Source: Oscillospiraceae bacterium (lineage in GTDB: Bacteria > Bacillota > Clostridia > Oscillospirales > Oscillospiraceae). Taken from it: 44,793 nt of DNA. The DNA is taken from assembly GCA_017457285.1 (NCBI GenBank), contig JAFTHT010000029.1:1-44793 (forward strand), written 5' to 3'. Position 1 is the first letter of the stretch, and every line of letters starts with the position of its first letter. Below are positions 1 to 44,793 of this stretch, one piece after another. A program made the position numbers and the translations under genes. The notes under the pieces are model-generated. The model worked only from the letters and a program-made list of their open reading frames with translations. It searched no databases and had not been told where the DNA came from.

Positions 1-17
1 ATCGAACATTTCCGCCC

Positions 18-141
18 GCATTCCTCATCAGTCACCGCCTTGCGGCGGCGACAGCTTCCCCCCGGGGGAAGCCATGGCGCCCCTTCGGGGCGCTCGGTGG
101 CCGTAGGCCACCGCAATTCAAACGCACCGCTAAACAATCAT
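18..141. mobile_element. Right end of a palindromic repeat element
   Basis: The segment consists of short inverted repeats (for example CTTCCCCCCGGGGGAAG and CGGTGGCCGTAGGCCACCG) and ends at 130-141 in CTAAACAATCAT. That end matches the right terminus of the elements at 5130-5367 and 6099-6342. The left end would lie outside the window. A related cagtcacggc...gccgtgccagc block occurs inside the 5130-5367 element. No gene is seen in it. Confidence 0.55.
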
Positions 142-169
142 CTACCATCCCATCCATTGGAGGAACATT

Positions 170-1999
170 ATGGCATTTGATGCTTTTTATCTTTCTGCGG
201 TTCTGGAGGAAATCCGGGCCCTGGGAGAGGCCCGGGTGGAAAAAATCCACCAGCCCAGCCGGGACGCGGTGATTTTGCTGCTCCGGGGCCGGGAAAACCG
301 GGCAAAATTGCTCATCAATCCCAACCCCACCGCTCCCCGGCTCCATCTGACCACCGCCAACCCCGAAAATCCCCCGGAGCCCCCCATGTTCTGTATGCTC
401 CTGCGCAAGCATCTCATGGGCGCCCGGCTGGTGGAAATTTCCCAGCCCCCCATGGAGCGGGCGGCGGAATTTACCTTCGACTGCATCGACGAAATGGGCG
501 ACCCGGTGCAGAAAAAGCTCATCGCCGAGCTGATGGGCCGCACCTGCAACCTGTATCTGCTGGGGGGCGACGGCCGGATCATTGACTGCCTGCGCCGCAT
601 CGGCCTGGACGAGAGCAAACGCCCCGCCCTGCCGGGGCTCCACTACCAAAGCCCCGAGCCGGTGAATAAGCTGCATCCCCTTGCCCCCCTTATTTATGAG
701 GGGCGGGGAGAGAATACCGTTCACAGTATTTCGGACTCCCCCCGACCTTCGCTTCGCTCGGCCACCCCCCTCATAAATGAGGGGGGCGAGGGAATTGCGT
801 TTTATGTAAACCTCCTAAAGGCCCCTGGGGCGGATGTTTTGGCGGACCGGCTGATGGATATGCTGGGAGGCCTTTCTCCGCTGGTGTGCCGGGAGGCGGC
901 GCTGTACGCCCTGGGCGATACCGACGGCCGGGTGGAAAACGCCGATTTGCAGGCCGCGGCGGAGAAGCTGTGGCTGTTCTTCCGGGAGCATCTTAGCCAC
1001 CCGGCCCCCTACTACACCGCCAAGCAGTTCGCCTTCTGCCCCATCCGTCAGTACGGAGAATGTTTCAAATCCGACAGTTTTTCTGGTCTTTTGGACAGTT
1101 TTTACGCCCTCCGGGACAGAAAAGACGCCATGCGCCAGAAAAGCCAGGCGGTTCGCAAAACCGTTTCGAACCTGTGCCAGCGGCTGACCAAAAAGTTGGC
1201 CATCCAGGAAAAGGAGCTGGCCGCCACCTACGACCGGGAGCGGCTGCGGCAGCTGGGGGACATCCTCACCGCCAACATCCACCGCATCACCAAGGGCCAG
1301 ACCAGGGTGGAGGTGGAGGATTTTTACGATGAGAACATGAGCCTCATCGAAATCCCCCTGTCGCCCCTGCTGTCCCCCCAGCAGAACGCGGCGAAATTCT
1401 ACAAGGATTACGCCCGGATGAAAAACGCCGAAAAGGAGCTGACCCGGCAGATGGACATCGGCCGGGAGGAGCTGAGCTATCTGCAAAGCGTCCTGGAGGA
1501 GCTGAACCGGGCCCAAACGGAACAGGAATTGGAAGAAATTCGTCAGGAGCTCCAGGCCGGGGGCTATGTGAAGGCGGATTCCGGCAAAAAACGCATCAAG
1601 CAGAGCAAGCTGCCCCCCATGCGGTTCGAATCCACCGACGGCTACCCCATTTATGTGGGACGAAACAACCGGCAAAATGACGAATTGACCTTCAAACTGG
1701 CACGAAAAGACGACATTTGGCTCCACGCCAGCAAGGTCCACGGCTCCCACGTCATCATCTCCTGCGGCGGCACCCAGCCCCCGGACGACACCGTGACCCA
1801 GGCGGCCCAGCTGGCGGCCTACTACTCCGAAACCGCCGGCGGCCAGAATATTCCCGTGGATGTAACGCCGGTGAAGCAGGTGAAAAAAGTCCCCTCGGCG
1901 AAGCCCGGCATGGTGATCTACCACAGCTACCGCACCGTCATCGCCAACCCCTACAAGGACATCGTGGTGGACGAATTAAACGCGGAAAAGAAAGCGTGA
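170..1999 (+). CDS. rqcH: NFACT-family ribosome quality control protein RqcH (Rqc2/FbpA homologue)
   Basis: RqcH binds stalled large ribosomal subunits and recruits tRNA-Ala to add C-terminal alanine tails that mark the nascent chain for degradation. The N-terminal NFACT-N region carries FCMLLRKHLMGARL (about residues 74-87) followed by Q-x-x-x-E-R (E96, R97), where the described B. subtilis motif is D-R. A helical middle (about 300-460) follows, and then the C-terminal NFACT-R domain with YPIYVGRNNRQNDELTF and DIWLHASKVHGSHVII. At 609 residues it is slightly longer than usual. The excess maps to about residues 169-210, where a family A repeat is read in frame (see finding). The ATG at 170 has GGAGG seven bases upstream. 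Function is from family knowledge; whether the inserted protein works is unknown. Confidence 0.93.
   Translation: MAFDAFYLSAVLEEIRALGEARVEKIHQPSRDAVILLLRGRENRAKLLINPNPTAPRLHLTTANPENPPEPPMFCMLLRKHLMGARLVEISQPPMERAAEFTFDCIDEMGDPVQKKLIAELMGRTCNLYLLGGDGRIIDCLRRIGLDESKRPALPGLHYQSPEPVNKLHPLAPLIYEGRGENTVHSISDSPRPSLRSATPLINEGGEGIAFYVNLLKAPGADVLADRLMDMLGGLSPLVCREAALYALGDTDGRVENADLQAAAEKLWLFFREHLSHPAPYYTAKQFAFCPIRQYGECFKSDSFSGLLDSFYALRDRKDAMRQKSQAVRKTVSNLCQRLTKKLAIQEKELAATYDRERLRQLGDILTANIHRITKGQTRVEVEDFYDENMSLIEIPLSPLLSPQQNAAKFYKDYARMKNAEKELTRQMDIGREELSYLQSVLEELNRAQTEQELEEIRQELQAGGYVKADSGKKRIKQSKLPPMRFESTDGYPIYVGRNNRQNDELTFKLARKDDIWLHASKVHGSHVIISCGGTQPPDDTVTQAAQLAAYYSETAGGQNIPVDVTPVKQVKKVPSAKPGMVIYHSYRTVIANPYKDIVVDELNAEKKA
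676..800. mobile_element. Family A palindromic element inserted in frame in rqcH
   Basis: The arms (ttgcccccct..tttatgagggg and ccacccccctcataaatgagggggg) flank an inner spacer whose reverse complement, CCGAAATACTGTGAACGGTA, matches the spacers of the elements at 24684-24808 and 28868-28992. It encodes roughly 42 residues (LAPLIYEG...TPLINEGG) between the NFACT-N domain and the helical middle of RqcH without interrupting the frame. The AAATGATTGTTTAG-type outer termini are absent. Confidence 0.85.
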
Positions 2000-2006
2000 A
2001 ACCCGC

Positions 2007-2042
2007 TTTCGTAGGGTCCGATGCCCACATCGCCCCCCTACC
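2007..2042. repeat. Family D palindrome, degenerate copy
   Basis: Tcgtagggtccgatgcccacatcg resembles the better preserved copies at 7716-7746 and 22047-22134, built on GGCCGATGTGGGCATCGGCC. It lies just after the rqcH stop codon, ahead of the terminator hairpin. Confidence 0.5.
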
Positions 2043-2115
2043 CCCGGAGGCGGTTGCATAAATAATTCCTTCCGCGCCATTCGATTTTCTTCCCTGAATA
2101 ACCAATTATCTGCTG

Positions 2116-2144
2116 TTTCCCCCCACTTGTTGGGGGGAAATTTT
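2116..2144 (+). terminator. Rho-independent terminator of rqcH
   Basis: A 10-bp stem (TTTCCCCCCA 2116-2125 with TGGGGGGAAA 2131-2140) and a five-base loop are followed by TTTTG. It stands about 115 bases after the rqcH stop. Confidence 0.8.
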
Positions 2145-2174
2145 GTATATTGTGTCGAAGTTTGTTACAAATTG

Positions 2175-2203
2175 TTGCTTTTTTCAGAAGAAGAGAGTAT
2201 GAT
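2175..2203 (+). promoter_or_regulatory. Candidate sigma-A promoter of the solute-binding-like gene
   Basis: TTGCTT (2175-2180), a 17-bp spacer and TATGAT (2198-2203) lie about 30 bases upstream of the ATG at 2237 and directly after the rqcH terminator. Confidence 0.55.
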
Positions 2204-2236
2204 AGCAAGAGAATCTTGATTCACGAGGAACATACC

Positions 2237-3493
2237 ATGAAACGATTCCCAGCGATACTCTGGATTATCGCCCTGTGCGCCGGATTGCTGATTTATTGCA
2301 TCCTGGATGCCCCGGCGGAGCCCATGCCCCAACCTTCCACAGAAGCCACCACGGAACCGACGGCGGAGCCCACCACGGAGCCTGCCACCGAACCATCTAC
2401 GCAGCCAACCACGGAGCCGACCACCGAGCCAACCACAGCGCCGACCACCGAACCCACCACCGAGCCGGTGACGGAGCCCTCCACCGAGGCACCCTCTGAG
2501 CCGGTGACCCCGGCCCAGGTACGGATTTTGGCCACGGACCCGGCCCTGCGGGATGCCTGGGCCGCTTTGGCGGCGGACTATACCGCCAAAACCGGTATTG
2601 AAGTGGTTCTGGTGACCGATTTCAATGAGGCGACCTTGCGGACCCTCTCGGCCGATTTGATTGACCCGGCCCTCTGCGCCGATTTGTCCGGCACCATGGC
2701 CTACGCCCAACTGACCAGTTGGGATTTGGCCCTGGGGCAGAGGGATTTGGTCTACGCCATTGCCGCGGAGGTGGATTGCTTTGGCCTGATTTACAACCAC
2801 ACGCTCATGGCCCAGGCTGCCCATACCCAGCAGGATGTCAAAAATCTTTCCACCCTGGCCCAGACCGCCGGAAATCTGGCCCAGGCAGGGCTGACCCCCT
2901 TCGCCGGGCTGGAGTTCAACGGCCCCTTCGCCGCCCGGCTGGCCTCCATTCCCGGAGATTTACGGCCGCTGCTGGATTTGTGGATTGCACATTGCAGCCC
3001 CCAGCCCCCAGAGAGCGCCCTGGCTCAATTCATCGATGCACAGGCGGTGTTCTACCTGGGCAGCACCGGAGAGTATGAGGCGGTGTCCGCCATTGGCGCA
3101 CTGAATCTGGGCATCCTGCCCGTCTATCTCGGCGACAAAGAGGAAAATCAGTCCCTTTGCCTGGCGGCGAAGCGGTATTGGTGCGTCAGCAACCAGGCGC
3201 CCGCCCAGGATATCCAGGCAACGCTGGACTTTTTGAGTGCCCTGGTGGTGTCCGATGGCCAGTCCGCCCCGCCGGTGGACCGGCTGAGTCTGCTCTCCCC
3301 CTACCGCCAGGCCACCTATGCCGCCAATCCCCTGGAGCAGATTCTCCGGGAGGATGTCCGCAGCGGAAAGACAGTTGTGGTCTGCGATTATCTCACCGTT
3401 CCCCCCACCGGCCTGCCGGAGGCCCTGACCGCCTACGCCGCCGACCCCAATGAGGAAAATTGGACGGCGATTTTGGCCATTTTGGCAGAGTGA
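2237..3493 (+). CDS. Membrane-anchored solute-binding-like protein with Thr/Glu/Pro linker
   Basis: The start is ATG 2237, with GAGG upstream. A longer TTG-initiated frame from 2150 lacks a ribosome site and overlaps the promoter. Residues 5-24 are hydrophobic and the cysteine there (LIYC) is not a good lipobox, so the segment probably stays as an N-terminal membrane anchor. Residues of about 33-90 form a linker of TEPTTEP/TEPSTEA units. The remaining ~325 residues (VRILATDPALRDAWAALAADY...GIEVVLVTD) resemble a family 1 extracellular solute-binding domain, with LIYNHTLM and later alpha/beta segments in the expected order. No permease or ATPase lies nearby, so an uptake role is not shown; sensing or adhesion are alternatives. 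The ligand is unknown. Confidence 0.7.
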   Translation: MKRFPAILWIIALCAGLLIYCILDAPAEPMPQPSTEATTEPTAEPTTEPATEPSTQPTTEPTTEPTTAPTTEPTTEPVTEPSTEAPSEPVTPAQVRILATDPALRDAWAALAADYTAKTGIEVVLVTDFNEATLRTLSADLIDPALCADLSGTMAYAQLTSWDLALGQRDLVYAIAAEVDCFGLIYNHTLMAQAAHTQQDVKNLSTLAQTAGNLAQAGLTPFAGLEFNGPFAARLASIPGDLRPLLDLWIAHCSPQPPESALAQFIDAQAVFYLGSTGEYEAVSAIGALNLGILPVYLGDKEENQSLCLAAKRYWCVSNQAPAQDIQATLDFLSALVVSDGQSAPPVDRLSLLSPYRQATYAANPLEQILREDVRSGKTVVVCDYLTVPPTGLPEALTAYAADPNEENWTAILAILAE

Positions 3494-3527
3494 TTTCCAA
3501 CATCTGGTTATTTAAGTGCAAATTGTC

Positions 3528-3556
3528 TTGACTATTTCAGTCGAATGGTGTATGAT
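3528..3556 (+). promoter_or_regulatory. Sigma-A promoter predicting a leaderless transcript
   Basis: TTGACT (3528-3533), an exact 17-bp spacer and TATGAT (3551-3556) are present. Transcription starting seven bases past the -10 would begin at 3563, which is the A of an in-frame ATG of the following gene. No Shine-Dalgarno sequence precedes either possible ATG (3545 or 3563). Confidence 0.65.
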
Positions 3557-3562
3557 TCAGCT

Positions 3563-4297
3563 ATGTTTAATGAACAACACATCTCCTACATCGTCATTTC
3601 CGGCCTGCTGACCGCCGTTTTGCTGGTGCTGGCCCGGATATTCGTGAAAGACGAGCGATCAAAAAACAACATATTGAAATTCTGGGCGATTCTCACCGTG
3701 GCGATTCACTACAGCAACCTGTGGGTGGATTATTTTACCACCGGCGGCAACGCCACCGTGGAGAACAATCAAATCCTGCCGGTGTACCCCTGCAATGTGG
3801 TCATGTGGATGCTGCTGGTAGCGGCGCTGATTCAGAACAAGAAACGGCTACTGTTCCAGATTCTGGGGGAGTTTTGCTTCTACGGCGGGCTTGTCTGCGG
3901 CGTAATTGGCATCGTGCTGAACGCCAATTTCGACAATACCCCCACCCTGGCGGATTTCGACATTCTCAAGGGCCTGCTGAGCCACTCCACCATGCTCTTT
4001 GGCTGCCTGTATATGCTGGTGGGCGGCTTTATCCGGATTCGGGTGTTCAATGCCGTCAGCGTCACCATGGGTCTGGGCAGCTTCCTGGTCTGCGGCCTTG
4101 GGGTGGACTATCTGTACGAGCATTTCGGCATGGAGCCCCCGGACGGGATGTTCCTCCGGTCCAATCCCTACCTGAAAACCTCCCCAATTATCCTGGGCAT
4201 CTGGGCGGTGGTGCTGCTGTTCTGCGGCCTGGCCCTGTGGGAACTGCGCCTGCCCAGAGAAGAACGTTGGTATTCCAAACTACATTTGAGGAATTGA
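3563..4297 (+). CDS. YwaF/TMEM164-type integral membrane protein (copy 1)
   Basis: This 244-residue protein has about seven hydrophobic segments and the signature LPVYPCNVVMWMLL, which resembles the PLHLC-type motif of the YwaF/TIGR02206/TMEM164 family. Its biochemical role is not established in bacteria. The ATG at 3563 is preferred over 3545 because the promoter predicts a transcript starting exactly there. The stop at 4295-4297 abuts the ATG of a related gene at 4299, so the two are probably co-transcribed and translationally coupled. The two proteins share the N-terminal topology and the P-x-x-x-C motif but have diverged, suggesting an old duplication and perhaps a heteromeric partner. 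Confidence 0.72.
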   Translation: MFNEQHISYIVISGLLTAVLLVLARIFVKDERSKNNILKFWAILTVAIHYSNLWVDYFTTGGNATVENNQILPVYPCNVVMWMLLVAALIQNKKRLLFQILGEFCFYGGLVCGVIGIVLNANFDNTPTLADFDILKGLLSHSTMLFGCLYMLVGGFIRIRVFNAVSVTMGLGSFLVCGLGVDYLYEHFGMEPPDGMFLRSNPYLKTSPIILGIWAVVLLFCGLALWELRLPREERWYSKLHLRN

Positions 4298-4298
4298 T

Positions 4299-5060
4299 AT
4301 GAGAGAATTATTTTTTAAGCTGTTTCGGGATTCCCATTTTGACACGGGTATCAGCATCACCGCCTTTTCCCTGACCCACATCATCTACCTGGTGCTGATT
4401 TTCGGCGCAATCATTGGCGGCTGGCTGCTCCTGCGGGGCCGTTCCCAGGTGGCGAAGGAAAAGGCGCTGCGCGGCCTGGCCTACGCCGTAGTCATTTCTT
4501 ACCTTTCCGATTTCTTTGTCCACGATTTTGTCTATGGCGGGCTGGAGATGGATAAGCTCCCCTTCCATATCTGCACCGTCCTGTGCCCCCTGGCGGCCAT
4601 TGCCCAGTTCAACCGCAACGGCAAGAAGATTCTGGAGCCGGTGGCGATTCTGGCGGTGCTGGCACCCATGATGTACCTGTGCTACCCCGCCAGCGTGGGC
4701 GATGGGGAGCCCTGGTGCTACCAGGCGGTGCAGACCATGTTCTACCATGGCACCCTGATGGCCTGGGGCATCCTGACCCTGGCGCTGGGGGCTGTGGAGC
4801 CCCAAATCCGCCGCTGCTGGAAACCTGCCGTGCTGCTGGTGGCCATCACCCTGTGGGCCAAGCTGGGCTGCGAGCTGCTGGAGCATAACTGGTTCTTCCT
4901 GGAAGAGGATGCCTTCTACATCGGCCTGGTGGAGGACGGCATCATCCCCAAGTGGTCGCTGATGATCATCAATCCGCTGGTATTTTTCCTGGCGGTGCTG
5001 GCGGTCTACGGTGTCTGCCACCTGCTGCGGGCCAAAACCGCCAAAAAAGCTGCTGTTTAA
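4299..5060 (+). CDS. YwaF/TMEM164-type integral membrane protein (copy 2)
   Basis: This is a 253-residue, about seven-pass membrane protein. It carries the family motif LPFHICTVLCPLAAIAQF (about residues 88-105) and a conserved-looking W-Y-H/Q pattern in the middle (GEPWCYQAVQTMFYHGTLMAWG). The ATG at 4299 is preceded by TTGAGGAATTGAT, a good ribosome site inside the end of the previous gene. It is the second member of a tandem pair and is followed by a strong hairpin. Family placement is by motif and topology; function and ligand are unknown. Confidence 0.75.
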   Translation: MRELFFKLFRDSHFDTGISITAFSLTHIIYLVLIFGAIIGGWLLLRGRSQVAKEKALRGLAYAVVISYLSDFFVHDFVYGGLEMDKLPFHICTVLCPLAAIAQFNRNGKKILEPVAILAVLAPMMYLCYPASVGDGEPWCYQAVQTMFYHGTLMAWGILTLALGAVEPQIRRCWKPAVLLVAITLWAKLGCELLEHNWFFLEEDAFYIGLVEDGIIPKWSLMIINPLVFFLAVLAVYGVCHLLRAKTAKKAAV

Positions 5061-5071
5061 TTCATAACCCC

Positions 5072-5103
5072 AATGTGCCTGTTGCATCCGCAACAGGCAC
5101 ATT
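5072..5103 (+). terminator. Hairpin after the YwaF-like pair
   Basis: A 14-bp perfect stem (AATGTGCCTGTTGC with GCAACAGGCACATT) carries a four-base loop. The downstream sequence is not T-rich, so it may be a weak terminator or a 3'-end stabilising hairpin. Confidence 0.6.
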
Positions 5104-5129
5104 TCAGTTAGAGAAAAAGCTCTTGTGCG

Positions 5130-5367
5130 GTAAATGATTGTTTAGAGTAGGAAGCACCCCTTGCCCCCCTCATTTATGAGGGGGGTGGCCGAGCGAAGCG
5201 AAGGTCGGGGGGAGTCCGAAAGATGTTACGAATTCGCCGAAAACGTACACAAAATCATAACCTTCTAACGCATGCTCCCCCAGTCACGGCTTGCGCCGTG
5301 CCAGCCCCCTCATAAATGAGGGGGCCAAGGTCCTGGTGCATAGCCAGGCCGCTAAACAATCATTTAC
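5130..5367. mobile_element. MITE-like element with 16-bp inverted termini and family A interior
   Basis: Perfect termini GTAAATGATTGTTTAG (5130-5145) and CTAAACAATCATTTAC (5352-5367) bound 206 bases. The interior holds a family A left arm (5161-5215, TTGCCCCCCTCATTTATGAG...GGTCGGGGGGAGT) and a chimeric right arm (cagtcacggcttgcgccgtgccagc, then cccctcataaatgaggggg). It encodes no protein. Together with the preceding hairpin it fills the gap between 5061 and 5428. Confidence 0.8.
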
Positions 5368-5428
5368 GTTTTATCGTTGCATCAATTCTGCTCCTCCGGG
5401 GTAAACTGGGAAAAAGGCGGTGGAAAAA

Positions 5429-6100
5429 ATGCTTTCGTCCTGTTTGCATACGGTGGTATTTTATATTGTGCTGATTATCAGTATGCGGCTGCTGGGCAAG
5501 CGGCAGCTGGGCCAGATGGAGCCATCGGAGTTCGTGGTGACCATGCTGGTGGCGAACCTGGCCACCATCCCCATGGAGGACCCCAGTCTGACGCTGTTTC
5601 ATGGGTTGCTGCCCATCGGCATCGTGGTGGCGGCGGAGCTGCTGCTGAGCTGGCTGTGTATGCTGTCGATTCGGCTGCGGCGGCTGCTGTGCGGCAAGCC
5701 GGTGATTCTGATTGAAAACGGGCGCATCGACCAGCAGGCGCTGCGGCGCAACCGCATTACCGCCGACGAGCTGACGGGCCACCTGCGGCTGAAGGAGGTG
5801 CTGGATCTGACAACCGTCCAGTACGCCATTTTGGAAACCAACGGCAACCTGTCGGTGTTTTTGTACCCAGCCCACCAGCCCGCCACCGCCAAAAACGCCG
5901 GCATCCAGGCAGGCAAGCAGTATCTGCCCATTACCATCATCGAGCATGGCAAGCTGCTGACGGAAAACCTTCCCTTGGCAAAGAAGGACGAAAAATGGGT
6001 GGAAAGGGTGCTAAAATCCAAAAATTCCACCATTTGCGAAACATTTCTGCTGACCGTAGACTCCGCCGACCATATCCTGTGGTTGCAAAAAAAGAATTAA
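5429..6100 (+). CDS. DUF421/YetF-family membrane protein
   Basis: The 223-residue protein has three N-terminal transmembrane segments containing the family signature RLLGKRQLGQMEPSEFVVTMLVANLATIPMED. A soluble C-terminal half includes IENGRIDQQALRRNRITADEL and LDLTTVQYAILETNGNLSVF. In spore formers, members of this family affect spore membranes and germination, but the molecular activity is unknown. The ATG at 5429 is chosen because AAGGCGGTG (5414-5422) sits six bases upstream; an in-frame GTG at 5420 lies inside that ribosome site. The TAA stop (6098-6100) falls within the left terminus of the next repeat element, so the extreme C-terminus (QKKN) may have been altered by its insertion. Confidence 0.85.
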   Translation: MLSSCLHTVVFYIVLIISMRLLGKRQLGQMEPSEFVVTMLVANLATIPMEDPSLTLFHGLLPIGIVVAAELLLSWLCMLSIRLRRLLCGKPVILIENGRIDQQALRRNRITADELTGHLRLKEVLDLTTVQYAILETNGNLSVFLYPAHQPATAKNAGIQAGKQYLPITIIEHGKLLTENLPLAKKDEKWVERVLKSKNSTICETFLLTVDSADHILWLQKKN

Positions 6101-6342
6101 ATGATTGTTTAGTGGCCTAAAACGGCGCACCCAGCTACAACAACCATGTCATTGCGAGGCCGCAGGCCGTGGCAATCTCCTGGTACAACTTTGGTCCTAA
6201 TTTGCACCAAAATCTATGGATAATCCCGTTCTACATTGTACGTTCATCGAACTTTTTCCTTATCGTAGATGATACCGGGAGATTGCCACGGCCCTTCGGG
6301 CCTCGCAATGACATCCTAATCTGATACGCTAAACAATCATTT
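6099..6342. mobile_element. MITE-like element with the same termini but family B interior
   Basis: AAATGATTGTTTAG (6099-6112) and CTAAACAATCATTT (6329-6342) match the 5130-5367 element. The interior is unrelated to that one: it is a pair of family B palindromes, gtcattgcgaggcc...gtggcaatctcc (6148-6180) and its inverted partner gagattgccacggcc...cctcgcaatgac (to 6312). The left terminus overlaps the stop codon of the DUF421 gene. No gene lies inside. Confidence 0.82.
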
Positions 6343-6395
6343 TCCGTACCAACAGCTTTTTGGGTGGTAAGAAAATTATCATGCGAAACAATCGC

Positions 6396-6423
6396 TTGCA
6401 ATTTACAGTTTTTGTTGTATAAT
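6396..6423 (+). promoter_or_regulatory. Promoter of the dual-HTH regulator gene
   Basis: TTGCAA (6396-6401), a 16-bp spacer and TATAAT (6418-6423) predict a start near 6430, just ahead of the paired 22-bp repeats. Confidence 0.65.
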
Positions 6424-6434
6424 AGCCTTATCAA

Positions 6435-6482
6435 TCACTTCGCCCGAACGAAGCGCACCTTCACTTCGCCCGAACGAAGCGC
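6435..6482 (+). repeat. Paired 22-bp direct repeats in the regulator leader
   Basis: TCACTTCGCCCGAACGAAGC, extended by GC, occurs at 6435-6456 and again at 6461-6482. Each copy contains the inverted pair CTTCG/CGAAG. The pair sits between the predicted transcription start and the ATG at 6498, a position suited to a repressor operator or an RNA hairpin pair. Autoregulation by the encoded protein is a plausible guess. Confidence 0.7.
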
Positions 6483-6497
6483 TTACGAGGTGATACT

Positions 6498-7709
6498 ATG
6501 GAACTGATCAGTGTGAAGCAGGCGGCGGAAAAATGGGGGGTGTCCACCCGGCGGGTCCAGGACCTCTGCAAGCGGGGTCTGATCCCCGGTGCGGCCCTCT
6601 GGGAGCGGACCTGGATGCTCCCGGCGGATGCCACCTATCCCGGCAAACCGTCGCCCAATATGCCCATGCCCCGAAAATCTCCCTTCCTGACCATGACGGA
6701 TCTGTACACCGTCCCCGGTTCCGCCGATGCGGTGGCGGAAAAACTGGCCTCCAACCCCGAGGCTCAGGCCCTCTTCCAGGCGGAAATCGCCTACAGCCGG
6801 GGAGATATCGACGCGGTTTACGAAAAAGCCCAATACTTTCTCTCCAGCCGCTCCGGCCCCTTCGCTGTGATCGCCGGAGGGATGCTGCTGGGGCTGTGCG
6901 CCATGTGGCAGGGGGATCTGCCGATGTATCAGCAGGCCAAGCTCCACATTTGCCATATGCCCGGCCAGTCCGAGGCCGACCACAGTCTGATGGAGCTGAG
7001 CCTGGCAGCCATGGGGCTGTCCATCCGGGACCTGCGGGGGTTCCCGGAGTGGTTCAAAAAGGGGCAATTTTCCCGGCTCCCGGTGGATGCGCTGCCGGCG
7101 GCCTGGGTCTACTATATTAAATGCCTGACGATTTATGCCCAGGAGCTGGCCATGAACACCTACTCCCAGGAGGGCATGGCGGGTCTGGCCCTGATCAAGG
7201 CCATCCCCAACACCGCCGAGCCCCTGATTTCCCAGGCGGTGGCCCAGAAAACCATCATGGCGGAGCTGTACCTGCGGCTGCTGTGCGCAGTTTGCTGCCA
7301 GAACGTCGGCGATGAACAGCGGGCCATCCACCATATCGACAAAGCCATCGCCCTGGCCCTGCCCGATGGGCTGCTGGGCCCCCTGGCGGAGTACCGGCGG
7401 CAGCTGGGGAACCTGCTGGACGACCGGCTGGCACTGGCGGACCCGGAGGCCCTGAAAAAGCTGAAAATTCTCCACAAACGGCTCAACGAGGGCTGGACGA
7501 AGCTGCACAATCTGGTTTTGGAGCGGCGGGTGTCCCTGGCCCTGTCCCCCCGGGAGCGGGAGGTGGCCCGGCTGGCGGCCTTCGGCTGCTCCGATGCCCA
7601 GATCGCCGAGCAGCTGTGCCTGTCCAAGGCCACGGTGAAGAGCCTGATTTCCATGGCCAAAAACAAAACCGGCGCGGAAAAACGCTCGGAATTGGTAGCG
7701 TACATTTAA
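6498..7709 (+). CDS. Transcriptional regulator with N-terminal excisionase-like HTH and C-terminal LuxR HTH
   Basis: This 403-residue protein probably controls transcription. Residues 1-45 (MELISVKQAAEKWGVSTRRVQDLCKRGLIPGA) look like a MerR/excisionase-type winged helix. Residues of about 90-340 are alpha-helical and TPR/MalT-like. Residues of about 345-403 (LSPREREVARLAAFGCSDAQIAEQLCLSKATVKSLISMAKNK) form a LuxR/GerE-type HTH. Two DNA-binding ends on one regulator are uncommon. ATG 6498 has GAGGTG upstream. The signal and targets are unknown; candidates are its own leader, with its twin 22-bp repeats, and the surface-protein unit downstream. Confidence 0.82.
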   Translation: MELISVKQAAEKWGVSTRRVQDLCKRGLIPGAALWERTWMLPADATYPGKPSPNMPMPRKSPFLTMTDLYTVPGSADAVAEKLASNPEAQALFQAEIAYSRGDIDAVYEKAQYFLSSRSGPFAVIAGGMLLGLCAMWQGDLPMYQQAKLHICHMPGQSEADHSLMELSLAAMGLSIRDLRGFPEWFKKGQFSRLPVDALPAAWVYYIKCLTIYAQELAMNTYSQEGMAGLALIKAIPNTAEPLISQAVAQKTIMAELYLRLLCAVCCQNVGDEQRAIHHIDKAIALALPDGLLGPLAEYRRQLGNLLDDRLALADPEALKKLKILHKRLNEGWTKLHNLVLERRVSLALSPREREVARLAAFGCSDAQIAEQLCLSKATVKSLISMAKNKTGAEKRSELVAYI

Positions 7710-7724
7710 TGATACTTTCGCAGA

Positions 7725-7751
7725 GGCCGATGTGGGCATCGGCCCCATTTT
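7725..7751 (+). terminator. Family D palindrome acting as terminator
   Basis: GGCCGATG (7725-7732), TGGG loop and CATCGGCC (7737-7744) are followed by CCATTTTT. The hairpin core is the family D repeat also seen at 22047-22134, here placed right after the regulator stop codon. Confidence 0.6.
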
Positions 7752-7925
7752 TCTCACCCCCTCCTTTTTTGGGGCTGTGGGATGGGGGTAAACTAAAATA
7801 ATTGTATACAAAACCATTCAAAATTCCCTCCGGCGGGTGGATGTCATTTTTATCAAATCCCTTTATACTATTGTTACAGACAATGGTATGAAGGGATTTT
7901 CCCTTTGCCGGAAGGAGGATGGCCT

Positions 7926-8243
7926 ATGGAGATACCCAGAGAAGGGGAACTGTACAAGGCCCTGAACGTGGGCGGACATAATTTCGAGCTGTGCTACGGT
8001 TACTATCACGAGGCGGAGCGAAGTATCTGCCCGCCGGTGGTGATTTTTCCCGATTTGGCGGCTTCCCCCCGGTTCACAGCCGACGGGCGGCCCCTGGTGA
8101 CCCAGATTCAGGACCCCTGTCCCCACTTTATCCCCACCGGCGAGGAAGCCTGGTGCGGCGACTGCCGCCACTATCGCTGCGACCAGCCGGAAATCGGCAT
8201 CTGCAATTGCCCCCACAATCTGAGAGGAGGAAACAGAAAATGA
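7926..8243 (+). CDS. Small Cys-rich protein coupled to the giant adhesin gene
   Basis: The 105-residue protein is not recognised. It has no signal peptide. The C-terminal third contains CPHFIPTGEEAWCGDCRHYRCDQPEIGICNCP, a cluster of seven cysteines and two histidines that could bind metal. ATG 7926 follows AGGAGG at a good distance; a TTG-initiated extension from 7905 would overlap that site. A weak promoter (ATGTCA 7841-7846, 17 bp, TATACT 7864-7869) lies upstream. Its TGA overlaps the ATG of the adhesin gene by four bases (ATGA), so the two proteins are translationally coupled and may share a pathway, perhaps export or assembly. The protein is unlikely to be a chance frame because of the ribosome site and coupling. 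Confidence 0.72.
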   Translation: MEIPREGELYKALNVGGHNFELCYGYYHEAERSICPPVVIFPDLAASPRFTADGRPLVTQIQDPCPHFIPTGEEAWCGDCRHYRCDQPEIGICNCPHNLRGGNRK

Positions 8244-11200
8244 AAGCTTCCAAAAGATTTTTGAGCCTGCTGCTGTGCCTGGCACTGCTGCTGAGCTACT
8301 TGCCCGTCTGGGGCACCGCCGCGGTGGCGGACCCCGCCAATCGGCTGGCGGACCCCGGCACCATGGACGATTGGAAGAAAATCTTCCTGCCCGATACCCT
8401 GAATACCCAGAATGCCGGCGGCGTCTGGACGGATAAATCCGTCTTTACCGACGGCTCCGCCTTCCCGGACATCACGGTGGACGACGAACGGAGCTTCCTG
8501 GTGGCCCTGTCCGCCATAGCCTCCAACATGAGCGTGTCCGGCTTGAGCAATATGCCCACCGACACCATGATGATTCTGGACCTGTCCAGCTCCATGTACA
8601 ACGGCTCCAACCGCACCACCACCACGGTCCAGACCATGCTGGACGCGGTGAACAGCTCCATTGTCAAGCTCCAGGCCCTGAACGAGCATAACCGGGTGGG
8701 CGTGGTGATTTACTTCGGCGGCCCCAACCGGATTCAGTCCGATGCCTCCAATTCCATGGTGCTGCTGCCCCTGGACCGGTATTCCGGCACCACCAAATTC
8801 CTGAAGGCCAATGTTTCCGGCGGGAAGCTCCAGAGTATTCAGGTAAGCTCCGGTGTGAAGAACGCCGCCGGCAAGACCATGCCCCAGACCAAGCGCACCG
8901 TCACCGATGTGGCCGGCACCTATGCCCAGCTGGGCATTCTGGATGCCATGAATCAGCTGCTGACCGCTGACACCACCGTCCCCGCCACCGCCAGCTACCA
9001 GCCCAATGCGGACCGGGTGCCGGTTATGATTTTCATGTCCGATGGCGAGCCCACTGCCGCCACCCATCAGTTCACCCAAAAGGTCAACGCCGGCATGGGC
9101 AACAACACCGTTTCCATCCGCAACCCCTATGAAACGGATTTTGTCACCCAGCTCACCGCCGCCTACGCCAAAGAGATGGTGGACAAGCATTACGCCGCCA
9201 CCACCCCCCTGTTCTACAGCCTGAGCCTGGGCTCCTCCGTAAGCCTTGCGGTGATGGATCCGGCCAACAACACCTCCGCCGCCATTGATGCCTACTGGAA
9301 CGACCTGCTGGCCGATGGCTCCGCCAGCATCACCGTCTACAATTCCCCCGATAGCTGGCGGCCCCCCTCGGTGAAAAAGACCTACACCGTCAAATCTGCC
9401 ACCGTCGCCGGGGCCACCTTCCCCGGCGGCAAGAGCCAGCGCAATTATGTGGATCAGCATTTCACCGCCAGCAGCGCCGCCAACCTGACCGATGCCTTCG
9501 AGGATATCGTGGCCCAAATCGGCATCATGTCCGAATATACCCCCACCCTGGTTTCCGGCAGCGAGGATTTGTCCGGCTACATCTCCTTCGTGGATAAAAT
9601 CGGCAAGTACATGAGCGTGACGGATATCAAGGGCATCCTGATTCACGACACGCTGTTCTCCGGCGCGGATTTGGCCTCCAACTTTGTCACCGGCGGTGGC
9701 AAACTGGGCACCACCGAGAGCCCCACCTCCCTGGGTGACGAGATGGTTTGGGCCGTCCAGGCCCGGCTGGGCATCGACACCGCCGCCGAGGCCCGGACTC
9801 TGATTGGCCTTGCCTACCGGCATGGTCAGCTGAGCTACCGGAGCGACACGGAATTTTCCAACTACATCGGCTGGTACGCCAATGCCGCCGGTGACTACCT
9901 GGGCTTCTGGCACGAGGGCATCACCACCCTGCCGGCGGCCACCGGCGATGCCGCCACGGACCCGGCCTTCCTGATTAAATCCTACGGCTACCTGGGCAAA
10001 GTGGACGAGAGCCAGGGCGTGGCAGCCTCGGATATGATGTACGCCACCGTTCAGGTTCGGGAAAATATCGCCACCGGGGAGGAAACCGTCACCTTTGCGG
10101 TCCCCGCCGCCCTGATTCCCGTAATCACCTATCAGGTGGAGCTGGATAAGAACGGCGACGTGGACAGCCTGACCACCTCCGGTGCCAAAGCCCCCATCCG
10201 GCTGGTGTACCAGGTGTCCCTGGATGCCGCCATCGACCCCTACACCGTCACCGATTTGGTGGACGACGCGTATCTCGCCCAGAATACCGATGAAACCGGC
10301 AAAATCTGGTTCTATACCAACCAGTACGAAACCGATAATTCCACCGGCTATTTCAAGGTCAATACCTATTCCTACTTCAACCCCTCCCGGCAGAATGACC
10401 GGTATTATTACGTCGGCGATGCTGCGGTCTATGCCGACACCGCCGGTACCCTCTACACCGGCGCGGCCCATCCCGTGGGCACCTACTACCACCGACACAC
10501 CGTCTATACCCCCGACGGCAGCTACGAATCCTACCGGGCCATCGCCGCCGACACCCTGGCCGAGGGCCTGAAGCGGCTGGAGGACGGCTCCTGGGTGGTC
10601 CTGGCCGGCAATGTTTATGTGAATCTGGATGGCTATACCGTGGAAAAGAGCCCGAATATCACTGAAACTCTGACTTATGTAAACCAGCCCTTTGTGGACC
10701 ATCACAACCACACCCTCAATGACCCGGGCTACAATTATATTGTAGGCTCCACCCTGGGTAATAATGGCAAAATTGGAATCGAGCCCGCCACGGGTCTGGT
10801 GCTGACCAAGGTCATGGCCGAGGGGGTGGAGGCCACTGCGGAGCCCTTCACCTTTACCATTACCAATGTCACCGACCCCACCCACAGCAAGACCTACCCG
10901 GCACGGCTGGATGGGGTGGATACCACCGTTACCTTCGCCGGCGGCAAAGCCACCGTGGAGCTGCTGCCCGGTCAGAAGCTCTACCTTGTGGATTTGGCCC
11001 CGGGCCAGACCTTCACCGTGGCGGAGATGCCCACCCTGGACTATGTATCCAATCAGGAAATTTACACCGTCACCACCGTCGCCGGGAAATTGCTCCCGGT
11101 CACCATCACCAATGACCTCCGGGGCACCGGCAATCTGACCATCACCAAGGAAATCTACCACCATCTGGGAGCCGATTATCAGCTTCCCGAGAAAAAATTC

Positions 11201-14200
11201 ACCTTCACCGTCACCCTCTCCGGCGTTGGCACCGCCAATGCCACCTTCCCGGCCAAGGGCATGGTCAGCTCTGTCACCACCGACGGGCAGGGCCAATTCA
11301 CCCTGGAGCTGGGCCACGCCCAGCAGGTGGAGGTGACGAATCTCCCCGCCGGCACCATTGCCACGGTGGTGGAGCAGACCCCCGGCCCCGGCTTCACCGC
11401 CACCTATTGGGAGAGCGGGCTGGCCGGCGACGGCATCGTGACCATCGTTAAGGACCAAATTTCCAATGTGACCGTCCTCAATACCTATGAGCCCACCAGG
11501 GTGGACCCGGTGACCATCACCCTCACCGGCAAAAAGACCCTGGTCACCGAGGGTGCGGACTGGAACGGGGCCGAATTCCAGTTCCAGCTCCAAAAATGGG
11601 ACGGCGCCGCCTGGCAGACCATTGCCACCGCCACCGCCAACGAGCAGAATCCCACCTTCGATTTCAGCGCCGCCCTCCAGGCGGAGCCCTTCACCGCCCC
11701 CGGCACCTATGCCTACCAGGTTCTGGAAACCAATGGTGGCCAGACCATCGATGGCATCACCTACGATGCCACCCTCCACACCTTCGGTGTCACCGTGGCG
11801 GATGCCGACATGGACGGCAAGCTGGAAATCGCCGCCGTCACCTCCCACCACTCCGGCAAGGAGTTCGGGCAGGACGGCCAGGGCAATTGGAATATCGAAA
11901 TTTCCTTCCAAAACCACTACGAAGCCAGCGACGCCCTGGTCTACCTGGACGTTTTCAAGGAGCTTCGCAACCCCACCGGCAGCCCCCTGGTGAATCTCAG
12001 CGGCTACCGCTTCGGCCTGTATGATGCCGTCACCGGCGCGCTGTTTGCCACCTCCGAGCTGACCGACTCCGTGGGCAATGCCCGGTTCATCCTGACCTAC
12101 GGCCTGGAGGACGAAGGTTCCCACCGCTATTACCTGAAGGAAATCGTCCCCGAAAACCCCATTCCCGGCATGATTTACGATGAAAAGCAGTACCTGGTCA
12201 CCGTGGAGGTCACCGACAACGGCGACGGCACCACCAGCGCCACCATCGACAGTGAGATGGAGGTTCCGGTGTTCGTCAACGAATATCTGCCCACCGCCAC
12301 GGAGCTGGAAATCGACTTCGTTTCCAAGGAGCTGACGGGCCGGGATCTGGCCCAGGGCGAATTTACCTTCCAGCTGGAGGGCCAAGGTGTGCTGCTCACC
12401 GGCACCAACGATGCTTCCGGCAAGGTCACCTTCTCCGATAAGCTGTATTTCAACGCCGTGGGCCAGACCACCTATACCATCGTGGAAACCGGCACCGATG
12501 AAAACGGCGTTACCACCGACAAGACCCGTTACACGATTTTGGTCACCGTCACCGATGTGGGCGGAACGCTCCAGGCCTCTTATCAGGTGCTGAATGTGGC
12601 GGGAGATCAAATCACCTTCCACAACACCTACAAAGCCACCCCCGTGACCTATGCTATCGCCGGCACCAAGTACCTGGAGGGCCGGAGCCTGCTGAACGAG
12701 GAGTTCACCTTCTCCCTGGCCACCCACAGCGGCACCGTGCTGCAGCAGGTGAAGAATTTCGCCGATGGCACCTTCGCCTTTGCCCCCATGCGCTTCACCG
12801 CCCCCGGCCAGTACCGGTATCTGGTTTGGGAGGAGCTGATTCCCGCCGACCAGGGCATCACCTTCGATGAAACCGTCTACGATGTGACCATCACCATCGC
12901 CGATGATTTGCTGGGCAATCTGTATGTGTCCGATGTGACCTACGGCGACCGGGATGCCATCACCTTCGTCAACACCTACACCCCCGCCCCTGTGCAGGCC
13001 ACCTTCGAGGGTCTGAAGGTATTGGAGGGGAAGACCCTGACCCCTGGCGCGTTCACCTTCGCCCTGTATGCCTCCAATGAAAATTGGGAAACCATCGAAA
13101 TTTTGGAGCAGGTGACCAACGCTGCCGATGGCGCCTTCGCATTCGGGGCCATGGAATACGGGACCCCCGGCAGCCGCTACTATCTGGTAACGGAAGTGGG
13201 CGGCGGCGAAACCATCGACGGCGTGACCTACGATTCCACCGTTTACCGCATCTGGGTGAACGTGACGGATAACGGCCTGGGCAACCTCGATGCCTTCACC
13301 CACATTCTGGATGCCGAGGGCAACGAGCTGCTGACCATGGTGTTCCGCAATTCCTACACCGCCACCGGCACCCTGGAGGTGCCCCTGGAGGGCCAAAAGA
13401 CTCTGCTGGGCCGGGATTTGGCGGCCGGGGAGTTCACCTTCACCCTCTATCAGGATGGCCTGGCCCTGGAAACCGTTGCAAATGACGGGGACGGACGCTT
13501 CTTCTTCGAGCCCCGGCAGTTCCATGGGGTGGGGCAGTACACCTTCCAAATCAGAGAAGATTTGGGAGATGATGCCACCATAACCTACGACCCAGCCTGC
13601 TACGATGTAACCATCATCGTCGGCGACGATGGTCTGGGCGGTCTGGTGCTGGAGTCCGTAGCCCTGACCAAGGACGGCGCAGCCGCGGAGCAAATCCACT
13701 TCGAAAACACCTACGAAGAGCCCCCCACGGAGCCCACGGAACCCTCCACGGAGCCCACGGAACCCTCCACGGAGCCCACGGAACCCTCCACGGAGCCCAC
13801 GGAACCCTCCACCGAGCCTACCGAGCCCAGCACCGTTCCCACGGAGCCCTCCACCGAGCCTACCGAGCCCAGCACCGTTCCCACGGAACCCTCCACCGAG
13901 CCCACGGAGCCCAGCACCGTTCCCACGGAACCCTCCACCGAGCCTACCGAGCCCAGCACCGTTCCCACGGAACCCTCCACCGAGCCCACGGAACCCAGCA
14001 CCGTTCCCACGGAACCCTCCACGGAGCCCACGGAGCCCAGCACCGTTCCCACGGAACCCTCCACCGAGCCCACCGAACCCAGCACCGTGCCCACGGAACC
14101 CTCCACCGAGCCCACACCGCCGGAGGAGGACATCCCCCAGACCGGCGATGCATCCCTGACCGGCTGGCTGGCCCTGCTGACCCTGACCTGCGGCGGTGCC

Positions 14201-14230
14201 CTGATGCTCAGCAAAAAGAAACAAATCTAA
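8240..14230 (+). CDS. Giant cell-wall-anchored VWA/isopeptide-repeat adhesin (pilin-like)
   Basis: The 1,996-residue surface protein begins at ATG 8240 (AGAGGAGG upstream) with a Sec signal peptide, cleavage probably near residue 30. A von Willebrand A domain follows from about residue 105, with the metal-site motif DLSSS near residue 114. After a long beta-rich region come two prealbumin-like domains (about 850-1085) and then six FctA/Spy0128-type repeats (about 1088-1824). The repeats show the K-x-L...E...F-x-N-x-Y pattern of intramolecular isopeptide bonds. A Thr/Pro/Glu/Ser linker leads to IPQTG (1965-1969), a hydrophobic stretch and SKKKQI. This is a typical sorting signal, so a sortase encoded elsewhere should attach it to peptidoglycan or polymerise it. 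The ligand is unknown. Upstream coupling to a small Cys-rich ORF is unusual. Confidence 0.92.
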   Translation: MKASKRFLSLLLCLALLLSYLPVWGTAAVADPANRLADPGTMDDWKKIFLPDTLNTQNAGGVWTDKSVFTDGSAFPDITVDDERSFLVALSAIASNMSVSGLSNMPTDTMMILDLSSSMYNGSNRTTTTVQTMLDAVNSSIVKLQALNEHNRVGVVIYFGGPNRIQSDASNSMVLLPLDRYSGTTKFLKANVSGGKLQSIQVSSGVKNAAGKTMPQTKRTVTDVAGTYAQLGILDAMNQLLTADTTVPATASYQPNADRVPVMIFMSDGEPTAATHQFTQKVNAGMGNNTVSIRNPYETDFVTQLTAAYAKEMVDKHYAATTPLFYSLSLGSSVSLAVMDPANNTSAAIDAYWNDLLADGSASITVYNSPDSWRPPSVKKTYTVKSATVAGATFPGGKSQRNYVDQHFTASSAANLTDAFEDIVAQIGIMSEYTPTLVSGSEDLSGYISFVDKIGKYMSVTDIKGILIHDTLFSGADLASNFVTGGGKLGTTESPTSLGDEMVWAVQARLGIDTAAEARTLIGLAYRHGQLSYRSDTEFSNYIGWYANAAGDYLGFWHEGITTLPAATGDAATDPAFLIKSYGYLGKVDESQGVAASDMMYATVQVRENIATGEETVTFAVPAALIPVITYQVELDKNGDVDSLTTSGAKAPIRLVYQVSLDAAIDPYTVTDLVDDAYLAQNTDETGKIWFYTNQYETDNSTGYFKVNTYSYFNPSRQNDRYYYVGDAAVYADTAGTLYTGAAHPVGTYYHRHTVYTPDGSYESYRAIAADTLAEGLKRLEDGSWVVLAGNVYVNLDGYTVEKSPNITETLTYVNQPFVDHHNHTLNDPGYNYIVGSTLGNNGKIGIEPATGLVLTKVMAEGVEATAEPFTFTITNVTDPTHSKTYPARLDGVDTTVTFAGGKATVELLPGQKLYLVDLAPGQTFTVAEMPTLDYVSNQEIYTVTTVAGKLLPVTITNDLRGTGNLTITKEIYHHLGADYQLPEKKFTFTVTLSGVGTANATFPAKGMVSSVTTDGQGQFTLELGHAQQVEVTNLPAGTIATVVEQTPGPGFTATYWESGLAGDGIVTIVKDQISNVTVLNTYEPTRVDPVTITLTGKKTLVTEGADWNGAEFQFQLQKWDGAAWQTIATATANEQNPTFDFSAALQAEPFTAPGTYAYQVLETNGGQTIDGITYDATLHTFGVTVADADMDGKLEIAAVTSHHSGKEFGQDGQGNWNIEISFQNHYEASDALVYLDVFKELRNPTGSPLVNLSGYRFGLYDAVTGALFATSELTDSVGNARFILTYGLEDEGSHRYYLKEIVPENPIPGMIYDEKQYLVTVEVTDNGDGTTSATIDSEMEVPVFVNEYLPTATELEIDFVSKELTGRDLAQGEFTFQLEGQGVLLTGTNDASGKVTFSDKLYFNAVGQTTYTIVETGTDENGVTTDKTRYTILVTVTDVGGTLQASYQVLNVAGDQITFHNTYKATPVTYAIAGTKYLEGRSLLNEEFTFSLATHSGTVLQQVKNFADGTFAFAPMRFTAPGQYRYLVWEELIPADQGITFDETVYDVTITIADDLLGNLYVSDVTYGDRDAITFVNTYTPAPVQATFEGLKVLEGKTLTPGAFTFALYASNENWETIEILEQVTNAADGAFAFGAMEYGTPGSRYYLVTEVGGGETIDGVTYDSTVYRIWVNVTDNGLGNLDAFTHILDAEGNELLTMVFRNSYTATGTLEVPLEGQKTLLGRDLAAGEFTFTLYQDGLALETVANDGDGRFFFEPRQFHGVGQYTFQIREDLGDDATITYDPACYDVTIIVGDDGLGGLVLESVALTKDGAAAEQIHFENTYEEPPTEPTEPSTEPTEPSTEPTEPSTEPTEPSTEPTEPSTVPTEPSTEPTEPSTVPTEPSTEPTEPSTVPTEPSTEPTEPSTVPTEPSTEPTEPSTVPTEPSTEPTEPSTVPTEPSTEPTEPSTVPTEPSTEPTPPEEDIPQTGDASLTGWLALLTLTCGGALMLSKKKQI
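13711..14112 (+). repeat. Coding tandem repeat, EPTEPST/EPTEPSTVPTEPST linker
   Basis: About 19 units of 21 bp, many paired into 42-bp units alternating STEPTEP and STVPTEP, encode the cell-wall-spanning linker of the adhesin. The near identity of units at DNA level makes the array prone to length change by slippage or recombination. Confidence 0.9.
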
Positions 14231-14237
14231 CCCCAAA

Positions 14238-14269
14238 AAAGGCCTCGTTGCGGTTGCAACGAGGCCTTT
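14238..14269 (+). terminator. Terminator after the adhesin gene
   Basis: A 13-bp perfect stem (AAAGGCCTCGTTG with CAACGAGGCCTTT) has a six-base loop eight bases after the stop codon. The 3' T-run is short (TTT). Confidence 0.75.
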
Positions 14270-14287
14270 CAGCGTGTCAAAAAAGTT

Positions 14288-14419
14288 GTCATTGGGAGGA
14301 GGCCGTAGGCCGACGTGGCAATCCGTTCTTAAAAAGATTCCGAAATCAACGAGTTTATTGGATAAATCACAACTTTGAGAAAACGGATTCCCACGGTCGC
14401 TTCGCTCCCTCGGAATGAC
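14288..14419. repeat. Family B palindromic element
   Basis: It starts gtcattgggaggaggccgtagg...gtggcaatccg and ends with the inverted ggattcccacggtc...ctcggaatgac, with about 60 bases between the arms. It lies in the convergent gap between the adhesin and the symporter gene. Confidence 0.75.
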
Positions 14420-14422
14420 AGA

Positions 14423-15847
14423 TTACTTTTTTCCCTTATTCTGAATCAGGTGGCTGTAATCCGTATTCTTGGGGCGCTGGGTGTCGGGGTCCCGGAAGAA
14501 ATCTCTGCTGAATCTCTTAATCACAGGAGCCAACGCAATCAGGGCAATCAGGTTGGGAATGGCCATCAGACCGTTGAACAAATCCGCAAATTCCCAAACC
14601 GCATCCAGGCTGGCAATGCAGCCCACATAAATCATGGCGGAGTAGACCACCTGGTAGCCCAGCCGGACCAGCTTGTTGCCCTTGGACAGGTACTCGATGC
14701 ACTTCTCGCCGTAGTAGTACCAGGCAACGATGGTGGCGAAGGCAAACAGGCACATACCCACGGTGACGATGTACTGGCCGCCGGTGAAGGCATTTTCGAA
14801 GGCCAGGGAGCTCATGGCCCGGGTGTCCCCAACCAGCGCGGCATCATGCCACAGGCCGGAGGTCAGGATGACCAGGGCGGTGATGGTACACATGACGATG
14901 GAGTCGAAAAACACCTCAAAGGCGCCCCACAGGCCCTGGCGGGCGGGATGGTCGTTGTCCGCGGAGGCGTGGGCAATGGGGGCGGAGCCCATGCCGGCCT
15001 CGTGGGTGAAAACGCCCCGGGCCATGCCGATCCGGCAGGCGTACATCACAGACGCACCCAGGAAACCGCCCACAGCGGCAGTGCCGGTAAAGGCGTTCTG
15101 AATGATAAGGCCGAAGGAACCGGGAATCTTAGCGGCGTTGATCCCCAGGACCACCAGCGCGCCGACAATGTACAAAATGGACATAAAAGGCACCAGGAAC
15201 TCGGTGACATTGGCGATGCGCTTGATGCCGCCGATGAAAATCAGCGCGCCCAGACCGGCCACAACAATACCGATGACCCAGGTGGGGGCGCCGAAGGTGG
15301 CGTTGACACCGCCGGCCAGCGCATTGGCCTGGACGGACGCACCGATGCCCAGAGAGGCAAGGCCGCCGAAAAGGGCAAACAGCACCGCCAGCCACTTCAT
15401 TTTCATGCCCCTGGAGATGTAGTACATAGGGCCGCCGACGATTTCGCCTTTTTCGTTGGTGGTGCGGTATGCCTGGGAGAGGATGACCTCGCAGTATTTG
15501 ATTACCATACCAACCAGAGCAGAGACCCACAGCCAGAACACAGCGCCGGGACCGCCGGTAGCGATGGCCAGCGCGACACCAACGATATTGCCGGTGCCGA
15601 CCGTGGCGGCCAAGGCGGTGCAAACGGCCTGGAAGGGGGTGATGGCCCCCTCTCCCAGCTTGGATTTATCGACCTTCCGGAACAGGGTTTTGGTGGTATA
15701 GCGCATCACAATGTGAAACTTGGTGAAAATAACGCCCTTTGTCAGAATTGTCAGGAAAATGCCGGTACCAAGCATCAGAATGACCATGGGCAGACCCCAC
15801 ACAATGTTGTCATTCATCATGCCAATCATATTTAAGATTTTCTCCAT
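14423..15847 (-). CDS. AGCS-family sodium(proton)/amino-acid symporter
   Basis: The 474-residue polytopic membrane protein belongs to the alanine/glycine:cation symporter family (AlsT/AgcS). The family signature PFQAVCTALAATVGTGNIVGVALAIATGGPGAVFWLW (about residues 62-98) is present, as is a conserved GxFTHEAGMGSAPIAHA block. It would import alanine, glycine or a related amino acid with Na+. ATG 15847 is preferred over an upstream in-frame GTG because GGAGG lies nine bases before it. It has its own promoter at 15932-15960 and is monocistronic. The substrate is not determined by sequence. Confidence 0.92.
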   Translation of the reverse strand: MEKILNMIGMMNDNIVWGLPMVILMLGTGIFLTILTKGVIFTKFHIVMRYTTKTLFRKVDKSKLGEGAITPFQAVCTALAATVGTGNIVGVALAIATGGPGAVFWLWVSALVGMVIKYCEVILSQAYRTTNEKGEIVGGPMYYISRGMKMKWLAVLFALFGGLASLGIGASVQANALAGGVNATFGAPTWVIGIVVAGLGALIFIGGIKRIANVTEFLVPFMSILYIVGALVVLGINAAKIPGSFGLIIQNAFTGTAAVGGFLGASVMYACRIGMARGVFTHEAGMGSAPIAHASADNDHPARQGLWGAFEVFFDSIVMCTITALVILTSGLWHDAALVGDTRAMSSLAFENAFTGGQYIVTVGMCLFAFATIVAWYYYGEKCIEYLSKGNKLVRLGYQVVYSAMIYVGCIASLDAVWEFADLFNGLMAIPNLIALIALAPVIKRFSRDFFRDPDTQRPKNTDYSHLIQNKGKK

Positions 15848-15931
15848 CCTTGAACCTCCGTTTTTCTCATCCTGCTGACAGCGTACCAACGGGCCAGGAT
15901 GAGCGCCGCATAGCTACACTTGTCTTTTGTA

Positions 15932-15960
15932 AGTATACAGAAAGGTCCTGGATTATGCAA
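15932..15960 (-). promoter_or_regulatory. Promoter of the AGCS symporter
   Basis: On the minus strand, TTGCAT (15955-15960), a 17-bp spacer and TATACT (15932-15937) lie about 85 bases before the start codon. The leader contains an ATCCTG...CAGGAT inverted pair. Confidence 0.65.
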
Positions 15961-16058
15961 GTTTTTTGTTCAGATAATTCCATTGTTTTTTGAAAAAACC
16001 GCCACGAAGCAATCATACACTTGCTACAAATTCTTTTTCAACAGCCTGCGCTTAAACC

Positions 16059-16097
16059 AAAAAAGGAACCCAAGTATCGTGTCAATACTTAAGTTCC
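16059..16097 (-). terminator. Terminator downstream of the restriction gene
   Basis: On the minus strand, a 13-bp imperfect stem (GGAACTTAAGTAT with ATACTTGGGTTCC; loop TGACACG) is followed by TTTTTT. It lies about 180 bases after the restriction gene stop. Its loop (cgtgtca on the plus strand) resembles those of the terminators at 18232-18266 and 19606-19642. Confidence 0.6.
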
Positions 16098-16137
16098 AAT
16101 ATGAAGTATGTTGATAATAATGATACGGTTTCAAAAA

Positions 16138-16208
16138 GGTTTCATAGAGTTTCAAATTGAAATGAAACCCTATGCTAAGATAATGAAACCACACCATAAA
16201 ATGAAACC
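16138..16208. repeat. ATGAAACC box cluster A
   Basis: Octamers ATGAAACC occur at 16162-16169, 16183-16190 and 16201-16208, with an inverted copy at 16138-16145 and two partial GTTTCA copies at 16128 and 16149. Spacing is 18-21 bp, about two helical turns. Related ATGAAACT clusters are found upstream of both other island transcription units. Confidence 0.7.
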
Positions 16209-16279
16209 TGCTCAAACCATATGTTCTATCAGAAAAAATCAGAAACTAATACTTTTGCGTCAAAGCAGAAGGGATCGAA

Positions 16280-16942
16280 TTAATGATTTCGTCTTGATTC
16301 CCAATATTCACGGACAGATTGAAAATAGTCTAATCTTTCGGAAATTTTAGCAATTTCCCTTGGATAGAAAATATCTAATGCATCACATAGGGACAGCATC
16401 CAGTCAACACGAGTATTGTGTCTGTTAACATCAACAATATTGGAATTGGCAATCTGAATTTGCCCCCATCCCAGTGCTCCGATTGTTAAGCAAGACCATT
16501 CCAAGTGTTCGATAGGGATAAAATGGGCGCCGGTAAATGTAAGATGTCCATTCTCTACAGAATACTCAATTAACAGAATTACAAAATAATTTCTGTCATC
16601 TTCATAGAATCGTGCTAAACGATGGACAGAAGTCAGGTTTGGCATATTGAATTGGGTCGATGTGTTATGTGTCTTAACATCAATTAAGTAATAATTGCCG
16701 TCAACATCAGTAAATGCAACATCTGCCATTGCTCTGCGCGCAAAGTCTGCACTAAAATCACCAAGTAGTCCATCAGGAAAGCAACTCGGTAATAATTCGC
16801 CAATAGCTTCTTGTACTGTATCACCGATGGCTCGAGGACTATTTATAATTCTCCTGTTTTGAAAATCTTTAATACGAGAAAGTCCATCAATTATCCGATT
16901 TTCTAAAAAATGCAAAGTACAATCGTTCAGAATTCTGTTCAT
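16280..16942 (-). CDS. Type II restriction endonuclease, PD-(D/E)XK type
   Basis: The 220-residue protein shows a restriction-nuclease core: ADVAFTDVDGNYYLIDVKTHNT places D74 and D88-V89-K90 in the D-(x)n-(D/E)-x-K arrangement, with E45 or E49 as a possible further metal ligand. It starts at ATG 16942 with AAAGGTG upstream; longer in-frame starts would overlap the methylase gene. It follows the methylase by four bases on the same strand, the usual order for type II systems where protection is made first. The recognition site cannot be read from sequence. The call rests mainly on the core motif and the neighbour, so a Vsr-like repair nuclease is a weaker alternative. Confidence 0.78.
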   Translation of the reverse strand: MNRILNDCTLHFLENRIIDGLSRIKDFQNRRIINSPRAIGDTVQEAIGELLPSCFPDGLLGDFSADFARRAMADVAFTDVDGNYYLIDVKTHNTSTQFNMPNLTSVHRLARFYEDDRNYFVILLIEYSVENGHLTFTGAHFIPIEHLEWSCLTIGALGWGQIQIANSNIVDVNRHNTRVDWMLSLCDALDIFYPREIAKISERLDYFQSVREYWESRRNH

Positions 16943-16946
16943 TTTC

Positions 16947-17903
16947 TTATTGCACCTTTCTTCTTTTTGCAGATTGTTCTGAGAGTGTATTCCTTTCCCA
17001 AAAGACACCATCGACATAGCCTTGAATTGACATATCGGATTCTGCCATAGCTAACCGCTGTTCTGCCCAAACACAGTATTGTTCGTTTACTTCAATGCCT
17101 ATATATCTTCGGCCTAACTTTTTGGCAACAACGCTTGTTGTACCAGAACCAAGGAAAGGGTCAAATACAATATCGGAAGGGTTGGAACTGGCCAACAATA
17201 TTTTTGCAATCAGTTTTTCGGATTTTTGTGTGGGGTGAGCAGTATTTTCGGGCATTGACCAAAAAGGAATGGTAATGTCGTCCCAGAAATTAGAAGGACA
17301 AGTATTACGGTAATTGCCGCTTTCCGTTTCGTCCCAATCTTTTGGTTTTCCATCCACCTTATAGGGAGCGATGACCTTTTTGCGAATTTTAACTGCATCG
17401 AGATTGAATGTATAATTGTTTGATTTTGTAGCAAACCAAATGTCCTCTAAGCCATTTTTCCAGTTTGCTGTTGCACCACGACCTTTTTCTCTTTGCCAGG
17501 TGATACGACTTCTGACGGTGAAGAACTCGCCTAATACACGACCGATAATTAAGCTTGTTTCCCAATCACAACACACATAGATAGCGCCATCATCTTTCAG
17601 TAATGGATAGACCAATGACAGCCATTGGCGAGTGTAGTCCTCGTAGTCTGCAACTGTTTTTTTAGAAAATGTCGTTCCATTAAAGGCCTTGGTCAAGTTG
17701 TAGGGCGGGTCAGCGACTACCAAGTCAACTGACTTATGGGGTAACAGTGGCATAACCGTAAAAGTATCACCGATGATGGTTTTGTTAACAACAGCTTCAA
17801 TAGCCTGTGCCGTATTTACAGATATGCAACGAGCAAGATATTCTTTGCCTTGCTCTACAGTTGTGTCAATAGTCTTGTTTCTTGATGATTTAGATTTTTC
17901 CAT
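16947..17903 (-). CDS. Type II DNA methyltransferase, beta class
   Basis: This 318-residue enzyme transfers a methyl group from S-adenosylmethionine to DNA, probably to adenine N6. The catalytic motif IV DPPY (residues 65-68, ADPPYNLTKAF) precedes motif I FDPFLGSGTT (247-256), the permuted order of beta-class enzymes. RYIGIEVNEQYC follows. ATG 17903 has AAAGGTG six bases upstream. It should modify the same sites the downstream nuclease cuts. The promoter at 17988-18016 is preceded by five ATGAAACT boxes, suggesting controlled expression; no C-protein gene is present. AT-rich composition marks it as acquired. N4-cytosine methylation is possible but less likely with DPPY. Confidence 0.92.
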   Translation of the reverse strand: MEKSKSSRNKTIDTTVEQGKEYLARCISVNTAQAIEAVVNKTIIGDTFTVMPLLPHKSVDLVVADPPYNLTKAFNGTTFSKKTVADYEDYTRQWLSLVYPLLKDDGAIYVCCDWETSLIIGRVLGEFFTVRSRITWQREKGRGATANWKNGLEDIWFATKSNNYTFNLDAVKIRKKVIAPYKVDGKPKDWDETESGNYRNTCPSNFWDDITIPFWSMPENTAHPTQKSEKLIAKILLASSNPSDIVFDPFLGSGTTSVVAKKLGRRYIGIEVNEQYCVWAEQRLAMAESDMSIQGYVDGVFWERNTLSEQSAKRRKVQ

Positions 17904-17987
17904 ATAAACACCTTTAATCCACCAAAACGGGTGTTCAACGCAGGCACCCTAATTTATGTTGGTTACAGCAATTCATTTACTGTTCTA

Positions 17988-18016
17988 ATTATATCACAAT
18001 TAGTTGTGTTTTTCAA
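17988..18016 (-). promoter_or_regulatory. Promoter of the restriction-modification operon
   Basis: On the minus strand, TTGAAA (18011-18016), a 17-bp spacer and TATAAT (17988-17993) lie 85 bases before the methylase start. The first ATGAAACT box begins six bases beyond the -35. Confidence 0.75.
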
Positions 18017-18021
18017 CTGTC

Positions 18022-18176
18022 ATGAAACTTTTCCTCCGACAATGAAACTATTTCAGTCACGATGAAACTAATTCCGAAGCAAGAGTTTCATTGTGGATTT
18101 TTGGGCGTGGTAAAATAGGTGGGTTTAAGTCTTCCAACTCGGATGTTCGTGCATTTATTTTTGATACAATGAAACT
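18022..18176. repeat. ATGAAACT box cluster B
   Basis: ATGAAACT occurs at 18022-18029, 18042-18049 and 18062-18069, spaced exactly 20 bp, then inverted at 18084-18091 and again at 18169-18176. The array abuts the -35 of the methylase promoter, an activator- or repressor-like position. The gap 17904-18379 otherwise holds only the promoter and a terminator. Confidence 0.78.
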
Positions 18177-18231
18177 AACACTATTATGAAAGCGGCAAAA
18201 AGTCTTGCAGTACAAGGTTTTTTAGATATAG

Positions 18232-18266
18232 AAAAATCACGGTGGTTTCGTATCAAAACCACCGTG
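18232..18266 (-). terminator. Terminator of the zinc-finger/EF-Tu-barrel gene
   Basis: The 11-bp perfect stem (CACGGTGGTTT with AAACCACCGTG) has a seven-base loop, and on the minus strand it is followed by ATTTTTC. It is nearly the same sequence as the hairpin at 19606-19642. Confidence 0.75.
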
Positions 18267-18379
18267 CTAATATGGCAACAAACGCATATTTTGATACGGG
18301 TTGCAAGCGGTTGCAAAGTTGCATATAAAATGCAACCGAAAATAGGTATGCAACTTTAGTGAAAAAGCAATGCAAAGAA

Positions 18380-19462
18380 TTATTGTCTTTCAGGTATAGG
18401 TTTGCCTAATTTCATGGCGTTTTCTGTCTCGAAAGTACGGCGAATGGTCGTTTCTACATATTTTTTAATCAATAACTCATCATTAACTAATGTAAAGAAT
18501 CGCAAAACCTGTGTCTGGTTGAGCCAAACAATTTTCATAGGAGCTCGTAAGGTTTTGCTCATTCCGGCAACAGAAAGAACGCCCATTTCTACATTGAGTT
18601 CGGGTGTGTTTTTGCATCTTCCGCCATTATCAATATAGGACTTTGTGATGTCTTTTTCTTGAATACCGAGGGAGCTTGTTGTTACTTGAGAGATATGTTC
18701 CAAATCAGCATCGGCCATATAGTCAGCCCAATCTTTCATCATATCCCAACCATAACCATGTGCAGCTAAAAGAACATCATACTGGTGCCACAGACCGGCA
18801 GATATATGCTTAATTTCACGGATAAAAGTGATATCGTCAAGATATTCAACCGCTGAAATGTCCTCTGCTTTGGAATTCGTAATTTGCACATTTTTATTTT
18901 GACATTCGGCTTCCTTACATTCAACACAGGTGTTGCTGGTATGTCTGTATTTGATAGGAAATTCTTTTCTGCAAACATCGCATATAAATGTATTGGCGTT
19001 TGATGAAGTGCCTGCACACTGTTCTGTAGTTAATATACCGCCTGCTTTGAAACAATCGGCAGAATCTTTTTCATCTAATAAAAGAGCTACAGTTTCATTA
19101 GATGCTTTTGCCTGTTCAATTAGACCGGTTTTTACTTTGATTCCACGAACCGAAACACTTTTTCCATTTACGGCTACTTTATCATTGGTTCGTATCAGCC
19201 CGCTGCTTATAATTCCTTCGACCACAACACCCCGGTCCTTTAGAAAATACACATCTTTAATGAAAAACTTAAAGTTGTTTTCTGCCTGAGTTTGACCTGC
19301 GGTCTGCTGAATAATTGCCATTTTCCTGTTATAACATTCCTGGCAATACTTTTTGTTATCTAACCTCCAGATGTGTCCATCAATCGGACGGAAACATTCT
19401 GAACATTTTTCAAGCAATTTCTTATCAACAGGTTTCTTTTTAAAAATATCAAACAAGCCCAT
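18380..19462 (-). CDS. Unclassified zinc-finger protein with EF-Tu domain 2-like barrel
   Basis: The 360-residue protein is not recognised as a whole. A first zinc-knuckle-like module uses C20-x2-C23 and C40-x2-C43 (CSECFRPIDGH...KKYCQECY). Residues of about 64-145 (FKFFIKDVYFLKDRGVVVEGIISSGLIRTNDKVAVNG...VALLLD) have the pattern of the translation-factor domain 2 barrel, but no GTPase domain is present. A second finger has C161-x2-C164 and C179-x2-C182. The C-terminal half is mixed alpha/beta with no motif I know. No signal peptide or membrane segment is seen. ATG 19462 has GGAGGTAAACT upstream. It shares ATGAAACT promoter boxes and terminator type with the adjacent restriction-modification unit. 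A defence or regulatory accessory role is a guess. Confidence 0.75.
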   Translation of the reverse strand: MGLFDIFKKKPVDKKLLEKCSECFRPIDGHIWRLDNKKYCQECYNRKMAIIQQTAGQTQAENNFKFFIKDVYFLKDRGVVVEGIISSGLIRTNDKVAVNGKSVSVRGIKVKTGLIEQAKASNETVALLLDEKDSADCFKAGGILTTEQCAGTSSNANTFICDVCRKEFPIKYRHTSNTCVECKEAECQNKNVQITNSKAEDISAVEYLDDITFIREIKHISAGLWHQYDVLLAAHGYGWDMMKDWADYMADADLEHISQVTTSSLGIQEKDITKSYIDNGGRCKNTPELNVEMGVLSVAGMSKTLRAPMKIVWLNQTQVLRFFTLVNDELLIKKYVETTIRRTFETENAMKLGKPIPERQ

Positions 19463-19486
19463 AGTTTACCTCCAAGATTTTTTATT

Positions 19487-19515
19487 ATTATATTATAGTT
19501 GATAAAATATTGCAA
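19487..19515 (-). promoter_or_regulatory. Promoter of the zinc-finger/EF-Tu-barrel gene
   Basis: On the minus strand, TTGCAA (19510-19515), 17 bp and TATAAT (19487-19492) precede the start codon by about 25 bases. ATGAAACT boxes begin ten bases beyond the -35. Confidence 0.75.
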
Positions 19516-19524
19516 GAAGTCACG

Positions 19525-19550
19525 ATGAAACTTATCTCCACAATGAAACT
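19525..19550. repeat. ATGAAACT box cluster C
   Basis: Two copies at 19525-19532 and 19543-19550, spaced 18 bp, lie directly upstream of the -35 of the gene at 18380-19462, the same arrangement as cluster B at the methylase promoter. Confidence 0.72.
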
Positions 19551-19605
19551 AATCTTCTGCACCAAAGTGCAGAAAAGCCTTGTGGAATAAGGCTTTTGAA
19601 ACATA

Positions 19606-19642
19606 GAAAAAGCACGATGGTTTCGTATCAAAACCATCGTGC
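19606..19642 (-). terminator. Orphan terminator-like hairpin at the island edge
   Basis: The 12-bp stem GCACGATGGTTT/AAACCATCGTGC is followed by TTTTTC on the minus strand. Around 100 bp including the hairpin, a preceding AAGG..TTTT block and an ATGAAACTAA box are homologous to 18165-18268. No gene lies directly upstream on the minus strand, so it may be the tail of a lost cargo unit. Confidence 0.6.
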
Positions 19643-19647
19643 TGATT

Positions 19648-19818
19648 TTGGTGCGGGCAACAGGACTCGATGAAATCAAGGTGTCATTCCCGTCGAGCCG
19701 GGAATGAGCAGATGTCCACCGGACATCTGCATTTAGATGGGTTCGCGTCCTTTTCCGACCAAGCAAAAAGAGGAGGCAATGCCTCCTCTTTTTGCTTGGT
19801 GCGGGCAACAGGACTCGA
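19648..19818. repeat. 23-bp direct repeat of the tRNA-Leu 3' end, putative attachment site
   Basis: The 23 bases at 19648-19670 (core GTGCGGGCAACAGGACTCGA) are identical to 19796-19818, which are the T-arm, acceptor 3' strand and CCA of tRNA-Leu. This is the classic footprint of integration at a tRNA 3' end, with AT-rich foreign DNA beginning immediately left of the partial copy. The 125 bases between the copies contain two back-to-back hairpins (19684-19707 and 19708-19730) and the tRNA terminator. Confidence 0.75.
19758..19800 (-). terminator. Terminator of tRNA-Leu
   Basis: A 20-bp stem, ACCAAGCAAAAAGAGGAGGC (19758-19777) with its complement at 19781-19800, has a three-base loop and includes a CCTCTTTTTGC arm. 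The stem overlaps the encoded CCA end of the tRNA. Confidence 0.75.
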
Positions 19819-19879
19819 ACCTGCACGCTTTCGCAGTGGAACCTAAATCCACCGAGTCTACCAATTCCACCATGCCCGC
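19797..19879 (-). tRNA. tRNA-Leu (anticodon UAG)
   Basis: The acceptor stem GCGGGCA pairs with TGCCCGC and CCA is encoded. The anticodon stem GTGGA/TCCAC encloses the loop TTTAGGT, giving anticodon UAG. The variable arm TGCGAAAGCGTG makes it class II, as expected for leucine. The T-arm contains GGTTCGAGTCC. Its 3' end is the probable integration site for the neighbouring island. Confidence 0.95.
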
Positions 19880-19930
19880 GTATATTCAGTTGACAGTTAT
19901 TGCTTTGCGATTTTTACAATCGCAATCATT

Positions 19931-19959
19931 ATTTTATCACAGTTAGGTCAGCTTGTCAA
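19931..19959 (-). promoter_or_regulatory. Promoter of tRNA-Leu
   Basis: On the minus strand, consensus TTGACA (19954-19959), 17 bp and TAAAAT (19931-19936) lie about 50 bases before the tRNA. A TTGCGAT/ATCGCAA hairpin lies in the leader. Confidence 0.75.
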
Positions 19960-20065
19960 TTGAATGAACGGGGACCTCTAAAGATTCCGGTGGGAATGGG
20001 GTGGGCTTTTGGCCTATATGCCAAAAAATTGGCCGGATAATCACCGCCTTTTTGTTCCAAACTAC

Positions 20066-20094
20066 TTGACATTCGGGATGGGCTTGTGTAAAAT
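20066..20094 (+). promoter_or_regulatory. Promoter of rny
   Basis: Consensus TTGACA (20066-20071), 17 bp and TAAAAT (20089-20094) predict a start near 20101. That leaves a leader of about 188 bases before the RNase Y start codon. Confidence 0.7.
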
Positions 20095-20100
20095 AGATTC

Positions 20101-20288
20101 GGTATGGTGTACGCTGCCCCGGTTTTTCCTTTGGGGGCACGTTTCATGATAGCCGGCTCCGGCCGGTGTGATTCGCGTTATCGCCTCATGGCGTTTTTAT
20201 TTGGTATACAAATTGAATACAACATGTGGCCTGACGCGCCACCCTTCGCCGGAGTATATTTTTATTGAAGGAGGTGCGTTGCAGGATT
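20101..20288 (+). other. Long 5' leader of rny
   Basis: The leader of about 188 bases has GC-rich inverted pairs (for example GCCGGCTCCGGCCGG) and no clear ORF or known riboswitch core. AAGGAGGTG at 20268-20276 is an unusually long 12-13 bases from the ATG. RNase Y controls mRNA decay, so autoregulation through this leader is possible but not shown. Confidence 0.4.
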
Positions 20289-21842
20289 ATGGATCTTATT
20301 TTAGCCATCGTATTGATCATCGTAGCTGCCGCTGTGGGCATCGGCCTGGGCTTTGTCTCCGGCGTGACCTACCGCAAAAAGGTAGCAGAACGGGAAATCG
20401 GCTCTGCTGAGGCCGAGGCTACCCGCATCATCAACGAAGCCATCCGCGGCGGCGAGAGCAAGAAAAAGGAAATGCTCCTGGAAGCCAAGGACGAAATCCA
20501 TAAATCGCGCACAGAGTACGAGAAGGAAGTCAAAGAGCGCCGCGCCGAGCTGACCAAGCAGGAGCGCCGCCTGCAGCAGAAGGAAGAAACTCTGGACAAG
20601 AAGGCCGACGCCTTCGAACGCAAGGAAGAGGAGCTGGCCAAAAAGCTCCAGAAAGCCGCCGAAACCCAGGCCGAGGCCGATAAGCTCAAGGCCGTGCAGA
20701 TGCAGACTCTGGAGAAAATCTCCGAGCTGACCCAGGAGCAGGCCAAGAATTACCTGCTCAAGATCGTGGAGGACGAGGTTCGCCACGAATCCGCCCTGAA
20801 AATTAAGGAAATCGAGCAGCAGCTGAAGGACGAGGCCGACGAAAAGGCCCGGGAGATCCTCTCCACCGCCATCCAGCGCTGCGCCGCCGACCACGCCGCC
20901 GAGGTCACCGTCTCCGTTGTGCCCCTGCCCAACGACGAGATGAAGGGCCGCATCATCGGCCGGGAGGGCCGGAATATCCGCACCCTGGAGACCATCACCG
21001 GTGTGGATCTGATTATCGACGATACCCCCGAGGCCATCACCGTTTCCAGCTTCGACCCCGTCCGCCGGGAAATCGCCCGTCTGGCGCTGGAGAAGCTGAT
21101 TCAGGACGGCCGGATTCACCCCACCCGCATCGAGGATATGGTGGAGAAGGCCAAGCGGGAAGTGGAGCGCACCATCCGGGAGGAGGGCGAACGGGCTTGC
21201 TACGAGACCGGCGTCCACAACCTGAACCCGGAGCTGGTGAAAATTCTGGGTCGCCAGAAGTACCGCACCTCTTATGGCCAGAATGTGCTGAATCACTCCA
21301 TCGAGGTTTCCCACATCGCCGGCCTTATGGCCTCCGAGCTGGGCGTGGATGTGGCCCTGGCCAAGCGGGCCGGTCTGCTCCATGACCTGGGCAAGGCCAT
21401 CGACCATGAGGTGGAGGGCAGCCATGTACAGCTGGGCGCCGATTTAGCCCGGAAGTACAAGGAAAATCCCGTTGTGGTCAACGCCATCGAGGCTCACCAC
21501 GGGGATGTGGAGCCCAAGACCGTTGTTGCCGTGCTGGTTCAGGCCGCCGATGCGGTGTCCGCCGCCCGTCCCGGCGCCCGCCGTGAGAATGTGGAAAACT
21601 ACATCCGCCGGCTGCAGAAGCTGGAGGAGCTCACCGGCTCCTGGCCCGGCGTCGAGAAGGCCTTTGCTATCCAGGCCGGTCGGGAAGTCCGCATCATGGT
21701 CAAGCCCGAGGTGGTCACCGAGGACAATATGATCCTCCTGGCCCGGGAAATCGCCAAGAAAATCGAAGCCGAGCTGGAATACCCCGGCCAGATCAAGGTC
21801 AACGTCATCCGGGAAACCAAGGCGGTCGAATACGCAAAATAA
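20289..21842 (+). CDS. rny: Ribonuclease Y
   Basis: RNase Y is the membrane-anchored endoribonuclease that starts mRNA decay in many Gram-positive bacteria. The 517-residue protein has an N-terminal transmembrane helix ([20 protein letters not shown]), a long charged coiled coil (about 30-190), a KH domain with [15 protein letters not shown], and an HD domain with [17 protein letters not shown] and [12 protein letters not shown] (the metal-binding HD pair). It ends in the usual [12 protein letters not shown]. The length is typical. ATG 20289 gives the correct hydrophobic N-terminus. It is monocistronic, with its own promoter and a strong terminator. Confidence 0.97.
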
Positions 21843-21849
21843 AAAATTT

Positions 21850-21881
21850 CGGAGTGCTGCACCGGCAGCACTCCGTTTTTT
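21850..21881 (+). terminator. Terminator of rny
   Basis: The 11-bp stem CGGAGTGCTGC/GCAGCACTCCG with loop ACCG is followed by six T residues. Confidence 0.9.
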
Positions 21882-21895
21882 CATGTTCAATTATC

Positions 21896-22280
21896 ATCGT
21901 CATTGGGAGGACGATCCGTTCCCATTCGTAGGAGCGATTCATGAATCGCCCGTAAATAACTGGAAGCCCCCTTGCCCCCCTCATTTATGAGGGGGGTGGC
22001 CGAACGAAGCGAAGGTCGGGGGGAGTCCGTGACAAAGAGAAGAGAGAAGCCTGCTTTCGTAGAGGCCGATGCCCATATCGGCCCTGCGGAATTACCGATG
22101 GGTAAAAAGAGCCGATGTGGGCATCGGCCCTTACGCTGATTATTTTAATATCATCCCCGAAGGGGATACCTCAACTATTCATTATTCATTCTTCACATAC
22201 CACAGACTCCCCCCGCCCCTCCGGGGCACCCCCCTCATAAATGAGGGGGGCAAGGAGAGCTATCGTAAACAATCATTTTT
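21896..22280. mobile_element. Nested composite of palindromic repeats with a DUF559-element relic
   Basis: Parts in order are a partial family B arm (from about 21898), a family A left arm (21972-22026), family D palindromes (22047-22134), and an AT-rich stretch. That stretch, read in reverse, resembles the 5' end of the DUF559 gene at 39370. A family A right arm (22206-22254) and the terminus TAAACAATCATTTTT (22266-22280) follow. It accounts for most of the 480-bp gap before the next gene. No intact gene lies inside. Confidence 0.7.
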
Positions 22281-22314
22281 CGACAGACTGTGGCCGGGGG
22301 TAAATCCCCCGGCC
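22281..22314. repeat. CGACAG-associated GC hairpin
   Basis: A cgacagactgtggc block leads into GGCCGGGGG/CCCCCGGCC with a five-base loop. A similar cgacagtctgcggcggggataaatcc block lies at 32388-32413, also just after a repeat element, so this may be a conserved flank or a separate small repeat. It stands just past the stop codon of the 22323-22457 gene and may serve as its 3' hairpin. Confidence 0.5.
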
Positions 22315-22322
22315 TTTGGATT

Positions 22323-22457
22323 TTAGCAGCAGCCGCAGCCGTTGTTGTTGTCGCAGCCGCAGCTGTTGTTGTTGTTGCCGCAGCAGCAGAACAGCAGGAT
22401 CAGGATGATGATCCACCAGCAGCCGCCGCCATTGTTACCGCCCCAAGAGTTGCACAT
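22323..22457 (-). CDS. 44-residue Asn/Cys-rich single-pass peptide
   Basis: The minus-strand ATG at 22457 has an excellent ribosome site, GGAGGTAATGACTT. The peptide begins MCNSWGGNNGGGC, continues with a hydrophobic helix (WWIIILILLF) and ends in CCC and runs of Asn separated by Cys-Gly (CGNNNNSCGCDNNNGCGCC). It contains ten cysteines in 44 residues. Composition recalls small Gly/Cys-rich spore-coat or YjcZ-type peptides of Bacillota, but no family can be assigned. It lies downstream of the NfeD-SPFH unit on the same strand, separated by a hairpin, and could share its transcript. Confidence 0.7.
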   Translation of the reverse strand: MCNSWGGNNGGGCWWIIILILLFCCCGNNNNSCGCDNNNGCGCC

Positions 22458-22532
22458 AAGTCATTACCTCCGAAATTTTTGTTACGGCCTTCGCCGTACA
22501 TTCCATGTTATTCCGGAGCCCGAAAAAGGTGC

Positions 22533-22563
22533 GGCGCGCCCCGGTGAAAAACCGTGACGCGCC
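22533..22563 (-). terminator. GC-rich hairpin after the NfeD-SPFH unit
   Basis: On the minus strand, GGCGCG...CGCGCC with an inner CACGGT/ACCGGG part is followed a few bases later by TTTTTC. It could be a partial terminator between the SPFH operon and the 44-residue peptide gene. Confidence 0.45.
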
Positions 22564-22568
22564 ATGAC

Positions 22569-22757
22569 TTATGAATCGTATTCCACGAAATAATTTTCCC
22601 GGTCCGCCACCACATGCTTCTGAATCAGGAAGATGGGAACCGCGAACACAAATCCCAGGACCAGCAGGCAACTGGCAATGCTGCCCCAGAATACGATGAT
22701 CAATGCCAACATCGTCAGCAGGACCACCGCAAACAAAATCTTTTGCCACTTTCTCAT
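22569..22757 (-). CDS. Small two-helix membrane protein of the SPFH operon
   Basis: The 62-residue protein has two hydrophobic segments (ILFAVVLLTMLALIIVFW and ASCLLVLGFVFAVPIFLI) and a charged tail. Its ATG overlaps the stop codon of the SPFH gene (TAATG), so it is translationally coupled. No family is recognised; a partner of the SPFH/NfeD membrane complex is a reasonable inference from context. Confidence 0.75.
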   Translation of the reverse strand: MRKWQKILFAVVLLTMLALIIVFWGSIASCLLVLGFVFAVPIFLIQKHVVADRENYFVEYDS

Positions 22758-23686
22758 TATTTTTCCTTTACTCCTTCCACCAGGCCGTTGGCCATGCCCA
22801 CCAGGCCCTGCATTTCGCTGGGGATGATGATCTTGGTGGCCTTGCCGTCAGCGATTTTCTGCATGGCCTCGATGGATTTCAGCTTGATGACCTGGTCGTT
22901 GGGGGCCTTCTCGTTCAGCAGGGCCATGGAGTCGGCCAGAGCCTTCTGAACCGCCAGAATGGCCTGGGCCTCGCCGTCGGCCTTCAGGATGGCGGCCTGC
23001 TGTTCGGCCTCCGCCTTCAGGATGGCGGCCTGCTTTTCGGCGTCGGCCTTCAGGATGGCAGCCTCCCGCTCGCCCTCAGCGATGAGGATGGCGGACTTCT
23101 TCTGGCCCTCGGCCTGAAGGATAGCCTGCCGGCGGTCACGCTCGGCCTTCATCTGCTTCTCCATGGAGGACTGGATGTCCTGGGGAGGCAGGATGTTCTT
23201 CAGCTCGACACGGTTGACCTTGATGCCCCAGGGGTCGGTGGCCTCGTCCAGGATGGCACGCATTTTGGTGTTGACCACGTCGCGGCTGGTCAGGGTCTGG
23301 TCCAGCTCCAGATCGCCGATGATGTTACGCAGGGTGGTGGCAGTCAGGGTCTCCATGGCGGCCATGGGCATTTCCACGCCGTAGGCGTAGAGCTTGGGGT
23401 CGGTGATCTGGAAGTAGACCACGGTGTCGATCTGCATGGTCACGTTATCCTTGGTGATCACGGGCTGAGGCGGGTAGTCCAGCACCTGCTCCTTCAGGGA
23501 AACCCGGCGGGCGATCCGGTCAATGAAGGGGATTTTCATATGCAGGCCGACGCCCCAGATGTTGTGGAACGCGCCCAGCCGCTCGATGACGTAGGCCTGG
23601 GACTGCTGAACCACGGAAATGTTGGAAATGATGATAATGAACAAAATGACGGCAACGATGCCGAGGATAATGAACAATTCAGGCAT
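22757..23686 (-). CDS. SPFH/band 7 (stomatin-like) membrane protein
   Basis: This 309-residue protein has an N-terminal transmembrane helix (ELFIILGIVAVILFIIII) and a band 7 domain beginning VVQQSQAYVIERLGAFHNIWGVGLHMKIPFIDRI. The C-terminal coiled coil contains repeated AAILKADAEKQAAILKAE segments. Such proteins oligomerise into membrane microdomain scaffolds and interact with NfeD proteins. The start has GGAGGAAGAAAATT upstream. The operon order is NfeD-SPFH-small membrane protein, with a family B element between the first two genes. Confidence 0.93.
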   Translation of the reverse strand: MPELFIILGIVAVILFIIIISNISVVQQSQAYVIERLGAFHNIWGVGLHMKIPFIDRIARRVSLKEQVLDYPPQPVITKDNVTMQIDTVVYFQITDPKLYAYGVEMPMAAMETLTATTLRNIIGDLELDQTLTSRDVVNTKMRAILDEATDPWGIKVNRVELKNILPPQDIQSSMEKQMKAERDRRQAILQAEGQKKSAILIAEGEREAAILKADAEKQAAILKAEAEQQAAILKADGEAQAILAVQKALADSMALLNEKAPNDQVIKLKSIEAMQKIADGKATKIIIPSEMQGLVGMANGLVEGVKEK

Positions 23687-23724
23687 AATTTTCTTCCTCC
23701 TAAAAATATGTAATGTTAATTTTT

Positions 23725-23819
23725 GTCATTGCGAGGAGCGAAGCGACGTGGCAATCTCCTGAGGATACCGGAAACCTTTGGGGATTGCCACACCAGTCTG
23801 CGGACTGGTTCGCAATGAC
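23725..23819. repeat. Family B element inside the NfeD-SPFH operon
   Basis: It runs from gtcattgcgaggagcg...gtggcaatctcc to the inverted ggggattgccac...gttcgcaatgac, filling the space between nfeD and the SPFH gene. Being transcribed, it could form a hairpin that changes the ratio of the two products. Confidence 0.85.
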
Positions 23820-23826
23820 AGTGTAA

Positions 23827-24264
23827 TTACTTTGCCACCGGGCTGACGAAGACCTTCACGCCTTCGATGCGGTCCACCTTCACCAGGGTTTTTTCGGGGA
23901 TGGCATCCCCCTTGGTGCTGCGGGCGGACCATTCCATGGCCCCCAGCTTCACCTGGCCCTGGGCGGAGATGTTGTCGATGGGGGCGGTCACATAGCCGGT
24001 GGAGCCGATGATGGCGTCCACATTGGTGGCAACCACCTTCGGTTTGATGTACTTACGGAACAGGGGTCGCAAACAGGCCAGCAGGATTGCCGCCACCGCG
24101 AAGAACAGCACCGTTTGGAGCCAGATTTCGCCCCCCAATGCCGCCGCCACTGCCGCCACCAGGGAGCCGACAGCAAACCAGATGGACACCAGCGTCACGG
24201 TGTTGGCCTCCACGATGATGAAAAAGATCATCAGCGCCAGCCAAAATATTGCAGCGTAAAACAT
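23827..24264 (-). CDS. NfeD-family membrane protein
   Basis: The 145-residue short-form NfeD has three or four N-terminal transmembrane segments (AIFWLALMIFFIIVEANTVTLVSIWFAVGSLVAAVAA...) and a C-terminal OB-fold domain (IIGSTGYVTAPIDNISAQGQVKLGAMEWSARS...IPEKTLVKVDRIEGVKVFV). It lacks the protease domain of long NfeD proteins. It works with the SPFH protein encoded just downstream in membrane organisation. The GAGAGGAGG ribosome site and the promoter at 24303-24331 mark it as the first gene of the operon. Confidence 0.93.
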   Translation of the reverse strand: MFYAAIFWLALMIFFIIVEANTVTLVSIWFAVGSLVAAVAAALGGEIWLQTVLFFAVAAILLACLRPLFRKYIKPKVVATNVDAIIGSTGYVTAPIDNISAQGQVKLGAMEWSARSTKGDAIPEKTLVKVDRIEGVKVFVSPVAK

Positions 24265-24302
24265 ATAATTTCCTCCTCTCTGCTGCGCTGCTTTATGGTT
24301 AT

Positions 24303-24331
24303 AGTTTACCAGAAATAAACTTGTCCGTCAA
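24303..24331 (-). promoter_or_regulatory. Promoter of the NfeD-SPFH operon
   Basis: On the minus strand, TTGACG (24326-24331), 17 bp and TAAACT (24303-24308) are present, about 40 bases before the nfeD start. Confidence 0.7.
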
Positions 24332-24481
24332 TTGGCGAAATCTTCAAAAAAGTGCAATTTTCACCGAAAATCAGGGGAAGGTAAAAATTTTTTATCCCAA
24401 AACGGGAGTAACACCCCCGGAGCCATTTTATGTGGCAAAAATCTGGAAAAGAAGCCGAAATGGAATGATTATCAAACTATT

Positions 24482-24505
24482 TTATATGGTTATGTAACCA
24501 TATAA
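24482..24505. promoter_or_regulatory. Perfect AT-rich palindrome, candidate operator
   Basis: TTATATGGTTA-TG-TAACCATATAA is a perfect 11-bp inverted repeat. It sits in the divergent region between nfeD and bioY in sequence that is otherwise gene-free (24265-24861). A regulator dimer site is likely. The spacing does not match the long-gap BirA operator, so the regulator is unknown. Confidence 0.5.
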
Positions 24506-24634
24506 GTAAAGCAGACCCTTTTTCGCTTTTTCTCCCTGAAACCCGGTGAAACAGAAAGTTTTGATATGGAGAATCCCCAGCTTTTGTGGAATATTTTCGG
24601 AGAAATTCAAATAAATGATATATTTATCCATCCC

Positions 24635-24663
24635 TTGACCTTTCCCCCATTGGGTGATAAATT
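24635..24663 (+). promoter_or_regulatory. Possible bioY promoter sharing its -10 with an element terminus
   Basis: TTGACC (24635-24640), 17 bp and TAAATT (24658-24663). The -10 falls in the left terminus of the family A element (TAAATTATTGTTTAT), so the element may have supplied it. The leader would then span the whole element. Confidence 0.4.
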
Positions 24664-24836
24664 ATTGTTTATAGTAGCCCCCCTTGCCCCCCTCATTTAT
24701 GAGGGGGGTGGCCGAGCGATGCGAAGGTCGGGGGGAGTTCGAAATATTGCAAATTGTATACTCCCCCCGCCCCTTCGGGGCACCCCCCTCATAAATGAGG
24801 GGGGCAAGGGGGATTCCTATTCTAAGCAATCATTTA
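24658..24836. mobile_element. Family A element with degenerate inverted termini
   Basis: The termini TAAATTATTGTTTAT and CTAAGCAATCATTTA are diverged versions of the 5130-5367 ends. The interior has the two family A arms (24684-24738 and 24760-24808) and the spacer TCGAAATATTGCAAATTGTA. It lies directly upstream of bioY. Confidence 0.8.
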
Positions 24837-24861
24837 TCTATCGAAAAGGCTGGTGAACCCC

Positions 24862-25356
24862 ATGAAAATTCGGAATATGACCCGTTGCGGCCTGATGGCG
24901 GCGATGCTGGCGGTTTGCGGCTGGATTGCGGTGCCCTTAGGGGATATTTCCGTGAGTTTGCAGACCCTTGGGGTGCTGCTGTGCCTTGGGGTACTGGGCG
25001 GACGGCTGGGGTCTGTGGCGATTTTGGTCTATTTGTCCCTGGGGGCCTTGGGTGCGCCGGTGTTCACCGGATTTCAGGGGGGCTTCGCCGTTCTGCTGGG
25101 GCCCACCGGCGGATATCTGTGGGGATTTTTGCTGGTTGGGGCGGTGTACCTTTTGGTGGAAAATAAGCTGCCCCTGTGGCTGTGTATGGTATTATGTCAA
25201 CTGATAATTTATATCAACGGAACCATTTGGTATTTTCATCTCTATGCCCAGGGGGGCCTTTGGGCGATTATTTTGAAATGTGTGGTGCCCTACCTGGTGC
25301 CCGATGGCCTGAAGCTCCTCCTGGCTCTCCATCTGACGAGCCGGATTCGACGGTAG
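24862..25356 (+). CDS. bioY: BioY-family biotin transporter S component
   Basis: This 164-residue membrane protein has about six transmembrane segments and the BioY signatures VSLQTLGVLLCLGVLGGRLG and GFAVLLGPTGGYLWGF. It would bind biotin and work with an ECF transporter energy module (EcfA/A'/T), which is not in this window. ATG 24862 is used; an in-frame GTG at 24853 would add three residues and the AAGG upstream does not clearly decide between them. No biotin synthesis genes are adjacent, so the cell may rely on uptake. Confidence 0.9.
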   Translation: MKIRNMTRCGLMAAMLAVCGWIAVPLGDISVSLQTLGVLLCLGVLGGRLGSVAILVYLSLGALGAPVFTGFQGGFAVLLGPTGGYLWGFLLVGAVYLLVENKLPLWLCMVLCQLIIYINGTIWYFHLYAQGGLWAIILKCVVPYLVPDGLKLLLALHLTSRIRR

Positions 25357-25381
25357 AGGGAGTTTTGAATTTTTACAATCG

Positions 25382-25416
25382 AAACCCCCGGGATGCTTGT
25401 AGCATTCCGGGGGTTT
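25382..25416 (+). terminator. Bidirectional terminator between bioY and uppP
   Basis: The 16-bp stem (AAACCCCCGGGATGCT with AGCATTCCGGGGGTTT, one G-T pair) with a three-base loop is followed by further T residues on the plus strand. It serves the convergent genes on both sides. Confidence 0.85.
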
Positions 25417-25419
25417 TTC

Positions 25420-26250
25420 TCACTTTGACATAAAATAATAGCCGATAACCACCGCACCCAGGATGATGCGGTAAACGCCGAAGGCGGAGAAGGAGCGCTT
25501 GCGGACGTACTCCATCAGGGCCCGGATCACCAGGACGCTGACCAGGAAGCTGACCACCATGCCCACCACCAGCACCGATATTTCGGTGACGTTGGGGATC
25601 ATGCCCTCCAGCAGGTATTTCACCAGCTTCAGAGCGCTGGCACCCAGCATGGTGGGGATGGCCAGGAAGAAGGAAAATTCCGCCGCCGCGGGCCGGGACA
25701 CCCCCAGCAGAATGCCACCCAGAATGGTGGAGCCGGACCGGGAGGTGCCGGGAATCAGGCTCAGGCACTGGAACGCGCCGATCAGCAGGGCGGTGCGGTA
25801 GTCGATGGTATGGACATCCTCAATCCGGGGCTGGAGCCCACGGTTCTGCCGCTCCACAATGATAAACGCCACGCCGTAGACGATCAGGGCGATGGCCACC
25901 ACCAGATAATGATAGAGGTGGGCGTCCATCCAGTCGTCAAACAGCAGGCCCAGCACCGCCGAGGGAATGACTGCCACGATGACCTTGAACCACAAATCCC
26001 AGGTCTGTTTTTTCTCAATTTCTCCTTTTTTTTCGGAGAAGGGGTTTAGTTTATGGAAAAAAAGTACCAAAACCGCTCCGATGGCGCCCAACTGGATAAC
26101 CACCTGGAACATCTCGTAAAAGTCCCTGGTCACGTCCAGCTTCACAAATTCGTCCAGCAGGATCAGATGCCCTGTGGAGGAAATGGGAAGCCATTCGGTG
26201 ATACCCTCCACGATGCCGAAGAGGATGGCTTTTAAGATTTCTATGAACAT
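25420..26250 (-). CDS. uppP: Undecaprenyl-diphosphatase
   Basis: UppP (BacA) dephosphorylates undecaprenyl pyrophosphate so the lipid carrier can be reused in cell-wall synthesis, and its activity gives bacitracin tolerance. The 276-residue polytopic protein carries both family motifs, EGITEWLPISSTGH (15-28) and PGTSRSGST (167-175). Length and topology are normal. The start has GAAAGGAG upstream. It is a single-gene unit. Confidence 0.96.
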   Translation of the reverse strand: MFIEILKAILFGIVEGITEWLPISSTGHLILLDEFVKLDVTRDFYEMFQVVIQLGAIGAVLVLFFHKLNPFSEKKGEIEKKQTWDLWFKVIVAVIPSAVLGLLFDDWMDAHLYHYLVVAIALIVYGVAFIIVERQNRGLQPRIEDVHTIDYRTALLIGAFQCLSLIPGTSRSGSTILGGILLGVSRPAAAEFSFFLAIPTMLGASALKLVKYLLEGMIPNVTEISVLVVGMVVSFLVSVLVIRALMEYVRKRSFSAFGVYRIILGAVVIGYYFMSK

Positions 26251-26306
26251 GAAGTAACTCCTTTCAAATTGCGGGAGGATTGTTGAACGCGTCCCAACCA
26301 GCGCAT

Positions 26307-26558
26307 GTCATTGCGAGGCCGCAGGCCGTGGCAATCTCCCGGTATAACCTTATGGAATTTGAAATTCAAAGGGATAAATAAACTTAATAACCTGGTGTTA
26401 CCTTCTTAAAAAAAATGGACATTTTGTCCAACCTGCTACCAGGAGATTGCCACGGCCCTTCGGGCCTCGCAATGACAGAGGGGGGCGGATTGCCACAGCC
26501 TGCGGCCTCGCAATGACAGAGAGGGGCGGATTGCCACGGCCTGCGGCCTCGCAATGAC
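26307..26558. repeat. Family B array: one pair plus two extra half-copies
   Basis: It starts with gtcattgcgaggccgcaggcc...tctcc, then the inverted gagattgccacggcc...ctcgcaatgac. Two further tandem inverted halves (gcggattgccac..gcctcgcaatgac) follow with a period of about 40 bp. The array occupies the divergent gap between uppP and the two-component system genes. Nothing else is recognised between 26251 and 26629. Confidence 0.85.
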
Positions 26559-26629
26559 ATGCGTTAATTTCAGCGCTCTGCATCTATCATACCCTTCCCC
26601 GGCCGGATTTTCAAGGGGAAATTTGCCTG

Positions 26630-26693
26630 TTAACAAATCATCGTGCAACTCTTTACAAAATGTTCACCCGAAAATGGATTTTTCGGCTATAAT
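26630..26693 (+). promoter_or_regulatory. Promoter region of the two-component system with Pho-box-like repeats
   Basis: TATAAT at 26688-26693 is a good -10, without a clear -35 at 17 bp. Upstream, TTAACA (26630), TTTACA (26652) and TTCACC (26663) lie on an 11-bp phase. That is the arrangement of PhoP-binding direct repeats in Bacillus. It would allow activation or autoregulation by the encoded response regulator. Confidence 0.45.
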
Positions 26694-26731
26694 GTAGTAA
26701 AAAAGAAACGATATTCTCAGGAGGTATGACC

Positions 26732-27417
<686 letters not shown>

Positions 27418-27418
<1 letters not shown>

Positions 27419-28845
27419 TGAAGACCACATACAGCCGTATTTTTGTGGCGGCTATGGTGGTCCTGCTGCTGTCGTTGCTGTGCGTGGGCTTCTTCCTGCG
27501 GACCTTGCTGGAGGATTACCTGGACGACAGCGCCTTCGACCGGCTCTCCGGAGATGCCAAGGTCATCTCCCAGCTGGCGGCGGCCTATTATACCGACGGC
27601 TCCATGTCCAACATAGATTTCCTGATCAACGTGGACATCGCCGGCGAGGTTTCCGATGCGGATTTGGTCATCTGCGACAGCGGCGGCAAGATTCTCCTCT
27701 GCTCCGAGGATTTGATGGACTGCCCCCACAAGGGTCTTGTGGTGAGCAAGGATTATTTGGATAATGTCACCCAAAACGGCAGCGCCCAGGCCACTGGCGT
27801 GATTCAGGGCCTGTATGAGGACAGCCGCTATGTCTGCGCCGTTCCCATCCGCCTGCCCGACGGCACGATGCAGGGCATCGTCATCGTGTCCCAGCCCCTG
27901 GCCGATAATCAGGCCATTCTGGGGAAAATGACGGAGATTTTTCTGATTGCGTCCCTTTTTGTGACCGCCGTTTCGGTTCTGGTCATTGGTCTCTACGTCA
28001 AGCGCCAGAGCCTGCCCCTGCGGGATATGACCAGGGCCGCCCGTGCCTTTGGCCATGGCAATCTGGAGGCCCGGGTAGAGCAGAAGGATTATTACCCCCG
28101 GGACATCCGGGAAATGGTGCTGGCCTTCAATAATATGGCCTCCTCATTGCAAAAGAGCGAATATCAGCGGCAGGAGTTCGTGGCCAATGTGTCCCACGAG
28201 CTGAAAACACCCATGACCACCATCGGCGGCTACATCGACGGCATTCTCGACGGCACCATCCCCCCGGAGCGGAGCCGCAATTATATGCAAATCGTTTCCG
28301 ACGAAACCAAGCGGCTGAGCCGGCTGGTCCGGAGTATGCTGGATATCTCCCAGCTCCAGACGGAATCCGGCATCCCCGAGGAGAAAAAGACCCGCTTCGA
28401 TTTGGAGGAGGTGGCCGGGCAAATGCTCATCACCTTCGAGCAGAAAATCACCGCCAAGGGGCTGGAGGTGGAGGTGGATATGCCGGAGCATCCGGTTTGC
28501 ACCTTCGCCAATGCCGACTATGTGTCCCAGGTGATTTACAATTTGCTGGATAATGCGGTAAAATTCTGCCCCACCGGGGGCGTTTTGGGTCTGAAAATGA
28601 AAGAAGGCGGCGGAAAAGCCTACATTTCCATCTACAATGACGGCCAAACCATCCCGCCGGAGGAGCTGCCGCTGGTTTTCGACCGATTCCACAAAATCGA
28701 TAAAAGCCGCTCCGAAAACCGGGATGGCTGGGGCCTGGGGCTGTATATCGTCAAGACCATCGTCTGCGCCCACGGGGAAAACATCTCCGTCACCAGCCGG
28801 GATGGCAGGACGGAATTTACTTTTACCATGCCCCTGGTGATTTGA
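27418..28845 (+). CDS. Membrane sensor histidine kinase (PhoR/HAMP type)
   Basis: The 475-residue kinase pairs with the regulator just upstream. It has transmembrane helix 1 (about 8-28), an extracellular sensor region of about 140 residues, helix 2 (about 174-194), a HAMP linker, and HisKA with the phosphoacceptor H260 in FVANVSHELKTP. The ATPase domain has N box NLLDNAVKFC and G boxes WGLGLYIV. The sensor region (GEVSDADLVICDSGGKILLCSED) looks PAS/dCache-like, with no clear ligand motif. The TGA stop (28843-28845) lies in the left terminus of a family A element, so the final residues may have changed on insertion. Confidence 0.93.
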
Positions 28846-29005
28846 TTGTTTAGATTAGAAAGCCCCCTTGCCCCCCTCATTTATGAGGGGGGTGGCCGAG
28901 CGCAGCGAAGGTCGGGGGGAGTTCGAAATATTGTGAATGGTATCCTCCCCCCGCCCCTTCGGGGCACCCCCCTCATAAATGAGGGGGGCAAGAAGGGCAA
29001 TCATA
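28843..29005. mobile_element. Family A element between the kinase and HtrA-like genes
   Basis: The left terminus TTTGATTGTTTAG starts in the kinase stop codon; the right terminus is degenerate (caatcat near 28998). Arms are at 28868-28922 and 28944-28992, with spacer TCGAAATATTGTGAATGGTA. It is read through in one frame, producing a false N-terminal extension of the downstream gene. Confidence 0.8.
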
Positions 29006-29049
29006 AACAACAAAATAATCTTTTCATATTGATATATGAGGTAAGCCCT

Positions 29050-30183
29050 ATGAACAACAAAACCCGTGACCCCTGGGAGATGGGGGAATATCGCACCGGT
29101 TCCGTGGAGCCGCCGAAGCGGGGGAATCCCCTGGTGCCGGTGTTGCTGATTGCCGTCATTTTGCTGGCCGGCGTCAATGCGGTGCTGGGCATTATGAACG
29201 TGCGGCTGTCCAAAAAGCTGAACGGGCAAGCCAATCAGGAGCTTTCCATGGTGATGGGCGGGAATACCACCGCCACCATCAGCCCCAATGGCACCGACAG
29301 ACAGCCCGATGGCTTCTCTCTGGAGTTGCAGGATTCCATCCAGACAGAGGAAATGGACCAAGCCGGCATCTCCCTGCCGGAAATTTACGAATCCAACCTC
29401 CCCAGCGTGGTGCGCGTCACCGGCGGTCAGGAAGAATGCACCGGCGTGGTGCTGTCCGCCGATGGCTATATCGTCACCGCCGCCCAGGGGATTCAGGAGG
29501 GCAATATCTCCGTCCGGCTGTCGGATGAGCGGGTTTTTCCGGCCACGATGGTGGGGATGGACCCGGTGTCCAATCTGGCGGTGCTCCATGTGGACGCAAC
29601 GGACCTGACCCCAGCCCAGTTTGGCAATTCTGAAAATGTCCGGGTGGGCGATACCGTCTGCGCCATTGGCCAGACCATGAGTGATGGCATCATTTCCGCC
29701 ATTCGCCGGAATACCGCCGCGGCAGGCAAGCCCATGGAGCAGATTCTGACCTCCGCCTGCCCCCCTTCCGGCGCGCCGCTGCTTAACCGCCGGGGTCAGG
29801 TGGTGGGAATCGGTGCTGATGGCCACGCCATCCCCAGTACCCGGGTGAAAAATGTGGTGGACCAGCTGATTGACCGGGGCTATGTGTCCGGCAGTCCCTG
29901 CCTGGGTCTGTCAGGCGAAACGGTGACGGACCTGTTCCAGTATTATTATGGCCTGCCTGCGGGCCTCTATATCACCGAAATCGACACCGGCTCCGATGCG
30001 GAGGTCAAGGGTCTTACAGTGGGCGATATTCTGGTGAGCATCAACGGCAGCTCCATCGCAACGGCGGATGATTTGATCAAAGCCGTGTCCACCTATAAAA
30101 TCGGCGATCCCATCCAGGCGGTGATCTACCGCAACGGTCAGGCCTACACCGTGAGCTTGACCATCGAAGAAGCAAAAGATTAA
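29050..30183 (+). CDS. HtrA/DegP-like membrane protein with degenerate catalytic triad
   Basis: The 377-residue protein has a cytosolic N-terminus, a transmembrane helix (about 28-50), a trypsin-like domain (about 108-270) and a C-terminal PDZ domain (AGLYITEIDTGSDAEVKGLTVGDILVSINGSSI). In active HtrA proteases the sequences are TNxHV, TDLAV and GNSGGPL. Here they read TAAQGI (Q146 for the histidine), SNLAV (N175 for the aspartate) and PPSGAPL (S240 kept). Two of three catalytic residues are thus missing, so it is probably a pseudoprotease acting as a scaffold or regulator of envelope stress. ATG 29050 has GAGG upstream; an extended frame from 28846 is encoded by the repeat element and is rejected. 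The upstream two-component system may form one transcript with it. Confidence 0.88.
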   Translation: MNNKTRDPWEMGEYRTGSVEPPKRGNPLVPVLLIAVILLAGVNAVLGIMNVRLSKKLNGQANQELSMVMGGNTTATISPNGTDRQPDGFSLELQDSIQTEEMDQAGISLPEIYESNLPSVVRVTGGQEECTGVVLSADGYIVTAAQGIQEGNISVRLSDERVFPATMVGMDPVSNLAVLHVDATDLTPAQFGNSENVRVGDTVCAIGQTMSDGIISAIRRNTAAAGKPMEQILTSACPPSGAPLLNRRGQVVGIGADGHAIPSTRVKNVVDQLIDRGYVSGSPCLGLSGETVTDLFQYYYGLPAGLYITEIDTGSDAEVKGLTVGDILVSINGSSIATADDLIKAVSTYKIGDPIQAVIYRNGQAYTVSLTIEEAKD

Positions 30184-30184
30184 C

Positions 30185-30212
30185 AAAGGGAGGGCTTGAC
30201 CCTCCCTTTTAT
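30185..30212 (+). terminator. Terminator of the HtrA-like gene
   Basis: The 10-bp stem AAAGGGAGGG/CCCTCCCTTT with loop CTTGA is followed by TTTAT-type sequence. The core resembles half of a family C repeat, hinting at derivation from one. Confidence 0.8.
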
Positions 30213-30249
30213 TTGGTGTAAGATACCTGTAGAAAAAATTTTGGTGCGA

Positions 30250-30320
30250 TAAATGATACGCTTCTTGCCCCCCTCATAAATGAGGGGGGCAAGGGGGCTT
30301 CCTATTCGAAACAATCATTT
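30250..30320. mobile_element. Minimal family A half-element with terminal sequences
   Basis: TAAATGAT at 30250 and GAAACAATCATTT at 30308-30320 bracket a single arm (ttgcccccctcataaatgaggggggcaag). It appears to be an internally deleted relative of the other termini-bounded elements. Confidence 0.65.
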
Positions 30321-30352
30321 TCCCACACATTCGACACAAGGAAGTTACAATT

Positions 30353-31087
30353 ATGGAACCTATCTACCGTCAAACATTCACCATTGAGCCCTTTGAGGTG
30401 GACTGCTTTGGCCGGGCCAAGGCCTCTATGCTGCTGCGGTTCGCCCAGGAGGTGGCCGGGCATCACAGCGACCTGCTGGGCCTGACCTACGATGCTCTGG
30501 CAGCGCAGGGCCTCTTCTGGGCCGTCATCCGCAACCGCATCACCATTTCCCGGCTGCCCATGCTGGGGGAAACCATCACTCTGGAAACCTGGCCCATGCC
30601 CACCACCCGCACCGCCTATCCCCGGTCCACCGTGGCCTACGATCAGCAGGGCAACGAGATTTTCCGGGGGGTGAGCCTGTGGATTCTGATGGACCACAAG
30701 ACCCGGGCCATGGTTCTGCCGGGCAAGAGCGGTGTTATTGTGGAGGGCATCCTCCGGGGCAATGAGCTGGCGGCCCCCCGGTCCATCGCCCCCAAGGCCC
30801 TGGAGCAGGTCCGCAAGCGCACCGTCTGCTTCACGGATCTGGACCGGAACCAGCACATGAACAACGCCCGGTACCTGGACTGGATTGACGATTTGCTACC
30901 CGCCGCCTTCCATCAGGACCACCCCATGGCGGATTTGACCCTGTGCTACCTGAACGAGGCCCGGGAGGGTCAGGAGCTGGAGCTCCACTGGGGCATGGAT
31001 GAAACCGGCTCGGTGCTGGTGGATATCCACCGCCAAAAAGAGGGAGATTACGACCGGATTTTCTCCGCCCGGATTGTTGTTAAGTAA
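30353..31087 (+). CDS. Acyl-ACP thioesterase (FatA/FatB type)
   Basis: This 244-residue double hot-dog enzyme releases free fatty acids from acyl carrier protein. The C-terminal hot-dog has the catalytic signature NQHMNNARYLDW (N166, H168 and following N170-N171), and the N-terminal hot-dog has FGRAKASMLLRFAQEVAGHHS and TWPMPTTRTAYPRS. Bacterial members of this family set chain length of released acids. The frame starts at ATG 30353; a clear AGGAAG lies upstream. It is monocistronic with a strong terminator. The chain-length preference cannot be read off. Confidence 0.9.
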   Translation: MEPIYRQTFTIEPFEVDCFGRAKASMLLRFAQEVAGHHSDLLGLTYDALAAQGLFWAVIRNRITISRLPMLGETITLETWPMPTTRTAYPRSTVAYDQQGNEIFRGVSLWILMDHKTRAMVLPGKSGVIVEGILRGNELAAPRSIAPKALEQVRKRTVCFTDLDRNQHMNNARYLDWIDDLLPAAFHQDHPMADLTLCYLNEAREGQELELHWGMDETGSVLVDIHRQKEGDYDRIFSARIVVK

Positions 31088-31090
31088 ACT

Positions 31091-31132
31091 AAAAAAATTC
31101 CACAGCCATTTTCCCGGCTGTGGAATTTTTTT
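31091..31132 (+). terminator. Terminator of the thioesterase gene
   Basis: The 17-bp stem AAAAAAATTCCACAGCC with its complement and an eight-base loop ends in a seven-T run. Its TTCCACAGCC part resembles the DnaA-box-like sequences nearby. Confidence 0.9.
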
Positions 31133-31184
31133 CGCCCTGACCCCCGAAAACCCCTGTTTTTCCATGGTTTTTCCCATTCTACCT

Positions 31185-31253
31185 TGTGGATAAACCTGTG
31201 GAGAATGTGGATAACTCCTGTGAAAACCCCTGTGAAATTCCCGGTTTTCCACA
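31185..31253. other. oriC: DnaA-box cluster, left part of a split oriC
   Basis: Two perfect DnaA boxes, TGTGGATAA at 31185-31193 and 31206-31214, flank an adjacent one-mismatch box TGTGGAGAA (31197-31205). TTTTCCACA occurs at 31245-31253 on the other strand, plus weaker TGTGAAA sites. The cluster lies 1.3 kb before dnaA with the pdaA gene in between, and would be one binding arm of a bipartite origin of the Bacillus type. Confidence 0.75.
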
Positions 31254-31344
31254 GCTTATGTAAACCAGGTTTTTTGTTAACAGGATGAGATATGCTTATA
31301 GGCCCCATCACGGGACTTCCTCACAATGACAGGAGAAACTCCAT

Positions 31345-32121
31345 TCAAAACAGCTCCGCCAGGGTGCCGAAGGTGTAGCCCATGTCCTTCCATTTTGTCA
31401 GCAGCTCATCCAAAATCTCCGCGTTGGTCTGGGAGGTGGAGTGGAGCAGCACCACCGCGCCGTTGTGGGTCCGGGGCAGCAGCTTGCTGAAGGCGTATTC
31501 CGCCGTGGGCTGGCTGTCGTTGTTCCAATCCACATAGGCCAAACTCCAAAACACGGTCCGATACCCCAGCTCCTTCGCCATTTTCAGGTTCTCCTCGCTG
31601 TAGATTCCCTGGGGTGGACGGTAATATTTTTCCATTTCTTTTCCGGTTATTTCCTTGTAAAGTTCCTCTAAATCCAACAATTCCTTAGAAAATGATGCCC
31701 TATCCCCTAACTTGCTCATGTCCGGATGATGCATGGTGTGATTGCCCACGATGTGGCCCTCCTGGGCCATTCGGCGGACCAAATCCGCGTTTTTTTCTAT
31801 ATAATTGCCCACCAGAAAAAAAGCCGCCGGTACCTGATGCTTTTTCAGCACATCCAAAATCTTCTCGGTGCAGCCGTTTTCATAGCCAGCGTCAAAGGTC
31901 AGGTAAATTATTTTCCGGGATGTGTCCCCCAAAAAGGCCGCGTTGTAATCTTTGAGCTGCGCCGACCCGGCGGGACCCACCGGCGGGGCCCCCTCTGTCC
32001 GAAAACTCAGCCCCCAGCTGCCGGTTTCCAGGACCTGGGCGCTGAAAATGCTCACCGCCAGGGCAATTGCCCCCAGCACCGCAATCCATACAATCATCAT
32101 ATCCCGCTTTCGCAAAGCCAT
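31345..32121 (-). CDS. pdaA: Polysaccharide deacetylase, PdaA type
   Basis: The 258-residue protein has an N-terminal membrane anchor (about 8-28) and a NodB-homology domain with TFDAGYENG (75-83, metal aspartate) and NHTMHHPDM (H128 and H132). The sequence also has RPPQGIYSEENL and LLHSTSQTNAEIL near the end. This pattern matches the PdaA group, which removes acetyl groups from muramic acid during muramic delta-lactam formation in spore cortex, implying sporulation ability. The start is uncertain: ATG 32121, ATG 32157 or the MM pair further in; none has an ideal ribosome site. The gene is unusually placed between the two oriC parts and opposed to replication-fork genes. Confidence 0.85.
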   Translation of the reverse strand: MALRKRDMMIVWIAVLGAIALAVSIFSAQVLETGSWGLSFRTEGAPPVGPAGSAQLKDYNAAFLGDTSRKIIYLTFDAGYENGCTEKILDVLKKHQVPAAFFLVGNYIEKNADLVRRMAQEGHIVGNHTMHHPDMSKLGDRASFSKELLDLEELYKEITGKEMEKYYRPPQGIYSEENLKMAKELGYRTVFWSLAYVDWNNDSQPTAEYAFSKLLPRTHNGAVVLLHSTSQTNAEILDELLTKWKDMGYTFGTLAELF

Positions 32122-32224
32122 CCCCCCTGTGGATACCCTATGCCCCGGAACGGCCATATATGATTTTTGAGTGTTTCATGATTTTACCAGCGTGTCGATA
32201 AAGTGGTAAATGCTGAAACACTCT

Positions 32225-32357
32225 GTAGGGGAGGGTCTTGACCCTCCCTCACTCTTCGACGATTAGGGAGCTGGTCCTGTGTGAGTTGCTACGTTTTTGC
32301 ACTGATTTTTTCTGCTCTGTCCCGTTACGTTGAGGGAGGGTCAAGACCCTCCCCTAC
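32225..32357. mobile_element. Family C inverted pair upstream of dnaA
   Basis: The left palindrome (32225-32250, GTAGGGGAGGGTCTTGACCC then tccctc) and its exact inverse (32332-32357) flank about 80 bases. The structure is a BIME-like pair and matches the arms around the RAYT gene at 42873. The 32158-32581 gap also holds a cgacagtctgcgg block (32388) and the dnaA promoter. Confidence 0.88.
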
Positions 32358-32492
32358 AGAAGGTGTGCTATCGCAAACACTTTTCGACAGTCTGCGGCGG
32401 GGATAAATCCACGCCCGGTGATATCATAAATATCACCAAATTCCCTCCCTGTAACCTTAATTCTTATATATAATGTATCACCCAAAAAAACC

Positions 32493-32539
32493 TTGTATTT
32501 TACACCGAAATATGATAAAATTTAGGTTGAAATATGATA
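32493..32539 (+). promoter_or_regulatory. dnaA promoter with 22-bp spaced direct repeats
   Basis: TTGTAT (32493-32498), 17 bp and TAAAAT (32516-32521). GAAATATGATA is repeated at 32507-32517 and 32529-32539, exactly 22 bp apart, overlapping the -10 and the start region. That position suits control of dnaA by a dimeric regulator. Confidence 0.5.
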
Positions 32540-32581
32540 GGGATTTTATGCCCTTTTTCCATACTGAAAGGAGCCGATGGA

Positions 32582-33895
32582 ATGTTTTCTTCTGCCTACG
32601 TTTGGGCAAAAATCGTCAATTACATGGAAGAACGGCTGGGTGCCGTCACCGTGTCCACCTGGTTCGATGACGCGGAGGTGGTGGAGCTGAACGATGAGCA
32701 GCTCATCATCTATTCCTCCTCGGATTTCCGCCGGGATATCATCCGCAGCCGCTGCACCGACCATATTCAGGAGGCCCTGAAGGAGATTTTTAACTCCAAT
32801 GCCAAGCTGATCGTCTTTGGCGACGAGGAGCTGGCTGCCCACAAATCCAAGGGCAAGCGCGCCAGCTCCATGGATTTTAACCCCCAGTTCACCTTCGACA
32901 ATTTCATCGTGGGCCCCTCCAACCGGATGGCCCACAGCGCCGCCATTGCCGTTTCCAAGGCCCCGGGGCAGGTCTACAACCCCCTGTTCATCTACGGCCC
33001 CCCCGGCGTGGGCAAGACCCACCTGCTCTACGCCATCGCCAACGGCATCCGCACCCAAATGCCCGACGCCAACATCGTCTACATCAAGGGCGACCAGTTC
33101 ACCAATGAGCTGGTGGACGCCATTCAGCTGGGCAAAAATGTGGAATTTCGCAGCAAATACCGGGAAGCTGACCTGTTTTTGATCGACGATATTCAGTTTA
33201 TCGCCGGTAAAGAGGCCACCCAGGAGGAATTTTTCCATACCTTCAACAAGCTCTACGAGGAGCACAAGCAGATCGTCATGACCTCCGACCGGAAGCCCGG
33301 TGATATGGCCACCCTGGAGGACCGGCTTCGCACCCGGTTCGAGTGGGGTCTGACCATCGATGTCCAGCCCCCGGATTACGAGACCCGAATGGCCATTCTG
33401 AAAAACAAGGCCCGCAGCCTGGGGCTGAGCCTGTCCGACGACGTGTGCAACTACATTGCCATCAACGTCACCAACAACGTCCGGCAGATTGAGGGTACCG
33501 TCAAGAAAATCCTGGCCTACCGGGATCTGAACGATATGCCCCTGGACCTGCCCAACGTGTCCCGGGCCATCAACGATATGTTCAAGTCCGAGGGCAACGC
33601 GGTGCCCACCCCCAGCCTGATTATCAGCCAGGTCTGCAAATTCTACTCCGTGGACGAGCCCACCCTCCGGGGCGCCCAGAAGAGCCGGGGCATCGCCGAG
33701 GCCCGGCAGGTGGCCATGTACCTGATCCGGAAGCTGACGAACCTGTCCTTCCCCCTGATTGGCGAGGAATTTGGCAAGGATCATACCACCGTCCTCTACA
33801 ACGTCAAAAAGGTAGAGCAAACCCTGAAAAAGGGCGACACCACCCTGCAAAATAATATCCGGGATATTACCGCCAATATCAACTCGTGTCTATAA
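32582..33895 (+). CDS. dnaA: Chromosomal replication initiator DnaA
   Basis: DnaA binds 9-mer boxes at oriC and opens the duplex. The 437-residue protein has domain I (VWAKIVNYMEERLG...STWF), a short linker, and an AAA+ domain with FTFDNFIVGPSNR, Walker A GPPGVGKTH (139-147) and Walker B DLFLIDDIQF. It ends in a DNA-binding domain with the signature GEEFGKDHTTVLYN. ATG 32582 has AAAGGAG upstream, and the sixteen extra residues of a longer frame from 32534 have no such site. The gene opens the replication cluster. Confidence 0.98.
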   Translation: MFSSAYVWAKIVNYMEERLGAVTVSTWFDDAEVVELNDEQLIIYSSSDFRRDIIRSRCTDHIQEALKEIFNSNAKLIVFGDEELAAHKSKGKRASSMDFNPQFTFDNFIVGPSNRMAHSAAIAVSKAPGQVYNPLFIYGPPGVGKTHLLYAIANGIRTQMPDANIVYIKGDQFTNELVDAIQLGKNVEFRSKYREADLFLIDDIQFIAGKEATQEEFFHTFNKLYEEHKQIVMTSDRKPGDMATLEDRLRTRFEWGLTIDVQPPDYETRMAILKNKARSLGLSLSDDVCNYIAINVTNNVRQIEGTVKKILAYRDLNDMPLDLPNVSRAINDMFKSEGNAVPTPSLIISQVCKFYSVDEPTLRGAQKSRGIAEARQVAMYLIRKLTNLSFPLIGEEFGKDHTTVLYNVKKVEQTLKKGDTTLQNNIRDITANINSCL

Positions 33896-33905
33896 TCCTG
33901 TCAAA

Positions 33906-34003
33906 GCCCGAAGGGCCGCGGCAATCCCCTGAAAGCATTTCAATTACGAAGCCACGGAGCAACCCTCAGGAGATTGCCACGTCGCTTCGCTCCTCACAAT
34001 GAC
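33906..34003. repeat. Family B copy inside the dnaA-dnaN origin region
   Basis: A degraded left arm (gcccgaagggccgcggcaatcccctg) and an intact right arm (aggagattgccacgtcgcttcgctcctcacaatgac) lie immediately after the dnaA stop and immediately before the DnaA-box cluster. Confidence 0.78.
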
Positions 34004-34008
34004 AAAAA

Positions 34009-34235
34009 AATTCCACAGGGGCTGTGGATTGTGAAAAAATTTCCTGTGGAAAACACCGGCCTCAAATTTTATTCCACACCCCCTGTGAATGGCTGTGGAA
34101 TTTTCCCCATCCCCCTGTGGAAAAAAAATCATTGGGGCTCTAAGCAAAATCCCACTTTTCCACATAAGTTTTCTCTACGGCTGTTATTACTAACCAAGTT
34201 ATTTACTGATATATTAAATAGATATATTTATCAGG
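34009..34235. other. oriC: DnaA-box cluster and AT-rich unwinding region, right part of oriC
   Basis: DnaA-like boxes include TGTGGAAAA (34045-34053, 34116-34124), TTTTCCACA (34156-34164), TGTGGATTG (34023), TGTGGAATT (34094) and AATTCCACA (34009). TTTTCCACA-type boxes outnumber the canonical TTATCCACA here. An AT-rich stretch (about 34182-34235, ttattactaacc...gatatatttatc) next to the last box is the likely unwinding element. Position between dnaA and dnaN is as in Bacillus. Confidence 0.8.
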
Positions 34236-34250
34236 AAAGGAAGAACCGCT

Positions 34251-35360
34251 ATGCGTTTTACCTGTGAAAAAAATATTCTGGTGACGGGTCTGAATATTGC
34301 GGGCCGGACCGTGGCCCAGAAGAGCAGTCTGACCGTAATCGAGGGCATCCTCTGCCAGACCACCGCCGAGGGGCTGGAGCTCACCGGCTACAATATGGAA
34401 ACCGGCATCACCTACCGCATCGACGCCGATGTGTCCGACCCCGGCCGGTGCATCCTGCCCAAGCTTTTCGGCGATATCATCCGGCGGCTGCCCGAGGGCC
34501 CCGTCACCGTGGTGGTGGACGAGAGCTACAAGGTTTCCATCCGGGCGGGCTACGCCTCCTTCTCCATTTCCGCGGAAAATGCCGAGGATTACCCCGAATT
34601 GCCCGATGTTGGCAGCGGCCGCAGCGTATCCATCCCTCAGCAGGAGCTGAAGGACCTGATTTCCGGCACCATTTTCGCCGTTTCCGAGAATCAGGGACGG
34701 CCTATCCATACCGGTGTCAAGTTTGAAGTGGAAGAAGATTCCATCTCCGCCATCGCCGTGGACGGCTTCCGGCTGGCCCGGCGGACCTACCACCCCGAAA
34801 TTCCCACGGGCCGGAAGCTGAGCTTCGTGGTGCCTGCGGCTGGCTTGAAGGAAGTTGAAAAAATCCTCTCCAATCCCGATGAGGATGCCGCTTTCACCCT
34901 GGGCCCCAAGCACATTCTGTTCCAGATCGGCAGCGCCACCCTGGTTTGCCGGCTGCTGGAGGGCGAATTCCTGGACTGGCGGAAGGTGGTGCCCACCAAC
35001 TGCCCGGTGAAGCTCTGCGCCCATGTGTCCGACCTGGCCTCTTCCATCGAGCGGGTGGGTCTGATCGTTTCCGAAAAGTATAAGAGCCCTGTGCGGTGCG
35101 TGTTCTCCAACCAGGTGCTGCTGCTGAAAACCAATACCACCATCGGCGCCGCCGAGGACCGCTGCGCCATCGCCGGGGACGGCAAGGAGCTGGAGATTGG
35201 CTTCAACGTCCGGTATCTGGCCGATGCCCTCCGGGTGATTCCCTCCGAGGAGGTCATTCTGGAGCTGACCAACGGCCTGAGCCCCATCGTCCTGACCCCC
35301 GCGGAGCAGAAATACGATTATTCTTACATGGTTCTGCCGGTGAGAATTAAGAATGGCTGA
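34251..35360 (+). CDS. dnaN: DNA polymerase III beta sliding clamp
   Basis: The beta clamp encircles DNA and tethers the replicative polymerase. The 369-residue length and three-fold repeated clamp domains are typical. Recognisable parts are MRFTCEKNILVTGLNIAGRTVAQKSSLTVIEGILC at the start, TGVKFEVEEDSISAIAVDGFRLARR in the middle and SPIVLTPAEQKYDYSYMVLPVRI at the C-terminus. AGGAAAGGAAG precedes ATG 34251. A family C pair separates it from the next gene. Confidence 0.97.
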   Translation: MRFTCEKNILVTGLNIAGRTVAQKSSLTVIEGILCQTTAEGLELTGYNMETGITYRIDADVSDPGRCILPKLFGDIIRRLPEGPVTVVVDESYKVSIRAGYASFSISAENAEDYPELPDVGSGRSVSIPQQELKDLISGTIFAVSENQGRPIHTGVKFEVEEDSISAIAVDGFRLARRTYHPEIPTGRKLSFVVPAAGLKEVEKILSNPDEDAAFTLGPKHILFQIGSATLVCRLLEGEFLDWRKVVPTNCPVKLCAHVSDLASSIERVGLIVSEKYKSPVRCVFSNQVLLLKTNTTIGAAEDRCAIAGDGKELEIGFNVRYLADALRVIPSEEVILELTNGLSPIVLTPAEQKYDYSYMVLPVRIKNG

Positions 35361-35366
35361 TCTACT

Positions 35367-35499
35367 GTAGGGGAGGGTCTTGACCCTCCCTCAACGTAGG
35401 ATGATTGAATCGTAAAAATCGCTACGAAACCGGATCGGTTCACACAGAATCGACAGCCCAGTCGTCGAAGGGTGAGGGAGGGTCAAGACCCTCCCCTAC
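35367..35499. mobile_element. Family C inverted pair between dnaN and the S4 gene
   Basis: Palindromes at 35367-35392 and 35474-35499 are exact inverses of each other and identical in core to 32225-32357. The pair starts seven bases after the dnaN stop, inside what is normally a continuous operon, so its hairpins may cause partial termination or RNA processing. Confidence 0.88.
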
Positions 35500-35532
35500 A
35501 AAAGCACTCTTTTTAGTTACAAGGAGATTTGA

Positions 35533-35784
35533 ATGAAAGTCGTCGTTAGAAAAAAGGAAAGCTCCATCCCCGTGGTCATCGGCACGGAGTTTATCAAGCT
35601 GGAATCCGCCATGAAGCTGGCGAACATTGTCCCCTCCGGGGGCTCCGCCAAGCTGGAGATCCAGCAGGGCTACGTCACCGTCAATGGCGAAACCTGCACC
35701 ATGCGGGGCAAAAAGCTCTACCCCGGGGATTCCTTCTCCTACGAGGGGGATACCTACCTGATTTGCATCCATGCACCTCAATAA
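35533..35784 (+). CDS. yaaA: S4-domain RNA-binding protein (YaaA/RlbA type)
   Basis: This 83-residue protein consists almost wholly of an S4 RNA-binding fold: IKLESAMKLANIVPSGGSAKLEIQQGYVTVNGE...RGKKLYPGDSFSYEGDTYLI. Members found between dnaN and recF in Bacillota are linked to ribosome assembly. ATG 35533 has AAGGAG upstream. Its end overlaps the recF start by 14 bases, giving tight coupling. The symbol follows Bacillus usage for this locus. Confidence 0.88.
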   Translation: MKVVVRKKESSIPVVIGTEFIKLESAMKLANIVPSGGSAKLEIQQGYVTVNGETCTMRGKKLYPGDSFSYEGDTYLICIHAPQ

Positions 35785-36871
35785 AATTTCCCTCCGGGGA
35801 TTTAGAAATTATGTCAACCTGGAATTGGACTTCGCCCCGGGGGTGAATCTGATCGTGGGGGACAATGCCCAGGGAAAAACCAACCTGCTGGAGGCCATAT
35901 CATATCTCGGCTCCGGCAAGAGCTTTCGGGCCCAAAAAACCGGGGAAATGGTTGGTTTTGGGGCAGAATTTGCGGATTTAGAGGGGGAAATCTTCGCCCA
36001 GGAGCGGAACCAGTCGGTTCGTTGGGTGCTGTTTCCCGGCAAGCCCCGGCTGCTCTACCGCAACGGGGCCAGGAAAAAATCCGCCGCCGATGTGGCCGGG
36101 CTGCTGCCTGCGGTGCTGTTCTGCCCGGAGGATTTGATGGTCCTGAAGGCCGGAGCCGCCCAGCGCCGCCGGTTCGGGGACCACGCCCTGTGCGCCCTGC
36201 GGCCCAATTACGATGCCGCTCTGGCGGAATATAACCGGATTCTGGAACAAAAAACCCGGATTTTGAAGGATAAAGAGGAAAATATCGCCGTTTTGGCAAT
36301 TTTACCGGAGTATAACGCCCGGCTGTGCCAGGTGGGGGCGCTGCTGATCTCCTACCGGGCCCGGTTTTACGATTCCCTTGGGAAAGCGGCGGCCAGATAC
36401 CATGGCCAGTTTTCCGGCGGGCTGGAGGATTTTTCCCTCCAATATAAGACGGTTTCCACCGTCACCGACCCCTTCGCTCCCATTGAGATTCTGCGAAAAC
36501 AGCTGGAGGAGCATCTGGAAAGCCACTACCGGGCGGAGCTGAGTTCCCTGCAGTGCCTCACCGGCCCCCATAAGGACGATTTTGACGTGACCCTCAACGG
36601 CATCTCCCTGAAAGCCTACGGCTCCCAGGGTCAGACCCGCACCGCCGCCATCAGCCTGAAGCTGGCCCAGCGGGAGCTGATGGCCCGGGAATGGGGGGAA
36701 GAGCCCATTCTGCTGCTGGACGACGTGCTCTCCGAGCTGGACGCCAAACGGCAGGATTTCGTCCTGAACCAAATCGACAAAGGCCAGGTTTTCATCACCT
36801 GCTGCGAACCGGGCAGGTTCACAAAATTGGGGAAAACAATCGAAATTAAAGAGGGACAATTGAAAGAATAA
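35771..36871 (+). CDS. recF: DNA replication/repair protein RecF
   Basis: RecF is an SMC-like ATPase that helps load RecA at gaps. The 366-residue protein has Walker A GDNAQGKTN near residue 30, the signature region ALKAYGSQGQTRTAAISLKLA and Walker B ILLLDDVLSELDAKRQ. ATG 35771 lies inside the upstream S4 gene. In Bacillus remB would follow; here a GIY-YIG element follows and remB is after gyrA and rnhA. Confidence 0.96.
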   Translation: MHLNKISLRGFRNYVNLELDFAPGVNLIVGDNAQGKTNLLEAISYLGSGKSFRAQKTGEMVGFGAEFADLEGEIFAQERNQSVRWVLFPGKPRLLYRNGARKKSAADVAGLLPAVLFCPEDLMVLKAGAAQRRRFGDHALCALRPNYDAALAEYNRILEQKTRILKDKEENIAVLAILPEYNARLCQVGALLISYRARFYDSLGKAAARYHGQFSGGLEDFSLQYKTVSTVTDPFAPIEILRKQLEEHLESHYRAELSSLQCLTGPHKDDFDVTLNGISLKAYGSQGQTRTAAISLKLAQRELMAREWGEEPILLLDDVLSELDAKRQDFVLNQIDKGQVFITCCEPGRFTKLGKTIEIKEGQLKE

Positions 36872-36873
36872 AT

Positions 36874-37362
36874 GTCATTGCGAGCAAGTTCGCACATTTG
36901 GAAAAAAACGAATGTCATTGCGAGCCAGTCCGCAGACTGGCGTGGCAATCCCCTGAGGTTTCCGATATCCTCAGGAGATTGCCACGCATCTTCGCCCTCG
37001 CAATGACAGAAAAAAACATAGGTGAAATCTATGCATTATTACGTATATATCCTGACAAATTCCAACAAAAATGTGATTTACACCGGTGTGACCAATGATT
37101 TGATCAGGCGTGTGTATGAACACAAACATCACTTGGATAAAGGCAGCTTTACAGATATATATAATGTAGAAAAACTGGTCTATTACGAAGAAACAAATGA
37201 TATCAAATCCGCCATTGAACGGGAAAAACAAATCAAGGGCTGGAATAGAAAGCATAAAAATAAACTGGTCGAAAGCAAAAATCCCCAGTGGGTGGATTTG
37301 TATGAAGGTCTCCTTTAACTGAGGGGATTGCCACGCCAGTGTGCGCACTGGCTCGCAATGAC
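36874..37362. mobile_element. Family B element carrying a GIY-YIG nuclease gene
   Basis: Left arms (36874-37007, including gtcattgcgagccagtccgc...tggcaatcccct at 36914) and an inverted right arm (37321-37362, ggggattgccacgcc...ctcgcaatgac) enclose a single gene. The arms next to the gene are complementary, so the unit has the design of a nuclease gene between cognate inverted repeats. It sits between recF and gyrB and ends about 24 bases before the gyrB start. Confidence 0.8.
37031..37318 (+). CDS. Small GIY-YIG endonuclease-like protein
   Basis: The 95-residue single-domain protein has YVYILT near the start, IYTGVTNDLIRRVYEHK as the second half of the GIY-YIG motif (VYI and YTG here) with a following arginine, and the UvrC/YhbQ-like ending KQIKGWNRKHKNKLVESKNPQWVDLYE. 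ATG 37031 is supported by AGGTGA six bases upstream. It is markedly more AT-rich than its neighbours, pointing to transfer. Flanking by inverted family B arms suggests it propagates or has been carried by these repeats. Confidence 0.88.
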   Translation: MHYYVYILTNSNKNVIYTGVTNDLIRRVYEHKHHLDKGSFTDIYNVEKLVYYEETNDIKSAIEREKQIKGWNRKHKNKLVESKNPQWVDLYEGLL

Positions 37363-37386
37363 ATGACTTTTCACAGGAGGAAGAAA

Positions 37387-39309
37387 ATGTCTGACGAAAA
37401 AGTAACACAGGAATATGGTGCGGAGCAGATTCAGGTTCTGGAAGGCCTGGAGGCTGTTCGGAAGCGGCCGGGTATGTACATCGGCTCTACCTCCAGCAGC
37501 GGTCTGCATCATCTGGTTTATGAAATTGTGGATAACTCCATCGATGAGGCCCTGGCGGGCTACTGCAAGCACATCACCGTCACCATCAACCCCGGGGATT
37601 CCATCACCGTCACCGATGACGGCCGTGGCATTCCCGTGGACATTCAGGCCCAGACCGGCAAGCCCGCTCTGGAAGTGGTGTTCACCGTGCTCCACGCCGG
37701 CGGTAAGTTCGGCGGCGGCGGCTACAAGGTTTCCGGCGGCCTCCATGGCGTGGGCGCTTCTGTGGTCAATGCCCTGTCGGAGTGGCTTCGGGTTCGGGTC
37801 CACAAAAATGGCAATATCTACGAAATGAAGTTCGCCCGGGGTCATATCACCCAGGAAATGACCATCGTGGGCAAAACCGACAAAACCGGCACCGAGGTTA
37901 CCTTCCAGCCCGACCCGGAGATGTTCGACACCACCGAATACGACTATGAAATCCTCCACACCCGGATGCGGGAGAAGGCCTTCCTGACCGCGGGCCTCAG
38001 CATCTCCATTACCGACAACCGGGGCGAGGAGCCCATGGGCGAAACCATGTGCTACGAAGGCGGCATCCGGGAGTTCGCCACCTGGTGCAACCGGAACAAA
38101 ACCCCCATCCACGAGGACGTTATCTACATGAGCGGCAACAAGGGGGATGCCTCCGCGGAAATCGCCATTCAATATAACGACGGCTACAACGAATTTATCC
38201 TCAGCTTCGCCAACGAGGTCAACACCCCCGAGGGCGGTATGCACGAAACCGGCTTCAAGACGGCCCTGACCCGGGTTCTGAACAACTACGGCGTGAAAAA
38301 CGGCATCATCAAGGGCGACGACAAGGTCACCGGCGAGGACTGCCGGGAGGGTATCACCGCCATCATCTCCGTGAAGCTGACGGATGCCCAGTTCGAGGGC
38401 CAGACCAAGGCCAAATTGGGCAACGCCTACATTCGGACTCTGGTGGACAGCATCGTTTCCGACCAGCTGGCCACCTATTTCGAGGAGCATCCGGCTACCG
38501 CCAAGACCATTCTGGAGAAGGCTATGATGGCCAACCGGGCCCGGGAAGCCGCCCGGAAGGCCCGGGACTCCATCCGCCGCAAGACCGGCCTGGAATCCGG
38601 CCAGATGCCCGACAAGCTCCAGGACTGCAACGAGCGGGACCCCAGCCTCTGCGAAATTTACATCGTCGAGGGTGACTCCGCTGCGGGCTCTGCCATCCAG
38701 GGCAGAGATTCCCGATTCCAGGCGATTTTGGCCATGTGGGGTAAAATGCTGAACGTGGAAAAGGCCCGGGCCGACAAAATCTACGGCAACGACAAGCTGT
38801 ACCCCCTGATCGTGGCCCTGGGCGCGGGCATCGGTGAGGAATTTGACATCGAAAAGCTCCGCTACCATAAGGTCATCATCATGTCCGATGCGGACGTGGA
38901 CGGCGCCCATATCCGGACGCTGCTGCTGACCTTCTTCTTCCGCTATATGCGGCCCCTGATCGAGAACGGCTACGTCTATTCCGCTGTGCCCCCTCTGTAC
39001 AAGCTGAAGCGGGGCAAGACGGAGCGGGTCGCCTATTCCGATGAGGAAAGAGACCAGGTTTCCGCCGAAATGCGGGGCGAAACCGGTGCAAAGGTTGACA
39101 TTTCCCGGTTCAAGGGTCTGGGCGAAATGGACCCCCACGAGCTGTGGGAAACCACCATGGACCCGGAAAAGCGGACCCTCCGCCGCATCACCCTGGACGA
39201 CGCCATCCGGGCCGACGCCATCTTCACCGTCCTCATGGGCGAACAGGTGGAACCCCGAAAGGAATGGATCGAGCGCAACGCAAAATACGCGATCAATATT
39301 GATATTTGA
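37387..39309 (+). CDS. gyrB: DNA gyrase subunit B
   Basis: This is the ATPase subunit of gyrase, which with GyrA introduces negative supercoils. The 640-residue protein has the GHKL ATPase motifs VRKRPGMYIGST, YEIVDNSIDEA, DDGRGIPVD and GGKFGGGGYKVSGGLHGVGASVVNALS. The TOPRIM domain has EGDSAAGSA and MSDADVDGAHIRTLLLTFFFRYM, and the end is GEQVEPRKEWIERNA. ATG 37387 is preceded by CAGGAGGAAG. The length is that of short bacterial GyrB without the enterobacterial insertion. Confidence 0.98.
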   Translation: MSDEKVTQEYGAEQIQVLEGLEAVRKRPGMYIGSTSSSGLHHLVYEIVDNSIDEALAGYCKHITVTINPGDSITVTDDGRGIPVDIQAQTGKPALEVVFTVLHAGGKFGGGGYKVSGGLHGVGASVVNALSEWLRVRVHKNGNIYEMKFARGHITQEMTIVGKTDKTGTEVTFQPDPEMFDTTEYDYEILHTRMREKAFLTAGLSISITDNRGEEPMGETMCYEGGIREFATWCNRNKTPIHEDVIYMSGNKGDASAEIAIQYNDGYNEFILSFANEVNTPEGGMHETGFKTALTRVLNNYGVKNGIIKGDDKVTGEDCREGITAIISVKLTDAQFEGQTKAKLGNAYIRTLVDSIVSDQLATYFEEHPATAKTILEKAMMANRAREAARKARDSIRRKTGLESGQMPDKLQDCNERDPSLCEIYIVEGDSAAGSAIQGRDSRFQAILAMWGKMLNVEKARADKIYGNDKLYPLIVALGAGIGEEFDIEKLRYHKVIIMSDADVDGAHIRTLLLTFFFRYMRPLIENGYVYSAVPPLYKLKRGKTERVAYSDEERDQVSAEMRGETGAKVDISRFKGLGEMDPHELWETTMDPEKRTLRRITLDDAIRADAIFTVLMGEQVEPRKEWIERNAKYAINIDI

Positions 39310-39319
39310 GAAAAGTGCC

Positions 39320-39841
39320 TTGCCCCCCTCATTTATGAGGGGGGTGCCCCGAAGGGGCGGGGGGAGTCTGTGAAACACGAAGTAAATAATGAAAAGTACG
39401 CAAAAGAACTCCGTCAAAACCAAACCCCCTGGGAACGAAAATTATGGTATTGCTTTCTAAAGCAATATCCCGTCCGATTTCAACGACAAAAGTGTATTGA
39501 TAATTATATTGTAGATTTCTACTGTTTTCGGGCAAAACTGGTCATAGAATTGGACGGCGGCGGACATTACGACCCTGAATCGGAGCGCAAAGACGCATTC
39601 AGAACATCAGTTTTGGAGAAATATGGGTTGAAAGTGCTGCGTTTTTGTAATTTAGATATAGATAAGAAATTTTACGGTGTATGTACCGTGATAGATGAAG
39701 AAGTGAAAAAAAGGATTTAGTATACTCCCCCCGGCGCTGCGCGCCACCCCCCTCGTAAACGCGGGGGGCAAGAAGCGGAGAAAATTAAGTATACTCCCCC
39801 CGGCGCTGCGCGCCACCCCCCTCATAAATGAGGGGGGCAAG
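39320..39841. mobile_element. Family A element carrying a DUF559 nuclease gene
   Basis: The left arm (39320-39367, TTGCCCCCCTCATTTATGAG...ggggcggggggagt) and two tandem right arms (39724-39771 and 39793-39841, actccccccggcgc...gaggggggcaag) are inverted relative to each other. They enclose one gene exactly where the gene-less family A copies have a 21-25-base spacer. It separates gyrB from gyrA and ends about 28 bases before the gyrA start. Confidence 0.85.
39370..39720 (+). CDS. DUF559-type endonuclease-like protein
   Basis: This 116-residue protein of the DUF559 family has a Vsr/PD-(D/E)XK-like fold. Diagnostic parts are RQNQTPWERKLWYCFL, RFQRQKCIDNYIVDFYC and KLVIELDGGGHYD, giving likely metal ligands D49, E60 and D62 with H66. 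A DNA-cutting role is inferred from the family. It starts with GTG 39370, whose ribosome site GGGGAG is part of the repeat arm. AT-rich composition contrasts with gyrB and gyrA. Placement between inverted family A arms suggests it is the mobility gene of this repeat family. Confidence 0.85.
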   Translation: MKHEVNNEKYAKELRQNQTPWERKLWYCFLKQYPVRFQRQKCIDNYIVDFYCFRAKLVIELDGGGHYDPESERKDAFRTSVLEKYGLKVLRFCNLDIDKKFYGVCTVIDEEVKKRI

Positions 39842-39869
39842 AGGGGGTGCAACATTATGGAGGTGCTCT

Positions 39870-42338
39870 ATGGCACACAATCGCAGTTACAAGCCTGAGG
39901 ATATCGCCTTTCCGAATCAGCAGATTACCGAATCTCTGCTGGTGGACGAAATGGAGAAATCCTACATTGAATACGCCATGTCCGTTATCGTGGGCCGGGC
40001 TCTGCCCGACGTGCGGGACGGCCTGAAGCCGGTCCACCGCCGGATTCTCTACACCATGTACGAATCCGGCCTGACCTCCGATAAGCCCTTCAAAAAGTCC
40101 GCCACCTGCGTTGGTGACGTGCTGGGTAAATACCACCCCCATGGTGACGCTTCCGTTTACGATGCCATGGTGCGTCTGGCCCAGAATTTCTCCATGCGCT
40201 ATATGCTGGTGGACGGCCACGGTAACTTCGGCTCCGTGGACGGCGACCCGGCGGCGGCTTACCGTTATACCGAGGCCCGGCTGAGCAAGCTCTCCAACGA
40301 GATGCTCCGGGACATCGACAAGGAAACCGTCAATTGGGACCCCAACTTCGACGAATCCCGGAAGGAACCCCGGGTCCTGCCCAGCCGGTTCCCCAATCTG
40401 CTGGTCAATGGCTCCAGCGGCATCGCCGTTGGCATGGCCACCAACATCCCGCCCCACAACCTGACGGAGGTCATCAATGCCTGCGTGGCGGTGATCGACG
40501 ACCCGGAATGCTCCATGGTGGACCTGATGGAGCACGTCACCGGCCCCGACTTCCCCACCGGCGGTATCATCATGGGCCGCAGCGGCATCCGGGCGGCCTA
40601 CGCCACCGGCCGGGGCAAGGTGGTGGTCCGGGCCCGGACGGAATTTGAAGAATTTGGTAAGGACCGGGTGCGAATCATCGTGTCCGAGCTGCCCTACCAG
40701 GTCAATAAGCGGCAGCTCATCAAAAAAATCGCCGAGCAGGTCAAAGACAAGCGGCTGGAGGGCATCTCCGACCTCCGGGACGAAACCGACCGCAACGGTA
40801 TGCGGATGGTCATCGAGCTGAAAAAGGATGCCAACCCCCAGGTGGTGCTGAATAACCTCTTTAAGCAGACCGACCTGCAGAGCAGCTTCGGCATCATCAT
40901 GCTGGCGTTGGTTGATGACCAGAAACAGCCGAAAATCCTGTCTTTGCGGCAGATTTTGGATGAATATCTGAGCTTCCAGATGGATGTTTTGACCCGCCGG
41001 ACCCAGTATGACCTGAAAAAGGCCCAGGAGCGGGCCCACCTGTTGGAGGGCTTGCTCATCGCCCAGGACAACATCGACGAGGTCATCCGCATCATCCGCT
41101 CCGCCTACGACGATGCCAAGGAGCGGCTGTGCGAGCGGTTCGGTCTGGACGAAATTCAGGCTCAGGCCATTCTGGATATGCGGCTGAAAGCCCTCCAGGG
41201 TCTGGACCGGGAGAAGCTGCAGAACGAATTTGACGAGCTCCAGGCGAAAATCAAATACTACATCGAACTGCTGGAGGACCCGGTGAAGCTGAAGGGCGTC
41301 CTCCGGGAGGAGCTGATCGCCATCCGGGACAAGTTCGGCGACAGCCGGAAAACCGAGATCCAGGATGTGGAGGACGAAATCGACATCGAGGATTTGATCG
41401 TGGAGGAGCAGTGCGTCTTTACCATGACCTCCGCCGGCTACATCAAGCGGACCCCCGCCAGCGAGTACGCCGCCCAGGGCAAGGGCGGCATGGGCAAGAA
41501 GGGCATGGCCACCCGGGACGAGGACTATGTGACCACCGTGTTCACCGCCTCCAGCCACGACCATATCTTCTTCTTCACCAACAAGGGCCGGGTCTTCCGG
41601 AAGAAGGGCTACCAGATCCCCGAGGCCGGCCGCACCGCTAAGGGTACGAATATTGTAAATATTATCCAGGTTGACCCCGGTGAAAAGGTTTCCGTCATGG
41701 TGCACGCCCGTGACCTGAATAACGAGGAGCTGTACCTGACCATGATCACCCGCAACGGCACCGTGAAGCGGCTGGAGGTCAGCGCCCTGAAGAATCTGCG
41801 GAACATCGGCATCCGGGCCATCACCCTGGACGAGGGCGACGAGTTGATCGAGGTCAAAGAAACCGACGGCAACTACCGAATCTTCATCGCCACCGCTCAG
41901 GGCTCCGCGGTCTGCTTCGACGAGAACGACGTCCGGGCCATGGGCCGTACCGCCGTGGGCGTTCGGGGCATCAAGCTCCGGGAGGGCGATTATGTGGTGG
42001 CCGCCGCCCGGGCCCATGAGGGCAAGACCGTCCTGTCCATCACGGAAAACGGCTACGGCAAGCGGACCCCCGTGGAGGATTACCGCATCACCAACCGGGG
42101 CGGCCTGGGCGTGAAGAACTACGAGGTCACCGAAAAGACCGGCAAGGTGGTTGGCGTGAAGGTGGTGGACGGCACCGAGGATCTGATGCTGATCACTCAG
42201 TCCGGCACCATGATCCGTACCGATGTCAGCGCCATCCGTGTGGCTGGCCGAGCTACCCAGGGCGTCATCGTCATGCGCTTCAAGGACGAGGGCGACCGGG
42301 TCATCGGCATGGCTCTGGCGGAGAAGGAAGAAGAATGA
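39870..42338 (+). CDS. gyrA: DNA gyrase subunit A
   Basis: The breakage-rejoining subunit has 822 residues. The N-terminal winged-helix region has the catalytic tyrosine Y133 in [11 protein letters not shown], followed by the coiled coil and the C-terminal pinwheel with GQKG-box-like [17 protein letters not shown]. The quinolone-determining segment reads [12 protein letters not shown], so the position matching E. coli Ser83 is alanine (A94) while Asp87 is kept (D98). ATG 39870 has GGAGGTG upstream; a longer frame from 39828 is encoded by the repeat. Its stop overlaps the rnhA start by four bases. Confidence 0.98.
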
Positions 42339-42784
42339 AAACCGTGACCCTCTATACCGACGGGGCCTGCTCCGGCAACCCCGGCCCCGGTGGCTGGGGC
42401 GCCATCCTGGAATACAACGGCCATGAGCTGGAGTTGTCCGGCGGCGAAAAAAACACCACCAACAACCGCATGGAGCTGACGGCGGTGATCAAGGGCCTGC
42501 AGCGGCTGAAGGAGCCCTGCATCGTGGAGCTGTATTCCGACTCCAAGTACGTCATCGATGCCCTGGAAAAGGGCTGGGCCTGGGGTTGGAAGAAGCGGGG
42601 CTGGATAAAATCCGATAAAAAACCCGCCTTAAACCCGGATTTGTGGGAGATTTTGCTATCTTTAACCATGAAACACGAACTCCACTACCACTGGGTCAAA
42701 GGCCACGCCGACAACCCAAAAAACAACCGCTGCGACCAGTTGGCGGTACAAGAATCACAAAAATTCCGTAGGGGAGGGTCTTGA
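42335..42784 (+). CDS. rnhA: Ribonuclease HI with repeat-derived C-terminus
   Basis: RNase HI cuts RNA in RNA-DNA hybrids. The 149-residue protein has [16 protein letters not shown] with D9, MELTAVI with E47, YSDSKYV with D69, [17 protein letters not shown] with H124 and D134, and the [10 protein letters not shown] handle region. The last residues (RRGGS, 145-149) and the TGA stop come from a family C palindrome beginning at 42768, so the native end has been replaced. Catalytic residues are intact. Overlap with gyrA (ATGA) indicates coupling. Confidence 0.95.
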
Positions 42785-43397
42785 CCCTCCCTCTACCTGG
42801 GATGACTGGGTAGGTCAAATCAATGAGTAAAAGCGACGGGAGGGTATTTGTCCTCCCCTACTGGTAGGAACGATGCTGTATCACCGAAAATCTCCCCGGA
42901 TTCCAGGATATGATTACTCCCGGGAGAACTACTATTTTATTACGGTTTGCTGCCATGAAAATGCTTGCATTTTCGGCGCAGTTGGACATCTGAACAGGGC
43001 CGGAGAAATTGCGCAGGAAATGCTTTGCGCTTTACCAACTCACTACACGGATATTGGCATTGTAAAATTTGTGGTTATGCCGAACCATATTCATGCCATC
43101 ATCACAATTGAGGGTGACAATCAACGGCATAGGTTGGATACGATTGTTGGTTTATATAAATCCGGTGTGACCAGGGAAATTCGGAAAATTGTACCGGATT
43201 TGAAAGTGTGGCAGCGATCTTTTCACGATCATATAATCCGAAATCAGCAGCAGTATGAAAAAATATGGACTTATATTGATAATAATCCAATAAAATGGAA
43301 ATTGGATTGTTTTTACAGAGAGTAAATCGAAGATTTTTGCATCAATGAATCAGCTCAATTGAGGAAACGTTGAGGGAGGGTCAAGACCCTCCCCTAC
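42768..43397. mobile_element. Family C element (REPtron) carrying a RAYT gene
   Basis: The palindrome at 42768-42793 and its exact inverse at 43372-43397 enclose a REP-associated transposase gene, with an extra degenerate inner palindrome (gggagggtatttgtcctcccctac) at 42839-42862. This is the standard REPtron architecture. The gene-less pairs at 32225-32357 and 35367-35499 would be its non-autonomous products. Confidence 0.9.
42873..43325 (+). CDS. REP-associated tyrosine transposase (RAYT)
   Basis: The 150-residue Y1-type HUH nuclease of the IS200/RAYT group begins RIPGYDYSRENYYFITVCCHEN, has the metal-binding HIH (H72-I73-H74) in VVMPNHIHAI, VWQRSFHDHIIRN, and the tyrosine-containing helix YEKIWTYIDNNPIKW. 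RAYTs cut single-stranded DNA at REP hairpins and are thought to spread them. ATG 43873-type alternatives are absent; ATG 42873 has TAGGA upstream. The gene is AT-rich compared with its neighbours. Confidence 0.92.
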   Translation: MLYHRKSPRIPGYDYSRENYYFITVCCHENACIFGAVGHLNRAGEIAQEMLCALPTHYTDIGIVKFVVMPNHIHAIITIEGDNQRHRLDTIVGLYKSGVTREIRKIVPDLKVWQRSFHDHIIRNQQQYEKIWTYIDNNPIKWKLDCFYRE

Positions 43398-43410
43398 AGA
43401 GGGGTAAGTT

Positions 43411-43653
43411 ATGTATTTGTCCATCGGTAATGATATGGCGGTGCGGGAGCGGGGGATTGTTGGGATTTTTGATTTGGACAACACCTCCACCTCCAAGCGC
43501 ACCCGGGAATTTTTGGCTGCGGCGGAAAAAGACGGTCAGGTGGTGCCCTGCGACGATTTGCCAAAAAGTTTCATCGTCACCGCCGAATACGGCATGGACC
43601 GGGTCTATTTGACCTCCCTCAGCTCCTCTACCCTGGAAAAACGGTTGAAATAA
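43411..43653 (+). CDS. remB: Extracellular matrix regulator RemB (YaaB)
   Basis: This 80-residue DUF370-family protein begins MYLSIGNDMAV, contains GIVGIFDLDNTSTSKRTREFL, KSFIVTAEYGMDRVYLTSLSSSTLEKRL, all typical of RemA/RemB proteins that bind DNA and control biofilm matrix genes in Bacillus. In Bacillus it lies between recF and gyrB, here after rnhA and the RAYT unit. Its ribosome site (GAGGGG) directly follows the right family C palindrome. Confidence 0.88.
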   Translation: MYLSIGNDMAVRERGIVGIFDLDNTSTSKRTREFLAAAEKDGQVVPCDDLPKSFIVTAEYGMDRVYLTSLSSSTLEKRLK

Positions 43654-43658
43654 ACAAA

Positions 43659-43684
43659 CACCCCGGAACGATTGTTCCGGGGTG
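43659..43684. terminator. Bidirectional terminator after remB
   Basis: The 11-bp stem CACCCCGGAAC/GTTCCGGGGTG with loop GATT lies between converging genes. T-rich sequence follows on the minus strand. Confidence 0.75.
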
Positions 43685-43703
43685 CATTGTATTAAGAGGA
43701 AGA

Positions 43704-44793
43704 TTAGGTAATCTTCTTGGGGATGCTCAGGACGCAGGCCAGACCAACGACGACCAGCAGGGAAACGCCAATCACGATCAGAGCAGTGGTGTGGTTCTTT
43801 GCTCTCTGAGCGTCAATGTCAGCCTGGGTGGTACCCTGGGTGGGGCTGGCAGTAGCGGCAGTGGAGCCGGTGGTGGGATCGGTAGCCTTGGTGGTAGGAG
43901 CGGTAGTGGGAGCCTGAGTGGGCTCGGTGGTGGGGTCAGTAACCTCGGAGGAGGGCTCGGTAACCTCGGAGGAGGGCTCGGTAACCTCGGAAGAGGGCTC
44001 GGTCACCTCGGAGGAGGGCTCAGTAACCTCGGAGGAGGGCTCAGTGACCTCGGAGGAGGGCTCGGTCACCTCGGAGGAGGGCTCGGTAACCTCGGAGGAG
44101 GGCTCGGTCACCTCGGAGGAGGGCTCGGTCACCTCGGAGGAGGGCTCGGTAGCCTCAGTAGAGGGCTCGGTGGGCTCCACGATGGGGTCATTCACAATCT
44201 TCTCGACCAGGACAGTAGAGGCGTCCAGATCCACGGTGAACTTCAGGGTGCAGTCAGCATCCACGGACAGCTTCATGTTGGAACCCTTGGAAACCAGGGT
44301 AGCAGCCTGACCGATGGTGATTTCATCGCCGCCGAAGTCGATATCCCAGGCGCCGTTGGCAGCGAACTTCACTTCCAGAGCGGAACCGGCGGTAACTTCG
44401 ATTTCCTTGGTGTAGACATTGCCGTTCTTAGCCATCTCGTTGGCGGTGTTGCCGGCTTCCCAGTTCAGGGCGTCGCAGCCCTGGCCAACCAGGGACAGGG
44501 TGTTGATGGCGGAGATATCCACAGCGGGGGGATCCACAGGCTCGGAGGAACCGATGCTGGTGGAGGTGTCGGTCTTGGCTTCGCCGGGATCGGCGTAGAC
44601 GATTTCAGCATTGCCCTTGCCGCCTTCCATGGCGTTCAGGGTAATCCACACGTCCTGGTTGCCGTCCATGGTCATGTCAACGGTCTGGTTGCCGCCGTCG
44701 GCAGCCACGATGACGTTGGGGTAGCCGGCGGGAATCTCCAGCTCATACCAGCCGTCGCCATCGGCGTCGGTCATGGCAGTGCCGGGCCAGGCG
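43704..44793 (-). CDS. Starch-binding cell-surface protein, 5' end outside window
   Basis: This is the C-terminal part of a longer protein: the open frame runs off the window edge with AWPGTAM before the first internal ATG. Visible parts are a CBM26-like starch-binding module (AWPGTAMTDADGDGWYELEIP...VIVAADGGNQTVDM) and an X25/pullulanase-accessory-like beta domain (LSLVGQGCDALNWEAGNTANEMAKNGNVYTKEIEVTAGSALEVKFAANGAWDIDFGG). Ten TEPSSEV repeats, a Thr-rich linker and a C-terminal transmembrane helix with KKIT follow. No LPxTG is present. It resembles the starch-adherence proteins of gut clostridia (Ruminococcus bromii type). A role in binding starch at the cell surface is inferred. Confidence 0.8.
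   Translation of the reverse strand, partial: AWPGTAMTDADGDGWYELEIPAGYPNVIVAADGGNQTVDMTMDGNQDVWITLNAMEGGKGNAEIVYADPGEAKTDTSTSIGSSEPVDPPAVDISAINTLSLVGQGCDALNWEAGNTANEMAKNGNVYTKEIEVTAGSALEVKFAANGAWDIDFGGDEITIGQAATLVSKGSNMKLSVDADCTLKFTVDLDASTVLVEKIVNDPIVEPTEPSTEATEPSSEVTEPSSEVTEPSSEVTEPSSEVTEPSSEVTEPSSEVTEPSSEVTEPSSEVTEPSSEVTEPSSEVTDPTTEPTQAPTTAPTTKATDPTTGSTAATASPTQGTTQADIDAQRAKNHTTALIVIGVSLLVVVGLACVLSIPKKIT
43938..44147 (-). repeat. Coding tandem repeat, TEPSSEV x10
   Basis: Ten near-identical 21-bp units encode the seven-residue linker repeat of the starch-binding protein. Composition and unit length match the linkers of the adhesin (13711-14112) and the 2237-3493 protein. Confidence 0.9.

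Follow-up and report, generated by a model that had tools for sequence, protein, structure and literature searches.

Introduction

A DNA stretch from an Oscillospiraceae bacterium (the window, 44,793 nt of contig JAFTHT010000029.1, assembly GCA_017457285.1) contains three nuclease units, with a GIY-YIG gene in hairpins of family B, a DUF559 gene in hairpins of family A, and a RAYT gene in hairpins of family C. The question raised by this arrangement is whether GIY-YIG and DUF559 nucleases disperse hairpin repeats by analogy with the established relation of RAYTs and REPs, as a first-pass annotation had suggested. The association proved to be near-diagonal and to extend over many genera and several phyla, while dispersal of the repeats by the nucleases is what we infer from it.

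Results and Discussion

Organization of the three units

The features of the units are as follows:

36874: B arm fragment of the GIY-YIG unit
36914..37007: complete gene-less B pair left of the GIY-YIG gene (arms 36914-36950, + strand, and 36977-37007, - strand)
37022..37318, + strand: GIY-YIG nuclease gene, repeat-associated clade (in-frame ATG at 37031; Pfam PF01541, 2e-16)
37319..37371, - strand: right B arm of the GIY-YIG unit, with outward GTC tag (core 37326-37362)
39318..39367, + strand: left A arm of the DUF559 unit (polypyrimidine hairpin, tip hairpin, mirror third strand)
39370..39720, + strand: DUF559 nuclease gene (GTG start; PF04480, 6e-30)
39724..39772, - strand: right A arm of the DUF559 unit, copy 1, degenerate
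39793..39841, - strand: right A arm of the DUF559 unit, copy 2
42768..42791, + strand: left C palindrome, GTAG-tagged, overlapping the end of rnhA
42838..42861, - strand: second C palindrome left of the RAYT gene, imperfect
42873..43325, + strand: RAYT (REP-associated tyrosine transposase-like) gene (Pfam Y1_Tnp, 9e-8)
43374..43397, - strand: right C palindrome, with GTAG tag on the - strand

Each gene had been described as lying between inverted arms. For the GIY-YIG gene this is true of the inverted right arm, the left side being occupied by a complete gene-less pair instead of a single arm; the A arms around the DUF559 gene are inverted, with one on the left and two in tandem on the right. 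The RAYT gene is flanked on both sides by GTAG-tagged inverted REPs (42768-42791 and 43374-43397); its score against NCBIfam REP_Tyr_transpos (NF047646) is 77.4 bits (1e-21), slightly below the family cut-off of 80. The C unit of the window appears to be a RAYT/REPtron. The A- and B-unit genes belong to PF04480 and PF01541, and neither is an HUH/tyrosine transposase. Precise insertion between essential genes without breakage also holds, with the exception that the left C palindrome contains the last codons and the stop of rnhA; rnhA is thus intact, with a C-terminus made of repeat.

The family A core has 14 matches in the window (0 in 100 shuffles), that of family B 17 (mean of 0.73 and largest value of 3 in shuffles), and that of family C 12, corresponding to six palindromes each read on both strands (0 in shuffles). 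Family B reaches 188 copies in its own genome. Gene-less pairs were located for every family, as had been claimed:

684..786: A pair
5164..5325: A pair
21975..22250: A pair, longer spacer
24681..24808 (24664-24808 in the identity comparison): A pair
28864..28992 (about 28.86-29.00 kb): A pair
6148..6312: B pair
14288..14419: B pair, degenerate
23725..23819 (23713-23820 in the identity comparison): B pair
26307..26558: B pair with two further right arms
32224..32362: C pair
35366..35500 (about 35.35-35.50 kb): C pair

Some of them resemble each other across arm, spacer and arm: the A pairs at 24664-24808 and 28.86-29.00 kb are 92% identical, and the C pair at 32224-32362 is 78% alike to the inverted one at 35.35-35.50 kb. 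Others are less similar: in family B, likeness between the pair at 6.2 kb and the one at 26.4 kb is just 71%, with gaps, and in family A those at 5.1 kb and 22.0 kb resemble the 24.7-kb pair chiefly in the left arm. The B pair adjoining the GIY-YIG gene (36914-37007) shares 89% identity with the one at 23713-23820. In a weak test of local density of gene-less copies, extra copies of the own arm appeared in only 10 of 40 16-kb loci.

Specificity of the pairing across loci

The pairing of nuclease and hairpin is near-diagonal across 231 fetched loci, a hairpin of A type (polypyrimidine, with mirror third strand), B type (GTCAT stem-loop) or C type (GTAG) being scored when found in at least one 300-bp flank; the counts below are partly circular, because flank rules A and B were written after inspection of many arms.

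DUF559: A in 92, B in 8 and C in 6 of 114 loci
Clade GIY-YIG: A in 0, B in 29 and C in 2 of 39 loci
RAYT-like: A in 0, B in 1 and C in 14 of 28 loci
YhbQ-like GIY-YIG (control): A, B and C in 0 of 23 loci
HNH (control): A in 0, B in 1 and C in 3 of 27 loci (the C rule being loose, as the 3/27 reflects; flanks taken beside the domain match, not the full ORF, for 27/30 loci)

Independent anchors are provided by two published repeat definitions and by the off-gene, YhbQ, HNH and RAYT sets. A or B hairpins on both flanks were found at 0/28 RAYT-like and 0/27 HNH loci.

An inverted-repeat score with a threshold of 30 was also computed (locus L031 was fetched, without usable flank). Within the family, 21 of 29 DUF559 loci exceeded it, while the maximum among 155 off-gene controls was 28; among the genome_contigs loci it was exceeded by 40 of 78, versus 2 of 750 controls, in a set that leans to close relatives because the best 80 of at least 564 confirmed stretches were kept. 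RAYT-like loci, as a yardstick, gave 6/28, and the controls 1/30 for HNH (full ORF used in all 30 loci) and 0/24 for YhbQ-like genes. Against the arms being constant parts of a unit, 8 of the 29 DUF559 family loci were not above 30, six of them without visible inverted arms, as were 38 of the 78 genome_contigs loci (among the best 80 of at least 564); a Y-hairpin was nearby in 75 of the same 78 (best 80 of at least 564).

The distribution is wide. Clade GIY-YIG genes lie between CGTC-type arms in three more phyla, a Deinococcus DUF559 gene lies between near-perfect inverted triplex motifs, and the same units occur in named complete records of Deinococcus, Azospirillum and Neisseria. PLSDB records were examined for 14 of 32 GIY-YIG and 8 of 9 DUF559 cases. 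The first-pass annotation had allowed that the nuclease genes might mostly be armless; arms are present in most sets but not in all, DUF559 outside Clostridia having only 4/13 by score (PLSDB 3/8; viral 1/5, these being the best 5 of 12 viral loci). Repeats are dense around PLSDB and viral GIY-YIG genes, so that the score is less clean there (control values: 95% 31, 99% 53, maximum 58), and L287 (35), L293 (34) and several other such loci fall below the control 99% value of 53. Among viral loci L240-L255, 10 of 14 testable ones exceeded 30 (L242 and L243 were outside the test); L247-L251 are near-identical, and flank-rule tests took L247, L250 and L251 of them.

A arms, triplex motifs and DUF559

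The A arms match the intrastrand triplex motifs (TM_ECO) described in Holder 2015 (PMC4666352), with a polypyrimidine hairpin, a mirror purine third strand and frequent inverted pairs; unlike them, the Clostridia arms bear a tip hairpin in the linker. Triplex folding in vitro is reported there for TM_ECO only, and the word 'nuclease' is absent from the text of that paper. A polypyrimidine hairpin with mirror third strand (6-nt rule) was found at 25/29 DUF559 family loci versus 1/63 control windows, and at 63/78 genome_contigs loci (among the best 80 of at least 564) versus 64/2673; the rule is weak in the other phyla and viral set (4/12 versus 5/91). Downstream of ycjD (L301) lies an exact copy of motif 22 from the E. 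coli list in PMC4666352. This E. coli DUF559 gene carries a triplex motif on one side only, which speaks against the unit, and its query was found at 80% or more in one place in 3362/5426 genomes. It was discarded as a clean empty/filled polymorphism, since in three other genomes (L321-L323) an efflux operon follows sapF, leaving no clean empty ycjD site.

Coevolution, proposed as a check by the first-pass annotation, is evident for DUF559. Protein and hairpin similarity correlate (r=0.44 among 122 loci; permutation maximum 0.10), and paralogue triples within genomes were concordant in 522 cases and discordant in 117 (0.82), a value reached by 0/300 within-genome shuffles. For this test the closest polypyrimidine hairpin up to 260 nt away, on whichever side, was taken as the arm, whether or not it formed part of an inverted pair; 122/123 loci had one, and triples came from 11/13 multi-gene genomes.

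In a fold search against the PDB, the predicted DUF559 model matched 3r3p (TM 0.68/0.80, E 2e-5) and, lower, the Vsr structure 1vsr (E 0.17, probability 0.97). Its predicted fold is that of a homing nuclease, like the EDxHD endonuclease I-Bth0305I. Cholera-toxin B chains also came up as HMM matches to DUF559 (E 0.04-0.6), which were taken as chance. Unlike the I-Bth0305I class, the DUF559 gene of the window is free-standing, intergenic and hairpin-bounded, not in an intron or intein; such residence was not found in the window, the studied junctions or the annotated records, where the genes are intergenic.

B arms and CGTC-tagged REPs

The B arms match the CGTC-tagged REP superfamily as set out in Di Nocera 2013 (PMC3733652), with GTC tag, AT stem start, palindrome, C-initial tail and inverted dimers. 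They carry a CGTC or TGTC tag and the AT stem start, are palindromic and multicopy, and form inverted dimers. They do not have an uninterrupted 8-9 bp stem with a 4-5 nt loop: unlike in CGTC-tagged REPs, the stem of Oscillospiraceae arms is split and ends in a variable tip hairpin, arms of the window's phylum consisting of a 5-bp outer stem plus this hairpin, and an uninterrupted 6-bp stem on both flanks was found at 0/14 loci in that phylum, 7/14 in PLSDB and 3/11 in viral loci. The tip hairpins vary widely and are mostly still paired, with a stem of at least 5 bp in 33 of 51 distinct sequences versus 2.7% of shuffles.

Under the GTC/AT/5-bp-stem rule, one of the partly circular flank rules, an arm was found on at least one flank in 29/39 clade GIY-YIG loci and on both in 23/39, the values for off-gene windows being 52/559 and 9/559. 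Against the unit, 10/39 loci had no arm under this strict rule, and among the eight loci with exactly one arm per side the tags pointed outward in six and inward in two (L006, L008).

YhbQ/UPF0213 proteins share the GIY-YIG domain with the repeat-associated clade, and the nearest solved relative is the UPF0213 protein 1zg2; the YhbQ-like genes tested, unlike those of the clade, have no flanking arms (0/24, 0/23).

Co-occurrence and occupied junctions

Co-occurrence, another check that had been proposed, was sought in 101 genomes of 100 genera, with presence set at two or more repeat copies, and found for both pairs. Family B occurs with clade GIY-YIG ([[6,6],[2,87]], OR 44, p=2e-5; [[7,5],[3,86]], OR 40, when including two weak homologues of about 41 bits, which lack arms and come from G028 and G092, two of the ten GIY-YIG genomes). 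A occurs with DUF559 ([[19,10],[7,65]], OR 18, p=3e-8). The window's own family A is not captured by the genome-wide A pattern (3 copies in G000). Off-diagonal co-occurrence is present, though weaker, so some genomes are just repeat-tolerant.

Arms in genomes without the cognate nuclease had been foreseen as evidence against the idea, and some exist. Clade GIY-YIG is absent from 6 of 12 genomes with at least two B copies (G004, G035, G052, G061, G090, G092). The 98% complete G061 has 28 B copies, and its sole GIY-YIG match is 616 aa, UvrC-like by length. Other GIY-YIG genes were rejected as partners in these B-rich genomes, the short ones (L201-L203) being unflanked and the others consisting of long, UvrC-like frames and a single frame of 287 aa. 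DUF559 is likewise absent from 10 of 29 genomes with at least two A copies; PF04480 was not found in any of the nine re-searched (all but G078), including G046, 100% complete with 18 A copies.

Four gene junctions in congeners are variously empty, occupied by a gene-less pair or occupied by different nucleases, and are too diverged for base-exact ends in a target-site duplication test; no such duplication was seen.

Proposed dispersal by the nucleases and alternative explanations

What is observed comprises (i) the pairing, (ii) its specificity, (iii) DUF559 coevolution, (iv) wide distribution, (v) gene-less pairs and (vi) repeated occupation of junctions. Dispersal of the repeats by the nucleases would explain this best, and we consider it likely that a nuclease gene makes up a single selfish unit together with the two inverted arms around it, a unit whose non-autonomous offspring are the gene-less pairs, as REPINs are of RAYTs. 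Each nuclease would recognize the structured DNA that its own arm extrudes, the putative target being the CGTC-tagged hairpin for GIY-YIG and, for DUF559, the hairpin that has a mirror third strand. It would do so most likely while the arm is single-stranded at the fork, and would cut beside it. Neither fold is known to join DNA; a new copy would therefore arise by break-induced copying or gap repair, that is, by homing endonuclease chemistry and not by transposase strand transfer.

The causation might run the other way, with repeats spreading by other means and homing nucleases cutting gene-less pairs and being copied in via the shared arms. Complete genomes that have repeats but not the cognate nuclease agree with this, as do the predicted DUF559 fold, the GIY-YIG fold, which also belongs to a homing-endonuclease family, and the window's GIY-YIG gene, whose place beside a complete B pair looks like an entry between pairs. 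We nonetheless regard it as unlikely: hairpins at DUF559 paralogues within a genome track the protein across genera, indicating that arm and gene travel together or co-adapt, and the other enzymes tested (RAYT-like, HNH) do not have A or B hairpins on both flanks. It is still less probable that composite elements, mobilized by RAYT or by host recombination between repeats, carry the nuclease genes as cargo. Genomes with the A or B pattern do tend to have RAYT-like genes (OR 5.7 and 13.5 at two or more copies), but cargo should mix arms, whereas the pairing is near-diagonal, and the idea that RAYT moves the A and B arms was rejected; moreover, PMC3733652 reports that no tyrosine transposase gene examined there was flanked by CGTC repeats.

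Being GC-rich hairpins at gene ends, the arms could be taken for bidirectional terminators or mRNA-stabilizing hairpins that insulate small genes; this generic reading was rejected, and appears very improbable, as they are multicopy, occur in gene-less pairs and mostly accompany their own nuclease type, and are rare or absent at HNH and YhbQ-like genes. Many of the genomes are MAGs, but chance or assembly artefact is practically negligible given the shuffle and off-gene controls and the same units in complete Deinococcus, Azospirillum and Neisseria records.

Comparison with known repeat systems

CGTC-tagged REPs are reported to 'lack a dedicated transposase', and that paper (PMC3733652) names no dedicated enzyme, whereas the B arms have the GIY-YIG clade as partner. 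No paper joining these nucleases to these repeat classes was found in the open-access library searched, and the present data suggest GIY-YIG and DUF559 as enzyme partners for two widespread repeat classes previously without one in the literature examined. If the pairing is causal, each class gains a specific small candidate enzyme (about 100 aa), the question of dispersal can be reduced to an oligonucleotide-cleavage and mutation-accumulation test, and unrelated nucleases of homing type have arrived at the REP-like way of life that RAYTs follow.

The units share with the RAYT/REPIN system (REPtron) a small intergenic gene between inverted hairpins, many gene-less pairs and an enzyme-specific class of arm. 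They differ from it in that GIY-YIG and DUF559 have folds unrelated to RAYT, without HUH/Tyr chemistry, and in that their arms are other classes of hairpin. Opinion is evenly balanced on the broader proposal, in which at least three independent enzyme classes would disperse structured-DNA repeats, HUH (RAYT) with GTAG REPs, GIY-YIG with CGTC REPs and EDxHD/Vsr-like DUF559 with triplex motifs, the latter two by structure-guided cutting and copy-repair without a strand-transfer enzyme, and which could account for many dispersed bacterial hairpins, including the Neisseria-type and E. coli triplex repeats.

Nuclease genes and repeats in the window and its genome

In the window, a GIY-YIG, a DUF559 and a RAYT-like gene sit among recF, gyrB, gyrA, rnhA and remB, each bounded by inverted hairpins of its own family (GTC-tagged B arms, A arms formed by a polypyrimidine hairpin and a mirror third strand, and GTAG palindromes C, respectively). 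Gene-less pairs, two arms around a short spacer, are present for all three families, some of them being similar across arm, spacer and arm. The arrangement described in the first-pass annotation, three nuclease genes each inside its own inverted repeat family with gene-less copies elsewhere, is confirmed in the window and extended here to other genomes. The window's own assembly (1.46 Mb, 66% complete; the window is G000:C5) contains a second GIY-YIG gene of the repeat-associated clade (68% identity), likewise enclosed by inverted B arms and with a gene-less B pair ~600 bp away; a third, distant GIY-YIG match has no arms. Two further DUF559 genes of this genome have different hairpins alongside, on a single side in L039. 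Other features of the window are as follows:

42768-42791: C palindrome containing the stop and final codons of rnhA, the RnhA C-terminus being supplied by the repeat
5123-5150, 24664-24680, 28843-28860, 30290-30320: outer flank shared by A units beyond their arms (ATGATTGTTTAGA.TAGGAAG-like), which belongs to the element or is an older repeat that the element entered
13655-14199 and 43704-44774: 21-nt tandem repeats, those at 43872-44207 encoding TEPSSEV repeats inside a 356-aa reading frame

GIY-YIG genes and B arms

Flanks were evaluated with an inverted-repeat test in which scores >30 were counted, 28 being the maximum among 155 off-gene controls from the family genomes. GIY-YIG homologues (E<=1e-8) occurred in 10 of 101 family genomes, two of these being weak. 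Six of their 12 loci scored >30, three more showed B arms by eye, and the distant homologues L003, L011 and L012 had none. As a yardstick, RAYT homologues (E<=1e-8) occurred in 34 of the 101 genomes, and only 6/28 RAYT-like loci passed the test.

The GIY-YIG profile, applied to 398 genomes of the window's phylum, draws a clean line between the clade (>130 bits; five genomes beyond the window's own) and YhbQ-like proteins (<=61 bits). By eye, a GTCA-type arm is visible on one or both sides in all five clade members (four under the strict rule, one with a score >30), and none of 24 YhbQ-like loci in this set is flanked by arms. In PLSDB, clade loci lie between inverted repeats in 12 of the 14 records examined (score >30, the 99th percentile of local controls being 53), no inverted repeats surrounding the gene in L297 and L299. 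The arm-flanked PLSDB loci belong to Cyanobacteriota, Bacteroidota and Alpha-, Beta- and Gammaproteobacteria; three PLSDB records labelled as plasmids (NZ_OL790696, NZ_CP119140 and NZ_AP026896; 4.8, 2.2 and 4.9 Mb) are chromosome-like. The dRS3 repeats of Neisseria are presumably the GIY-YIG arms found in N. gonorrhoeae (L292).

These taxa share one B arm plan: GTC, a stem mostly starting with AT, a loop, the paired stem and C (GTCATTGC..GCAATCC; GTCATTCT..AGAATC; GTCATCCC..GGGATCC; GTCATTCCC..GGGAATCC). Stem letters differ between examples, both sides changing jointly. The tip hairpins of B arms vary in sequence with pairing mostly kept, which is consistent with selection on shape. A strict rule (AT, 5-bp stem), partly circular, like that for A arms, as it was written after many arms had been inspected, finds arms on one side or both in 29/39 clade loci and on both in 23/39, versus 52/559 and 9/559 off-gene windows and 0/23 YhbQ-like loci.

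Two neighbourhoods deserve mention. In Planktothrix (L287), the clade gene has a type IIL restriction-modification gene on one side and the DISARM gene drmA on the other. In G006, an HNH gene (L333; score 134), the sole one among 30 with inverted flanks, lies between B-variant arms resembling those of the same genome's GIY-YIG gene (L010).

DUF559 genes and A arms

DUF559 homologues (E<=1e-8) were found in 26 of 101 family genomes. Among genome_contigs loci (best 80 of at least 564; 78 testable), 40/78 scored >30 versus 2/750 controls, Bifidobacterium biavatii being among the former. The first-pass annotation would have been contradicted by nucleases occurring mostly without arms; this is not so for family DUF559 loci (21/29 scoring >30) or clade GIY-YIG (29/39), and is so, judged by score, for DUF559 loci of PLSDB (3/8 scoring >30) and viruses (1/5; best 5 of 12).

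In Clostridia, the A arm consists of a polypyrimidine hairpin, a linker in which a variable tip hairpin sits and, as third strand, a purine stretch mirroring the hairpin's purine strand. Deinococcus arms follow this plan minus the tip hairpin, as near-perfect inverted copies on both sides of DUF559 (L303 and L308; L304 weaker). Hairpin plus mirror strand was detected in DUF559 flanks at 25/29, 63/78 and 4/12 loci versus 1/63, 64/2673 and 5/91 control windows, the signal being weak in the last set, drawn from other phyla and viral contigs. The sequence plan of hairpin and mirror strand is that of the published intrastrand triplex motif (TM_ECO; PMC4666352). The E. coli DUF559 gene ycjD has sapF and fabI as neighbours; a TM_ECO copy follows it downstream (L301:2998-3033), and a degenerate sequence of this type is present at its stop.

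Specificity, coevolution and co-occurrence

Enzyme type and arm type go together across 231 loci. For 122 loci with a hairpin beside DUF559, protein and hairpin similarity correlate with r=0.443, the best of 999 permutations reaching 0.103. In genomes with at least two DUF559 genes, the only family so evaluated, the hairpin of an outside locus is more like that of the paralogue with the closer protein in 522/639 triples (0.817); shuffles within genomes average 0.49, and 0/300 reach 0.817. Common host ancestry would not readily produce such concordance.

Counting a pattern as positive at two or more copies in 101 genomes, the B pattern shows a higher odds ratio with clade GIY-YIG (44, p=2e-5) than with RAYT (13.5) or DUF559 (7.9). 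For the A pattern, the highest ratio is with DUF559 (17.6), that with RAYT being 5.7 and that with GIY-YIG 4.4. Reversed patterns, serving as controls for both, gave zero in all genomes. The anticipated co-occurrence stands for both pairs, with real exceptions, and coevolution for DUF559. Arms in genomes without the cognate nuclease, envisaged as counter-evidence, are indeed observed in 6/12 B-positive and 10/29 A-positive genomes, the association still being strong. PF04480 was not found in the nine re-searched of those ten A-positive genomes, and GIY-YIG matches in B-rich G061, G035 and G090 are only long frames of UvrC length. Conversely, G006 and G062 are clade-positive and carry variant arms, the B pattern being absent. 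Repeats lacking their gene possibly reflect loss of the enzyme after spread, sequence missing from the MAGs, or another spreading agent.

Occupancy of intergenic junctions

Units recorded per junction (first three: congeners and the window)
recF-gyrB, 34 loci: GIY-YIG 4, DUF559 2, none of the three 28
gyrB-gyrA, 30 loci: DUF559 3, GIY-YIG 1, RAYT 1, none 25
rnhA-remB, 21 loci with both genes seen: RAYT 2, GIY-YIG 1, none 18
peptidase-maf (independent junction), 30 loci: GIY-YIG 2, DUF559 2, none 26

Since different units are recorded at one junction across loci, intergenic sites are filled repeatedly by different units. At peptidase-maf, the gap is just 14-56 bp in 13 of the 26 loci with none of the three genes, and gene-less B, C or A, or other repeats are present in others. 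The suggested comparison of empty and filled sites at the first three junctions yielded both states; the sequences are too diverged for their ends to be placed to the base.

Tandem arms of AATTGACAATTG / CAATTGTCAATT, in many cases around a GGTATCGCC-like hairpin, make up another inverted family without a gene at the same junctions:

L063, L065, L074, L079: recF-gyrB gap
L373, L386, L388: peptidase-maf gap

More inverted gene-less families occur at junctions in L070, L078, L056 and L391 (GATACAAGATAC; GAGTGGAGAGTGGAG and similar); the GATACAAGATAC / GAGTGGAGAGTGGAG types are possibly additional nuclease-repeat pairs.

Proposed mechanism and relation to known systems

Compared with the PDB, the predicted DUF559 model (mean pLDDT 90) comes closest to NGO0050 (3hrl, E 2e-6), with I-Bth0305I, a homing endonuclease (3r3p), next at E 2e-5; mitoribosomal chains and PvuRts1I (E 2e-3) follow and, lower still, Vsr (E 0.17). 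D49, E60, D62, H66 and D75 are invariant in 16 aligned DUF559 sequences, as are R30 and E68 in nine of GIY-YIG, also a homing-nuclease family, with branched-DNA nucleases among its members (ANKLE1 and an SLX1-lineage enzyme). The putative catalytic residues among these are Arg/Glu in GIY-YIG and Glu/Asp/His in DUF559. Considering this homing-type fold and this kinship, we propose that each nuclease would recognise its own arm by structure and cut beside it, copy-repair after the cut then yielding copying. The interpretation of these nucleases as RAYT-REP analogues dispersing hairpins is partly supported: pairing, specificity and DUF559 coevolution favour it, and dispersal we infer.

Among the open-access PMC papers listed as matches, none connects either nuclease family, GIY-YIG or DUF559, with these repeats. 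Related literature comprises PMC3733652, PMC4666352, PMC12306157, PMC6006769 and PMC9403480. The plan is like that of the REPtron, the RAYT and REPIN system; the GIY-YIG and DUF559 units each follow it with a different enzyme fold and a different class of repeat.
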